Assembly: GCF_020509005.1 (NCBI RefSeq) | Contig: NC_063012.1 | Location: 4,526,001 to 4,590,000 of the forward strand | Length of the DNA: 64,000 nt | Direction of reading: 5' to 3' | Source: Fulvia fulva | Taxonomy: Eukaryota; Ascomycota; Dothideomycetes; Mycosphaerellales; Mycosphaerellaceae | In this document: positions 1-64,000 of the stretch, piece by piece | Numbering within the stretch: position 1 is the first letter of the stretch | Layout of the letters: the number at the start of each line of letters is the position of its first letter | The notes under the pieces: model-generated | Told to the model about the DNA's origin: nothing | Databases searched by the model: none | Seen by the model: only the letters and a program-made list of their open reading frames with translations | Position numbers and translations under genes: made by a program

Positions 1-1485
1 GCTTTCTTATCCTCTATATTGTTCGTTTCCTCTATTAGCTCTAATAACTTACTAGAGGTAGGCACTAAAACCCTTTTAATATAGCTATCGTTAGCATTAG
101 GCGTATAGTTATCCTTAGCTAGAGCTATAGGGCTATTACCTTTACGTAGAGGCTATACCGTTACGATTAACTAAGGTACTAGATCTATTACGTTCGCGTC
201 CGGCCTTATATCGACTAAGGTCTTATTCGGAATCTAATCTTCTAGCGGATAAAAGTTAATTGGTATAGACTTAGTTAGGTTATTATACTTAAAGTCTACG
301 ACTACCTTCGGTATATCCTTATATACTACGCTCGCGGGCTCCGAGGTAGACTTACTATCTAAATAGCCCTTCTATTTCACTAGTATAGTAATGCCTCTAC
401 CCTTCGGCTTAGAATTTAGGACGCGTTTAACCTCCTAGGTCTTAAACGTATTACTAGTTTTATTAGTAACCTCGATCGGCGGCGGTCGTACGTTATCTTC
501 TAGATCTACCGGTCGGAGAAGATTTGAATAGAAGGAGTTATATACGCGGATCGTCTCTAGTAGGGTAATACTATACATATTCTTACCGAGCGCGGTTATA
601 AATCATTACCGGTTCAAACTATTTAATATTAAGCTTCTTAGCTAGGCGTAATAAGTTCTAGTTCTTAGTATTAATATAGATATAGTCGCCTAGGCTATAT
701 CGCGGTAGTATAGTACGGTATATATTAGCGTTATCTACTTATAGGGCTTAATCGTAACGTAAGTATTCGTATAGGTACGTATAGAAGTCCTTTATCTATT
801 AAGTAAAACGCTCTGCCTTTTCGGCGGATAGGCGTTACTTAGTAGGTATTAGACGCTTAGGGAGGCTATCTCTATTAAAGTTACTAGTACGAGGATTACG
901 ACCTCGTTCGGCAAAGAATAGCGATATACCTATTACTTCTATTATATAGTTATTCTTTACGAATTCCGCTAGCGGAAGCTACTATACCTAATCTCCTTAT
1001 ACGTAGTCGATAAAGATACGGAGGTACTTCTCTATCTACTTGTTTATATTCTTAGACTATCTATCGGTCTTAGGATAGAAGGCTATAGACAACTTATAGA
1101 CTATCCCTACTAGTTCGTAGAAGCGTTACTAAAAAGCTAATAGCTACTGACTACCTTGATCTATAATAATAGACAGAGGGGTACTATATAAGCGGTAGTA
1201 GTCCCGGACAAAGACCTCGGCGATATATTCGGCCGTTATCTCCTTTACTAGGATTATATAGTATCCCTTACCCGTACGGTTAGTAATCGTAAGGGCATAA
1301 GTATATATAACGCTATTATAATTAGTACTCTTCGGTAGTCCTACTACGAAATCTATAGTAATTTCGCCCTATAGTTCAAACGAGATTAGTAGGGGTTTTA
1401 GTAGCCCTAGGTATTACGTCTACGAGGGTTTTAACGAGCGATATTCGTAGTACTTAAAGATCTTATTACGTATATACTACGAAAG
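1..1485 (-). mobile_element. Ty3/Gypsy chromovirus, integrase and chromodomain part (decayed)
   Basis: Read on the minus strand, positions about 1040-1080 give a decayed form of the integrase motif HPQTDGQ (seen as YPKTDR followed by a stop), and about 280-400 give a chromodomain core resembling LVKWKGY with the Trp changed to a stop, TGG to TAG. The order integrase then chromodomain is that of fungal chromoviruses. Stops are frequent and nearly all are explained by CA to TA or TG to TA changes, so no protein is made. The element continues beyond the left edge of the window. It resumes at 4865 after composite A, which duplicated the 14-16 bp target ending ctacgaaagg. Family assignment is firm; exact ends of the domains are approximate. 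Confidence 0.85.
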
Positions 1486-1486
1486 G
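1471..1486. repeat. Left target-site duplication of composite A
   Basis: tatatactacgaaagg here is repeated exactly at 4849-4864, at the far end of composite A. The final g may belong to the element instead, because copy C shows that the module starts with gtcgacg. The match shows that everything between the two copies entered the Gypsy element in one event. Confidence 0.9.
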
Positions 1487-2562
1487 TCGACGACGAGAAT
1501 CACCTGTACGTGGTGTCGGCTACGAACCTCTCGTCTAGCTACGAGAGAGCCAAGTATTCTCACGCTGGAGCGTCGTGGGCGCGACGGGCGCGTAGCGTAG
1601 GCGAAGCCGCGGCGAACAGAGGACTACCAGCAAAACGGGTATGAAAACCATCCGACGAGCGTGTACTCGTGTCGGGAGCGAGTCCCTCTTCTTTCTACGT
1701 GTAAGAAGGGCGCGGAACCGTGGCCTATACGCTCGACAGGACACCTCTGGTATGAGTGCAGAATTTTCACCTCCGGAGACCGCAAACCGAGCGGGCTAAG
1801 CGACGAACATTGGACGAGCGGACTACAGAACAACAACTGAGCGGACTATGCAACGGCGTCGAGCGGACTACGAAACAATCTGGTGTTTGCCAGCGGGCAA
1901 TGCGGTGGGTAGGTGGACACGCGACGAAGCCTGTAAGGGCCTGTTGAACACCCGGTATGGGAACGAGGGTTTTGCCTGAGGCACTGCCTGTCCCGCTACA
2001 CAACGCACCTAGTCTGACATGGTAGATTGCGACGAGGAAAAGACGATAGCCTGAGCAAGGAAAAGACGGCTGTTAGGACGGGGAAAAGACGTACAATGCA
2101 AGTGGATTAGTTCTGTGATCGGGGAGGATCGAGGGCAGGGTGATAAGGAACTTCATATTGGTTAGTAGGTGGAAACGCAAGGAGTACGCTGCCCGGCGTG
2201 GTGTGTGCCCCGAGCAGACCTGCGAGGCATGGACGGCCGCTTTCTAGAGATAGGCTGCGGTAACGCGAAGGGCGTCAAAACCTGGGGCGTGGTGTACACT
2301 GGCAGCGACGGCTGACACTGTCTGTACAGCCCGAGAGGACGGATGCGCATGTCGGTCAATAGAGAGCACTAAAGGGCTCAGGCCTATGGAGGTGGATATT
2401 GGCTTAAGGAGCAAACAGGGAGGGAGGGCGTAGAGGGAAGCTTTTGCTCCGGGCTAACCTCTCGAAACGAGGCTACACGGTGGTGCTAGATGAGTGGGAA
2501 AGCGCGGTTAAGACTTGTCACCTTATCTCGTAACTAGCTTGCTAAATACGATTCCTTCCTTG
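1486..2562 (+). other. 1077-bp non-coding 5' module, copy A (WEIRD-like)
   Basis: The same sequence occurs at 23238-24314 and, inverted, at 37911-38987; all three copies are exactly 1077 bp between the first g of gtcgacgacg and the last g of ccttccttg. No reading frame longer than about 80 codons is present and none is conserved between copies. Internal short repeats are visible: gagcggacta three times (about 1815-1870) and ggaaaagacg three times (about 2035-2090). The first 90 bases can form a three-way junction (see findings). No tRNA-type B box was seen, so it is not an obvious SINE. It is probably an RNA that LINE reverse transcriptase jumps onto; its origin is unknown. Confidence 0.85.
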
Positions 2563-4672
2563 CCGGTTAGCGACCCCGAGGCCAAGGCGCGTCTACTGGC
2601 TAGCAAGTTCTTCCCACCCCCAGTCGAGGCTGATCTAAGCGACATAAACAGCTCTACTCCCCTAGCCCCTAGCATCGCGGTCCAACAGGAGGTGTCCGAG
2701 GGAGAAGTTACCGCTGTGCTGAGGAAGTTGCCGGCGAAGAAAGCCCCGGGGCCGGATGGGATCCCAAACGAGCTACTAAAGAAGTGTAGAGATCAACTAG
2801 CCCCAGCAGTTGCAGCGATCTTCAACGCCTGCCTACAGACCGGATACCACCCGATAGCTTTTAAACAATCGACGACAGTGGTCCTACGCAAGCCGCAGAA
2901 GGAAGACTATACGCAGGTGAAGTCGTACCGCCCAATTGCGCTCCTTAACACTCTTGGGAAGGCGCTTGAGAAGCTGGTTGCAACGAGACTCTCCGAGGCG
3001 GCAGAGGAACACTCCCTACTCCCGGACACCCAGATGGGTGCGCGCCCACAGCGATCGACGCTATCCGCGATGGAACTTATCACCTCTCAGGTAAAGGCCA
3101 TCTGGTATAAGAATAGGGACAAGGTGGCTTCCTTACTTAGCCTAGACATATCGGGAGCCTTCGACTACGTGTCACACCCGCGGCTTCTCTACATCCTAAG
3201 GTCGAAAGGACTCCCTGAGTGGCTTGTCAACTTCGTACGGTCCTACCTCCAAAACCGCAGTACGTCGATCCTGGTCGGCCAGTACAGAAGCCCATTTCAA
3301 GCAGTCCACACTGGAATCCCGCAAGGCTCAACGCTAGCACCTATTCTGTTCCTCTTCTTTATGGCGACGCTGCTCCCAGCCCTAGAATCCCAGAACACCG
3401 CTGCGAGCGGCTTCGTAGACGACACAAACATCCTAGCGTGGTCTTCCTCGACTGAGGAGAACTGTAGGCTACTAGAAGAGAAGCACAAGATCTGCGAGGA
3501 CTGGGCTAGGAGGCACGGGGCTCGGTTTGCCCCAGAAAAGTACAATCTGATACACTTTACGCGCCGGCCACGGTTCCACAATATGCAAGCTTCTATCCAG
3601 ATACAGGGGCACACGACTAACCCGGCAAATCAGCTCAGGATCCTCGGACTATGGGTGGACCCGGCGCTACGGTGGAGGAAGCACGTACAGGCAATATTAC
3701 GGAAAGCTGAACAGAATATAGCATCATACCAGAGGCTTACTGCGTCTATATAGGGGGCGGACTTCCGGTAGTCACGACTTCTATATACGGCTATTATACG
3801 GCTAGTCCTTACCTATAGTAGCCAAGTGTAGTCCTTAGGCGAGAGGGCCTGCCTATCGAAGGGACTCGTCGCGCCGCTAGCGAAGATCCAAAACCAATGC
3901 CTAAGGAAGGTCACCGGGGCATATAAGTCGACACTAACGAGGATACTTAAGCATAAGACCGCTATACCGCCGATCGACCTATACATCCAGGGACTACGGA
4001 CCTCCTACTTAGGCAAGTCGGCACAGTACCCAGTACAGAAGGTCATCGCCAGTGCAGTCGCAAGGGCCCGCGAATCAGTACCAGCGCATAAGGGCATTCG
4101 ACCCGGAAACGAGCCGAACTACCGGGCAAGGGACGAACAGCTAGCAACACAATGGGAAGGTGAGAAATCGTTTGTAGAGCAACTATGGAAAGAGAGGTGG
4201 AACAACCAGGTTGTAGGGCATAGTGGACGCCCTCAGCCAGCGGGACAACCTAAGGAATGGTCAGCTACAAAATCCGCGGTCAAGCACCCCCCGAAGCTCA
4301 TCCACTACCGCCTTACGAGGGCACAGAGTAGCATAGCAACCCAACTGCGAAGCGAACACATCGGCCTCCAGGGGTACCTATCATGGAGGAAGGTCCCAGG
4401 ATACACGAATACTAGCTGCCCCTGCGGCTATCGCTCCCAGAACGTACGGCACGCACTCCTCGTCTGTCCGAGGTGGTCGCTAGGAAGGGGGGAGTGGATG
4501 GTAAAGGCGAGGAACCGGACGATTGGGGCACTTCTTAACAACGCTGAAGACCTACGGCGCATTACGAACTGGATACTAGAGAAGGGCTGGCTAGAACAGT
4601 ACCGCCTAGTAGGAGCAGTGCAGGAAGAGAGGACACGACGCAGCGCGACGAGACCGGCTAGGAGCGGGGGCT
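2563..4672 (+). pseudogene. LINE1 (Tad1-like) reverse transcriptase, 5'-truncated and broken
   Basis: An open frame of about 400 codons (to 3753) carries non-LTR reverse transcriptase blocks in order: PGPDGIPNELLKKC, YRPIALLNTLGKALE, SLDISGAFDYVS, GIPQGSTLAPILFLFF, and the catalytic FVDD at 3412-3423. The frame then enters a RIP-altered patch with TAG stops (about 3717-3980) and recovers. Near the C-terminus (4417-4480) is a Cys/His cluster, CPCGYRSQ followed by H and C, typical of the tail of Tad1/I-type LINEs. No RNase H domain is seen between the two. The endonuclease and ORF1 are missing because the element is truncated at the module junction. It cannot encode its own movement. Confidence 0.88.
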
Positions 4673-4848
4673 AACGGGGTAGTGACATGGACTACGTACG
4701 TTCAGAGGGAAAGCTAATCTAGACAAGGAGTAGTCGGGGGCGGGAAGGGTTTTCACCTATTCGGGTTTCCCTTTGTACATAACAATAGATATATACCTGC
4801 ATAGGCCGGATAGGGTCCTAGAACAGGGGAATGACAAATCTATCTATC

Positions 4849-4864
4849 TATATACTACGAAAGG
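4849..4864. repeat. Right target-site duplication of composite A
   Basis: Exact repeat of 1471-1486. The first bases tat merge with the LINE tail (tatc)n, so the exact edge cannot be fixed to the base. Confidence 0.88.
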
Positions 4865-5299
4865 CCGGGCTAGACGAAGTCGCGAGTAATAAGCTCGTAG
4901 GTCTTCGTACGACCTAGGTAACTAGTAGAGGGGGTACTATAATATACTTAGAAGACCTTAAAGCATAAACCCGGTACGTCTAGTACGAAGACTTTATAGC
5001 CGCTATATCTATTCTTAATATAGATAAGGCCGCCTATAGCTACCGCCTCGCTATTATCTATACGGTACTAGCGTAGTAGCGTATAAGGCTCTCCTACGTC
5101 TAACTAGCGTAACGCTTACTATAGCTCCGCTTCTCCGTATATAACGCGGATCTTAGTTATAAGTTTATTGTCCTATCGGCCTAGACGGATCTCTATCGGC
5201 GAGATATTAAGGAATTAGTGCTTAGGTAGTAACGTCTATTCTTAATACTGTCTTTATAGGTCGTTATCGTTTATAGGGACGTCCTATAGCCGCCGTATT

Positions 5300-6800
5300 A
5301 GAGTATTAGGTTTAGTATTTGTCTTGCTAGGGATATAGACAATCTTAAAGTAGAACTACGATAAGAACTCGGACTAACGTACCTAGCGTCTATTTAGGAC
5401 CTTAGTACTTATAAACTATTTAAGGTTCTTATAATCGGAGTATACTAGGATTAGCTTACCGCTTTCGTCGGTAAGGTTTTCGAAGTCGGCCTTATCTCTA
5501 TTAATGTCTCTAGACATAAGCTCTAGCTTCTATTCCTTAAAGGCTTTTACGATAGCGAGTAGTTCCTTATTATAGATATCGTAGTTATATTCTTATGGCG
5601 ACATCTTCTTAGACATAAAAGCTACTAGGCGCTATATACCGTCTTCTCCTTACTACGACATTACTATAGTAGTAACGAAGTCTAACGTATCCGTTTCGAG
5701 CTTCGTTTCTCGCCCGGGTACGAAATGTACGAGTATAATATCGTCCTTAGTAAACGCTTGTTTTATACATTCGAAAGCGTTCTAATGTTCGTTACCCTAT
5801 ACCTATAGTACGTCTTTCTTAGTAAGCTATATTATCGGGTAGGCGATGCCTAAGTAGTTATAAATAAACCGCCTATAGAATTTATAAAAGCTAAGGAAGG
5901 ACAGAATATCTATTAGGTTACGAGGGGTCTCCTATTCTTAGATCATAGCGATCTTGTCCTTATCTATCTTAATGCCGTCCGCGCCTATAATTAAGCTAAG
6001 GTACTTCGTCTCTTAGACGTAAAACTCGTACTTATCGATATCGAGTTAAAGTCCTACCTCCTATAGCTTCGCTATAACTTTCTCGACGTAAACGATATAC
6101 TCCTCTAGGGTATCGCTAAATATAAGTACGTTATCGAGGTACGCGGAGGTAAAATCGTCTAGGTACTCTCGGAGCGCGTTATTAATATATAACTAGAAGG
6201 TACCGGGTGTATTATAGAGACTAAAGGGCATTACTAGACATTCAAATTGACCGTAGCGCGTAGTAAATACCGTTTTCTACTCGTCCCCTTCCGCGATATA
6301 TAAACGATTAAAGGTAGCGACTATATCGAGCTTAGTAAAGTACTTCTTACTACTAATCCTGTTAAGGGTATCTTAAATAAGTAGGATAGGGTACCTCGAT
6401 TTTATAGTAATAGCGTTTAGGGCGCGGTAGTTAATATAGACGCGTAGTCTACTGCCTAGTTTACGTACGATAATTACCGGTAATACTATAGGTAAGTTAC
6501 TACGTTAGATATTACCTTTCTAAAGTTAGTTATCTACCTAAGCTTTTACTACTTCTAACTCTCTGTTCGAAATCGGATAGGGCCGCTTAAACGGTAGCCG
6601 AGTATCATTCTTTAGCTTAATCTTATAATCTAGGCTAGGGCGATAAGGTAGTAGCTTATCTAACTCTAACTTCGAGAATAGAGCTTACCGATAATAGTAT
6701 ATAGCCGGTAGCTTACCGAGTACGTTAGGGTCCTTCTACTTCCGGTATAGCTTTTCTATAAATACGTTATAATTAGTTACGTTTGTCGCGTAGGCCTCTA
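5300..6800 (-). pseudogene. Gypsy reverse transcriptase and RNase H remnant
   Basis: On the minus strand, positions about 6196-6260 read TRYGQFECLVMPFS, the decayed form of the Ty3/Gypsy RT block that is usually TRYGHFEYLVMPFG. About 6119-6155 reads YLDNVLIFSD, the catalytic YLDD box with one Asp changed to Asn, a G to A change of the RIP type. About 5671-5725 holds the RNase H start, LETDTLDF for the usual ETDASDFA. The altered catalytic Asp and many stops make it inactive. Confidence 0.82.
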
Positions 6801-7599
6801 CCTAGTACTCCTATCGATAACGGAGCGTCGTATAGTAGCTGTCTTTAATATATATAGCGTACGCGAATATAGCGTTACCGCCTATAACCTTTCGTACTAT
6901 TATAGCGTAAAGCCCTAACGCTTATACTATAACCGGATCGGCCGCGCTCTTAGCCGTATATACTTCGCGTAGGTTAATCTATATAGTATATACTTCCGTA
7001 CCTCTCGTATAGCAGAGTCTCCGGAGTTCGTATAAGTTGATCTACTTAATATCGTCTCTATACCTAGCCCTAACTCTTTTAGCGCCGACTTCGAGGGGCT
7101 AAGGGACCGGTATGTCGCGGATATTAGGTCGCTTAAGGCTATCGTAGTCGGGTACCGGCATTAGTAGTAACTCGGGGATAGGTAACGTTACTAGTAGGCT
7201 AACGTTCTTATAGAGAGAGTGATTCTAATAGTTAACGTCGTTAAAGGTAAGTACGCTTCGCTTCTAGTCTTTATAAGGGCTATACTTCGCGTACTATCTA
7301 AGGCTAAGGACTATATCGTAGTAGGTATCGGTAACTAGGTATTTAACCGTCTCGACATAGCCTTAAAGGTTTAGTTCAATATTTGTGGCTTTAGTAATAA
7401 TTGTTTGTACTTAGGAGCTATTACCTAGGCCGAGCGTAAAGGGCTTAATATCGTAGAGCGGGAATTTGTGTTTTTACGTAAAGGGAGTATTTACGAGTTT
7501 AGAGTTAGTACTATTATTAAGGAAGGTATATATATATATTCTATTTGCCCTACCCTCTACTATAAAGTGATACGAGACTTCGGGTCCTTTATCTACTTC

Positions 7600-9960
7600 T
7601 ATAGAAGAGGGCGTGCTCGCTCGGGCTTATAAGGAAAACGCCTATACGGTACGGGTATATTTATAAGGTTCGTAAGGGTATAAGACTTCCTAAGGCGGAC
7701 TATTATCTATTACGCTCAAATGATAGATTAGGCATTTCCCGCCGGTACTTTAGTGACCGTAAGGCCGTTATTATTAGCCTTCTTCTTAGGACGCTCGTAT
7801 AGGTCAAGTAGGTAGCCGGCGGCGCCTAAGATATAGCCGGTACCCTAGTAGCGTAGGTAGCTACCGCTAGCGATAGTCTAAGTACGCTAATCTTAAGTAA
7901 GTTATATAAGGTTCTTATACTAATTAGGGCGGTCCTCTACGGAAGGAGCGGCTAATTAGTATAAGGAGAGCGGCCGAGAGGTATACCGTTATATAAAGGG
8001 AGTATTAGTAGTATAATCTACCCTACTATAGGAGGTGCCGATACCGTACCGTTACCCTTAGGTATAGTCGTCTTCTTGTCCTTCTTCTCGTCGTTCTTAG
8101 TACGTAGTAGGTCGTGTTCAAGTTAAGCTAGCTCGCTCTCTAGGTAGTAGTATTACCGAGTAAGCTCCTTAACCGACTTCGCGTTAGGTAGTACGACTAG
8201 TCGATTACGGTACTTAAAGCTTAGCTTCTTCTTAAGCTCGATAACCTCGTACTTACGGCTCGCGCCTTATAGAATCTAGGCGCGCTTATATTAGAACTTA
8301 GTATAGAACTCGGAGAACTTGTTATTCTCTACTATCTTCAACGCGTCTATATTATTACGCGCGGTACCCTCGGGATTATAGTCGCCGAAGTTCTTATCTA
8401 GGAAACGTAGGCATTTCTTTACGCTCTTAAATAGCCGGCTCGCGGAGGGAATCTTAGAGAAGACGATCTTCTAGGAAATATAGCTACGGAGTATAGAGTA
8501 TACTAACCCTATAGTAGTTTCTTATACGAAACGTAGGGTAGATAGCACGTCCTTAAAGATAGAGGCGGTAAGCTTATTACCGAGTTAAGTAGTCTACTTA
8601 TTAAGTGTCGGCGAGTCTTTACTACCTATATTCTCTCCTAAGAATTTAGGTTTAGGTACTTCGATACGGGAACTCGTCTTAAAGTCTTCTACTATAGTTC
8701 GGTCATAGCGTACGATATCTACGCTACTATCTATAATCTCAAAGTCGTCGTTATTAATAATAACGGTCTCTTATCTCTTTCTCGATCTCTTGTCCTTACC
8801 CTTACTCTTACGGCGTAGACGCTCTTCGAAATCGGAATTAGAGTCTAAGGACGAGTCGGAGGAATCGGGGTTAGAGGAGTTATTAGCGAATCGCTCCTTA
8901 CGTTACTTCCGCGTAGGCTTCGTAGCGGGTTATTCGGCGGGCTTTTTAGCTAGTCTATCGCCGCGTCGACGTCGTAACTCGGAGAGGGAGCGGGCGCTAC
9001 GCTCCTTAGGTTTCTCGGTAGTGCGGCTACGCCTAGCTTCCTTAAGATCCTATTTAAGCGTAGCGATAGTCTACTATAGCCCTACTACGTCGGTAGCCGT
9101 AGGGGCGGAGTCGTCCGGTACGAGTGTTTCTAGTTTAGCGACTTTAACCTTAAATATATCGACCTCCTTTTCGGCTCTCTTAGTAGAGCTATACTAGTTA
9201 TTAGCCTACTTCCTATACTTAGTAAAGTCCTAGTTAGCCTTTATAAGGTCTTTATTAGCTTGTTCTAGGTCCTACTTACATTCCTACTTATACTTTTCCG
9301 TATATTATAGTTCGGTCTATACTCCCTTAAACTTCTTCTTATTTAGCTCGTTAGCTTAATATAGCGCCGCCCTATCTAGGACAGCTTAGCGGTGATTAGC
9401 CTCGAGTTTACGAAGGGCGTAGGCAATTGCCTCTAGTTAGTTCTAGACGTAGTCGTAAAACTAAGTCGCGTTAAGTAACCGTAGTTAGTCGAGTAGGACA
9501 CGGTATATCCCGGTACGACCGCGGTCGTCTATATAGTTAATAGCAAAGTCCTTACGAGTATTGTCGATTGACCTATTCTTATCGAGGTGGTCTATAATAT
9601 CGCCCTCGTAGAGCAATATTACGGGGTCAAAAGTATCTATAATTTCGGGTTAGGTATCCTCTCCTTCCTCCTCTTCTAGGAGCCTATCGAGAACCGCGCG
9701 TTTATTATTAGCGTACTTAGTAAATAGATCTAGTAGGACGGTGTCGTCGGACTAGGTATACTAATCGGATCGCGTAAAAAGTTCTAAGTTTCGAGTTAGT
9801 CGCGCGCGGCGCTCGATACGTTAAGTATTTACGCCGCCGCCGCCGCTAGGGCTACCGGTACCCTATAGCCTAGCTATAATATAGTAATACGCCCTCTTAG
9901 CGTCTTAATCTAGAGAGAAAGAGAAAGTACTACGCTACCTTTACGCTAGTACGAGTCGGA
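7600..9960 (-). pseudogene. Probable Gypsy gag region (decayed)
   Basis: Placed as gag by position: it is 5' of the RT on the minus strand and runs towards the 5' LTR-proximal sequence beyond LINE1 copy B. I see charged, repeat-poor sequence with many RIP-type stops and no motif good enough to prove gag. A Cys/His-containing stretch near 7740-7780 could be a decayed zinc knuckle, but this is weak. Confidence 0.45.
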
Positions 9961-10017
9961 GATTTTAAGGAGTCGTAATATCGCGATTTCTAGAGTCTTA
10001 AGCGGCGCTAAATATAG

Positions 10018-10031
10018 TAGCGTCCTTAATA
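10018..10031. repeat. Left target-site duplication of LINE1 copy B
   Basis: tagcgtccttaata, repeated exactly at 15025-15038. Confidence 0.92.
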
Positions 10032-10199
10032 GATAGATAGATTTGTCATTCCCCTGTTCTAGGACCCTATCCGGCCTATGCAGGTATATATCTATTGTTA
10101 TGTACAAAGGGAAACCCGAATAGGTGAAAACCCTTCCCGCCCCCGACTACTCCTTGTCTAGATTAGCTTTCCCTCTGAACGTACGTAGTCCATGTCACT

Positions 10200-13100
10200 A
10201 CCCCGTTAGCCCCCGCTCCTAGCCGGTCTCGTCGCGCTGCGTCGTGTCCTCTCTTCCTGCACTGCTCCTACTAGGCGGTACTGTTCTAGCCAGCCCTTCT
10301 CTAGTATCCAGTTCGTAATGCGCCGTAGGTCTTTAGCGTTGTTAAGAAGTGCCCCAATCGTCCGGTTCCTCGCCTTTGCCATCCACTCCCCCCTTCCTAG
10401 CGACCACCTCGGACAGACGAGGAGTGCGTGCCGTACGTTCTGGGAGCGATAGCCGCAGGGGCAGCTAGTATTCGTGTATCCTGGAACCTTCCTCCATGAT
10501 AGGTACCCCTAGAGGCCGATGTGTTCGCTTCGCAGTTGGGTTGCTATGCTACTCTGTGCCCTCGTAAGGCGGTAGTGGATGAGCTTCGGGGGGTGCTTGA
10601 CCGCGGATTTTGTAGCTGACCATTCCTTAGGTTGTCCCGCTGGCTGAGGGCGTCCACTATGCCCTACAACCTGGTTGTTCCACCTCTCTTTCCATAGTTG
10701 CTCTACAAACGATTTCTCACCTTCCCATTGTGTTGCTAGCTGTTCGTCCCTTGCCCGGTAGTTCGGCTCGTTTCCGGGTCGAATGCCCTTGTGCGCTGGT
10801 ACTGATTCGCGGGCCCTTGCGACTGCACTGGCGATGACCTTCTGTACTGGGTACTGTGCCGACTTGCCTATGTAGGAGGTCCGTAGTCCCTGGATGTATA
10901 GGTCGATCGGCGGTATAGCGGTCTCGTGCTCAAGCATCCTCGTTGGTGTCGACTTATATGCCCCGGTGACCTTCCTTAGGCATTGGTTTTGGATCTTCGC
11001 TAGCGGCGCGACGAGTCCCTTCGATAGGCAGGCCCTCTCGCCTAAGGACCACACTTGGCTGCCATAGGTAAGGACTGGCCGTACAATAGCCGTATATAGA
11101 AGTCGTGACTGCCGGAAGTCCGCCCCCCATGTGGACGCAGTGAGCCTCTGGCATGATGCCATATTCTGTTCAGCTTTCCGTAATATTGCCTGTACGTGCT
11201 TCCTCCACCGTAGCGCCGGGTCCACCCATAGTCCGAGGATCCTGAGCTGATTTGCCGGGTTAGTCGTGTGCCCCTGTATCTGGATAGAAGCTTGCATATT
11301 GTGGAACCGTGGCCGGCGCGTAAAGTGTATCAGATTGTACTTTTCTGGGGCAAACCGAGCCCCGTGCCTCCTAGCCCAGTCCTCGCAGATCTTGTGCTTC
11401 TCTTCTAGTAGCCTACAGTTCTCCTCAGTCGAGGAAGACCACGCTAGGATGTTTGTGTCGTCTACGAAGCCGCTCGCAGCGGTGTTCTGGGATTCTAGGG
11501 CTGGGAGCAGCGTCGCCATAAAGAAGAGGAACAGAATAGGTGCTAGCGTTAAGCCTTGCGGGATTCTAGTGTGGACTGCTTGAAATGGGCTTCTGTACTG
11601 GCCGACCAGGATCGACGTACTGCGGTTTTGGAGGTAGGACCGTACGAAGTTGACAAGCTACTCAGGGAGTCCTTTCGACCTTAGGATGTAGAGAAGCCGC
11701 GGGTATGACACGTAGTCGAAGGCTCCCGATATGTCTAGGCTAAGTAAGGAAGCCACCTTGTCCCTATTCTTATACCAGATGGCCTTTACCTGAGAGGTGA
11801 TAAGTTCCATCGCGGATAGCGTCGATCGCTGTGGGCGCGCACCCATCTGGGTGTCCGGGAGTAGGGAGTGTTCCTCTGCCGCCTCGGAGAGTCTCGTTGC
11901 AACCAGCTTCTCAAGCGCCTTCCCAAGAGTGTTAAGGAGCGCAATTGGGCGGTACGACTTCACCTGCGTATAGTCTTCCTTCTGCGGCTTGCGTAGGACC
12001 ACTGTCGTCGATTGTTTAAAAGCTATCGGGTGGTATCCGGTCTGTAGGCAGGCGTTGAAGATCGCTGCAACTGCTGGGGCTAGTTGATCTCTACACTTCT
12101 TTAGTAGCTCGTTTGGGATCCCATCCGGCCCCGGGGCTTTCTTCGCCGGCAACTTCCTTAGCACAGCGGCAACTTCTCCCTCGGACACCTCCTGTTAGAC
12201 CGCGATGCTAGGGGCTAGGGGAGTAGAGCTGTTTATGTCGCTTAGATTAGCCTCGACTAGGGGCGGGAAGAACTTGCTAGCCAGTAGACGCGCCTTGGCC
12301 TCGGGGTCGCTAACCGGGCCACTAGGCGATTGTAGCGCTGGGATAGAGAAGGAGGGGCCCTGTGTAGGGTCCTGTCGGGCCCATTTCGCTAGCTTCCACA
12401 TCCTCTCTGGCTTGCCGGCGATTTCTTCCACTGTGGCCCTCCAGCCGACTGCTTTCTCCCTCCGTATTATGGCTTTCTTCTGTTGGCATGCCTCCCTGTA
12501 TACGTTCCAGGCCTCCTCGCTATGGCTGCTCGTCCACACCCGGCGGGCTCTCCTTGCTTCTCTTACTACCGCAGTGCACTCCGGCGTCCAGTATGGTTTG
12601 GACTATGTCGTTGGTTGGGCAAGCGGAACGTGAAGTGAGGTCGCTTTTCTTATTTCGTCTGTCAACCCCTGGACTGCTTCGTCTATCTCGTCTTTACTGT
12701 TGTATTGCTGCTGCGCGATCTGGACTAGCCTCTTGGAGTCATCGAGGTACGCCTGGATGTTGGCCTAGTGGGCCTTTCCCCAGTTTGGCTTAGGGGTTCT
12801 CGCTAGTGTGCGTTGTATCTGTGTCGCAATAGAGGTCCTGACTGGCATGTGGTCTGACGACGCCTCGAGTTCATGTTCGATCCCACAGTAGGTTACCGTG
12901 TGGTAGTGGCTATCTGAGATCCAGGAGAGGTCGATCGTGCCTTGGAGTCCCCCTCTCTTCTAGGTGCCCAGGTCCTTCGGGGTATTGAGGGCAATTGCGT
13001 TGCTCGCTATCAAGTCGAGTACTTCGTCGGCTATAGGGTGCGGCTGCATAAGGCTTTCCCAGGAAGGGTGGTGTATATTGAAGTCTCCTACTACGATGTG

Positions 13101-13530
13101 GCACCCTTGTCTCTTGAGCGCACTGTCTAGGTGTCTGCAGACCCCTAGGTCGCAGCTAGACCTCGAGGCTGGCGGTTGTATGTATAGGTTGTGTATCCAG
13201 GTGCTACCCACGTGGAGGGAGGTAATATCGCCCCCGCCTTCTTCGTCTGCGTAGTACACTACCTCCCAGTCGGATTCTAGTATGTCCTTGCTGACATAGA
13301 AGCACGTGCGGGGTCTGCCGTCGCCTCGTAGGCATGTCGTGTAGCCTAGTGACTTGCAGGTCGTTGGTCTCTTATGGTGCGGGTTAATCTATGGCTCCTG
13401 GATTGTAAGGACGTAGTGGACGCGCGGGTCCGCCTCGTGTAGGAAATGGTTCTGGACTATATCCTTGCTATGGTTGACGTTATACTGGATGATGCTAAGC
13501 GTGTCGAGGCTAGTCATCGGCATCGACAAT
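10200..13530 (-). pseudogene. LINE1-B ORF2: APE endonuclease, reverse transcriptase, Cys/His tail
   Basis: On the minus strand the N-terminal part (about 13500-12640) is an AP-endonuclease-like nuclease with the block VVGDFNIHHPSW at about 13068-13100. The reverse transcriptase follows (about 12190-11100) with PGPDGIPNELL, YRPIALLNT, LDISGAFDYV, and the catalytic FVDD at 11458-11469. The C-terminal LTRAQSSIATQLRSEHIGL segment precedes the Cys/His cluster at about 10430-10470. Stops interrupt it at about 12194 (a CAA Gln codon in copy A, here TAA) and about 11656 (TGG to TAG). No RNase H motif lies between RT and tail. Only a few bases from intact, but not functional as read. Confidence 0.88.
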
Positions 13531-14700
13531 CATTTCCTCTGTATCGTCCTGTGTCCTACTGCCCTGTGCGTCCTGGTCTACGCCTATCGGCTGTGTACTA
13601 AAGGGGAGCCGGGCCTGGTTAGATTCCCTCGCCGCAGGTAGCAGAGTACGTGGCCTCCCGTACGCCCTAGGCTGCGCATCCTTTACATCGTTCTCGGCCC
13701 TAGGGCGCTTGTGCCCGACCGCCGCTAGTTGGTTCCGGTGTGGGCTAGCCTCACGGTCGCCGTAGAATCTTGGGGCGACGGTTCTGTTTGTGATTGCCTT
13801 GTTTTTCGCTAGTTTCCGCTGTGGGCATTCCGCACTATACGATGGGTGGTGCCCCGGACAGTTCGCGCACCGTCTCGTAGTCGATGTACAGTCCCTAGAC
13901 ATATAGTCTCCTGCACAGTTCGAGCAGGCCTGCTTGTTTATGCACGTGTAGGTTTGGTGTCCATACTGTTGGCATTTGAAGCATTAGAGGACACGAAAGG
14001 ATGAGGAGTGCTTTTCTACTGTCTTGAGGCTGTATTGCCAGACCAGGCCTTGTTCTATCGCTAGATCCGCCGCTTTCGCGTCTTGTAGCCATACTATTAG
14101 CGCCGAGGCCTTCTTGCCTTCTGGCCATTTCCTATGGAGCCAAGTCGCCTTCTGGATTGGAGAGTTAAGAGTGACCGGGTTGTCCTCTTAGAGAGCGCGT
14201 AGGTGACCCTGGTTGGTTGGGTCAAACTCCTTAGGCATGTCGTGGACTAGGATCGTGAATTGTTTCGTTGAGACCTTCGCTGATGCCGCAACCTTAGATG
14301 CCCACTGTGGCTGTGCCTCTAGGTGCCTCCTAGCAGTAGCAGAGCTAGTATAGATCTGTAGAGTGCCGTTGGACTGTTGGTTCACTGCGACCACCCCTGG
14401 TTGGTTGATTCGTTGGGCGAGCTCCTTGTTCGATAGCTTCGCAACTTCGGCCTGGTCTTCCTTTGCTACAATGCGGATCGTAACTGCATCGTGCGTTGGG
14501 CGGGGGCCTGGTATCGATGCCGCGACCGATGCCTAGCTATAGGGGTGTTGATTCCGGGTGGCTTTGCTAATCGCCTGGGACGTCGTCCTCATTTCTTGTT
14601 GCCCTCGGTGATACGACAGTACAAGCGCCGTGCGTAGCTGAGTGATCATTACCTGTAGAGACCGGTAAGGGAGCTGATCGTTAGTTTCCATGCTTTTTGC
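13510..14700 (-). pseudogene. LINE1-B ORF1: nucleic-acid-binding protein with zinc knuckles
   Basis: On the minus strand about 13990-13810 encodes three CCHC-type knuckles. The first is C-X2-C-X4-H-X4-C (CFKCQQYGHQTYTC); the second has its His position read as Tyr, a CAT to TAT change; the third is CANCPGHH followed by a later Cys. A TAA directly before the first knuckle replaces what was probably CAA. The region upstream (14400-14000) is a plausible RNA-binding domain. ORF1 of Tad1-like LINEs coats the RNA; here it is broken. It overlaps or abuts the start of ORF2 near 13510. Confidence 0.8.
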
Positions 14701-15024
14701 GTCCTCTATAAGTTGCTACCAGTTGTCTTAGGGGGGCTTCGCCTGTAGGGCCGTAGGCGCCGTTAGTGCCGTAGCCTGGGCTGCCATTGCCTAGGAGTTG
14801 CCTAATGTAGCTAGGCACCTCCGCGGCGTTTGGAGCTGAAGAAACAGGGTGAAGAGAGCTTCAAGCTGTCCAGATTGAATGAGGTAGAACTCCCTCAGTC
14901 CTAGGGGCAGTGGCCTGCTTTTTATATCGTTGGAATGGCCTTGATAAGAGCTTTCGAATGTGTCGTGTTTTGGCGCAGAGATCGATGGGTAGAGATCCGC
15001 CGTTATGTTCTCGTTGTAGGCGTC

Positions 15025-15256
15025 TAGCGTCCTTAATATAAGCTATCGAAGTATTACGAGACTATAGTACGAGGGTATAAGAGGGTAGTATTAACGAAGT
15101 CGATAGCTAAAGAGAGAAGAGAGTCTAAGAACGAGGCCTATACTTAAAGACCGAGGTGTCGGGCGTCGGTATCGGGCCGAGCTTAGTCATCCGGGTTACG
15201 TAATCAGGGGTCACGTGATCAGATCCGAATTCTCTTCTTATAGAGCGGCCGTGACA
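15025..15256 (-). mobile_element. 5' LTR-side end of the Gypsy element
   Basis: After LINE1-B the Gypsy sequence resumes with the right copy of the B target duplication (15025-15038). It ends on the minus strand with tgtcacggcc, the typical TG start of an LTR, at 15245-15256. The same ten bases start the solo LTR at 21205. The other LTR lies outside the window. The inner LTR edge cannot be fixed from a single copy. Confidence 0.6.
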
Positions 15257-16130
15257 TTATCGGCCTATTACCTATATTATATAGACCTACTCCGTAACAA
15301 GTTCTAGGGCCGTCGTAGTAGACCGTACTAGCCGGGTTCTTATCTACTCGGCCGGGAGGAGCTAGTACTCCTCGGCTAGCTTAGAGATATAGTCGGCCGC
15401 GATACGCTCTAGCGCCTTCCCGATCGTACTTAGTAGGGCTATTAGGCGGTAGGCCTTCCCGACGTCGTATCTAGCCTTACCCTCCTTACGGAGGACGACT
15501 ATATTCGAGTATCGGAAATAGGTCGGTATATATAACTACCGGAGGTATATTATAAATAGCTCCGCGACGTACGGGGCGAGCGTCTAGCGGTAGTATTTAA
15601 GGAATCGATTCGGGATCTTATCCGGTCTAGAGGCCTTATCTAGTAGCGCTACTTCTAGTACTATTAGTATCTCCGCCTCTATTACCTCTTAGCGAGTCTC
15701 GAGCTCTATTAGGTATACGAAGCCCTCGATATTGTCGAGCCGAGCCGTAACTAGAGGAGGGAAGAACGCTTCTACTAATACGTCGGCTCTACCTTACTAG
15801 GTTTCCTAGAGGATCCCTTATCTTTTATAGATAGGCGGGAATTATAGTAGTAGCGGCGGTATCCCCGGCTTTCTCGTACGCGCCTACTTAGCGAGCTTCT
15901 AGACCTTACTCTAGTCTCCTATAGCTTCTCTAACGGCGTCGCGCTACGCGATATTACCCTAGCGCCGGATAATCCTACTCTTCTCGTTATCTTATTAGTA
16001 GTATCGGGTATATATAGCGTCCTATTTCGTCTCTTTCTACTAGCGCCTCGCCGCTACCGTAGAGTAGACTATAAACAATATAGTGTCCGTAATAATAGGC
16101 GTCTCGCCGTTCTATACTAATACTTTGCGT
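15257..16130 (-). pseudogene. LINE fragment, fourth type, reverse transcriptase N-terminal half
   Basis: On the minus strand about 15570-15660 reads SRPDKIPNRFLK, a decayed version of the LINE block that is normally APGPDGIPN, and 15415-15475 reads IALLSTIGKALERI. The sequence differs from families 1 and 2. It stops abruptly at the LTR start of the Gypsy element, so the Gypsy element seems to have inserted into this LINE and the rest of the RT would lie beyond the left edge of the window. Heavy RIP. Confidence 0.7.
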
Positions 16131-17105
16131 AATCTAGGGTTCTCTAAGTTCGACTTAGACTTACCTATACTACTAATACTATATAAATAGCGACTAGACG
16201 CCGAGTCCGCGGATAAGTTTACGGCTAAGATATAAGAGATATACTAATACTTACGGTAGTAGATAGCCTTAGTATAAGTAGTCTAAGCTAAGTACGTAAA
16301 CTAGACGCGTATACCTATACTACGGTACGCCGAAGGCGACGAAGTATAGGTAAGTACTAAGAACTAGACGATAGAGAGACCTTTTCGTAAGATAGACGTA
16401 AAGTAGGCTAGACTATACGTTATTACGGAGGTACTACCGGGTAATACTTATAAAGTAGAGCTCTTACCTACTTTAAAGATCGATAATTACTTCTACTTAT
16501 ACCTTCTTATACTAGTTTATCCGCCGGTTATAGGATAGATATAACCCGTACTACTAACGATCCGAATTATTAACGACGAATAATACGAAGCCGATCCCGC
16601 CGAACCCGATTAATAGGAAGTTAAGCAAATTCTAGACTATAAGAAGAGATAGCCGCGAGGACTAATACCGGTAGGAGGTAAGTAGCTATATTAGGAATAC
16701 TTAGTGAAATATATTAGATATAATAAGCTATCCTATAAAGCTACGGACTAGGTTATCGAGACTACCGCCGCCTCTATAGTCGACTTTTACTATAACTACC
16801 CGAGAGCGACCAAACTACCTAGTTTTTAACTACCTATAGACTAGATACCGAATAAGAATGCTATAGGTATACATATAGCGCGCTAACTAGTATAAGTAGC
16901 GATAGCTCTAATACCGGTAGGACTAGGCCTCCGGGCTTATAAGAAAGAGAGCGATACGCGTCGCGTTAACAATCTTACTCGACGAGTAGACCGCGTAGTA
17001 GACGCTAATCTTCCGATTAGCGCGAGTTAAGACGATCTTAAAGACGGATTAGACAATAGTCTAATAGATAATAAGGTGTTTACGAAGGTAATAAGAGATA
17101 TAATA
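16130..17105 (+). mobile_element. Second chromovirus: integrase C-terminus and chromodomain (decayed)
   Basis: On the plus strand about 16310-16560 reads as a Gypsy integrase C-terminal domain (RYAEGDEV, then ERPFRKIDVKQARLYVITEV, then PPVIGQ). About 16600-16740 reads as a chromodomain (QILDYKKR, then EYLVKYIRYNKLSYKATD). Stops match CA to TA and TG to TA changes. The element is interrupted at 17106 by LINE2-E and resumes at 22606 with its polypurine tract and 3' LTR. Confidence 0.78.
17090..17105. repeat. Left target-site duplication of LINE2-E
   Basis: aagagatataata at 17093-17105 is repeated at 22606-22618. The adjoining TA-rich tail makes the inner edge uncertain by a few bases. Confidence 0.75.
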
Positions 17106-17999
17106 TATATATATTATTTATTAAGCTATTATAGTGCCTCCTGGCCTATATAGCTATTCTACGTACTTCTGTCTTTCGAAGGGAAAACCGCTCGCGGTGA
17201 AAACCCCTCTCCTCTTCTATACTACTATTGTCCGTTATTTGCCTTCCCGCTTTCCTTATAAAGGGTATACTAGTGTTATAGGCCTGCCCTAATAACTACC
17301 TTGTCTACATCTCCTTAGTCTCCCTCCTCTTCTCTATCTACTCCTCCGTCTCGTTAGCTAGTTTAAACTAGGTGAGGTATCCTTATCTTAGGACCTAACG
17401 TGCTATCCTCTATACGTCGCTCTTGTTTATAATAATCGACTAGTAGTCGCGTCTAGCTACTCTTGCTCTCTATATACTCCGCCCTTCTACCTACTATAGG
17501 CACCGTACGACTATATATTCCGGGTTCTACGACGGGTAGCTAGACTCGTACGCTAGGTTATCTATATCTAGGACGTTCCTCCTATATAAGTAAGCCCGAA
17601 GCCCGATATATCCGGACCGGATTTAGATTATAACGCTTGCTTCTACCCTTATAAGGTCGCGGTATAGGAGGTAGTTATGTCTCTAGAAGGTTCGTAGGGC
17701 TAGGGAGCCTATTCTCGCTAGCGGGTTACTGTTCTATTCCTATTCCTATAGGCAGCCGGCTACCTACTCTACGAGGCTCTAGGACTTTCCCTTATTCCCC
17801 TTCCTTTCCCGGGTTCTTCGTCCCTCCTCCTCCCTCGCTAGCTACTCCGGCGTTCCTTATATTTTCCTAAAACCCCGTACGTCGTCCCGCTTCTAACTCC
17901 TCCTTACGTACGGTCCTATATATAGCCGGCTATATCTCTATATAATTCGTACTGTCTTATCGTAGATAGTTTGCTATACTAGGTACCCTATCGTCTCCG

Positions 18000-19900
18000 C
18001 CGTATATTAGATCCTTATCCCTTAGATATAGTAACGGATAGGTAGTGTCCCGGTCTCTATCTCGGCTACTCTCGTCGGTATAGTCTTATACGCTCCGAGA
18101 ATTCTTCTTGAGTTGCCTACTTAGGTTAGATTAAGAGGCTGTTCGATCCGTCGCGGTACTAGCTTATCGACTCCCTCCGTGCCCTAGATTTAGACCCCGT
18201 AAAGTATCGCTAGTCGAACGATTACTTTATATATTATTCTTACTTTGTTAAAGGTCGCCCCCTACGTTAACTTAGTAAGACGTGTTATTAATGCCTTGTT
18301 TACTTATACCCTCTTCTAGGCCTTCTTAATCTATAGGTTCTAGCTTAGCTTCGGGTCTAGCTAGATTCCTAGTACTCGGAGTTCGGGGGAGGGCTTCGTC
18401 TCGTATCTCTAGATTATTATAGTTGCCTATATATTGTAGTGGGTCCTCGCTTTACTAAAGTAGATCAGCTAGTATTTCTCTAGGGCAAAGCGGACGCCGT
18501 AGCGTCTAGCCTAGTCCTCGTATACTCTATGTCTCTCCGTAAGTAGTCTATAGTTTTCCTCCGTTATCGCGGACTAGGCTAGAATATTTATGTCGTCTAC
18601 GAAGCCTAACGCCGAAGTCTAAGGGGACGTAAGTAAGGGGATAAAGTCGGCCATAAAGATTAGGAATAGGATCGGGGATAGCGTAGATCCTTAGGGGATT
18701 CCGGCCTCTACGTATACCCTATCGGATTTATACCTCCCGAGGACTATTCTCGTAGTCCTCTCTTTAAGGAAGGAGTATATAAATTTCGTGGCCTATACGG
18801 GGACTCCCTTCTATCGGAGTATATAGAGTAGTCTTTTATAGGAGACGTTATCGAATACTTCGGAGATGTCTAGGGAGAGTAGTGATACTATTCTATTCCG
18901 TCTATAGTACTAGAGAGTTTAGATCTATTCGGTTATTAGTTCTATTACCGTAAGGGTTAAGCGGTTACTTCTCCCTCTTATCTATGTCTCCGGGAGGATA
19001 TTGTTCTCCTCGACTAGTTTTATAAGTCTCTAGGCTACTACCTTCTCTAGGATCTTCCCTACTATATCTAGGAGCGTAATCGGTCTATATAACTTGAGCC
19101 TATTATAGTCTTCCTTCTATAGCTTCCGGATAACTACTGTTAGGAAGTCTCTATACGGCTTTAGATAGTAGCCTTTCCGTAGACACGTAGTAAAGAGCTT
19201 AGCTAGGCTCGGGGCGATTTCCTCTTTATATTCCTTTAGTAGGAGGTTTAGGATTTTGTCGGGCCCTAGGGCCTTTCTTCCCTTAAGCTGTCCTATTACG
19301 GCCTTAACCTCGCCTAGCTAGACTGTCTAGTATATATCTAGTAGTTCCGGGTACGACGTGCCTACTATATCCGTTAGGTCCGCGTCGACTTATATTAAGA
19401 AGAAGTAGTCCGTAAACGCCTTCGCTTTTTCCTCCGGCGTTAACCTTAGCGTTCCCGTTATATCGACTATAGGCGGGAAGTAAGGCGTCTTCTCTATCCC
19501 TCTAGCTCTCGCCTACCTCGCTAGTCGCTATATCTAGTTAGGGTTCTCTATTACGAGCCCTACCGTCGTTCTCTAGTCTAGCTATTTGTCCCGACGTATC
19601 TAGGCTTTCTTAGCTTAGCGAGCCCTTTAGTATACGTCCTATATTACTTATATATGCTCCTTCGTCTACTCTCGTCTAGCTCTCCTCGCCTCCTTTACCC
19701 TTTCCGTATATACCGGGGTCTAGAATAGCTTCTGTCTTTAAGAAGGTCGAATATAGGGTATATACTAACGAGCTACCTCCTATACGACTATCATTATCCG
19801 TTCGGCTTCTTTATCGAGCTCGGCTTCTTATTCTACTTCTATTCCTACTTCTAGTCCCGTATTTACTCTATTATCGTATAGTCGTACCGCTAGTTCACCT
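18000..19900 (-). pseudogene. LINE2-E reverse transcriptase region
   Basis: On the minus strand the RT blocks are recognisable despite stops: ALGFVDDINIL around 18590-18610 and the upstream GPDKI/N-type block near 19260. It is homologous to the RT of composite F (FVDD at 37627-37638) and more distant from LINE1. Endonuclease-type sequence follows upstream to about 20700. Confidence 0.72.
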
Positions 19901-20949
19901 CGGATTTCTTCCTACGAGGCCTTCTTCTAGTTTAGACGCGGCTCCGCTATAGGTTCCTCCTCGACTCCTACCTCGATTGTTGTCTAGATCGGGATGTAGT
20001 CTAATCCTACTTCGAGTAAGAGGTTCGGACGGCACTTGTCTAGTCTCGTTACTAGCTCTCTCGAGAGGAAGTATAGGTTAATCGTACTTACGCTTAATCT
20101 CGCCTTCTATATCTCTATAAGCTTTAGGGTCGCTAGTTCTATATCGCGGCTCGCGGTAATTTCTAGTAACTTGCCTCCTAGGTATACGTATAGGGGGGTA
20201 AAGTCTAGACCCTATTATAGGTAGTAAAGGTTAAAGTCGCCTACTAGAACTTAGATATATCCCCTTATTCGAGTATCCGGTCTAGTATAGCTAGGGTTCC
20301 TAGGTCTCTACTCGTTCGTCCTTATAGAGAAGGGTTATAGACGTTATAGATTCGGACGGTTCCCTAGCCTATTACTATTTCGATTGTCGTTATGTCCCCC
20401 TAGTAGCCCTCCGGCTATAGTACGACCTTCTATACTTCTATACTAATAGCCTTACTTACGTAGGTATATATTCTTAGGGTATGTCCTATACCCCTACCGA
20501 TTACCGTATAGTATCGTTAGTCGTTACAGGTTACCGGTTTACTTATATATAGGTTAGTCTAAGGTTCCTATAGCGCTACAATATAGTGCTTTTAGTAGTC
20601 GAGTTCTTATAGGAAGTGGAGTTAGACCTTATCTTTACTTTTAGTAACGTTATACTATATAATAGTAAGGTTGTCCTATACTACTATTACGGGCTAGCTA
20701 GGATAATGTCTATAGAGGTGCTCCGGGCTTAGGTAGTACCTACGGTTATCGTATCTTCCTCTTAGGTTAGGAGGCCTTTAGTCGGTAGGGGTGTTCTAAA
20801 AATCTATATCTGTCCTGTCTCGTTTACCGCCCTATTTAGCCCCCTTAGCCGTCCTAGCGGCGGGTACGTACTCGGTAGGGTGCCCCTTATTACCTCCTCC
20901 GTTCTCTTTCTTTTTGCCGCCTTAAAGCCTTTATATTAAGCGCTACCTT

Positions 20950-22300
20950 ATAGCGGGGTAGGGTACCTTACTAGGGTCGTTATTCGTACTTAGTTAGCCT
21001 TCCCTTTCGCGGCGATCCGGGTTAGGTATTAGCTCGAGTACGCCGGGTGTTTCCGGCTATAGTATACGTACCTTACTTCTTCTCGTAGGTATTACTTTCC
21101 CTAGTATAGGCCTACGTAGTATAGGTACTTCGGGGTCTTCTCCGTACCTTTCGGAGCGATATGTCCGTACTATTAGTAGTTAAAGCATTAGAGTACTCTA
21201 TAGCTGTCACGGCCCTAGGCCTAGTAAATAGTTAGCTAGTATATAGGTCACGTAACCGCGCATTACTAGCGCGCCTCGGCTATATATAACCTCGGCGTAC
21301 CTCGCGCTCCTCTTTCCTACGTACCTAGCTACTTTGTATTAATACGATTATAAACCGTCATAATAGCTACTCTAGTAGATTTCCGTATTAAGACGTTCGT
21401 AGTTCTAGTATAGTCCTTTATCTAGGACTAGGTTTACTTATTCCGTATTTACTATCTAGACGATTAACGAGGAGTATATCTTTATTAGTTCGACGCTTCT
21501 ATATAGCCAGACGGCCTTAGAGAAGCGTACTCCTAGGGATGTGCTCTAGTTCTATATTTATAGCTAGGGGAGGTCGTTTTTAACCTTAAAGGTTCTAGGG
21601 ACCCCGTAGGCTATTACTATAAATTGTTAGTAGGAGACCTTTACTAACTTTACTACTTTTGTTATCTATTCCTTATACGTCTCGAGTCTTTATCGGTCTG
21701 TCTCCTATACGGTAAAAAGCCTTACTACCCCCCTTAGCTCTACCTTCGCTCCTACGATCTCCTTCCGGCCGATTCTATCTACGAGCTCCTTACTCGTAAG
21801 GCCCTCGAGTTCCCTTTTCTCCTCCGGGTCGGTAACGTAGACTCGGATCGCGTTATTAGTCCTCTAGGGCTAGGCCTAGTAGTGTCCCGCGGCGATTATA
21901 GCCTACGTAAGGTTCTTCTATTATATTACGTACTATATAGTCTAGTAGATCGTTCTTAGGGTCTAGTGTTCGAGTGCCTTAAGTACACTAAGGAGCTACG
22001 CGATTATATATTTATATACTTGGGCTAGGTATTCGTCTTCGTCTAGTATTACCTAGGCCTCTTTATACAATTCTATCTACGCGGAGGGGCCGGGGGCGGC
22101 TAGGGTTCGTTATACTTTTCCTAGGCCCTTAGCTTGTTATCGTTAGCCGTTATCTTACTATTGCTAGGTTAGTTATTAGCTTAGCTATTAATAGGTTAGT
22201 TACTACTAGCTAGGTTCCTATACCGCTTCCCGTTTATAGAGATTTAGGTATCCCTCGCGAGCTGCCTAATGCTCGCGAGTTAGGCTTAGGATCTAGTCTC
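20950..22300 (-). pseudogene. LINE2-E ORF1 with zinc knuckles, split by a solo LTR
   Basis: On the minus strand about 21190-21030 gives QYGHIAPKGTEKTPKY and VRYVYYSRKHPAYSSQY, in which several Tyr and Gly positions fit original Cys codons (TGT to TAT). This is the knuckle pattern of LINE ORF1 proteins. The 158-bp LTR at 21205-21362 interrupts the frame just before the first knuckle. Not functional. Confidence 0.65.
21205..21362 (+). mobile_element. Solo LTR, 158 bp
   Basis: Starts tgtcacggcc and ends ccgtcata, where the last ta is the RIP form of the usual ca. It is flanked by a 5-bp duplication atagc at 21200-21204 and 21363-21367, as LTR integrases make. It has a TATA-like tatataacc at about 21281. 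The first ten bases equal the LTR start of the minus-strand Gypsy element, so it is probably a related family left by LTR recombination. A very short complete element cannot be excluded. Confidence 0.75.
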
Positions 22301-22605
22301 TATATCGCTATACTTTAGCTACGGCTAAGATTAGAAGTTGCCTAAATAGGCAATTCACCTCCGCGGCTCCGTAATTTTAGGGACCTATCGGATAGGAGGT
22401 AGATTCCTATTTTCTAGTCGCTTTCCGTAGTAATGGCGTAGCCGCTAGTATAGGCGCGCTACTCTTATTCTCGTTAGGTAATAGCCTTAATAGGCGCTTT
22501 CGAATAGTACGTCGTACGAGGTCCTTAGTTAAGTTAAAGGCGTACGTCTCGTTCCCTAGGACCTAGATCGACCTATATATCTAGGGACTACGGACCTCCT
22601 CCTTT

Positions 22606-22865
22606 AAGAGATATAATAGATACGATAGATATAAGAGGAGAGGAGAGTACTCCGGAGCGTACTCTAAGAGGGGGGGTAGTATTACCGTACCGGCGTATAT
22701 TTACTTAAACCCGTAGGTACGTACCTAGGCCCCGCGTCCGCTAACTAATCCGACAAGCGGCTTAGCGCCCGTATATAACTCTCGCGCCCTCCGCGCCTCT
22801 CTTAGATAGAATATCTATTCGACTTATATCTTACTCGACTACGTACTTATACTTACTTATAATAT
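22606..22865 (+). mobile_element. Second chromovirus: polypurine tract and 3' LTR
   Basis: After the LINE2-E target duplication the plus-strand sequence shows an inverted repeat, agagtac and gtactct, at 22644-22665. It is followed by the polypurine tract aagagggggggta at 22666-22679 and an LTR starting tattaccg at 22680, the RIP form of tgttaccg. A TATA-like gtatataact is at 22771-22780. The order chromodomain, PPT, LTR is as expected for the element whose integrase lies at 16130-17105. The LTR end near 22865 is approximate. Confidence 0.65.
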
Positions 22866-23237
22866 ATAAGAGTATAAATTGGCGTACGACTCGAGATACG
22901 TAGAAAAGGTAGAAATAAATATTTACGGTAAGTATATAATATAGAAAGAAGAAAAGTTCGTAGCCTTAGGCTTATAAGTATATATAAAGTATACCGTATA
23001 AGACGGTACGCCCGTAGACGTCTTAGGTTTAATATACGTACTAGGCGCGATTGTACTATACTCCGTAGAGCCTCTCTATAGCTCGTTATCCTCCTTCTTA
23101 TTAGACCTCTTATTAGCTAGCTTAGTAGTCTCGGCGAGACGTTCTTAGTACTCGGTAATTACCTCTTAAGTATTAGCGGAGTAGTCTACGGCGGCGGTAG
23201 AGCGCTTAAGAGTAGCGGTTTACTATATTATTATTAG
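22866..23237. other. RIP-altered sequence, no gene recognised
   Basis: About 370 bases of TA-rich, stop-rich sequence between the LTR and composite C. It is probably continuous with 28416-28809 and 33772-34131, from which composite C and LINE1-D later split it. I could not assign it to an element. Confidence 0.5.
23224..23237. repeat. Left target-site duplication of composite C
   Basis: tatattattattag, repeated exactly at 28402-28415. It fixes the first base of the module as the g at 23238. Confidence 0.92.
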
Positions 23238-24314
23238 GTCGACGACGAGAATCACCTGTACGTGGTGTCGGCTACGAACCTCTCGTCTAGCTACGAGAGA
23301 GCCAAGTATTCTTACGCTAGAGCGTCGTAGGCGCGACGGGCGCGTAGCGTAGGCGAAGCCGCGGCGAACAGAGGACTACTAGTAAAACGGGTATGAAAAC
23401 TATCCGACGAGCGTGTACTCGTGTCGGGAGCGAGTCCCTCTTCTTTCTACGTGTAAGAAGGGCGCGGAACCGTGGCCTATACGCTCGACAGGACACCTCT
23501 AGTATAAGTGTAGAATTTTCACCTCCGGAGACCGCAAACCGAGCGGGCTAAGCGACGAACATTAGACGAGCGGACTACAGAACAACAACTGAGCGGACTA
23601 TATAACGGCGTCGAGCGGACTACGAAACAATCTGGTGTTTGCTAGCGGGCAATGCGGTGGGTAGGTGGACACGCGACGAAGCCTATAAGGGCCTGTTAAA
23701 CACCCGGTATAGGAACGAGGGTTTTGCCTAAGGCACTGCCTGTCCCGCTACACAACGCACCTAGTCTAATATAGTAGATTGCGACGAGGAAAAGACGATA
23801 GCCTAAGCAAGGAAAAGACGGCTATTAGGACGGGGAAAAGACGTATAATACAAGTGGATTAGTTCTGTGATTGGGGAGGATCGAGGGCAGGGTGATAAGG
23901 AACTTCATATTGGTTAGTAGGTAGAAACGCAAGGAGTACGCTGCCCGGCGTGGTGTGTGCCCCGAGCAAACCTACGAGGCATAGACGGCCGCTTTCTAGA
24001 GATAGGCTGCGGTAACGCGAAGGGCGTCAAAACCTAGGGCGTAGTGTACACTAGTAGCGACGGCTGACACTGTCTATATAGCCCGAGAGGACGGATGCGC
24101 ATGTCGGTCAATAGAGAGCACTAAAGGGCTTAGGCCTATAGAGGTGGATATTGGCTTAAGGAGCAAACAGGGAGGGAGGGCGTAGAGGGAAGCTTTTGCT
24201 CCGGGCTAACCTCTCGAAACGAGGCTACACGGTGGTACTAGATAAGTAGGAAAGCGCGGTTAAGACTTGTCACCTTATCTCGTAGCTAGCTTGCTAAATA
24301 CGATTCCTTCCTTA
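23238..24314 (+). other. 1077-bp module, copy C (complete)
   Basis: Aligns end to end with 1486-2562 at identical length; the differences are CA to TA and TG to TA. The fold-forming bases of the first 90 nucleotides are preserved. The last base is a at 24314, where copy A has g, a RIP-type change. Confidence 0.88.
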
Positions 24315-25022
24315 GGCGTCGAGCGGACTACGAAACAATCTGGTGTTTGCTAGCGGGCAATACGGTGGGTAGGTAGACACGCGACGAAGCCTATAAGGGC
24401 CTATTGAACACCCGGTATAGGAACGAGGGTTTTGCCTAAGGCACTGCCTGTCCCGCTATACAACGCACCTAGTCTGACATAGTAGATTGCGACGAGGAAA
24501 AGACGATAGCCTAAGCAAGGAAAAGACGGCTATTAGGACGGGGAAAAGACGTACAATGCAAGTGGATTAGTTCTGTGATCGGGGAGGATCGAGGGCAGGG
24601 TGATAAGGAACTTCATATTAGTTAGTAGGTGGAAACGCAAGGAGTACGCTACCCGGCGTGGTGTGTGCCCCGAGCAAACCTACGAGGCATAGACGGCCGC
24701 TTTCTAGAGATAGGCTGCGGTAACGCGAAGGGCGTCAAAACCTAGGGCGTGGTATACACTGGCAGCGACGGCTAACACTGTCTGTACAGCCCGAGAGGAC
24801 GGATGCGCATGTCGGTCAATAGAGAGCACTAAAGGGCTTAGGCCTATAGAGGTAGATATTGGCTTAAGGAGCAAATAGGGAGGGAGGGCGTAGAGGGAAG
24901 CTTTTGCTCCGGGCTAACCTCTCGAAACGAGGCTACACGGTAGTGCTAGATGAGTAGGAAAGCGCGGTTAAGACTTGTCACCTTATCTCGTAGCTAGCTT
25001 ACTAAATACGATTCCTTCCTTG
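24315..25022 (+). other. 5'-truncated module in tandem (708 bp)
   Basis: Starts at the module position equal to 1855 in copy A (gcgtcgagcggacta) and runs to the same 3' end, cgattccttccttg. It carries a different set of RIP changes from the complete module just before it. The next bases, ccttgcaatc, are LINE1, so up to five bases ccttg are shared at the junction. Confidence 0.88.
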
Positions 25023-28000
25023 CCTTGCAATCTAGGAGCTATGGATTAACCCGCACCATAAGAGACCAACGACCTGCAAGTCACTAGGCTATACGACATG
25101 CCTACGAGGCGACGGCAGACCCCGTACGTGCTTCTATGTCAGCAAGGACATACTAGAATCCGACTGGGAGGTAGTGTACTACGCAGACGAAGAAGGCGGG
25201 GGCGATATTACCTCCCTCCACGTGGGTAGCACCTGGATACACAACCTATATATACAACCGCCAGCCTCGAGGTCTAGCCGCGACCTAGGGGTCTGCAGAC
25301 ACCTAGACAGTGCGCTTAAGAGACAAGGGTGCCACATCGTAGTAGGAGACTTCAATATACACCACCCTTCCTAGGAAAGCCTTATACAGCCGCACCCTAT
25401 AGCCGACGAAGTACTCGACTTGATGGCGAGCAACGCAATTGCCCTCAATACCCCGAAGGACCTGGGCACCTAGAAGAGAGGGGGACTCCAAGGCACGATC
25501 GACCTCTCCTAGATCTCAGATAGCCACTACCACACGGTAACCTACTATAGGATCGAACATGAACTCGAGGCGTCGTTAGACCACATGCCAGTCAGGACCT
25601 CTATTGCGACATAGATACAACGCACACCAGCGGGAACCCCTAAGCCAAACTGGGGAAAGGCCCACTAGGCCAATATCTAGGCGTACCTCGATAACTCTAA
25701 GAGGCTAGTCCAGATCGCGTAGTAGCAATACAACAGTAAAGACGAGATAGACGAAGTAGTCTAGGGGTTGACAGACGAAATAAGGAAAGCGACCTCACTT
25801 CACGTTCCGCTTGCCTAACTAACGACATGGTCCAAACTATACTAGACGCCGGAGTGCACTACGGTAGTAAGAGAAGCAAGGAGAGCCCGCCGGGTATGGA
25901 CGAGCAGCTATAGCGAGGAGGCCTAGAACGTATATAGGGAGGCATGCCAACAGAAGAAAGCCATAATACGAAGGGAGAAAGCAGTCGGCTGGAGGGCCAT
26001 AGTAGAAGAAATCGCCGGCAAGCTAGAGAGGATGTGGAAGCTAGCGAAATGGGCCCGACAGGACCCTACACAGGGCCCCTCCTTCTCTATCCCAGCGCTA
26101 CAATCGCCTAGTGGCCCGGTTAGCGACCCCGAGGCCAAGGCGCGTCTACTGGCTAGCAAGTTCTTCCCGCCCCTAGTCGAGGCTAATCTAAGCGACATAA
26201 ACAGCTCTACTCCCCTAGCCCCTAGCATCGCGGTCTAACAGGAGGTGTCCGAGGGAGAAGTTGCCGCTGTGCTAAGGAAGTTGCCGGCGAAGAAAGCCCC
26301 GGGGCCGGATGGGATCCCAAACGAGCTACTAAAGAAGTGTAGAGATCAACTAGCCCTAGCAGTTGTAGCAATCTTCAACGCCTGCCTATAGACCGGGTAC
26401 CACCCGATAGCTTTTAAACAATCGACGACAGTGGTCCTACGTAAGCCGTAGAAGGAAGACTATACGCAGGTGAAGTCGTACCGCCCAATTGCGCTCCTTA
26501 ACACTCTTAGGAAGGCGCTTAAGAAGCTAGTTATAACGAGACTCTCCGAGGCGGTAGAGGAACACTCCCTACTCCCGGACACCTAGATAGGTGCGCGCCT
26601 ATAGCGATCGACGCTATCCGCGATGGAACTTATCACCTCTTAGGTAAAGGCCATCTGGTATAAGAATAGGGACAAGGTGGCTTCCTTACTTAGCCTAGAC
26701 ATATCGGGAGCCTTCGACTACGTGTCACACCCGCGGCTACTCTACATCCTAAGGTCGAAAGGACTCCCTAAGTGGCTTGTCAACTTCGTACGGTCCTATC
26801 TCGAAAACCGTAGTACGTCGATCCTGGTCGGCCAGTACAGAAGCCCATTTTAAGTAGTCTACACTAGAATCCCGTAAGGCTTAACGCTAGTACCTATTCT
26901 GTTCCTCTTCTTTATAGCGACGCTACTCCCAGCCCTAGAATCCCAGAACACCGCTGCGAGCGGCTTCGTAGACGACACAAACATCCTAGCGTGGTCTTCC
27001 TCGACTAAGGAGAACTGTAGGCTACTAGAAGAGAAGCACAAGATCTACGAGGACTAGGCTAGGAGGCACGGGGCTAGGTTTGCCCTAGAAAAGTACAATC
27101 TGATACACTTTACGCGCCGGCCACGGTTCCACAATATGCAAGCTTCTATCTAGATATAGGGGCATACGACTAACCCGGCAAATCAGCTCAGGATCCTCGG
27201 ACTATAGGTGGACCCGGCGCTACGGTAGAGGAAGCACGTATAGGTAATATTACGGAAAGCTGAACAGAATATAGCATCATACCAGAGGCTTACTGCGTCT
27301 ATATAGGGGGCGGACTTCCGGTAGTCACGACTTCTATATACGGCTATTATACGGCTAGTCCTTACCTATAGTAGCCAAGTGTAGTCCTTAGGCGAGAGGG
27401 CCTGCCTATCGAAGGGACTCGTCGCGCCGCTAGCGAAGATCCAAAACCAATGCCTAAGGAAGGTCACCGGGGCATATAAGTCGACACTAACGAGGATACT
27501 TAAGCATAAGACCGCTATACCGCCGATCGACCTATACATCTAGGGACTACGGACCTCCTACTTAGGCAAGTCGGCACAGTACCTAGTATAGAAGGTTATC
27601 GCTAGTATAGTCGTAAGGGCCCGCGAATCAGTACTAGCGTATAGGGGCATTCGACCCGGAAACGAGCCGAACTACCGGGTAAGGGACGAACAGCTAGCAA
27701 CATAATAGGAAGGTAAGAAATCGTTTGTAGAGCAACTATAGAAAGAGAGGTGGAATAACTAGGTTGTAGGGCATAGTGGACGCCCTTAGCTAGCGGGACA
27801 ACCTAAGGAATGGTTAGCTACAAAATCCGCGGTCAAGCACCCCCCGAAGCTTATCTACTACCGCCTTACGAGGGCACAGAGTAGCATAGCAACCTAACTG
27901 CGAAGCGAACACATCGGCCTCTAGGGGTACCTATCATAGAGGAAGGTTCTAGGATACACGAATACTAGCTGCCCCTACGGCTATCGCTCCTAGAACGTAC

Positions 28001-28230
28001 GGTACGTACTACTCGTCTGTCCGAGGTAGTCGCTAGGAAGGGGGGAGTAGATAGTAAAGGCGAGGAACCGGACGATTAGGGCACTTCTTAATAACGCTAA
28101 GGACCTACGGCGCATTACGAACTAGATACTAGAGAAGGGCTAGCTAGAATAGTACCGCCTAGTAGGAGTAGTATAGGAAGAGAGGATACGACGTAGCGCG
28201 ACGAGACCGGCTAGGAGCGGGGGCTAACGG
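25023..28230 (+). pseudogene. LINE1 ORF2 part in composite C: endonuclease C-terminal part and RT, broken
   Basis: Begins inside the endonuclease; VVGDFNIHHPS is encoded at about 25337-25374. The reverse transcriptase spans about 26230-27270 with FVDD at 26965-26976. Stops by RIP are numerous. Between about 27268 and 27545 the sequence is the same as the corresponding patch of composite A, including its RIP changes. Confidence 0.85.
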
Positions 28231-28401
28231 GGTAGTGATATAGACTACGTACGTTCAGAGGGAAAGCTAAACTAGATAAGGAGTAGTCGGGGGCGGGAAG
28301 GGTTTTCACCTATTCGGGTTTCCCTTTGTACATAACAATAGATATATACCTGTATAGGCCGGATAGGGTCCTAGAACAGGGGAATGACAAATCTATCTAT
28401 C

Positions 28402-28415
28402 TATATTATTATTAG
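28402..28415. repeat. Right target-site duplication of composite C
   Basis: tatattattattag, equal to 23224-23237. Confidence 0.92.
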
Positions 28416-28809
28416 CGTACGATTTAGGTACGAGTTACCGTACTTAGAAAAAACTTACGAGGCGCTACTTAGCTAGAATAAGCTTAAGAAAGTCGGCGGA
28501 CGTCTTAGAGTTCTTACTAGAACGGCTAACTAAGGTACTAGTACGTACTATACTTAGTCTATATAGCGTAAGCTCGTCGGTAAGTATCTTATAGAAACGT
28601 ACGAGCGCGACGGCTACCGCTAAGAGCTAAGTATCGGTCTTATACTAAGGCTTAGTAATAGTAGCGCGGCGGGCTAAATAGATATTATAGAGGCCTAGAG
28701 TATACTCGATAGAGGCTTCTATAGCGGTCGGTACCTAAGATTAATTAGTAATTACGTACGAGTCGCGTAGCCGAGAATAAGGATATATACCTCGTTATAG
28801 CTAGTACGA
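28416..28809. other. RIP-altered spacer between composite C and LINE1-D
   Basis: Continues the sequence interrupted by composite C. No motif recognised. Confidence 0.5.
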
Positions 28810-28823
28810 TAGCTATCTATATA

Positions 28824-31800
28824 GATAGATAGATTTGTTATTCCCCTATTCTAGGACCCTATCCGGCCTATATAGGTATATATCTATTGTTATATATAAA
28901 GGGAAACCCGAATAGGTAAAAACCCTTCCCGCCCCCGACTACTCCTTATCTAGATTAGCTTTCCCTCTAAACGTACGTAGTCTATATCACTACCCCGTTA
29001 GCCCCCGCTCCTAGCCGGTCTCGTCGCGCTACGTCGTATCCTCTCTTCCTATACTACTCCTACTAGGCGGTACTATTCTAGCTAGCCCTTCTCTAGTATC
29101 TAGTTCGTAATGCGCCGTAGGTCCTTAGCGTTATTAAGAAGTGCCCTAATCGTCCGGTTCCTCGCCTTTACTATCTACTCCCCCCTTCCTAGCGACTACC
29201 TCGGACAGACGAGTAGTACGTACCGTACGTTCTAGGAGCGATAGCCGTAGGGGCAGCTAGTATTCGTGTATCCTAGAACCTTCCTCTATAATAGGTACCC
29301 CTAGAGGCCGATGTGTTCGCTTCGTAGTTGGGTTGCTATGCTACTCTATGCCCTCGTAAGGCGGTAGTAGATAAGCTTCGGGGGGTGCTTGACCGCGGAT
29401 TTTGTAGCTGACCATTCCTTAGGTTGTCCCGCTAGCTAAGGGCGTCCACTATGCCCTACAACCTAGTTGTTCCACCTCTCTTTCTATAGTTGCTCTACAA
29501 ACGATTTCTCACCTTCCTATTATATTACTAGCTGTTCGTCCCTTACCCGGTAGTTCGGCTCGTTTCCGGGTCGAATGCCCTTATACGCTAGTACTAATTC
29601 GCGGGCCCTTACGACTATACTAGCGATAACCTTCTATACTAGGTACTATACCGACTTGCCTAAGTAGGAGGTCCGTAGTCCCTGGATATATAGGTCGATC
29701 GGCGGTATAGCGGTCTCGTACTTAAGCATCCTCGTTAGTGTCGACTTATATGCCCCGGTGACCTTCCTTAGGCATTGGTTTTAGATCTTCGCTAGCGGCG
29801 CGACGAGTCCCTTCGATAGGCAGGCCCTCTCGTCTAAGGACTACACTTAGCTACTATAGGTAAGGACTAGCCGTATAATAGCCGTATATAGAAGTCGTAA
29901 CTACCGGAAGTCCGCCCCCTATATAGACGTAGTAAGCCTCTAGTATAATACTATATTCTGTTTAGCTTTCCGTAATATTGCCTATACGTACTTCCTCTAC
30001 CGTAGCGCCGGGTCTACCTATAGTCCGAGGATCCTAAGCTGATTTGCCGGGTTAGTCGTATGCCCCTATATCTAGATAGAAGCTTGTATATTGTAGAACC
30101 GTGGCCGGCGCGTAAAGTATATCAGATTGTACTTTTCTAGGGCAAACCGAGCCCCGTGCCTCCTAGCCTAGTCCTCGCAGATCTTATGCTTCTCTTCTAG
30201 TAGCCTATAGTTCTCCTTAGTCGACGAAGACTACGCTAGGATGTTTGTGTCGTCTACGAAGCCGCTCGCAGCGGTGTTCTAGGATTCTAGGGCTAGGAGT
30301 AGCGTCGCTATAAAGAAGAGGAATAGAATAGGTACTAGCGTTAAGCCTTACGGGATTCTAGTATAGACTACTTAAAATAGGCTTCTATACTAGCCGACTA
30401 GGATCGACGTACTACGGTTTTAGAGGTAGGACCGTACGAAGTTGACAAGCTACTTAGGGAGTCCTTTCGACCTTAGGATATAGAGTAGCCGCGGGTATAA
30501 TACGTAGTCGAAGGCTCCTAATATGTCTAGGCTAAGTAAGGAAGCCACCTTGTCCCTATTCTTATACTAGATAGCCTTTACCTAAGAGGTGATAAGTTCT
30601 ATCGCGGATAGCGTCGATCGCTATAGGCGCGCACCTATCTAGGTGTCCGGGAGTAGGGAGTGTTCCTCTACCGCCTCGGAGAGTCTCGTTATAACTAGCT
30701 TCTTAAGCGCCTTCCTTAGAGTGTTAAGGAGCGCAATTGGGCGGTACGACTTCACCTACGTATAGTCTTCCTTTTACGGCTTACGTAGGACCACTGTCGT
30801 CGATTGTTTAAAAGCTATCGGGTGGTATCCGGTCTATAGGTAGGCGTTAAAGATCGCTATAACTACTAGGGCTAGTTGATCTCTACACTTCTTTAGTAGC
30901 TCGTTTAGGATCCTATCCGGCCCCGGGGCTTTCTTCGCCGGCAACTTCCTTAGTATAGCGGCAACTTCTCCCTCGGACACCTCCTATTAGACCGCGATAC
31001 TAGGGGCTAGGGGAGTAGAGCTATTTATGTCGCTTAGATTAGCCTCGACTAGGGGCGGGAAGAACTTGCTAGCTAGTAGACGCGCCTTGGCCTCGGGGTC
31101 GCTAACCGGGCCACTAGGCGATTATAGCGCTAGGATAGAGAAGGAGGGGCCCTATATAGGGTCCTGTCGGGCCCATTTCGCTAGCTTCTACATCCTCTCT
31201 AGCTTACCGGCGATTTCTTCTACTATAGCCCTCTAGCCGACTACTTTCTCCCTCTATATTATGGCTTTCTTCTATTAGCATGCCTCACTATATACGTTCT
31301 AGGCCTCCTCGCTATAGCTACTCGTCTACACCCGGCGGGCTCTCCTTACTTCTCTTACTACCGTAGTGTACTCCGGCGTCTAGTATAGTTTAGACTATAT
31401 CGTTAGTTAGGTAAGCGGAACGTAAAGTAAGGTCGCTTTTCTTATTTCGTCTATTAACCCCTAGACTACTTCGTCTATCTCGTCTTTACTATTATATTAC
31501 TACTACGCAATCTAGACTAGCCTCTTAGAGTTATCGAGGTACGCCTAGATATTAGCCTAGTAGGCCTTTCCCTAGTTTAGCTTAGGGGTTCTCGCTAGTA
31601 TACGTTATATCTTTATCGTAATAGAGGTCCTGACTAGTATATAGTCTAACGACGCCTCGAGTTTATATTCGATCCTATAGTAGGTTACCGTATAGTAGTG
31701 GCTATCTAAGATCTAGGAGAGGTCGATCGTGCCTTAGAGTCCCCCTCTCTTCTAGGTACCTAGGTCCTTTAGGGTATTAAGGGCAATTGCGTTGCTCGCT

Positions 31801-33757
31801 ATCAAGTCGAGTACTTCGTCGGCTATAGGGTACGGCTACATAAGGCTTTCCTAGGAAGGGTAGTATATATTAAAGTCTCCTACTACGATGTGGTACCCTT
31901 ATCTCTTAAGCGCACTGTCTAGGTGTCTATAGACCCCTAGGTCGCGGCTAGACCTCGAGGCTAGCGGTTGTATATATAGGTTGTGTATCTAGGTGCTACC
32001 TACGTAGAGGGAGGTAATATCGCCCCCGCCTTCTTCGTCTACGTAGTATACTACCTCCTAGTCGGATTCTAGTATATCCTTACTAACATAGAAGCACGTA
32101 CGGGGTCTGCCGTCGCCTCGTAGGCATATCGTGTAGCCTAGTAACTTGTAGGTCGTTAGTCTCTTATAGTGCGGGTCAATCTATAGCTCCTAGATTATAA
32201 GGACGTAGTAGACGCGCGGGTCCGCCTCGTATAGGAAATGGTTCTGGACTATATCCTTGCTATAGTTAACGTTATACTAGATGATACTAAGCGTGTCGAG
32301 GCTAGTTATCGGTATCGATAATCATTTCCTCTATATCGTCCTATGTCCTACTACCCTATACGTCCTAGTCTATGCCTATCGGCTATATACTAAAGGGGAG
32401 CCGGGCCTAGTTAGATTCCCTCGCCGTAGCTAGTAGAGTACGTGGCCTCCCGTTCGCCCTAGGTTACGTATCCTTTATATCGTTCTCGGCCCTAGGGCGC
32501 TTATACCCGACCGCCGCTAGTTAGTTCCGGTATAGACTAGCCTTACGGTCGCCGTAGAATCTTAGGGCGACGATTCTGTTTATAATTGCCTTGTTTTTCG
32601 CTAGTTTCCGCTATAGGCATTCCGTACTATACGATAGGTAGTGCCCCGGACAGTTCGCGTACTGTCTCGTAGTCGATATATAGTCCCTAGATATATAGTC
32701 TCCTATATAGTTCGAGTAGGCCTACTTATTTATATACGTATAGGTTTGGTGTCTATACTGTTAGCATTTAAAGTATTAGAGGACACGAAAGGATAAGGAG
32801 TGCTTTTCTACTATCTTGAGGCTATATTACTAGACTAGGCCTTATTCTATCGCTAGATCCGCCGCTTTCGCGTCTTGTAGCTATACTATTAGCGCCGAGG
32901 CCTTCTTGCCTTCTAGCCATTTCCTATAGAGCCAAGTCGCCTTCTAGATTAGAGAGTTAAGAGTGACCGGGTTGTCCTCTTAGAGAGCGCGTAGGTGACC
33001 CTAGTTAGTTAGGTCAAACTCCTTAGGTATGTCGTAGACTAGGATCGTAAATTGTTTCGTTAAGACCTTCGCTAATGCCGTAACCTTAGATGCCTACTAT
33101 AGCTATACCTCTAGGTACCTCCTAGTAGTAGTAGAGCTAGTATAGATCTATAGAGTGCCGTTAGACTATTAGTTCACTACGACCACCCCTAGTTAGTTAA
33201 TTCGTTAGGCGAGCTCCTTATTCGATAGCTTCGTAACTTCGGCCTAGTCTTCCTTTGCTATAATACGGATCGTAACTACATCGTACGTTAGGCGGGGGCC
33301 TAGTATCGATACCGCGACCGATACCTAGCTATAGGGGTGTTGATTCCGGGTGGCCTTACTAATCGCCTAGGACGTCGTCCTTATTTCTTATTGCCCTCGG
33401 TAATACGACAGTATAAGCGCCGTACGTAGCTAAGTGATCATTACCTATAGAGACCGGTAAGGGAGCTAATCGTTAGTTTCTATACTTTTTACGTCCTCTA
33501 TAAGTTGCTACTAGTTGTCTTAAGGGGGCTTCGTCTATAGGGCCGTAGGCGCCGTTAGTACCGTAGCCTCGGCTACTATTACCTAGGAGTTGCCTAATGT
33601 AGCTAGGCACCTCCGCGGCGTTTAGAGCTGAAGAAATAGGGTGAAGAGAGCTTCAAGCTATCCAGATTAAATAAGGTAGAATTCCCTTAGTCCTAGGGGT
33701 AGTGGCCTACTTTATATATTATTAGAATAGCCTTGATAAGAGCTTTCGAATGTGTCG
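28824..33757 (-). mobile_element. LINE1 copy D, near full-length, heavily RIPed
   Basis: A 4.93-kb element on the minus strand with tagctatctatata duplicated at 28810-28823 and 33758-33771. It aligns with copy B along its whole length: RT FVDD at 30249-30260, endonuclease about 31300-32150, ORF1 knuckles about 32600-32780. It lacks the first ~57 bp of B. It is full of stops from CA to TA and TG to TA changes, so it is older than B or was exposed to more RIP cycles. Confidence 0.9.
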
Positions 33758-33771
33758 TAGCTATCTATATA

Positions 33772-34131
33772 ATGCTTATATCTAGTAGAACTCTTATTAT
33801 TGCTCTTATACTTTTCGCTCTTAGCGATATTTACTATATAACAAGTATAGGTTAGCTCGTAAAGAGATAGCGCTAGTACTATAGCTAGCGCGGCCGCGAA
33901 GTCGTATAGTTAGAAGCGCTTAAGGGTACGCTAGAAGCAGCCTCTTAGGACGACGTAGGAGGGTATAATAGTAGTATAGCGAGTAAGAGGCGAGCGAGCT
34001 ATAGTACAAGAGAATTAAAGGTACGAAGAAGACGAGAAGCGCTAGTTTACTAATATTACTAGTAGTATTACTATAGAACTAAAGATGTATAATAAGAAAG
34101 AAGAAGGAAATAAGGATAAGTTAGAAATACT
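33772..34131. other. RIP-altered spacer, no gene recognised
   Basis: Sequence between LINE1-D and the Pogo-like element; a short plus-strand open frame at 34085-34285 runs into the inverted repeat and is not a gene. Confidence 0.45.
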
Positions 34132-34250
34132 TAACGTACTTTACTACCGAGCGGGCTATACTACCGAGCGGGCTACTTTTACTAAGAAGTATAACGTACT
34201 TTACTACCGAGCGGGCTATACTACCGAGCGGGCTACTTTTACTAAGAACT
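34132..34250 (+). repeat. Terminal inverted repeat of Pogo-like element, present twice in tandem
   Basis: A 60-bp unit beginning taacgtactttactaccg occurs at 34132-34190 and again at 34192-34250. Each unit contains two direct 17-bp subrepeats actaccgagcgggctat/c. The second unit is the left inverted repeat matching 35270-35328. The outer unit could be a leftover end of another copy or a slippage duplication. Confidence 0.8.
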
Positions 34251-35328
34251 GTACTACTTCTACTTTAATTACGACGGTATCTTAACACGACGACATCCTA
34301 TAGAATCGTTACTAGGAGGACAATTCCTCTTTAGATTCTTCGCTATCTAGCAAGTCTACTTAATAGGTACGTACGTTATGCCCCGACTCGCTATATCGCT
34401 TATAGCGTCGTAGCCTTAGTACTAGCCGAATACTATCTAGCGACTCTCTACTCACTTCCTACCTCCTAGTATCCTCTAGAGGTATTAATTGCGACGCCTT
34501 ATTAAAGGTTAGAGACCCTCTAGACTGAATGTACTTACGCTTTCGTGCTTTCCGCTATATAAGGGCCTCGTTAGACTTACGTAGCTTACTAATCTCGCTT
34601 CTTATAAGAGCGATTTAATACGCTATCTCTCTACTCCCTCTCTATTGCCCTATTAAACGACCTTCCTCTTTCTACTACGCCTTTCTAAACCCGTAACGAC
34701 GCTCTAAGACGTAATGACACCTATTATAAACCCTGTCTCGTCGAAGTTATAGGTATCCTAGTTAAGGATGCTATACTTCTCCTTTATATTACGTATAAGT
34801 AAGAACTACTTCTCGATAACGTCTAGATCTTCTATTAGGGCTCGCTAACGATCGTATCTACGTATTATACGAACCTTTAGCTCACGATGCCGCCTAATAA
34901 ACCTGTCTGTCTAATTGAGACTAGCGGGCTTAAGACCCTTCTCTTATAGTAATGAATTGGCTATTACTCGTATACTAGCCTTTAATAGTAGGAAACCTCT
35001 AAGATCTAGCTCGAGTATATACTTAAGTATCACCCTCTCTTCTAGCTCTATAAGCTTCTTCAAATTAGGCTCGTAGTCACCCCGAGGAGGTCGTGTATTC
35101 AATCGATATCCTAGTATAGTTCGAGACGCGTCGTATACCTTTATAGTAAGTCGATTCGTAATTGTCGCGTCGCGTTTCGTAGCCTAGACAGCTAAGGTCA
35201 GTTTGGCCTCGTTTAAAGACAATATACGCTATAATAGTAGTTATATAGCTATATCTATAGAAGTAGTACAGTTCTTAGTAAAAGTGGCCCGCTCGGTAGT
35301 ATAGCCCGCTCGATAGTAAAGTACGTTA
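34192..35328 (-). mobile_element. Tc1/mariner, Pogo/Fot1-type DNA transposon (decayed)
   Basis: A 59-bp inverted repeat at 34192-34250 and 35270-35328 is flanked by TA, the target of this superfamily. The minus strand encodes a Pogo-type transposase remnant. At about 1.14 kb it is shorter than full Fot1-like elements (about 1.9 kb, family knowledge), so the centre has probably been lost. Confidence 0.8.
34300..35240 (-). pseudogene. Pogo/Fot1 transposase remnant
   Basis: Read from 35240 downwards on the minus strand: a DNA-binding helix-turn-helix region (RDATITNRLTIKVYDASR, then TRPPRGDYEPNLKKLIELEE), a CENP-B-like region, and the first catalytic block YNFDETGFIIGVITS at about 34700-34760. 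After this the expected DDE stretch with its second and third acidic residues is not found and the frame moves to a charged C-terminal region. Several stops. Inactive, probably internally deleted. Confidence 0.75.
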
Positions 35329-36132
35329 TAGTTCGTACGATAATAGTATAACGAGCGTATTAAGCTTAATAGTATAGCGCCTATTATCATCTTTACCCTT
35401 AATCCTAAGCTCTAGGTAAGGGTATTACTATTATTAATATAGGTAAGATTATCTATAAGAGGCCCTAGCTATTATCAAAGGGTTAATAGCTATAATAGCT
35501 ATAAGGCTTTAATTATTAGTAAGGCTACTAGCTATTAATATTACTAGAGGTACCTATTATTACTACTATTGGTAAGGTTACTACTCTAGAAGAGAGTAAT
35601 TTTAAGGAGATAAAGTTAAGGTATTAATAATAACGGAGTCTCGGAAGAGAGACCTAAGGTACCCCTTAGTAGAGTCTATACTTAGCGTAGCCTTATAAGC
35701 TACGAGCGTATTACGCTCTAACTACTCTCTAGATATTATTAATATCACTACTATATAACCTTCCTTCTCTACTACTACACCTAATACGCTACTTACTAGT
35801 AGTTCTATTAAGTACCCTTATATAATTATAGATAGTAAGTAGACTAGAAAGATAAGAAAGTATATAAAGTATACTATCGAATAGATAGATAGTACTATTA
35901 TAAAGGTATCTTATAGTGAATTAAAAGGTAGTATAGAGAAGACGATAGCCGACTATTATTATAATAACCTATTAGCGGCTAGTCTACTACTTAGCTAGTA
36001 TAAGCTAAAGAGCTAGATACTAGACAACTTAGATATTATAGATAGTAATAAGTCTATAACGCTAAATAATCTATTACTAATAGTCGACCTTATAACGCTT
36101 ATATAATATAGATATAACTTAAGGTAAGCTAA
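35329..36132. other. TA-rich RIPed sequence, unassigned
   Basis: About 800 bases with very high TA dinucleotide content and no open frame. No terminal repeats or protein motifs were seen. Probably an old repeat. Confidence 0.5.
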
Positions 36133-36299
36133 GGCTTAGTATATAGATAGATAGATATTTTATTAAGCTGTTATAGTGCCCTTTAGCCTATATAGCTATA
36201 CTATCTTGTTTTCGGATATATAGAGGGGAAACCGTATTAGTGAAAACCCTTCCTCCTTCCCGCCTATCTTTTCCTCCTAGTTGTCGTCTTAAATTTCCC

Positions 36300-37910
36300 T
36301 TATTAGGGGTACGCTAGTGTTATAGGCCTGCCCTAATAACTACCCTATCTACAACCCCCCTAGCTTCCGCCTCTTGTCTATCCACTCCTCCGTCTCGCTA
36401 GCGAGGCTAAACTACTAGAGGTATCCCTACTGTAGTATCTACCGAGAGATTCGGCGAATGTTGCCTTTGTCCCTAATAATTGACTTATAGTCTCTCCTTC
36501 CCGCTTAGTGCCTCCAATTTCCCCTACCTCTCGCCTACTACGGGCATCGTAGTAGTATATATTCTAGGTTCTACGATAGGTAGCTATACTAGTAGGCTAG
36601 GCTATAGATGTCTAGTGCGCGTCTCCTAAATAGGTAGGCCCTTAATGTAATATATTCGGACCTGATTTAGATCGCTATGCTTGCTTCGGCCCTTATTAGG
36701 TCCCTATATAGCTAGTAATTATGTCTCTAGAAGGCTCGGAGCGCTATCGGGCCTATTGTCTTAGGGGGCTTCCTTTTCTAGTCCTGCTCCTATAGGTAGC
36801 TCGCTATCTATTCCGCTAGGCTTTAGGTCTTAGCCTTGCTCCCGCCGGCCTAGCGAGTCCTACGCTCCTCCTCTTTTCGTGCTAGCTATTCGGTACTTGT
36901 CTATACGGCCGTAAAGGTAGTAAGGTCATCCTCTTTTTGGCTTATCCTATGTCCGGCTCCTCTCCGGTAGCGGCTTTCTATCTTATTCTTTACCTCCTAG
37001 ATCGTAGTTTGTACTAGGTAATCTGTCGTCTTTACCGCGTATTAAATTCTTATTCCCCGGATATACTAGCCGATTAGTAGTATTCCTGTCTCTATTTCTA
37101 CCGTGCTTATTAACGTTGTCTTATATACGCCTAGTACCCTACGTAGGTTGCCTACCTATATCCTATTTAGGGGTTGCTCTATCCGTTTCGGGATCGGCTT
37201 GCCTACGCCTCCTATTCCCCAAATCTATACCCCGTATAATATAGCTAGTCTAACGATCGCCTTATATATTACTCTTGCCTTGTCGAATGTTACTCCCTAT
37301 ATAGATACTATAAGCCTCTTTATCGAGGCTTTATTGACTTACGCTCGACTCTAGGCTTTCTTAATCTATATATTCTAGCTTAGCTTCGGGTCGAGCTAGA
37401 TCCCTAGTACTCGTAGCTCCGCTAATAGCTTAGTCTCGTAGCCTTAGATTCTTACCGCCGCCTTTATATTATAGTATATTCTCGCTTGACTAAAGTGTAT
37501 AAGTTAGTACTTTTTAGGGGCAAACCGGGCACTATACTTCTTTGCCTACTCCTCGCATTTCTTGTACCTATCTTTAAGGAGGCGACAGTTCTCTTCTATC
37601 GAGTCTAACTAGGCTAGGATGTTTATGTCGTCTACGAACCCTAATACTAAGGTTTACGGAGAGGTGAGTAGGGGGATAAGATTAGACATAAATATTAGAA
37701 ACAGGATAGGGGAGAGAGTAGATCCCTAAGGTATTCTAGCCTCTACCTTTACCGGGTCGGACGTATACCTTCCTAGGACTAGGTATGTCGTCCGTTCCTA
37801 GAGAAAGGAGTAGACGAACGTCGTTACCTACTAGGGGATACCTTTCTACTATAGGATATATATTAGCCTTTAGTATAAGACGTTATCGAAGGCTCCTACG
37901 ATATCGAGGG
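36300..37910 (-). pseudogene. LINE2 reverse transcriptase part in composite F
   Basis: On the minus strand it opens with LALDIVGAFDNVLY (RT motif A region) directly after the module, followed by the catalytic FVDD at 37627-37638 and the C-terminal region. The sequence matches LINE2-E rather than LINE1. Stops throughout. Confidence 0.78.
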
Positions 37911-38987
37911 CAAGGAAGGAATCGTATTTAGTAAGCTAGCTACGAGATAAGGTAACAAGTCTTAACCGCGCTTTCCTACTTATCTAGTACTACCGTATAG
38001 CCTCGTTTCGAGAGGTTAGCCCGGAGCAAAAGCTTCCCTCTACGCCCTCCCTCCCTATTTGCTCCTTAAGCTAATATCTACCTCTATAGGCCTAAGCCCT
38101 TTAGTGCTCTCTATTAACCGATATACGTATCCGTCCTCTCGGGCTATATAGATAGTATTAGCCGTCGCTACTAGTATATACTACGCCCTAGGTTTTAACG
38201 CCCTTTACGTTACCGTAGCCTATCTCTAGAAAGCGGCCGTCTATACCTCGTAGGTTTACTCGGGGCACATACTACGCCGGGTAGCGTACTCCTTACGTTT
38301 CTACCTACTAACTAATATAAAGTTCCTTCTTACCCTGTCCTCGATCCTCCCCGATTATAGAACTAATCTACTTATATTATACGTCTTTTCCCCGTCCTAA
38401 TAGCCGTCTTTTTCTTACTTCGGCTATCGTCTTTTCCTCGTTATAATCTACTATATTAGACTAGGTACGTTATGTAGCGGGATAGATAGTGTCTTAGGCA
38501 AAACCCTCGTTCCTATACCGGGTGTTTAATAGGCCCTTATAGGCTTCGTCGCGTATCTACCTACCTACCGTATTGCCCGCTAGTAAATACTAGATTGTTT
38601 CGTAGTCCGCTCGACGCCGTTATATAGTCCGCTTAGTTATTGTTCTATAGTCCGCTCGTCTAATGTTCGTCGCTTAGCCCGCTCGGTTTACGGTCTCCGG
38701 AGGTGAAAATTCTGTACTTATACTAGAGGTGTCCTATCGAGCGTATAGGCCACGGTTCCGCGCCCTTCTTATACGTAGAAAGAAGAGGGACTCGCTCCCG
38801 ACACGAGTACACGCTCGTCGGATGGTTTTTATACCCGTTTTGCTAGTAGTCCTCTATTCGCCGCGGCTTCGCCTACGTTACGCGCCCGTCGCGCCTACGA
38901 CGCTCTAGCGTAAGAATACTTAGCTCTCTCGTAGTAAGACGAGAGGTTCGTAGCCGACACTACGTATAGGTGATTCTCGTCGTCGAC
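37911..38987 (-). other. 1077-bp module, copy F (inverted)
   Basis: Reverse complement aligns with 1486-2562 without length change. Start ctcgtcgtcgac at 38976-38987, end caaggaagga at 37911. Many CA/TG to TA changes, more than in copy C. Confidence 0.87.
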
Positions 38988-39001
38988 CGCTTAATATATA
39001 G

Positions 39002-39595
39002 ATAGATAGATAGATGATTCATTTACCCGTTATAGTGCCCTCCGGCCTATACGGGTTTATGTCTATATATGTTGCTATATAAGGTAGGAAACCTGTTCCT
39101 AGGTAAAAACCTCCCCTCCTTCTCTAATAGCTTCCTTGCTATAAGTTCTTAGTTTTTCTTCTATTAGGGTGCACTAGTATCATAGTGGTTAGCCTCTAAC
39201 TACCTTGTCTATAACCCTAGAGTTCTCCCCCTCTTCCTGCTCTCCTCCTCCTTCTTTCTCTCCTTAATCTATCTCTCTGTTTCCCTAGTAAGAGAGAACT
39301 GCTCCAAAAATCCTTAGTAGATAATCCACCTTATAATTCTCTAGAGGTCTCCCTTGTTACTAACTATAGCTTAGAAGTTTCTGTTCCTTACTATTACCCT
39401 CTATTTACCTCTCCCTATACTCTATTCTTTATAAACTAGAAGTCTATGTTCGACATTCTAGGACAGGTAGCCGTATAGGCAACTCTTGTCTTCGATACCT
39501 AGGACTTTTCTCTAATATAGGTATGCCCTAACTCCGATATGTTTAGAGCGGATTTGTATTGCTATACTTACTTCTGACCTAGTTAGGTCTAAACG
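39002..39595 (-). mobile_element. LINE3 3' fragment, 5'-truncated
   Basis: A roughly 590-bp 3' end of a third LINE family, with (TATC)n tail at 39002-39015 and the shared 3' motif (plus strand ggtaaaaacctcccc). Flanked by gcttaatatatag at 38989-39001 and 39596-39608. Composite F sits in the left copy of this duplication. Confidence 0.78.
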
Positions 39596-39608
39596 GCTTA
39601 ATATATAG

Positions 39609-40235
39609 TTAGCTAGTCTAAGATATACTATAGTATAATAACGACTCTCGACTTAAGACTTACTATAGTAAGATATATAGTCTCTCTATAGTTAACTTAA
39701 TATAAGCTAGTATCTTCTAATAGTATAGTTCTTTCTTATACTCGACTTTAGATATATTTTAGTTATTAGTTTAGCGTTATATAAATATACTCTACGGCAA
39801 TATTTCTATATATAAGAGCGTATAGTAGTTTAAGAGAGAAGATAGTATTATAGTTCACCTTTATAATGCTATACTTAGTATTACGTAATCTCGTACGCTA
39901 GCGTATCTAGACTCTAATCTCGGCGTTTAATCTTGTTACGGCTTTACGATTCTTAGACTTCTCTTCTTTATAGAACTTATTTAATACTAAGATATTTATA
40001 TATTTACGCTCTATACCGTCTTATTTATATTACTTAAAGAACGTCTATTATTAAATAGCGAAACTACTAGAAATAGGGTTAGCTATAGAGTTAAGAGTAG
40101 CGAGAAATAAGGCATCTATATATAATAGTAGCGATAGCGAGGTAGTAATATCTATAGCGACGATAAGATAGAAATAAGATCGTCGAATAAGGATAAGAGT
40201 ACGTTAATAACGGATAAGTTATAGTAGTTACGAGA
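39609..40235. other. TA-rich RIPed margin of the repeat island
   Basis: Very TA-rich and without genes or recognisable repeats. The composition changes within about 50 bases near 40235 to ordinary coding-type sequence. Confidence 0.55.
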
Positions 40236-40289
40236 TCGATAGCTTAGCAACACCTACACGGACCTCAATATTGAGTTGACACTATAGTG

Positions 40290-41030
40290 TTACCTATCTC
40301 AAGAATAATTCGCGACAATGTCTTCGCTGTTCTCGCACGCTAGGAGCAGGTCGGTGGTGGCGTGGAGACCTTGGCGGTTACCGACGCAGGCTCCTGCGAG
40401 TAAGAGTCGCAAACAGTGATGTGCGTGGTCTTGTTGTTCAGCTTTGTTGAGGGCGACACGCGACCGTTGGCAAGATGTTGTAGCACACCAGGCGCGTCCT
40501 CTTCGTTTCATCCAGGCTTGGAGTGCGTCGCCTCCGACCACTCTCGACGTGAAGGTGGTTGTTCGGATGTTGCTTCGCCTGAGAACCACGTCATCATTTC
40601 GCAGTGAGATGCCAACGTCGGAGCGGTAGGCAGTTGTTCGGACCGCCCACTGATAAGCCTTCGCAGATCACGAGAATCGTTCAGACGTGATGGTGTAGGC
40701 GTTCGCGTGATGGACTTTGTCGTGGGTGCAATCTAGGAAGGACCATGAAGAGGTGCTTGCCTTTCCGCCGGCAGCACCGATCCCGACCCGCTGGCTGGGT
40801 ATGCCTACTACGATGTGTCCCAGCTGAACGATAACCATAATGCGTTTAATATCGATGGTTACTGCGATCGGTATCATGTTGTGAGCGCATGTTTCACAAG
40901 CCGTTGATGTGCACAGGGAGCTGTCGCGCCGACGACTGGGTGGTTGATCGACAGGCTCGATATAGCTCACGTTGGGCTGGATCTGCGGCGCTGCAGGAGA
41001 GGCTGCTCCTACACAAAATATGTATGACAC
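40290..41030 (-). pseudogene. Decayed gene, copy 1 (inverted paralogue at 48815-49385)
   Basis: Minus-strand frame reads IMVIVQLGHIVVGIPSQRVG, then FLDCTHDK, then a TGA at about 40670, then AWMKRRGRAWC and ALNKAEQQ, all in one frame. The second copy has TGG at the TGA position and shares the flanking residues, so the stop is a loss in this copy. The DNA also matches: ttatggttatcgttcagctg occurs in both. No family is recognised; the basic middle and C-terminus could bind nucleic acid, which is a guess. Lies at the very edge of the RIPed island but does not itself look TA-rich. Confidence 0.6.
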
Positions 41031-41631
41031 TCTTCGTGAGCAGAATTCTCATTGTGAGGTTCATGGCGCACGCAAGACATGAAGTTCGTTGCTGACCACC
41101 ACTTTGAAGCAAGCACCTCAACGGATCGGCGAAGAGGCGCATTGTTGGCGAAGCCTCATCCCGTTGGGCTGGCGTTCGTGCATGTCTGTCCATGACCCGA
41201 CCTTGGGATTATCAGCACGGCAGGGCAATGGAAGCGACTTCGGTGTACTGCTCGTCGATGACATTACCGGTACTACCACCACGGCGCCCCGTTAGCTGGC
41301 CACACGGGGAGATCTGGTCGCATTGGGTGCTTGCATACCGCTAGCTCGAGACTTGTAACGCCTTCCGTGGACCAAACGCTACTACTTTACGGCAAGGGGA
41401 GGCCGACACGCTTCAAGAGACAAGAATTGAAGATCTATCTTGACAACACTACTAGCATGGGTGAGACGAGGGACATGAAACGTAGGTGTGCGAACGTGTT
41501 GAGAAGAAACTACGAAGGTTCCAAGATCGAAACGACGCGCGACGTCACGTCGTTCATCTCCATTCATGACTAGCCCGGATAGCTCATGACTTTCCAATGC
41601 CTTGTCCCTGAAGTCAGCTTACAAGCTACCC
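41031..41631. other. Intergenic, no gene recognised
   Basis: Short overlapping open frames on both strands (for example 41331-41573) have no start context or protein character I recognise. Confidence 0.5.
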
Positions 41632-44600
41632 TCAAATCCAAGAGTTATTGCGTCCAATATTGCGCATCATAGCCTCGAATGCCTGAGCTGGGTTAAGCCA
41701 GTGATACCGCCAAGCAGCTTGCTCAGCGAGAAGCTCCGGGTGCGCATCAAGTCGAGCTGCAATGTCCTGACCAAGGGCATTAGGAAAGACGGCCGGCACA
41801 GCAGTATGTGTATCTGCAGCGTGCATCTGTTGAGTGTGCCGGGTGATCAGGTCGGCTAGCTTGTTGCGCATCATGTACTTGTTGCGCTCGATAGTAAAGA
41901 ACTGCTGCCAGTGCTGTGGGAGCGAATGAGGCCAACCGTGGTGGACGTGGTGCTCGATTAGCGTCATAAGATCAGTGTTCTTAGCTAGATTCGAGCCGCG
42001 AGCTTGGTCAATCTGCTGTAGCTTGCTAAAGAATCCAATACCATAGCCACCGAATCCAGTAATTGGCACAGTTGCACCGGCTACACCACTTGTCGTAATC
42101 AAGATAGCCGTAGGCACGGCTGCTTGTGGGTTTAGCCAGCTGTCGAGAAGGTTGACCAAAGCGATGAGATACGGATCGGCTAGTCCGTTCGTGACAGCGA
42201 TCGGCCAGGGAAGGACGCCACGACGTTGCACGACCATACCGAAGAACTGAAGGGGCGTATTAGCGCCACCAGGGCGCTCGGCTTCTGGGTTGTTCGCGCC
42301 AGAGTTCGTGTAGTTGTTGACACGAAGGCGGAACTGGGCCAAGCGGTTGATAAGCATTTGAAGGTACGCCGGGGTGGCCTGAGAGGAGACTCGCATAGCG
42401 TGAATATGCAAGGCGAAGGGTCTAGAGTCCATAGCTGGAGTAGCTTGGGCGTTCTTAATGTCCTCGCAAATAGTGGCCCAATCGGGGTCCGGTATATCCC
42501 AGTATCGTCCAAGGTCCGGATTCTTCAGGAGGTCTGCCATCGTGGTGTTCCGGTCTACAACTTCGAATGACTCGTCCCATTCACACGCAACGCCTAATTC
42601 CTCGCAATTGCTACAGCGTTGATCGGTGAATTTGACGTTGCTCTTAGTAGTACCAGCTAGGGAGCAAGAGCTTCCTGTGGTCTGGCAGTTCAAGCACTTC
42701 TGTAGTCTTCGCATCTGACGTCTGTGGTCCTTGTCTCTCTCTGCTGTGCGGCGATGCTTAGCACTCCGACGTGAGTATCGAGAATGAGTGCCCACAACAC
42801 CACCTCTCAGCTCCTCTGAGCCCGGCCTATACAGACCCCAAGCATCCAGCTGCTCGACGCGTTCACCGTACTGAACGAAAGGGCTCCAGTGGCCGAGAAG
42901 AGGCTCGTGCCCATACTCTTGCAGAATGTTTGACAAGTCGCTACCCTCGGCGTTGTCGTTATGCAGCCAGACAATCCTCGTGTTCTCGTCGACATCGCCA
43001 AGAATGTGAGCTGTAGCTGGGTCTTCAGGTCTAGTCCCATCTGTGACCATGCCTAATACGTAGTTGGAAACTGAGGCATCGTTGGTCTGAGTGTAGTGCT
43101 GGAGGAACAGTAGTGTCACATACAATTGTGTGACATCCACATTGTTGACAGTAGAGAGAACCTCTAGCTCTGCCTCGAATACTGGATCTGCTGGGGTAAG
43201 GCCCCTAACATGGGGCAGGTAGATCTGCTGGAGGAAGTTGTCATACTCTGGTGTTCGCGTTCCAATGTAGTTGTCAGGAAGATACGCATTGGGCTGCCAG
43301 TTGCTGAATCGAAGGCGCATAATGTCGTCAAGTTCGAGTCTCTGTGGCAGTCTCTCATGGAGGCGGCGTGTAGCATGGAACGCCTGAGCTAAGGCGTCTA
43401 TTCCACAGAGATGGCCAGCACCGCTAGCCTCATCAGGAGCAAATTGGCGTCGCACGTAAGACTGCAGTTGTTGCAGGTCTCGGCGTTGGCCCTGGAGGCG
43501 ACGGTTCCAGGTCTGCGCACGTTCGTCGAATCGCAAAGAAGGATCGGGCAGCAGAGAAGGGTCGGTAGCATCGGTACCGATGCTCTCGAAGTCATCGATT
43601 GCTTGGAGGAGTAACCACTCGCGGACAATATCGCTGCGCTTACGGTCATCCAACGCACTGGCATCGTCTTCATGCGGAAGTGGACCTGCGATAACCCAGT
43701 CAGGTGCGTCGTGGGCTCTCGCCATGTCCATGAGTTCGCGATAGGACATTTGGTGTAGCCTGGTGTTACCACGTGCTCGATATCGCGGTGGGTCGATGCC
43801 TTCGCGAGCTAACAGAAACCAGTAGACTTGCTCTCGTATCGCTTCTGTAGGCAAAGTCACGGCGTACGTGACTGATCGAGGCATCGCTGCGGTGGACTCT
43901 TTGTGGAGTCTCAACTTGAGGACTCTAGTCAGTTCTGTACCACCTATCGTCGCATCTGGAGGTTCAGGGACCTGCTGTGGTGTGCTACGACTGTGCTCGG
44001 CCCTGTGTCGAGTGAGTAGTTGTCGATTGTGCTGCGCCAGTCTACGGAACTCGACTAGATCGAAGGAGGTAGGCGCATCCGACCACATATCTAGTCGATG
44101 TGGGTACAATGGTAGTCTTCCCATCTGCGCATCAGCCATCATAAAAGAAAGTAGCACATCTCGGAGGGTATGTGTGTTGATGTTGTCATGGCTAGACCAA
44201 GCTCTAACGGGAATTTGTCGCTCACGTGCCATGTGTCGAACAATCTCCTCTGGTAGATCCTCATAATCTTGCTGCGTGAAGTCCGGCGCAATATGTTGCT
44301 CAGGGTTCCTCTCGTACTCAGACTGTAGTCGTTGCTGGGCAGTCTGTGCTAGACGAGTAATCCGATCCAGGTCTCGATACACTTCAGCATATTGCCATTC
44401 TTCGAGGGCAAGGCGCGCTTCGTGGTAGATCTGTCGATAGCCTTCCTCGCCTTGCCGCTGCTATGGCGGCAAGCCCTCGTCGAGTTGAGCGGCAATTTCG
44501 CGGAACGTAAGCTTGGTCATATCGCGTAGACTGAGTACGCTTCGCTGAGCAGCCGAGAGGGTATCCACACGCTCCAGTCGCGCACTACCCTTCTTCTTGC

Positions 44601-45930
44601 TCTTCCTTGCTCTCTTCTTTTCGCCCTTCTTCTCGTCATTCTCGCCATTCTTCTCTTCGTCCTTCTTTCCCTTCTTGTGCGCCACTCGCGCCAATCGCAA
44701 TTCTTCGTTCTCGTTCCTACTCCTAAAAAGTCTATGCGCTTGCGCCGCCATCTTTTTCACTTGAGCTTCGTCGTATACGCCTAGTTGTGCCGCAAGGCGC
44801 TCTGCATTGAGATCTGCTACGAGCTTAGTCAAATTTCCACTACGCAGCTTTTGCAGGCCTCTGCTCTTGCACCACTCTTTGTAGAAAGTCCAGCATGCTC
44901 GATAATCTTCTGTCGGGTCATTAGGTCCGAGCTCGCGATCCTCATCTCCAGGCTCGGCAGGCTCGGCAGGCTCGACAGACCCGAAAACGTTGCTACTGGG
45001 CGCGACAGTGCGTCTGGACTTCTTTGCAGGCTTAGGCTCCGATTCCGCAGTAGTAGCTGGCTTGGACAGGACGTCGCCCTCGCCAAGAATGCTGAACTTG
45101 CGTTTCTTGTTTGGTGCGGCTCGCTTCTGCTTGTTCGTGCTGTCCTCATCTTCATTCTCACTCTCTTCCTCTTCGTCCTCGGTATCTGAATCGCTAGAGT
45201 CGCTCCTAGACCCAGAGTCGCTTCCAGAGCCGTCGTCATTAGGTGGTCCAGAACCGCTCGGTTGCAAACCTCCACGACCTCCGCGACCTCCCCTACCACC
45301 TCGAGTCGTCGTCGTCTTCTTGTTGGCGCCCTTTCCTGCTTCAGCGGCGGCTGTCGTAGTACGAGTCGATCGCCGCGTTCCTGCGGCCATGTAGATCGGA
45401 GCGGCAGTTGATTTCAGGGCAACAGGGTGATCAGGCGTACAGAACAGGGTCACGGACTGCGGCTTACCGTCCCCGTCCTTGTAGTGTGTAGTTAGTTGGC
45501 CACGGAGGTGCAGGATCAGGCTTGGTGCTTCCGACATTGGTGGAGGTGTTTCCTTCACGAGTCGAATAGTATATCGTGGGCGGTCGAGTGAGTCGAAGTG
45601 CGCCTTTAGCCATCTGCTGCCGAGAATGACATCGTGGCGGGAGTCGAGGTCGGTGACGACGCAGTCTGTCGTCGAGCAGTGGCCGTTAAGGTCGAGTCTG
45701 ATCTGCTTGTGCTGGGTACTGGCGGCGGACTTGGTACTTGATGTTTGCGAGAGTGTGGCGCTATAGAAGTTGAATGGCTGTGAGGAGTCGAGTAGACAGC
45801 GCACAGGTACACTGCCTACAGTGCCGCATACTGTCAACTCGGTCATGTTGTGTGGTGGATGCATGTTGGGAGGCGACTGCGGGTGGTGAAGCGCCTGAGC
45901 GCTGGATTGTCGGCGACCAAGGAGCGCCAT
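41632..45930 (-). CDS. Large protein with degenerate retropepsin-like N-terminus and mid-protein Zn2Cys6-like cluster
   Basis: One minus-strand frame runs from ATG 45928-45930 to TGA 41632-41634, broken only by TAG at 44461-44463. Residues about 31-112 resemble a retropepsin: LLDSSQ sits where D-[ST]-G is expected (Asp48) and DVILGSRWL matches the conserved ILG-WL end. A Gly/Arg run, an acidic Ser/Asp/Glu region and a Lys-rich region follow. In the second half (42583-42700) six Cys form C-X2-C-X6-C-X16-C-X2-C-X6-C, the spacing of fungal binuclear zinc clusters but with a long middle loop and far from the N-terminus. A 78-nt intron (44461-44538) would remove the stop in phase; without it the gene is two ORFs or a pseudogene. 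The 246-bp spacer to the next gene is a shared divergent promoter. Function unknown; nuclear or DNA-binding is possible. No RIP signature, so not a recent transposon. Confidence 0.6.
44461..44538 (-). other. Candidate 78-nt intron containing the only in-frame stop
   Basis: On the minus strand the segment begins gtactc at 44538 and ends catag at 44461, length 78 = 26 codons, in phase 0. A possible branch site, gctcaac, lies inside. Removing it would restore one reading frame of about 1406 codons. Against it: the donor is not the usual gtaagt/gtatgt and the segment itself reads as plausible protein (LTFREIAAQLDEGLPP). Alternatives are readthrough of TAG-CAG or a real nonsense mutation. Confidence 0.4.
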
Positions 45931-46176
45931 GTTGTGACCATCTGTGTGTTGAGTAGGAGCAGGCTTCTAGAAGTGAAGTGCCATCTGTTGTAGCATGCTC
46001 GAATGTGCTCGTGGGGCTTCCGGGGTTTTCGTATGTGTTCTGGAAGTTCTGGATTTGAGCAAAGAACGCTAACGCAACGCCGCACATGCCCGCAGGAGTC
46101 ATCTCTTCCTTTCCCACACATCACCTACAGTGATCGTACATTCTCACCTACATACCCTCCCACACGAACCGCAGTC
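45931..46176. promoter_or_regulatory. Divergent promoter region, 246 bp
   Basis: Lies between the start codons of the minus-strand large gene and the plus-strand two-exon gene, so both are probably transcribed from it. No TATA box was obvious. Confidence 0.45.
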
Positions 46177-47208
46177 ATGCAGGCCTCTTCCTCAACTTCG
46201 CCAGCCGCGGTTGAGGATACCCTCGACCTGGTTCATCGCGCGCTGACAGTGCTGAACGGCCCAGTGCGCGAGCTCGATCTTCTCTTCGGCGACATCTACG
46301 ACGCTGCCTACGAACTCGAGGAGTACGAAGCAGTTCGTGGCGCGGTGTCAATCCTGTTGAACGACAGCCGCATTCCTACATTGTAAGTACGAGTCTAGTA
46401 ACCAGTGGCGCAAGGCGGAAACACTGGCCCTACCATTTGCAGGCACCGAGCCCAGCTCCACATCTACATGGTTACGCTAGAGCGCGAGGACGAGCATGCA
46501 TGGAAGCAGTTCCTCCAAGCCGAAGCAGCGCTCGCGGAGATCGACAAAGTCCAGGTCAAGCGTGGTCTGCACGGCCACCCTCGAGTCGACGCAGTCAAGA
46601 AAGGTCTGGAAGAGTACCGCCACTTCTTCGACACTGGTGGACACGGCTATGGCTTGGACGAGAAGATATCCAGACCCAAGAACGCCGTTCAAGATCTGCT
46701 CCTACGTCGCAAGGCCGAGGAGGAAGAGGAGGAGCGAGCAGAGGCTGCAAAGAAGGCACGTCTAGCAGCAAAGATCAAGACTCTGGATCCAGCTGGAGCA
46801 GACATTCGCACTCCTGTCAAGCAAGGTAGCGTCGACAACGGCGACAAGACCATCACCCCTGGACGCGAGAGAGAACCACTTTTCGACCGAAGTGTTGCGC
46901 CTCCAGCTCCACCCTCCTTCGTCTCGCATACCTCAAGCGACAACGACTACGGCGTCGGAGCCGGAGGCGCTGTACAAGCAACCATCCAGCGACGCCGCAA
47001 GCCACCTCAGCTCAGCCTTGCGCCCTCATTGTCTCGCGATTCTTCCGACTCTTCCGTCCTCTCGTCGCCGTACACCATGCCCGGTGGACTGGCTCTGCGC
47101 CCGTTGCGCGGCTCTGACTCGGACGCCGAGCAGAACTATAATCGGATCTTGCGTCAGAAGAGCTGGCGTGGACCGCTGCCAGGTGATGGCGATGGTGAGA
47201 GGAAGTAG
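46177..47208 (+). CDS. Conserved-looking hypothetical protein, two exons, 323 residues
   Basis: Exons 46177-46382 and 46443-47208. The intron is 60 nt with donor gtaagt and acceptor ttgcag, and a ctagtaac segment is a possible branch site; splicing joins the two open frames in phase. The first ~150 residues look helical and globular (VEDTLDLVHRALTVLNGPV in exon 1), followed by a Glu/Ala/Lys coiled-coil-like stretch (about residues 158-182). A long disordered Ser/Pro-rich half follows with the basic motif RRRKPP, and the C-terminus is RILRQKSWRGPLPG. I do not recognise the family. No signal peptide or membrane segment. Divergent from the large gene upstream. Start chosen as the first ATG in the exon-1 frame after the promoter; earlier in-frame ATG at 46003 lies in the divergent promoter. 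Confidence 0.82.
46383..46442 (+). other. Intron of the two-exon hypothetical gene
   Basis: gtaagtacga at the 5' side, catttgcag at the 3' side, 60 nt, phase 2 in a Leu codon. The stop of the exon-1 frame (taa at 46384) is inside it. Confidence 0.85.
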
Positions 47209-47530
47209 GATACTGGAACGATGAGGTAGACGTTAGGCGGGCAAAGCTTGGGGTACGCTGGGGATGCCAAGCGCCGCGTTGCGCCCCAGTGCAGAACCAG
47301 AGCTAGCACACTTCGCGGCGGGAGACGGTAGTGACTCTGTCGATGAGTCTCAATAGGCCGATGTTCGCCAAAGCGATATCTGCAAAGTTGCTCGTCCAAC
47401 TTTTTGTAGTTTGCAAACACTACTTGTATCGAGCTCTTCTGATGTGGTACCGAAAAGTAACTACGAGGAGAGAGCGCTCCTTGAATGTAGGCACTTTTCT
47501 CAGCATTCACCCTTCAGTACCACAGCGGCA

Positions 47531-48445
47531 ATGGAGAAGACGAGAGGCTCGAAAGGTGCTCCAGCCAAGAAGCCAGCTTTGACACATTTCCTCTGCCTGC
47601 CGCTGGTGACAAAGACATCTCGACCCCAACTCGAGCACTCCCTCAAGCTATTCAAAACCGCAGTCCGTCCCATGCGACAGGACGACGCGATAGAAGCGCA
47701 GAGCGATGATGACGATACAGACAAAGCTACCAGCGCTCCCGATATTCATCACAAAGCCATTCGACCTGTTGACACTCTTCACTGTACACTTGGTGTAATG
47801 AGCCTGAAGCCAGAGCAACTGGTGGCCGCCATCACGTGTCTGGAGACATTGGACGTGATCGCATGTCTGCAGGGTCAAGGTCAAGCCATCCCAGAGACTG
47901 ATGAACTACCGAATACTGGCCATCCTTCTCTCGACCGGCCACCGACCACTGCTCCAATTCAAGCCTTGAAGGTCAATCTGAAGGGTCTAGAATCTATGCA
48001 TGCGCCGGAGAAGACTTCGATCTTGTACTCCGCTCCAAAGGACGACTCTGACCGCCTCTACCCTTTCTGCTTGGCGGTGCAGAAGCTTTTCAAGGATAAA
48101 GGCTTCTTGGTCGATGATGATAGAAAGTTGAAGCTGCATGCTACCATCGTCAATACAATCTACGCGAAGGGACGCCAGCGCAGACGGCCAAAGCGAGACG
48201 CCATGCCACAAGCGTCCTCTGGTTCTGGCAACACAGAGCAAGGCCATGGAGCCAAGGCAAACGCCCTACTAAAGATCGATGCTCGGCCTGTGATCGAACA
48301 GTACAAGGATTTTGTGTGGGCTGAGGATGTTGTGCTTGATCGTATGGCCATTTGTGAGATGGGAGCTAAGAAGTCGCTGGACGCAGCTGGGAATGTCATT
48401 GATGAGCGATATACCGAAGTAGCGTCCATCGCATTACCACTCTGA
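47531..48445 (+). CDS. AKAP7/2H phosphoesterase-like protein (2'-5' RNA ligase-like fold), 304 residues
   Basis: Two H-X-T motifs, HCT at residues 84-86 and HAT at 203-205, each in a strand-like context (DTLHCTLGVM, KLHATIVNT), are the hallmark of the 2H phosphoesterase superfamily. The segment from THFLCLPLV through the end fits the AKAP7 NLS / ASCC1-type domain. Such proteins process cyclic phosphates or bind RNA ends; in ASCC1 the domain belongs to a transcription-coupled repair complex. A basic start (KTRGSKGAPAKK) and an internal RRRPKR may be nuclear signals. The Met at 47531 is used because it opens the conserved part; the frame is open back to 47411 but that stretch looks like leader. 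No introns. Substrate not predictable. Confidence 0.82.
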   Translation: MEKTRGSKGAPAKKPALTHFLCLPLVTKTSRPQLEHSLKLFKTAVRPMRQDDAIEAQSDDDDTDKATSAPDIHHKAIRPVDTLHCTLGVMSLKPEQLVAAITCLETLDVIACLQGQGQAIPETDELPNTGHPSLDRPPTTAPIQALKVNLKGLESMHAPEKTSILYSAPKDDSDRLYPFCLAVQKLFKDKGFLVDDDRKLKLHATIVNTIYAKGRQRRRPKRDAMPQASSGSGNTEQGHGAKANALLKIDARPVIEQYKDFVWAEDVVLDRMAICEMGAKKSLDAAGNVIDERYTEVASIALPL

Positions 48446-48814
48446 GGGCCTTCGCATCAGGTGGACTGAGCACTCTTGCAGTGCGCATCGTGGCTTGCGT
48501 GATGCAGTGACGCGAGTGTATTGAGCATACCGCACAAGACCTCGCGCAGTGCTGTATTGACCTGCAGCTAGAGTCTGGTTGGTCGAAGCTGTATCATGCA
48601 TACGCCACGCTCCATGCTGATAAGAATACTTATTACGAAGAGTGTGATGTAGATGAACAGGAGCAGCGTTTGCTGCAACACCGCAGATCGGTGGCAGCGC
48701 AGACTGTCTGAATCCTGTCGATCACCGAGACCTGACAGTTGGGACGACGGGACCTTGTGTTTATCAACGGTCCGTGAAACATATGTCTCCACGATCTACC
48801 GATTCAAAGTGCTA
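48446..48814. other. Intergenic, 3' region of the 2H phosphoesterase gene
   Basis: No coding sequence recognised. Confidence 0.5.
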
Positions 48815-49385
48815 TCTGTTAATTGACCGCATTATGGTTATCGTTCAGCTGAAACACAGCATGATAGGCATCCCAGTCCAAGGCATCGGGAGCGGGTTCA
48901 GCGGTTCAGCCCTCCATGGTTCTTCCTAGACCACACCCACGACAAGATTCCATGCCGCAAACCCATACACCACCAGCTTGAACTGTTCTCGTGGCATGTG
49001 AAGGCTTGCAGTTGGCGGTCCGAACAATTGTCTACCGCTCTCCGACGGCGGACATTCGACTGGCGAGATGATGACGCTTACGTGTTCCTGAAACGGCGGC
49101 CATCAACACGTCGCAAATGGTCAGAGGCTGCGCTCGTCAAAGTCTGGATGAAACAGGCAGGCGTGGCAGGATGCGCCTGTGTGCTACGGCAACGGCATCT
49201 CGCCAAACCATCACATGTCACTCACCACTCTCAACTTCAACAAAGCCGAACAACAATGGGGCCACGCACTTCGAGGTTTGCGACGCGCACTCGCAGACAG
49301 CGTGCATCGGTAGCCGCCAAGCACTCAACGCCGCCACCCACCTGCAAACATCGTCGCGACGCATCTCGCATGTGATCACCCATGT
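48815..49385 (+). pseudogene. Decayed gene, copy 2 (inverted paralogue of 40290-40860)
   Basis: Plus-strand reading gives IMVIVQL, then after a frameshift near 48900 FFLDHTHDK and FSWHVKA, then KVWMKQAGVAGC. A further frame change brings NFNKAEQQWGHALRGL. The same order of blocks occurs in copy 1, so both descend from one gene, here broken by at least two frameshifts. DNA stretches such as ggcggtccgaacaa and ttatggttatcgttcagctg are shared. Product unknown. Confidence 0.6.
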
Positions 49386-49584
49386 GTCATTGCTGCAGTG
49401 CGAGCGAGCGATGTGACGACGTCGGCTCCTCTGGCGAAAACAGAAATTTCCCGGTGTTGCGGCAACCTACTTTCGCGCAGAGTTCAAGAGTCGAGACCCG
49501 TTGGTGGAGCACCGCGGTCATCGCCTGCCATCCTCCTCGTGCTCGGAGCCGGCGCCTGGGTAGTGCGGGAGACCCAACTGGTTA

Positions 49585-49773
49585 CAGTAGAACCTCCGTT
49601 ATAGCGACACTCCGAATAACGATATCTTCGTTGTAACGATACTGTTTGGAAGTCCACGCAGGGGTTAACACCACCAATTGAGGCGCCCTGTATAACGATA
49701 TCTCCATCATAGCGATATGTCGGCTCTGCCGCGGGCCCGGCCGCGGCGCATCGTTATAACGGAGGTTCTCCTG
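49585..49773. mobile_element. MITE, 189 bp, Pogo/Tigger-like ends
   Basis: Inverted ends: cagtagaacctccgttatag at 49585 and the reverse complement of caggagaacctccgttataa at 49754-49773. TA is duplicated at 49583-49584 and 49774-49775. The ends resemble those of Pogo/Tigger-type elements. Inside are further short inverted pieces with ataacgatatc. No coding capacity; it would need a transposase in trans. It is not RIPed. Confidence 0.85.
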
Positions 49774-49775
49774 TA

Positions 49776-50303
49776 TCCTTGCCAGACTGCAGGTACGGCA
49801 AATCAAGCGTGTAGCCCAGCGAATCACACCTTCAAAGTGGTCCGTCAATCAATCTGTCGGGCCAGTGACAGGCTGACAGCTGCGCACGACCATGTGTTCT
49901 CCCGTGGATGCATCCGCCCCTGTCTGCTCCGGTCGGCTACTGCAGCGGAGCCCGTAGGGCTGCACCGTGATTGATCGGGGCGATGCCAGTTCTTGCTTCA
50001 AGCAGTGGAGACTGCTCTCCCTCGTCGGTTAAAGATAGCAGAGGACGCGCGCTCACTTTTCTGCCTCTCCCTGTCAACGGTCTTTACACTCACGATCGCA
50101 CATCTTGGGCGCTCTACTGCTGTGCGGTATCACTCTCTTTACTGCTCGCCAATATCCATTCTTTACATAAGACGGCCCAGACTACACTCTCTAGACCAAC
50201 TTGATCTTCATACCGCAGAGCCGGACGCCCTTGGCATCACGAAGCCTAAGACATTCACGAACACAAGCCTACGAAGCATTGCTTAGCGAAGCCTTCCGCA
50301 ACA
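49776..50303. promoter_or_regulatory. Upstream region of the BYS1-like gene
   Basis: Pyrimidine-rich stretches (about 50040-50160) precede the start codon, as is common in fungal promoters. No TATA box or gene seen. Confidence 0.35.
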
Positions 50304-51167
50304 ATGATCAACTCTATCGTCGCATCCCTTGCCCTCTTCGGCGCATCAGTCGCTGCTGGCTCTGTTGGAAGGGCAAAGGTCGTCAACAAGTGCGATTACG
50401 ACGTGTACCTGTGCAACGTCCCAGCATCGGGTGGCGGCTACCAACAGATCGACAAGACTCTGTCCGCAGGTGACTCTTACACTCAGCAATGGACATCGCT
50501 TTCCAACGATAACGGCTGGAGCATCAAGCTGAGCCAAGATGGTGACAACTTTGGCGGCCACATCATGCAGTACGAGTACACGTTCCACAACGACGGCATC
50601 ATCTGGTACGACCTGAGCTGCGTCGACGGCAACCCATGGGACAAGGACTGGGAGATCACTGCCAACGGCTCCGAGTGCAGTCCCAAGCAGCAGGCATATC
50701 GCTACTCCACCGACGATGCCTATGGCATGCAGTCGTGTGCCTCTGACGCAGAGATCACCGTCACCCTGTGCACTGGTCTGTCTGCAGACAATGGTACCTC
50801 CACCGGCTCCTCTGGCTCTGACACTGGCTCTGACTCTGAACCCAGCGCACCAAGCTACCAGGCCAGGTCCTCCTCGGCGCCAGCAGCACCAGCCTACCAG
50901 GCACCAGCCTCGACTCCACCCACTCTTGCGACCTACGCAGCACCAACCTACGGTTACAACTGGAAAAACGACGATGCCCAGAAGTCTGCCCATCCTCCGA
51001 CAACATTCGCGACCTCGACCACAGCAGTTGTCGCGGACCACTACGGCAACATGGTCACCGTGGTTGAGACCGCACTTGAGACTGCTTACGTGACCGCAAC
51101 CGCTTACGCTGAGAAGGCCAGGCGTCACCAGCACCACCCTCACGGTCACGCCGACCACCACACATAG
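50304..51167 (+). CDS. BYS1-domain (thaumatin-like) secreted protein, 287 residues
   Basis: The N-terminus MINSIVASLALFGASVAAG is a signal peptide, probable cleavage near residue 18-19. Residues about 20-157 match the BYS1 family (named from Blastomyces yeast-phase-specific protein 1), starting GRAKVVNKCDYDVYLCNVP and including QYEYTFHNDGIIWYDLSCVD. Six Cys at about 30, 37, 106, 125, 145 and 156 suggest three disulfides. A Ser/Thr/Pro/Ala-rich linker (about 160-215), probably O-glycosylated, follows. The C-terminus is basic and His-rich (RRHQHHPHGHADHH). No introns. Role unknown in this family; secreted or cell-wall-associated is inferred. The antisense ORF at 50346-51191 is a shadow. Confidence 0.85.
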   Translation: MINSIVASLALFGASVAAGSVGRAKVVNKCDYDVYLCNVPASGGGYQQIDKTLSAGDSYTQQWTSLSNDNGWSIKLSQDGDNFGGHIMQYEYTFHNDGIIWYDLSCVDGNPWDKDWEITANGSECSPKQQAYRYSTDDAYGMQSCASDAEITVTLCTGLSADNGTSTGSSGSDTGSDSEPSAPSYQARSSSAPAAPAYQAPASTPPTLATYAAPTYGYNWKNDDAQKSAHPPTTFATSTTAVVADHYGNMVTVVETALETAYVTATAYAEKARRHQHHPHGHADHHT

Positions 51168-51329
51168 ACGTCGGTGGCGCGGTAGCTGCACATATCAGAC
51201 AAGACATATCACGACAAGATTTCCCTTCTATGCAGTTCGCCACAAGATTCTGCTTCACTCTCTTGCAGACATCTTACGGCAACTGATCCCCATTTTGGCA
51301 TGCTTCATTGTTTATAGACTGAACATCAC

Positions 51330-51366
<37 letters not shown>

Positions 51367-52761
51367 CGCCCCAGGGGGGAGAACGACTCGAATGAGCGAG
51401 AAGCGGTTGGAGGAAGTTTATGTCAAGCTACTGTACCGCTCACCACATCTTTTCTACGGCAGATTATGATCACCTCATACGGCATTTGTGCGCAAACAGT
51501 GTTTCGCTGCCGGCCTGTGAGTTGCTGGTCCTGCCTGGAAAAGTCGGGAGCGAGGATATTTTAGCTACGGTCACGAGGAGATGCACGCAGACAGTCCTGA
51601 CGCTACGGCGCAGACTTGGGAGATGGTGGGCATATGGAGTTCGGTTCGATCAAAACCGGCATAGATGATAGAGATTCCCCCCATGCAAGCACGAGAAAGA
51701 GTATATAGGCATTATGGGTTCATTTTTTGGAAGGACTACAGAATTTACTCATTGATTTACATACGAATCTCTTCCTTCATCACACTTGAGGCTGTGTCTG
51801 TCTTGCTTGCGTGGTGGTTGTCGTATACCCTTGTGTAGATCGCAGTTCGCAATTCGGAGATCGCGAAGTGGATTTGATGGACGTGGTCTAGATTGTGGTT
51901 TGCGCTGCTGAGTGACGCGGTGCCCGAAGTGGTTGTCCACGACGAGTCTACGACGCTTCTGTGAGTCGTCCGTTTGGTGGTCTTGGTACGGTACGTTCAT
52001 TTTAGTGTTGTACACGACCACATAGGAGATGCTTGACTTGATGCTTTGCGGTCCAAACCGCCGAGCAGATCAGAGATGTCACACACAATGGATTGAGAAG
52101 GCTTGAGTCCGGCACTTGGGAATCGGCAATGTCATTCCCATTGCGCTGTCACTAAGAGCCCCTCGGACGATACCTCAAGGCAACGGTCCACCGTCATGAT
52201 TCAGACTCTCCAACCTGAGATCATTGTGTCTACATTGCTCGCGCCCGCCCATGTGTGTTCTTCTAAAGGAAGGTCCCGCGTCTTACAACGTCATTGTATT
52301 CATGTTGAGCCCATCGGTCTGATCGAAGAGCCACATTTTCTCGGATGGCGTGCTCGGGAAAGCGTCGAAGAAGTCTGGAAGCACGACCTGAAGCGATCAG
52401 CCGCGAAGGCTCTTGAAGGAGAAAAGAGAGCGAAAGGTCACATGACAGCGAAATCTGTCGTTGTGTGTGTACCGTCGCGAAGACTTGGAAGTACTTGCTG
52501 TTTGTACCTCTCCGCTATCGGCGTGTCTTCAGTCGCACGACATGCGTAGTGCTGGTATTCTGATGTGACCCCATCATCTCTTTCACTGTCGCACGACGGA
52601 TTGATAGGCGACCACACATATGCGCTCGCTCTCTTTCACGCCGTCGACAGCACCACAGCTAGGCTTGACTGTAGCGACTGCATCGATCACTGGATGGCGC
52701 CTTGACGATAGGTTTGGCGATCGCTAGCTGGGCGCAGGGAGTGTGCAGCTCGACACTGGTC
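51168..52761. other. Intergenic, 1.6 kb, no gene supported
   Basis: Apart from the AC repeat, only short frames (52103-52549 plus, 51749-52021 minus) with no conserved character. Contains the 3' regions of the two convergent neighbours. Confidence 0.5.
51335..51365. repeat. (AC)n microsatellite
   Basis: About 15 uninterrupted ac units, 31 bp, some 170 bp downstream of the BYS1-like gene. Confidence 0.97.
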
Positions 52762-53578
52762 TTACAACAGCGACAGATGCCCGGTGACCTCGTCGACTTT
52801 GCTCTTCGGCGCCGGGCCAATGCCTAGCACGGTCGCTGAGCCGCTAGCGATTTGCGTGCGGCCTGCATCGTGGATGACCTGTGCACACAGACCGAGACTG
52901 ATGGCTTGTGCTTGAAGCATGAGCATCTCGTCCTCACTCCCGACTTTGAGCGCGACCTTTGCCTGGCCGAGCGTCTCCCATTGCTTCAGGATCGGGTGTG
53001 CTGGATTTGCGCGGACGAGCGTCTTGTAGCAGGCAAGAGTCGCGTGGCCGCACTGGGCAGCAATCTTTCCTGCTCGGGCGGTTAGTACTGGAAGTCGGTG
53101 AAGGTCACGCGCACGCTATAGCGTCACACACGAGCGGGGCGTGGGCATATGCTCGGGCGAAGGCATGTTGCATTTGAGAGCAATGTTGCATTCGAGAAGC
53201 AGCTGCCAGCGCGCGGAAGTTTTGTCGAGATCGAGATGCATACATGTACATACCCTTAGTCATGCCAAGGTCGCTGCGGACCACCAGTATGAGCTTGCAT
53301 TCCTCCGTGCTGCCTGGGAAGTTCTTCAGCTCGCCCAGGTCCTGTGCATCGCTGTCGGAGGCCGCGTCGACGTCGCTGATGTCCGAGTCGTCATCATGCT
53401 CGACTTCCGATGCAGTCGCGTTCCTGTTTGATGGGCGGCTTGTTTGTAGCGACGAGCCGAACAGACCGATCGAACGAGCCTGGCCTAGGTAATATCCAGT
53501 GATGCCGGCTACAAGGGCCGTCCCTATTGCCACAGCCGCCAGCGAGGGAGGTTCCTGGGAGTCTGGCATGTTCGCCAC
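52762..53578 (-). CDS. PTH2: Peptidyl-tRNA hydrolase 2 (Bit1 type), membrane-anchored, 210 residues
   Basis: Exon 1 53578-53254, exon 2 53069-52762; the 184-nt intron has gtatgt and a tactaac branch site before cgagcag. Splicing completes the conserved block: KLILVVRSDLGMTKG joined to KIAAQCGHATLACYKTL. The rest follows the family: QWETLGQAKVALKV, QAISLGLCAQVIHDAGRTQI, TVLGIGPAP and VDEVTGHLSLL at the end. The enzyme frees tRNA from peptidyl-tRNA that drops off ribosomes. Residues about 12-31 (AAVAIGTALVAGITGYYLGQ) form one membrane segment, and an acidic Asp/Ser linker follows, as in Pth2/Bit1 proteins tethered to the mitochondrial outer membrane. Met1 or Met4 could be the start. Confidence 0.93.
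53070..53253 (-). other. Intron of the PTH2 gene, 184 nt
   Basis: Donor gtatgt at 53253, branch-like tactaac at about 53087, acceptor gagcag ending 53070. The retained frame (to 53105) ends in an unrelated tail, which supports splicing. Confidence 0.88.
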
Positions 53579-54411
53579 GTGACCTGTTTCGTCGCGGGTG
53601 TCTTGTGGTGTGCACTGTGCAGTGGTCGTGGGTGTATGCGGTCCGTCCAGCGGTGACGAGGTCGACGGTCGTGTGCTTCAGATTCGGGGCATGGACGCCG
53701 GCTTGGGTCGATGCGCGCGAGAATAATACATGTACGTGCTGGTGACTTGCGATGGAGGGACGTATCAGATTGGCGTTCGCGTGAGGAGGCTCGGCCGCGC
53801 TACCCTTCGGCTTGTCGTGTAGACGAATGGCAGCATTCTCGCGACGAGTACTCCGTAGAATCGATCGAGTACTGCATTCAGCATTGAGCCAGTGCCAACC
53901 CAGCGCGAGTTCAATATTTGAAGCATGGCCTCGTCAGAGAGGCTTCCCAAGTGACGTTTACATCCATTGCAGTGTTGTCTCCAAGGGTGCATATACGTGC
54001 ATATATCCCGGTCGTGCGACTCGCTAGTCCAGTCCAGCTGGGCTGTCGCTTCAATGTCCGATGCACGGACATTGCTGATGAGCGACAATGAAAATGAAAT
54101 CAGGTGCTACAGCCGTCGAATGGCGTGATTCATCTTATTAGCAATACCACGCGGTGAGCAAGCAGCACCTGCTGGCGCTCGACGTCGTTACTTATTAACG
54201 CTTTCTTCTCGTACCTGATTAAGCCCTCCGTCCTGCTCGACACTTCTCCGCAATACCATCTCCAAGCTTCGCTCCCCAGCTTCCGCCATATCGTATTCGT
54301 GGGGAAGAATCAGCCTGACAAAGGCGACATATTGCACGCCGTCTGCCACCACCTCACTCGTTGTTGATACAACCACCCTACACTCCCCCAACCGAGGACA
54401 TTACCTCCACC
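53579..54411. promoter_or_regulatory. Divergent intergenic region between PTH2 and choline sulfatase
   Basis: An 830-bp region that must carry both promoters. No clear motif or gene; ORFs on both strands are short. Confidence 0.4.
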
Positions 54412-56124
54412 ATGGACCGCCAGCAACAGCTTCGCAAGCTGCCCGACACACCGCCAACATCACCACCAGTTGGCTTTGCCGGCCAGAATGGCTTCAGCAC
54501 GCCTCTCTTCCCACAGAAGCCCAACATCCTCTACATCATGGCCGACCAGCTCGCAGCGCCCCAACTCAAGATTTACAACAAGAACTCCCAGATCAAGACC
54601 CCCAACCTTGACAAACTGGCCGAGCAATCCGTCGTCTTCGACTCCGCTTACTGCAATTCGCCACTCTGTGCTCCCAGCCGCATGGCTATGATTACTGGTC
54701 AGCTTCCATCCAAGATCGGTGCTTACGACAATGCCTCACCAATCTCGGAGCAAACGCCAACATACGCACACTATCTCCGAAATGCCGGCTACGAGACGGT
54801 CCTTGGTGGCAAGATGCACTTCATCGGTGACCAGCTCCACGGCTACGAGTATCGCCTGACTGCAGACATCTACCCAGCAGACCTTGGCTGGTCAGTAAAC
54901 TGGGACGAACCAGACACCCGCCTCGAGTGGTACCACAACAGCTCTTCCATCCTCCAGGCAGGTCCATGCATCCGGAGCAACCAGCTGGATTACGATGAGG
55001 AGGTCATGTACAAGGCCAAGCAATTCCTGTACGACCACGTCCGCAAGCCCCAAGGAACCCGACCATTCTGCTTGACAGTGTCGCTCACTCACCCCCACGA
55101 TCCGTACACCATCGAGCACAAATACTGGGACATGTACGAGGACGTCGACATCGACATGCCCAAGGTTCAAATTCCAAAGGACCAGCTCGACCCACACAGC
55201 AAGCGTCTCCAGCATGTCGTTGATCTGGAAGACTATGACTTCACAGATGAGCAGGTCAAGCGGGCGAAGCGGGCATACTATGGCTCCGTCAGCTACGTCG
55301 ATGACAACATTGGCAAGCTCATGGAGACCCTCAAGCAGTGCGGACTTGACGACAACACCATCGTCATCTTCTCTGGGGACCACGGAGACATGCTCGGCGA
55401 GCGTGGTCTGTGGTACAAGATGTCCTATTACGAGTCGTCAGTCCGCGTACCAATGCTGTTCAGCTACCCAAAGTTGTGGGCACCACATCGAGTTCCTCAG
55501 AGCGTGAGCACACTCGACATTCTGCCAACCTTGGTCGATATCGTGGGCTCCGAGCTGGTGCCAGGCTTGCCAATGGATGGTGTGTCCATTGTCCCCCATC
55601 TGAAGGGGCAAGACGTCCACGACAACGTCTTCGCTGAGTACATGGGCGAGGGCACCGTTGCACCCATGATGATGATTCGTCGCGGTCCCTGGAAGTACAT
55701 CACCTGCCCGGCAGACCCAGATCTGTTCTACAATCTCGCAGACGACCCAGATGAGGTCGACGACTTGTCCAAGTCAACCGATCCTGAAATCAAGAAGGTG
55801 TACGATGCTTTCGTGGCAGAGGCGAAGGCCAAGTGGAACATGGAAGCCATCACCCAGGACGTGCTAAAGACTCAACGTGAGCGTCGCTTCTGTTTCTCGG
55901 CCCTGAAGCAAGGCAAGTGGACCAGCTGGGACTACACGGTCCCAGACAACAGCCAAGACAAGTACATACGCAGCCACATGGACCTTGACGACCTAGAGCG
56001 TCGGGCCCGCTATCCAATTGTCGACATGTATGGCAACATCAAGCCAACTACTCCACCTGCCCTTCACCAGAGCAAGGCCATCGCAGAAACGATGGCCCAT
56101 CAAGCTGGCGCACTGGGACAATAG
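54412..56124 (+). CDS. betC: Choline sulfatase, 570 residues
   Basis: Type I sulfatase fold with alkaline-phosphatase-like core. The sulfatase signature C-X-P-S-R is CAPSR at residues 86-90; Cys86 would be converted to formylglycine, the catalytic nucleophile. Metal-site regions: NILYIMADQ (38-46) and FSGDHGDMLGERGLWYKMSYYE (second half). The C-terminal region with RRFCFSALKQGKWTSWDY is typical of choline sulfatases. The enzyme hydrolyses choline-O-sulfate to choline and sulfate, a use of stored sulfur. The N-terminal ~35 residues are Pro/Thr-rich and have no signal peptide, so it is probably cytosolic. Start ATG 54412 in a strong context (caccatgg). No introns. Symbol borrowed from the bacterial gene. 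Confidence 0.93.
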   Translation: MDRQQQLRKLPDTPPTSPPVGFAGQNGFSTPLFPQKPNILYIMADQLAAPQLKIYNKNSQIKTPNLDKLAEQSVVFDSAYCNSPLCAPSRMAMITGQLPSKIGAYDNASPISEQTPTYAHYLRNAGYETVLGGKMHFIGDQLHGYEYRLTADIYPADLGWSVNWDEPDTRLEWYHNSSSILQAGPCIRSNQLDYDEEVMYKAKQFLYDHVRKPQGTRPFCLTVSLTHPHDPYTIEHKYWDMYEDVDIDMPKVQIPKDQLDPHSKRLQHVVDLEDYDFTDEQVKRAKRAYYGSVSYVDDNIGKLMETLKQCGLDDNTIVIFSGDHGDMLGERGLWYKMSYYESSVRVPMLFSYPKLWAPHRVPQSVSTLDILPTLVDIVGSELVPGLPMDGVSIVPHLKGQDVHDNVFAEYMGEGTVAPMMMIRRGPWKYITCPADPDLFYNLADDPDEVDDLSKSTDPEIKKVYDAFVAEAKAKWNMEAITQDVLKTQRERRFCFSALKQGKWTSWDYTVPDNSQDKYIRSHMDLDDLERRARYPIVDMYGNIKPTTPPALHQSKAIAETMAHQAGALGQ

Positions 56125-58747
56125 ATCCGGACCAATGCATCAGGTTGATGATATGTTCTGAGATGAGAATCAGTTCGTGCAACCACGGCAAGTTTCAGCC
56201 ACAGCCATATACGACTGTGTGGTTGCACGAGAAAGACGATGGTGCATCCACCACGCTACGACATCTTTGTTTGATTGGTTTCTTGCAGCGTTGAGCATGC
56301 ACTTCGTTCAAGCGTCGGCGCGAGGGAATTGGACGTTTCATATGGAGACAAACCCACGGGACTCGTGGATTTCTGTTTCGTTTCAGGCGGTACTCAGCGT
56401 TGTAGCACACGGCTTGCAGCATTTACCGGGTCACTGGGACCTGATGGTGGCATGGGTCGAGAGCGAGGCGGCCTCGGCTCACAAAGGCCACGCCAAATTG
56501 CGAGAATGGCGCGAGGGAATGTACAAAGAAAACATCGGTTGTACTTATAGCACGCAAGTTTTAAGCTTCGTAACGACAGCAACCGTGTTCAGATCCCAAG
56601 AAATCACTCAAGTGTATCGACTGATCTCCTGTCTCTTGCGCTTTTGCTTGGCTTGCTGCAATGCTGTCGCTTCGAGGTTGGGGCCATGGCGGTACGAGGC
56701 GTATGCTGCGAAACCTGTCATCGTGCTTTAGGCATTGCAGATCTGGGGTGGGCTGAGTTGCGTCGTAGGTTCTGGTGTTGCAGCAGGATTGCGAAGCTTG
56801 AGCAGATCTCGCGGCGTCTTATCTTGGAGCTGTGCTCGTGTAACCCCACGCCTGTTGGCGACCATGATGGTACATGTGCGTAAGGGAAGAGTCATGCCTC
56901 GTCACTGTCACCGGTCAGTAGAAAAGGCCGCGTAGCTTGGCTGTATAAATAGCTTGGCTAAAGTTATACAGCTCCACGCGATCAATGCGATGGAGCGGAG
57001 AGCCAGACGTATAGCAGGCTATTCGCTGAGCGATATTGGAAGGCAACCCATGTGTAGTAGGTAAAGCAACGATACAGGCATGGCAAGCTCGAGTCTGTGG
57101 CGGGGTATCGAGGCATCACATGCGTGGTTAGCGAAGGAGCTACGCATGCGGGAGTCGCTGAATACGAATCAGGAACTGCTTGATGCAGGTAGACTTTACG
57201 GGAAGCCGCATGTATGATGTATCATAGCAACGTCCCTGTCCTGAGAGATGCACCAGCAGCTTGCTCGAGCTCTCGTCGTGAAGAGCTCGATGGATCTGTG
57301 GTTGCAGACGGTACGCGCAACGCTATACACGTGGGAGCCACCGACCAAGCCGTCGACATGGAGCTATATTATCATTTCCCTGCGAGATGACGGCAACCGT
57401 ATGTCTGATTGCAGCCTATTCAAATATGCCTCGTCGCGACTCGCACCAAGGACAGATGTGGCAGGTCGGCGGTCGAAACAGGCGCAAGACCTCTGGCTGC
57501 CATCTCGCGGCAGGAAGCAGATCTGGCCGAGGGAGCTGTGACATGTCCATAAGGAGGAGATCAGAATCTCTGGCTGGCGTGAGCTTCGGCAACACGCTCT
57601 CCAACTCGCTGGACAGTCGAAGTGGCGCGGCGGAGACGAGGAGTAGCTTGACTTGACATGCTTCGGGTGCCAACCTCCCGAATTGACGCTCGCTTCGTCC
57701 AACCTCTCAGTCTCAGCAATCCTCGCTCATCATGCACGGTGACCATGTTCATGCTGTTTCATGACCGGTGACTGGCACATGGAAGAAGGACGTTATGTGC
57801 ATTTCCGGCCACTTTTCGCAATCGCAGTGTCAGTGTCACCGATCTCAGAGCCGCACATGCAGCTAGCCTACGCACATAAACCTTGTGCTCCCTGCCATCG
57901 AACTTTGTGCTCAACGCAGCGCTTGAAAGGGTTTAACGCCATCGTGGCTGCTCTCGCAACAGTGAAGCGTGTGATTGCGATGGGGCGCCGGTTCGGTGCA
58001 CAGCTCTCCGTGACCACTGGGCGTGAGAGCGGTTGACCCAAGCAATTTGCTGCACAAATTTGCCATACCAAACTCATCCGTGAACAGGACACGCTGCTGG
58101 TGCGGGCAACAGCGCCGTATTCGAGCCTCCTCTCGAGACAGGCCATGTCTGCATGCAGTGCAGATGGGGCGCATTAGCGCTGCGAACACAGCTATTCCAT
58201 CCCTGCGCATGGGGGTGCTTCTCCAGCAACAGCAGCTCACGACCACTGGTGGTGCGAGGAGCTCTCTCCCTCTCTTCGCCGCAGATGCGCAGCACAGCAC
58301 AGCACAGCACGGTTGCCATGGAGCGCACTAGCCAACAAGTGCATCGTGCGAATGGGGGAGACGAGATGTCGATCCGGCGCTCACCACGCTGCCGTTGCTC
58401 AGCACACCAATGAGTCGTTGCGCCGCTCTGTCCGGAAGAGATGTTGGCCCCTGCTCAGCAAGCGTACCAGCCTCCGCCACCCCAATCATTCACCAATGTG
58501 CCCGGACCACGATGCTCACGCCGGCTTAAATATCCTTTGCATTCCAGTGCCTCCTCCTTCACAACAATCCACACATCTTCCGCTCGCATATCAAGCATCT
58601 CGCCGCGACCTAACGTCTACCTCGGACATAGGCTCACTCTCGCTCCAAGCGTCTATCGACTTACAACACTCGCTGCTTGTTTGCACTCGATCAGCTTCGC
58701 TGTCCATAATACCCTCCACCAGCATTAATACCGCACCAACCATAATA
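56125..58747. other. Intergenic, 2.6 kb, no gene supported
   Basis: Many short frames on both strands, none with a convincing start or domain. The largest plus-strand frame (56177-56731) opens with GTG. Last ~200 bases before 58748 are C/T-rich with taaatatcc at about 58528, probably the promoter of the PIR gene. Confidence 0.5.
58291..58310. repeat. (AGCAC)4 tandem repeat
   Basis: Four perfect pentamer units in the upstream region of the PIR gene. Confidence 0.93.
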
Positions 58748-59852
58748 ATGCAGTACGCACTCACCGCCGTCGCTTTCGCGGCCGTCGCCATGGCCATGCC
58801 ACAGGGCAAGGCACCACCAATGCCAGCCAGCTCCGAGTGCCAGGCAAGCTACCCGGGCACCTTCCAGATCCAGGTCGTCAACGTCACCTCCAGCTCGAAC
58901 ATGGTCAAGCGCCAGGACCAGAGCGGTACCCTCAGGCTCACCCTTAACAACGGTGTGCTCAAGGACGAGCAGGACCGCACCGGAAACATCGTTGCCAACA
59001 ACCAGTTCCAGTTCGACAAGCCAATCCAAGACAACGCAAAGATCACCGAGGGCTGGGCTGCCTGCCCCAACGGCACCCTTGTGCTCGGCTCCGACGCTGT
59101 CTTCAAGCAGTGCTTGAGCGGTAACTTCTACAACCTGTACGATGAGAACGGTGCCGGCCAGTGCAACGAGATCTACATCCAGATCATCAATGGTGGTGGT
59201 GCCGCTTCCGCCGCCCCATCTGCCACCTCTGCCGCCAGCGTCACCCAGATTGGTATGTCGTCCGCGCTCTGTTATAAGCGACGTACACAAGCTAACAGTA
59301 CTCAGGTGACGGTCAAGCACAAGCTGCCACCTCCGCTGCTCCAGTCACTCAGGTAAGTGTCCCATTGCGGAACCAATCTCCCCTCTCCTTTGAACCCACT
59401 CAAAAAAAGGTCGGCGATGGTCAAATTCAAGCCGCTACATCTGGAGCTCCTGTTACTCAGGCAAGCCCTTTGACTTGACCCATAGTACCCTTGCTAACGT
59501 CTTCAAGATCGGTGACGGCCAAGTTCAGGCATCTACCGGCGCCGTCCCAGTTACCCAGATTGGCGATGGCCAGATCCAGGCCCCAACTGGCTCCCCAGTG
59601 ACCCAGATCGGTGACGGTCAGATCCAGGCCCCAACTGGCTCCCCAGTGACACAGATTGGTGATGGTCAGATCCAAGCACCAACTGGTGCCCCAGTCACTC
59701 AGATCGGTGATGGTCAAATCCAGGCCCCAACCAACGGCACCTCAAGGCCCATGCCATCCGTCCAGCCATACACTGGTGCCGCCGCCATCCCAACTGCCGT
59801 CGGCAGCGCATTCGGTCTCGCCATCGGTGCCGTCGCTATGGCCATGCTCTAA
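58748..59852 (+). CDS. PIR-repeat, probably GPI-anchored cell-wall protein, 315 residues, four exons
   Basis: Exons 58748-59252, 59306-59352, 59410-59460 and 59508-59852. Signal peptide [17 protein letters not shown] four-Cys domain follows (Cys 31, 106, 122, 139) with [20 protein letters not shown] and [20 protein letters not shown], the Pir-type domain that in yeast lies at the C-terminus. A KR dipeptide near residue 54-55 may be a Kex2 site. Then seven PIR repeats with core [IV]GDGQ[IVA]QA, whose Gln can be ester-linked to beta-1,3-glucan. The end [18 protein letters not shown] is a GPI-type hydrophobic tail. Introns 1 and 3 have gctaac branch sites; intron 3 has a GC donor. Structural wall glycoprotein; alkali-labile linkage inferred. 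Confidence 0.9.
59253..59305 (+). other. PIR gene intron 1, 53 nt
   Basis: gtatgt donor, gctaac branch site at 59291-59296, actcag acceptor. It splits the Gly codon of the first repeat. Confidence 0.88.
59353..59409 (+). other. PIR gene intron 2, 57 nt
   Basis: gtaagt donor after act cag; acceptor caaaaaaag. Exon 3 after it encodes exactly one repeat. Confidence 0.85.
59461..59507 (+). other. PIR gene intron 3, 47 nt, GC-AG type
   Basis: After act cag the intron starts gcaagc, not gt; branch gctaac at 59493-59498; acceptor cttcaag. Retaining it would put a TGA in the frame. Confidence 0.82.
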
Positions 59853-60427
59853 GCATGTGCGCCACCTTTTGTGCATTCTTCCTCTAGCCAGCTGCTTCAC
59901 TGCAGCCGACGATCCCTTACGACGCCATCACCTCCGCCAACAGGTGATGAACGACATTGATTACACGATTCGAAATGTGAATATGAAACACTCTCCAAGG
60001 CCGAGGGACACATGGGACGCGGAGCACAGGACAAGTCTTATGGTCATGATCATACTGGTTAATGTATGCTGATGCTGTCTACACATTATGACAGCTGGGC
60101 TTTAAGGGAATGGGATCATGGCCGATCTGACGACGATCTGGGTGTTTGTTCTGAGACTCGCATAGCCTGGCGGTGTTTGTCTTATGCTCGACGTACTTCT
60201 GGAGCATAGTTTCCTGCATTTCTTGTTGCACATAGCCTTACTCCGACCTGTCATGGTTGGAATCAAATCGACGATTTGTTGCGGCCAACATCCTCTCTTT
60301 TGCCTCTCCTGGAGGCTTGTGCATGTGCATGAATAATCTTCCCCTTTTCTGTCGTTTCAGATCTTGCAGTAGTGAAGTGTTCGCCGGAACCCTTTTCTCC
60401 ATCCAACTACTGGACGCGCGTCCCTGC
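59853..60427. other. Intergenic, no gene recognised
   Basis: 3' region of the PIR gene; only short frames. Confidence 0.5.
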
Positions 60428-60429
60428 TA

Positions 60430-60736
60430 TTCTAGCAGACTTTTTGTGTGAGACCTACTGCAGGGGTCTTTCGAGGCCTTCTCTAGCGAATCACAACGGA
60501 CAACTTCGCAGATATTGTAGTAATAGATCCAGAACCTAGTACATAACTTAGCTCTTTCTGTAACTGCTATACCTCGTTGTTTTTGAAGGTTCTCGAGGTA
60601 CATATATCTCGCTAGAAACACGCCGCAGAGTGCGCAGTTACTGTTCTTGGCCTTTAGGAGGTCCAGATTAGGGCTACCCGATAGAGGGCATTGTGGAGAA
60701 CCCTGCAACAAGTCTCACCCAAAAAGTCTGCTAGAA
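60430..60736. mobile_element. MITE, 307 bp, with TA target
   Basis: Inverted ends ttctagcagactttttgtgt (60430) and the reverse complement of ttctagcagactttttgggt (to 60736), extending through gagac to about 26 bp each. Flanking TA at 60428-60429 and 60737-60738. A minus-strand frame of 94 codons nearly fills it and opens with a near-cognate start; I treat it as chance. Confidence 0.83.
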
Positions 60737-60750
60737 TATGCCGTTTCTGC

Positions 60751-61082
60751 GAAAAACCTATGGGCAGCCCCCATTTTCGACTACGGGCAGCCCCAATCCT
60801 GACTAATGTATCAGTTTCAAATTGCTATTCAAAGGTGAATACCCACCCCCCGGCCCTCCGCTGCACTTGGGTCCTCCCAACAGATCCTCCTTCCCTTCGG
60901 GGGGCTCCTCCTACCTTGGGCCCCTCCTAAGTTTGCTTCGACTACGAGAAACAGAGGGCTATTAGCCCTCGCCGGGCGGGCAGGTGCATTTTGGAGTGTT
61001 AGAGGTCAATCAAATTTCGAAAAGTGACTAAGCATGGGGCTGCCCGTAGTCGAAAACGGGGGCTGCCCATAGGTTTTTCGCG
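60751..61082. mobile_element. Second MITE, about 330 bp, long inverted ends
   Basis: Left gaaaaacctatgggcagccc continuing through tttcgactacgggcagcccc (60751-60800) is mirrored at 61035-61080 with one or two mismatches. The bases gtttctgc precede (60743-60750) and follow (61083-61090), an 8-bp duplication of hAT type; the inner edge is uncertain by 2-3 bases. Only about 14 bp separate it from the previous MITE. Confidence 0.78.
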
Positions 61083-61090
61083 GTTTCTGC

Positions 61091-62983
61091 TGACAACCTT
61101 GCGCTCTACCGCCGAGAATAGTTCTGGCGGCATCAACATCAACCACGGTTCGTACACCTTCTGCAGGTTTCGATGATCGCGACATGCGTGTCATGAACAA
61201 TATGTTTGCTAAATCTGCTTGCAGGTCCTGCCGCCAAGTTGCCGCTGACATTAGACACGATCGAGATCATGTCTGACACATGGAATGCGACCGCAACAAC
61301 ACAATCTCTCAGCCGACTGGTGGACTGCGGGGTCATTCCGACGTCCGCGGTTATGGGCAATCCGTCAGAGCCGCTGGATTGCAGGAATGGGAACAGTATC
61401 CGCTCTATTGGATTCTCCAAGCGCAGAGAACCATTTCTTTGGAAATCAGTTGCCGCTCAACAGAAGCATGCGACGGCCTTCCCCTTTGGCTGAGCTATTC
61501 CCATAGTTGGTGGCGACCGAGCAATGGCATGTGATGAACGGAAGGCACTGCAGGCAGGACCTCAACAGCCTCAACGTCTTCACACGACTCCACCGCTGTC
61601 AACGACGACCTCAGCAGGTGGAGCGCGTATGATGTGAAGGCAAAGCGTCGTGAGCTGTTTTCCAACCATTCCATCCAATCTCGATACGCTGCGCCCCTGC
61701 CACGAGTGACCACGGCTTATTCGCGTGGAGTATTGCCACATTTTGCTCAGGTGCAATGGAGCCTCGATCCAGGAGGGTGACGTATAATCATGGCGCCCGT
61801 GCTCCGTGTGTACTTCCATTGAGGAGGTGGTGGTCCTTGGAATCATTTCTTGCTTGGGAAGTCACTAGCCGTAGCAAGGCTTCCCGACTGCCATGTTCAG
61901 ACCAAGAGTATATGCAGTAGAGCAAAGTGACCGATCTGGGATGCCATGATCGAAATCATAAGCACACTAAAACATACCGTGAGGAGCTGTGGTGGCCTGC
62001 TTTCATGCTTATGGACTGACTTATGCCGCTTCCCAGGAGGTCTGTCCTTTTTGACAGACAGTGCTTCCTGGAATATCATACACAATCTTTGTGACTCTCT
62101 CCAATGAGCACTCCGGGCACATGACGTTCTGCAGCTAAAGTGCTTCAGAATAAAACACGAGATGGGGACAATGCTGGTCACAAGGGGACTGCATCTATAT
62201 CGATGGATGAATGCAGAACAAACAAACACCTTTCGTGGACGAGAGTCCGCACTCTTTGCCTTGCCTCCGTGACAGCCAGTGTTGGTGAGGGCGGTATTCC
62301 CTCGACGTCTCGCTACTACTCCGAAAATGTGACAAGTACAAGGCGCAATATAGAAAGAAGACTGTGCCCTCGAGAAAGGAGAAATGTCTCCGCAAAGACG
62401 CAACAAGAATCCGCGGGAAAAGAGGTGGCCGCTTGCACAGCTACAGTGGCATTTCTTGTTAGCTACGACAGTCCTCTCGCAGGGGCAGCGACTATTCGTC
62501 AGGCGAAAGCGTAGGAGCGTTCGCCTCTCTCTATATTGTGACATTGCTCGAAGGTACTCGGCGCGATTCGCACAGGCTCCAATCACTGTCGCTATCCGAA
62601 GCGCCGTAGCCACCTTTTCTCTTAAGAGCCCTTGCACGCAGACTAGGCGGGAGACATATTTATGAGATACCGGCGTCTATAATCCAAGATCCTTCAACGT
62701 TAGCATACCTGGCCGCAGTCGATCAACGCGTAAATGCGTCCGTCGCAACGCAATGCGGAAAATTTTCTAGCACTAAGCTATCCCCCGAATCTGTAAGCTA
62801 TCCCCTATCTCATCAAAGCAAATTGAAGCAAATATGCACGATCATCTCTTTCTTCATCCCTCTGTTACTGCCCTGTTCTTGCCTCTATTGCTTCTCTTCG
62901 AGATGGTCTGCAGCCTGCCGTCAACTTGCTTGTCGGTAAAGCATAGTCTTGCTCCAATGTCTTTGTACTTTACACCCTTGCCC
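61091..62983. other. 1.9 kb without a supported gene
   Basis: Overlapping open frames on both strands (61206-61534 plus, 61897-62637 minus, 62140-62514 plus). The longest minus frame has a GTG start, a Cys-rich mixed composition and no family I recognise. A gene with introns could be hidden. Confidence 0.4.
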
Positions 62984-63388
62984 TTAACGTCCAACAAGGT
63001 ACGGTCGTCTTCTTCGGTCCGCCTTTATGTTCTGTGGGCGGAACAACTGGGGGAGCTTGTTGCGGATGACTTCAGTCTTGGTCTGCATCCGGTATGCAGT
63101 TTCTGCGGCATCGTGGCCTTCGTTCTTGAACTTCGTAAGCTCTGTGAGCTTCGCGGATGTCCAGACCATTTTCTCGGTGTATCTCAAGTTCCATGCCGTC
63201 TGTGCTTGGCTCTTCGTGGGGCGTAAGATTGCACAGATAGTTTCCCGGCTTTCGCCATCGTTCCTGAGCTTTGTGACTTGCTCAGTGTGTGTACTGGGGT
63301 GGACTCCGTACTGGCTGGGATTGTCATGGTCTCCCCACAGAGTGTACAGAAGGTGGGGACAGAAGAGCCTCAGAGTGCTCAGAAGTCG
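62984..63388 (-). pseudogene. Possible small protein with two HTH-like repeats, start not found
   Basis: The minus-strand frame is open from 63388 to the stop at 62984. It contains two similar segments: THTEQVTKLRNDGESRETIC with later TKSQAQTAWN, and TSAKLTELTKFKNEGHDAAE with later TKTEVIRNKL. Each looks like a helix-turn-helix of the Myb/SANT or homeodomain-like kind (acidic residue, K-L, G, repeated Thr before the last helix). The end is basic (RPQNIKADRRRRPYL). There is no ATG before the first repeat, so an upstream exon or a lost start is needed. Could be DNA-binding; could be a remnant. Confidence 0.38.
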
Positions 63389-63801
63389 TCAAGAAGTGAA
63401 AGTCCAGCTTGGTGTGTGAGCGCCAAGAATCACATGCCCCGCAACATTCACTACGGGACCCAGCCCTCCAAATTCACCACTCCACCAAACCTTGACAGAT
63501 TCACTTCGGCTCGTGACTGTGTGACTCACGGCACTCCCGCGAGCACCCGCGACTGCGCTGGACCCTGGAAGAAGCTCGTGGAAGACTCGGAACGTAGGGC
63601 AGGTTGGAATAAGGTTTTGAGCAAAGCTGCCAAGCGCGGCTTCGCACGGGTTAGCCCTGTTGATGCGGGGACACGCACTCGCGAGGGTCGCGTATAAATA
63701 TCTGGCCTTCCCCAGGCCTCTCTTGCTTTCTTCGTCTTTCGTTTTGTGTAGCAATCATACTATACCCTTTGCATCTGCACTTCGCACCTGCATTCTCGCT
63801 T
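63389..63801. other. Unassigned, with a TATA-like box on the plus strand
   Basis: gtataaatat at about 63693 followed by pyrimidine-rich sequence looks like a plus-strand core promoter, but no convincing coding start follows before the window ends. The minus-strand frame 63389-63754 has no ATG start and looks non-coding. Confidence 0.3.
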
Positions 63802-64000
63802 TCATTCTTGCATCTCACAGGCCAGGCTCTCGCCCTGACAGGGATTTTGCTTGACGCTTAGCGCCATCTCTCTGCCTTTCTTGAGGGACTTATGAAGGCT
63901 GTGGTACGTGAGGTAGGTAATGGCCGGGTCGACAGGCTTTAATGCCTTTTTCATGCATTTGTAGCGTTCTTTGCCAGCAGACACAACATAGGCGCCTGTC
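63802..64000 (-). CDS. C-terminal part of an unknown protein, cut by the window edge
   Basis: The minus-strand frame is open from the right edge to the stop at 63802 and reads as a plausible protein (ERYKCMKKALKPVDPAITYL, then HKSLKKGREMALSV). No ATG near the edge fits as a start, so it would continue into the next sequence. Family not recognised. Confidence 0.35.
   Translation of the reverse strand, partial: TGAYVVSAGKERYKCMKKALKPVDPAITYLTYHSLHKSLKKGREMALSVKQNPCQGESLACEMQE

Follow-up and report, generated by a model that had tools for sequence, protein, structure and literature searches.

Composite elements in the window

The analyzed 64-kb stretch of the Fulvia fulva genome (the window) carries three composite elements, A, C and F, each of which opens with the same non-coding module and ends in a 5′-truncated LINE (Table 1). 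Self-comparison of the window placed A at 1485–4848 and C at 23237–28400 on the plus strand, and F at 36147–38988 on the minus strand. One LINE family lies behind the modules of A and C, and another behind that of F. The first-pass annotation, made from the sequence alone, had recognized the common opening, which is real; its length is 1078 bp and not 1077 bp, and it starts at 1485 and not 1486. The outer boundaries were likewise corrected slightly: A ends at 4848 instead of 4850, C occupies 23237–28400 instead of 23238–28401, and the lower coordinate of F is 36147 instead of 36146. The succession of module and truncated LINE described there applies to A and F, whereas C holds a second, partial module (24315–25022) in between. 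The proposed single target duplication was found around each unit, at 14 bp in A and C (up to 16 bp in A, because target and element both carry GG) and with 12/13 identical positions in F. The second module of C, the predicted 5′ ribozyme and 12 recurring breakpoints (2 to 8 sampled copies each) were absent from that annotation.

Table 1. Features of the window discussed in the text.
Feature	Position	Strand	Remarks
Target duplication of composite A, left copy	1471–1484	+	TATATACTACGAAA, 14 bp
Module of composite A	1485–2562	+	1078 bp; single difference (G>A) from the L009 module
Predicted HDV-like ribozyme, composite A	1485–1561	+	P1, P2, P3, P1.1, P4; prediction only
5′-truncated LINE1 part of composite A	2563–4848	+	RT domain PF00078; TATC repeats at end
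Target duplication of composite A, right copy	4849–4862	+	
Long LINE1 copy	10032–15024	-	4993 bp; unrelated 5′ end of its own, 14-bp target duplication, without module
LINE5 copy	17098–22381	-	Outer ends approximate
Target duplication of composite C, left copy	23223–23236	+	CTATATTATTATTA, 14 bp
Full module of composite C	23237–24314	+	C>T or G>A at 41/41 sites that differ from the L009 module
Predicted HDV-like ribozyme, composite C	23237–23313	+	Differs from A at a single base (77 C>T, still paired, as G-U); prediction only
Second, partial module of composite C	24315–25022	+	Covers the module from position ~371 on, 3′ end included
5′-truncated LINE1 part of composite C	25023–28400	+	LINE breakpoint as in L010
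Target duplication of composite C, right copy	28401–28414	+	
Target duplication of composite F, 3′ side	36134–36146	-	CTATATACTAAGC; 12/13 identical, one C/T difference
5′-truncated LINE2 part of composite F	36147–37910	-	LINE family other than in A and C
Module of composite F	37911–38988	-	103/106 differences from the L009 module are C>T/G>A
Target duplication of composite F, 5′ side	38989–39001	-	CTATATATTAAGC

An RT domain is present in the LINE parts of A and of L014, a copy outside the window. LINE2 encodes endonuclease and reverse transcriptase domains, and its protein matches include a Passalora fulva LINE protein (57% identity over 80% of the LINE2 query). The long LINE1 copy of the window served as the donor reference for breakpoint mapping. 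LINE5, with ~65% of bases in common with LINE2, is represented by a copy without a module of its own mention here; at other loci (L049, L066 and L080), relatives of this copy are fused to modules.

Module copies in the genome

The genome searched comprised 67,169,167 bases in 14 contigs; the Race 5 assembly of Cladosporium (Fulvia) fulva is described as 67.17 Mb in 14 contigs, with LINE/Tad1 elements accounting for 16.3% of the genome (excerpt of PMC9453070). A similarity search with the module returned at least 41 matches, with 40 of 656 candidates scored. By exact pattern, intact 18-base module 3′ ends occur 550 times and intact 16-base 5′ ends 452 times, with no hits for either control (a reversed pattern in the case of the 3′ end). 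The genome-wide search and breakpoint table foreseen in the first-pass annotation were thereby realized as a count of 550 intact 3′ ends and a tabulation of junctions for 82 copies.

These 82 of at least 550 copies (~15%) comprise A, C and F, 20 copies with long flanks, 19 with 3′ junctions and 40 on contig 1. The sets of 20 and 19 were drawn from the 40 best places of the similarity search, one of which is A, and the 20 long loci had been picked as full-length module matches; the contig-1 copies were the first 40 along the contig that were not yet in the sample, an intact 18-base 3′ end being the sole requirement. In all 20 long loci, the module begins with GGTCGAC. Its longest internal open reading frame spans 78 aa, which rules out a long coding frame. 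An Rfam search of the module assigned no family, giving a single match to an unrelated family (E 2.7) and no HDV family up to E 10.

No free-standing module was present among the 82 mapped copies. We examined 12 further loci that keep the 16-base 5′ end and lack the intact 18-base 3′ end: in eight, the module runs into LINE sequence; in L099 it leads into a second module, giving a further double module; in L097 a reversed LINE4 copy cuts it at position 349; L103 departs from module sequence at position 860; and in L094 the module stops after 16 bases, followed by another repeat. An exact pattern for a head-to-tail module array, a conceivable source of unit-length RNA, was found 0 times. A 5.8S search for an rDNA origin of the module gave no match among the 39 of 1274 candidates scored, and one 27-base pattern detected no module relatives in viral_contigs. 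The failure to find a free-standing module locus weighs against a separate module RNA, which is accordingly inferred.

Older module copies differ from the L009 module mainly by C>T or G>A changes, which make up 26/26 differences in the second module of C, 84/84 in the second copy of L015, 83/84 in the distant copy of L021 and 80/87 in L020:9223. Such a bias is what would be expected from RIP.

Target duplications

In 18 of the 20 long loci, an 11–16 bp duplication lies directly before the first module G and directly after the LINE tail, with GGTCGAC abutting it in every case; the longest match in 306 cross-locus comparisons among these 18 loci was 8 bp. No target duplication was found at the remaining two, L013 (a stray 8-mer only) and L015. 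Neither of the two composites with a sixth element, LINE6, yielded a duplication, because one (L058) has flanks that are inverted copies of one another, and the sequence read for the other does not extend to the bases preceding the module. The loci L013, L015 and L058 are what might be expected if DNA-level recombination or segmental duplication had joined module and LINE, but the single duplication around the whole unit refutes this for the other 18 long loci, and we consider such an origin extremely improbable overall.

A predicted ribozyme at the module 5′ terminus

Unmutated module copies are predicted to begin, at their exact 5′ terminus, with an HDV-like self-cleaving ribozyme. The 5′ end was read against what we take, partly from general knowledge, to be the layout of the HDV fold. 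Both by hand and with a descriptor fitted to the fold, a nested double pseudoknot with a C in J4/2 proved compatible with the first 77 nt. The predicted helices are P1 (GGUCGAC/GUCGGCU, module positions 1–7/31–37), P2 (GAGAAU/AUUCUC, 11–16/72–77), P3 (ACC/GGU, 18–20/28–30), P1.1 (GU/AC, 22–23/38–39) and P4 (CUCUCGU/ACGAGAG, 44–50/57–63); J4/2 reads AGCCAAGU and contains the presumed catalytic C at 67. An extra C stands between P2 and P3 at position 17, the pair at the predicted cleavage site is G-U, and P4 forms a simple 7 bp stem with a 6-nt loop and without loop E. Cleavage is predicted at the element 5′ terminus itself, before the G that directly follows the duplication in 18 loci. In R2 ribozymes, P1 typically has 6–7 bp and P2 at least 5 (excerpt of PMC3774820).

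The descriptor, written after the fold had been seen and without a positive control on known ribozymes, matched both strands of the window only at 1485/1486 and 23237/23238. Within the 20 long loci, leaving aside module starts at 300/301, it recovered one additional copy of the module, L020:9223, and on Markov sequence it gave 4 matches in 1.55 Mb, or ~3 per million positions. An R2 core pattern, taken from a published primer (excerpt of PMC3414825) with three positions opened after comparison with the module, occurred in the window only at 1502 and 23254 (0.01 expected) and had 173 matches genome-wide, as against 6 for the reversed control; among the matches listed, all but three read as in the module or with the P1.1 G changed to A. 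In composite F the predicted ribozyme is broken, with changes at positions 22 (P1.1) and 28 (P3) and at the presumed catalytic C. All 12 further loci also fail the descriptor, one of them having only the first 16 bases and another (L105) being 98% identical, so that the predicted fold is kept in little-mutated copies.

Were the fold coincidental, the module could be an abundant cellular RNA with a promoter-set 5′ end, comparable to U6 in mammalian chimeras. The lack of an Rfam match would fit this, as would the minimum-energy fold of the whole module, which, with pseudoknots disallowed, pairs the 5′ end elsewhere and does not show the ribozyme; cleavage is predicted from sequence alone, and both descriptor and core pattern were fitted after inspection. 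Yet the fold sits exactly at the element 5′ terminus with five helices and a C in the catalytic place, the R2-like core is rightly placed with pairing P1.1 bases, the extra C of fungal variants is present, and the descriptor's false-positive rate is low. On balance, coincidence seems improbable to us, and the predicted ribozyme would define the module 5′ end.

Junctions between module and LINE

The module 3′ end, ...CCTTCCTTG or a version ending in A as RIP would give, precedes foreign sequence in 82 of 82 copies. Its partners are LINE2 (39 copies), LINE1 (19), LINE3 (12), LINE4 (7), LINE5 (3) and LINE6 (2); thus, 80 copies map to the plus strand of LINE1–5, with L050 (78%) and L080 (74%) matching their family references weakly. 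LINE6, which retains no reading frame and carries a tail of TTTA repeats, is probably a decayed LINE. Composite C and L021 were counted by their second module, the first module of each running into the second.

Against this one module 3′ end stand 53 distinct breakpoints, 30 of them represented in the 40 contig-1 copies alone. The constant module end and differing LINE breakpoints asserted in the first-pass annotation are therefore borne out; in place of one fixed breakpoint or units without duplication, which it had named as grounds against its reading, we found breakpoint diversity and duplications at most long loci. The shared module, its constant 3′ end, the differing breakpoints and the duplications are confirmed.

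HDV-like ribozymes are known at LINE 5′ ends, for example in R2 and L1Tc, and the module might accordingly be the normal 5′ UTR of one LINE family, with the composites as internally deleted LINEs. However, the breakpoints are spread over five LINE families and a sixth element, with no constant junction to one full-length LINE, and the commonest of them (8 and 6 copies) fall inside LINE2, away from the LINE 5′ end. Long LINE1 and LINE3 copies with target duplications (two copies), moreover, start with unrelated 5′ sequence. This makes the 5′ UTR explanation very unlikely.

The donor sequence at the junctions follows a rule. Three of the 53 breakpoints were left out of the statistics (two with the reference starting at the junction, and L073, aligned from base 33 only). 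In the 50 usable ones, the donor base before the break is always C or T and the base after it is C in 47; Y|C is thus found at 47/50, as compared to a background of 11.4% in the LINE1–4 references (binomial p ~8e-41). Shifting the junction by -5, -3, -2 and -1 bases reduced Y|C to 3, 4, 1 and 4 of 50, and shifts of +1 and +2 gave 39 and 10, counts that arise because most sites read CC. The preference could reflect either micro-homology to a module RNA ending in CC or pausing of the enzyme at CC.

Probable repeated fusion and spread of existing fusions

We compared 34 modules for haplotypes; having been picked by similarity to A, they owe their low diversity partly to selection. The haplotype 569A + 733A + 895T is present in 8 of the 34, on four LINE1 and four LINE2 breakpoints, and three more modules carry two of these changes. 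Because each of the three is C>T/G>A, they may stem from a source copy lightly mutated by RIP. The LINE2 breakpoint 1912 from the end carries both haplotypes, the main one in L022, L024 and L027 and the triple one in L039, suggesting repeated use of this breakpoint, provided that modules do not recombine. L022, L024 and L027 bear three different single changes on the main haplotype, two of which also occur at other breakpoints.

Two further candidates were rejected. A ‘private SNP’ of the 1912 group (column 310) is the last G of the module. L014 and L028, considered as proof of independent reuse, are identical over their first 1187 bases, with 15 differing sites only beyond; since recombination could produce this pattern, the argument was dropped.

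Twelve of the 53 breakpoints recur, some of them in both RIP-mutated and unmutated copies, which points to an additional contribution from hot spots or from the spread of fusions already formed. L040 and L041 have a common breakpoint and two common module variants, and the LINE junctions in the double-module elements C and L021 are those of the single-module L010 and L009, respectively. These observations suggest that whole composites are copied, too. All of this would agree with one or a few ancestral fusions having spread as ordinary composite transposons, with repeated switching rare. The number of breakpoints, both in the full sample and on contig 1, nevertheless excludes such spread as the sole explanation, and the same haplotypes occur on different LINE families and breakpoints, with one breakpoint carrying both haplotypes. 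An account based mainly on ancestral fusions is therefore unlikely; fresh fusions and the spread of existing ones both contribute.

Proposed mechanism

With a probability of about 0.78, we consider that a 1078-nt non-coding RNA with a ribozyme-set 5′ end has served as a recurrent second template for LINE reverse transcriptases, and that some of the composites are probably re-mobilized. Judging from the anatomy of the elements, during target-primed reverse transcription the enzyme would leave the LINE RNA at a Y|C(C) site, jump to the 3′ end of the module RNA and copy the module, often to its 5′ end, after which the hybrid cDNA would integrate with one target duplication. The HDV-like ribozyme is predicted to cleave just before the first G, setting the 5′ end of the module RNA. 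Located at the composite 5′ terminus, it would also trim a read-through transcript, leaving a unit that starts correctly and ends in the LINE 3′ tail, so that some composites probably retrotranspose again; the predicted ribozyme may in this way let composites move anew.

Relation to known systems

The closest parallel is MINE of Magnaporthe, in which a full copy of WEIRD (non-coding, 1113 nt) lies 5′ of a 5′-truncated LINE (MGL). Excerpts of PMC2104539 describe 31 MINEs with 10–20 bp duplications, one tripartite case and no solo WEIRD, and 28 chimerization sites with the motif GCC*A/U, six of which were reused. The elements described here share the full-length non-coding 5′ part of ~1.1 kb (1078 nt), presumably copied from RNA, the same-orientation 5′-truncated LINE as 3′ part and the single duplication within the 10–20 bp range (11–16 bp, 18/20), and the Y|C rule resembles the GCC*A/U motif (PMC2104539, in excerpt). 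The analogy drawn in the first-pass annotation thus holds for layout and likely mechanism, and the reading as MINE-like composites formed by template switching is supported. In contrast to the 31 MINEs, the present system involves several LINE families and 550 intact 3′ ends of the module, module-on-module doubles occur, and an HDV-like ribozyme is predicted at the 5′ end, none being mentioned for WEIRD in the excerpts of PMC2104539. Homology to WEIRD, which the annotation had proposed to examine, is unsupported: at the two sites compared, two published 20-nt WEIRD primers match the module at 11/20 at most, no better than shuffled primers.

In Drosophila, R2 SIDEs and R2/R1 hybrid SIDEs place an HDV-like ribozyme segment upstream of the 3′ end of another LINE, together with the 14-bp duplication of that LINE (excerpt of PMC3414825). 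The arrangement is alike, but SIDEs comprise a few fixed rDNA structures that carry the R2 ribozyme, whereas here a 1-kb module is joined to several dispersed LINEs at many points. Mammalian chimeric retrogenes, mostly U6 snRNA joined to L1, arise when reverse transcription of LINE RNA switches to a cellular RNA as template (excerpt of PMC2104539). They share with our elements the switch from LINE RNA to another RNA and differ in that their acceptor is a known snRNA. We know of no ribozyme in U6 snRNA, the acceptor of these chimeras.

Fungal HDV variants form a double pseudoknot in which P2 and P3 are separated by one additional nucleotide, usually C (excerpt of PMC5640933). The module has this extra C as well, and differs in its G-U pair and plain stem from the usual C-G cleavage-site pair and P4 loop E described there. 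The terms ‘transpos’ and ‘retrotransposon’ have 0 occurrences in the main text of that paper (PMC5640933), as have ‘Chimeric’ in PMC10823647 and ‘ribozyme’ in PMC3978060. Among the titles and abstract openings listed for open-licence PMC papers, we found no report of module–LINE chimeras in this fungus or of an HDV-like ribozyme in MINE/WEIRD. What is new here is the predicted HDV-like ribozyme at the exact module 5′ terminus.

Implications

When LINEs switch to other RNAs as template, this is usually viewed as an accident. In this fungus, one RNA has apparently been involved in very many insertions across several LINE families, so that the switch sites (Y|C, in most cases Y|CC) can be mapped quantitatively. 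More speculatively, and with considerable doubt, the module may be a parasitic ribozyme-tipped RNA, a preferred landing site of LINE reverse transcriptases that makes dead, 5′-truncated LINE ends of several families re-mobilizable, since its ribozyme would restore a proper 5′ end in any read-through transcript; WEIRD and some fungal HDV ribozymes without an assigned role would then belong to the same class of LINE hitch-hikers. If the ribozyme is active, it suggests a way for fusions that lack a promoter of their own to yield transcripts starting at the right 5′ end. The finding also puts forward a possible function of fungal HDV ribozymes and a way of testing WEIRD, the still unexplained RNA of the rice blast fungus.

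Structure of LINE-associated copies and other repeats

Two genomic loci, L014 and L028, carry composites (the non-coding module joined to a 5'-truncated LINE) that share their breakpoint and are identical over the first 1187 bp of the LINE, with 15 differences over the remainder; this pattern possibly reflects recombination of a composite with a different LINE2 haplotype. An internal gap joining LINE2 position 806 to 1690 in the copy at L024:6500-10000 is a mosaic or a deletion. At L088/L092/L093 (C1:2418100-2424800), a composite with the decayed element LINE6 (probably a LINE) has two flanks that read as mutual inverted copies, without direct duplication.

The modules of L094 and L103 are interrupted by a repeat also present in L026, where its copy has direct repeats ~5.8 kb apart; it is perhaps an LTR retrotransposon. 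Copies related to the window's inverted-repeat element were found in L017 and L027, and comparison by eye revealed ACCGAGCGGGCTA common to this element and the module.

Two of the genomic matches to the R2 ribozyme core pattern (C1:1604919 and C2:6598400) read ACCTCGGCGTGGTGTC, in letters differing from the module's, and could represent another ribozyme-bearing repeat or chance.

Additional repeat features of the window
Feature	Position	Description
Element with terminal inverted repeats	34183-35337	1155 bp; 80-bp terminal inverted repeats, 95% complementary; GAGCGGGCTA units present
Tandem repeats, 48-bp	59546-59731	GC-richer part of the window
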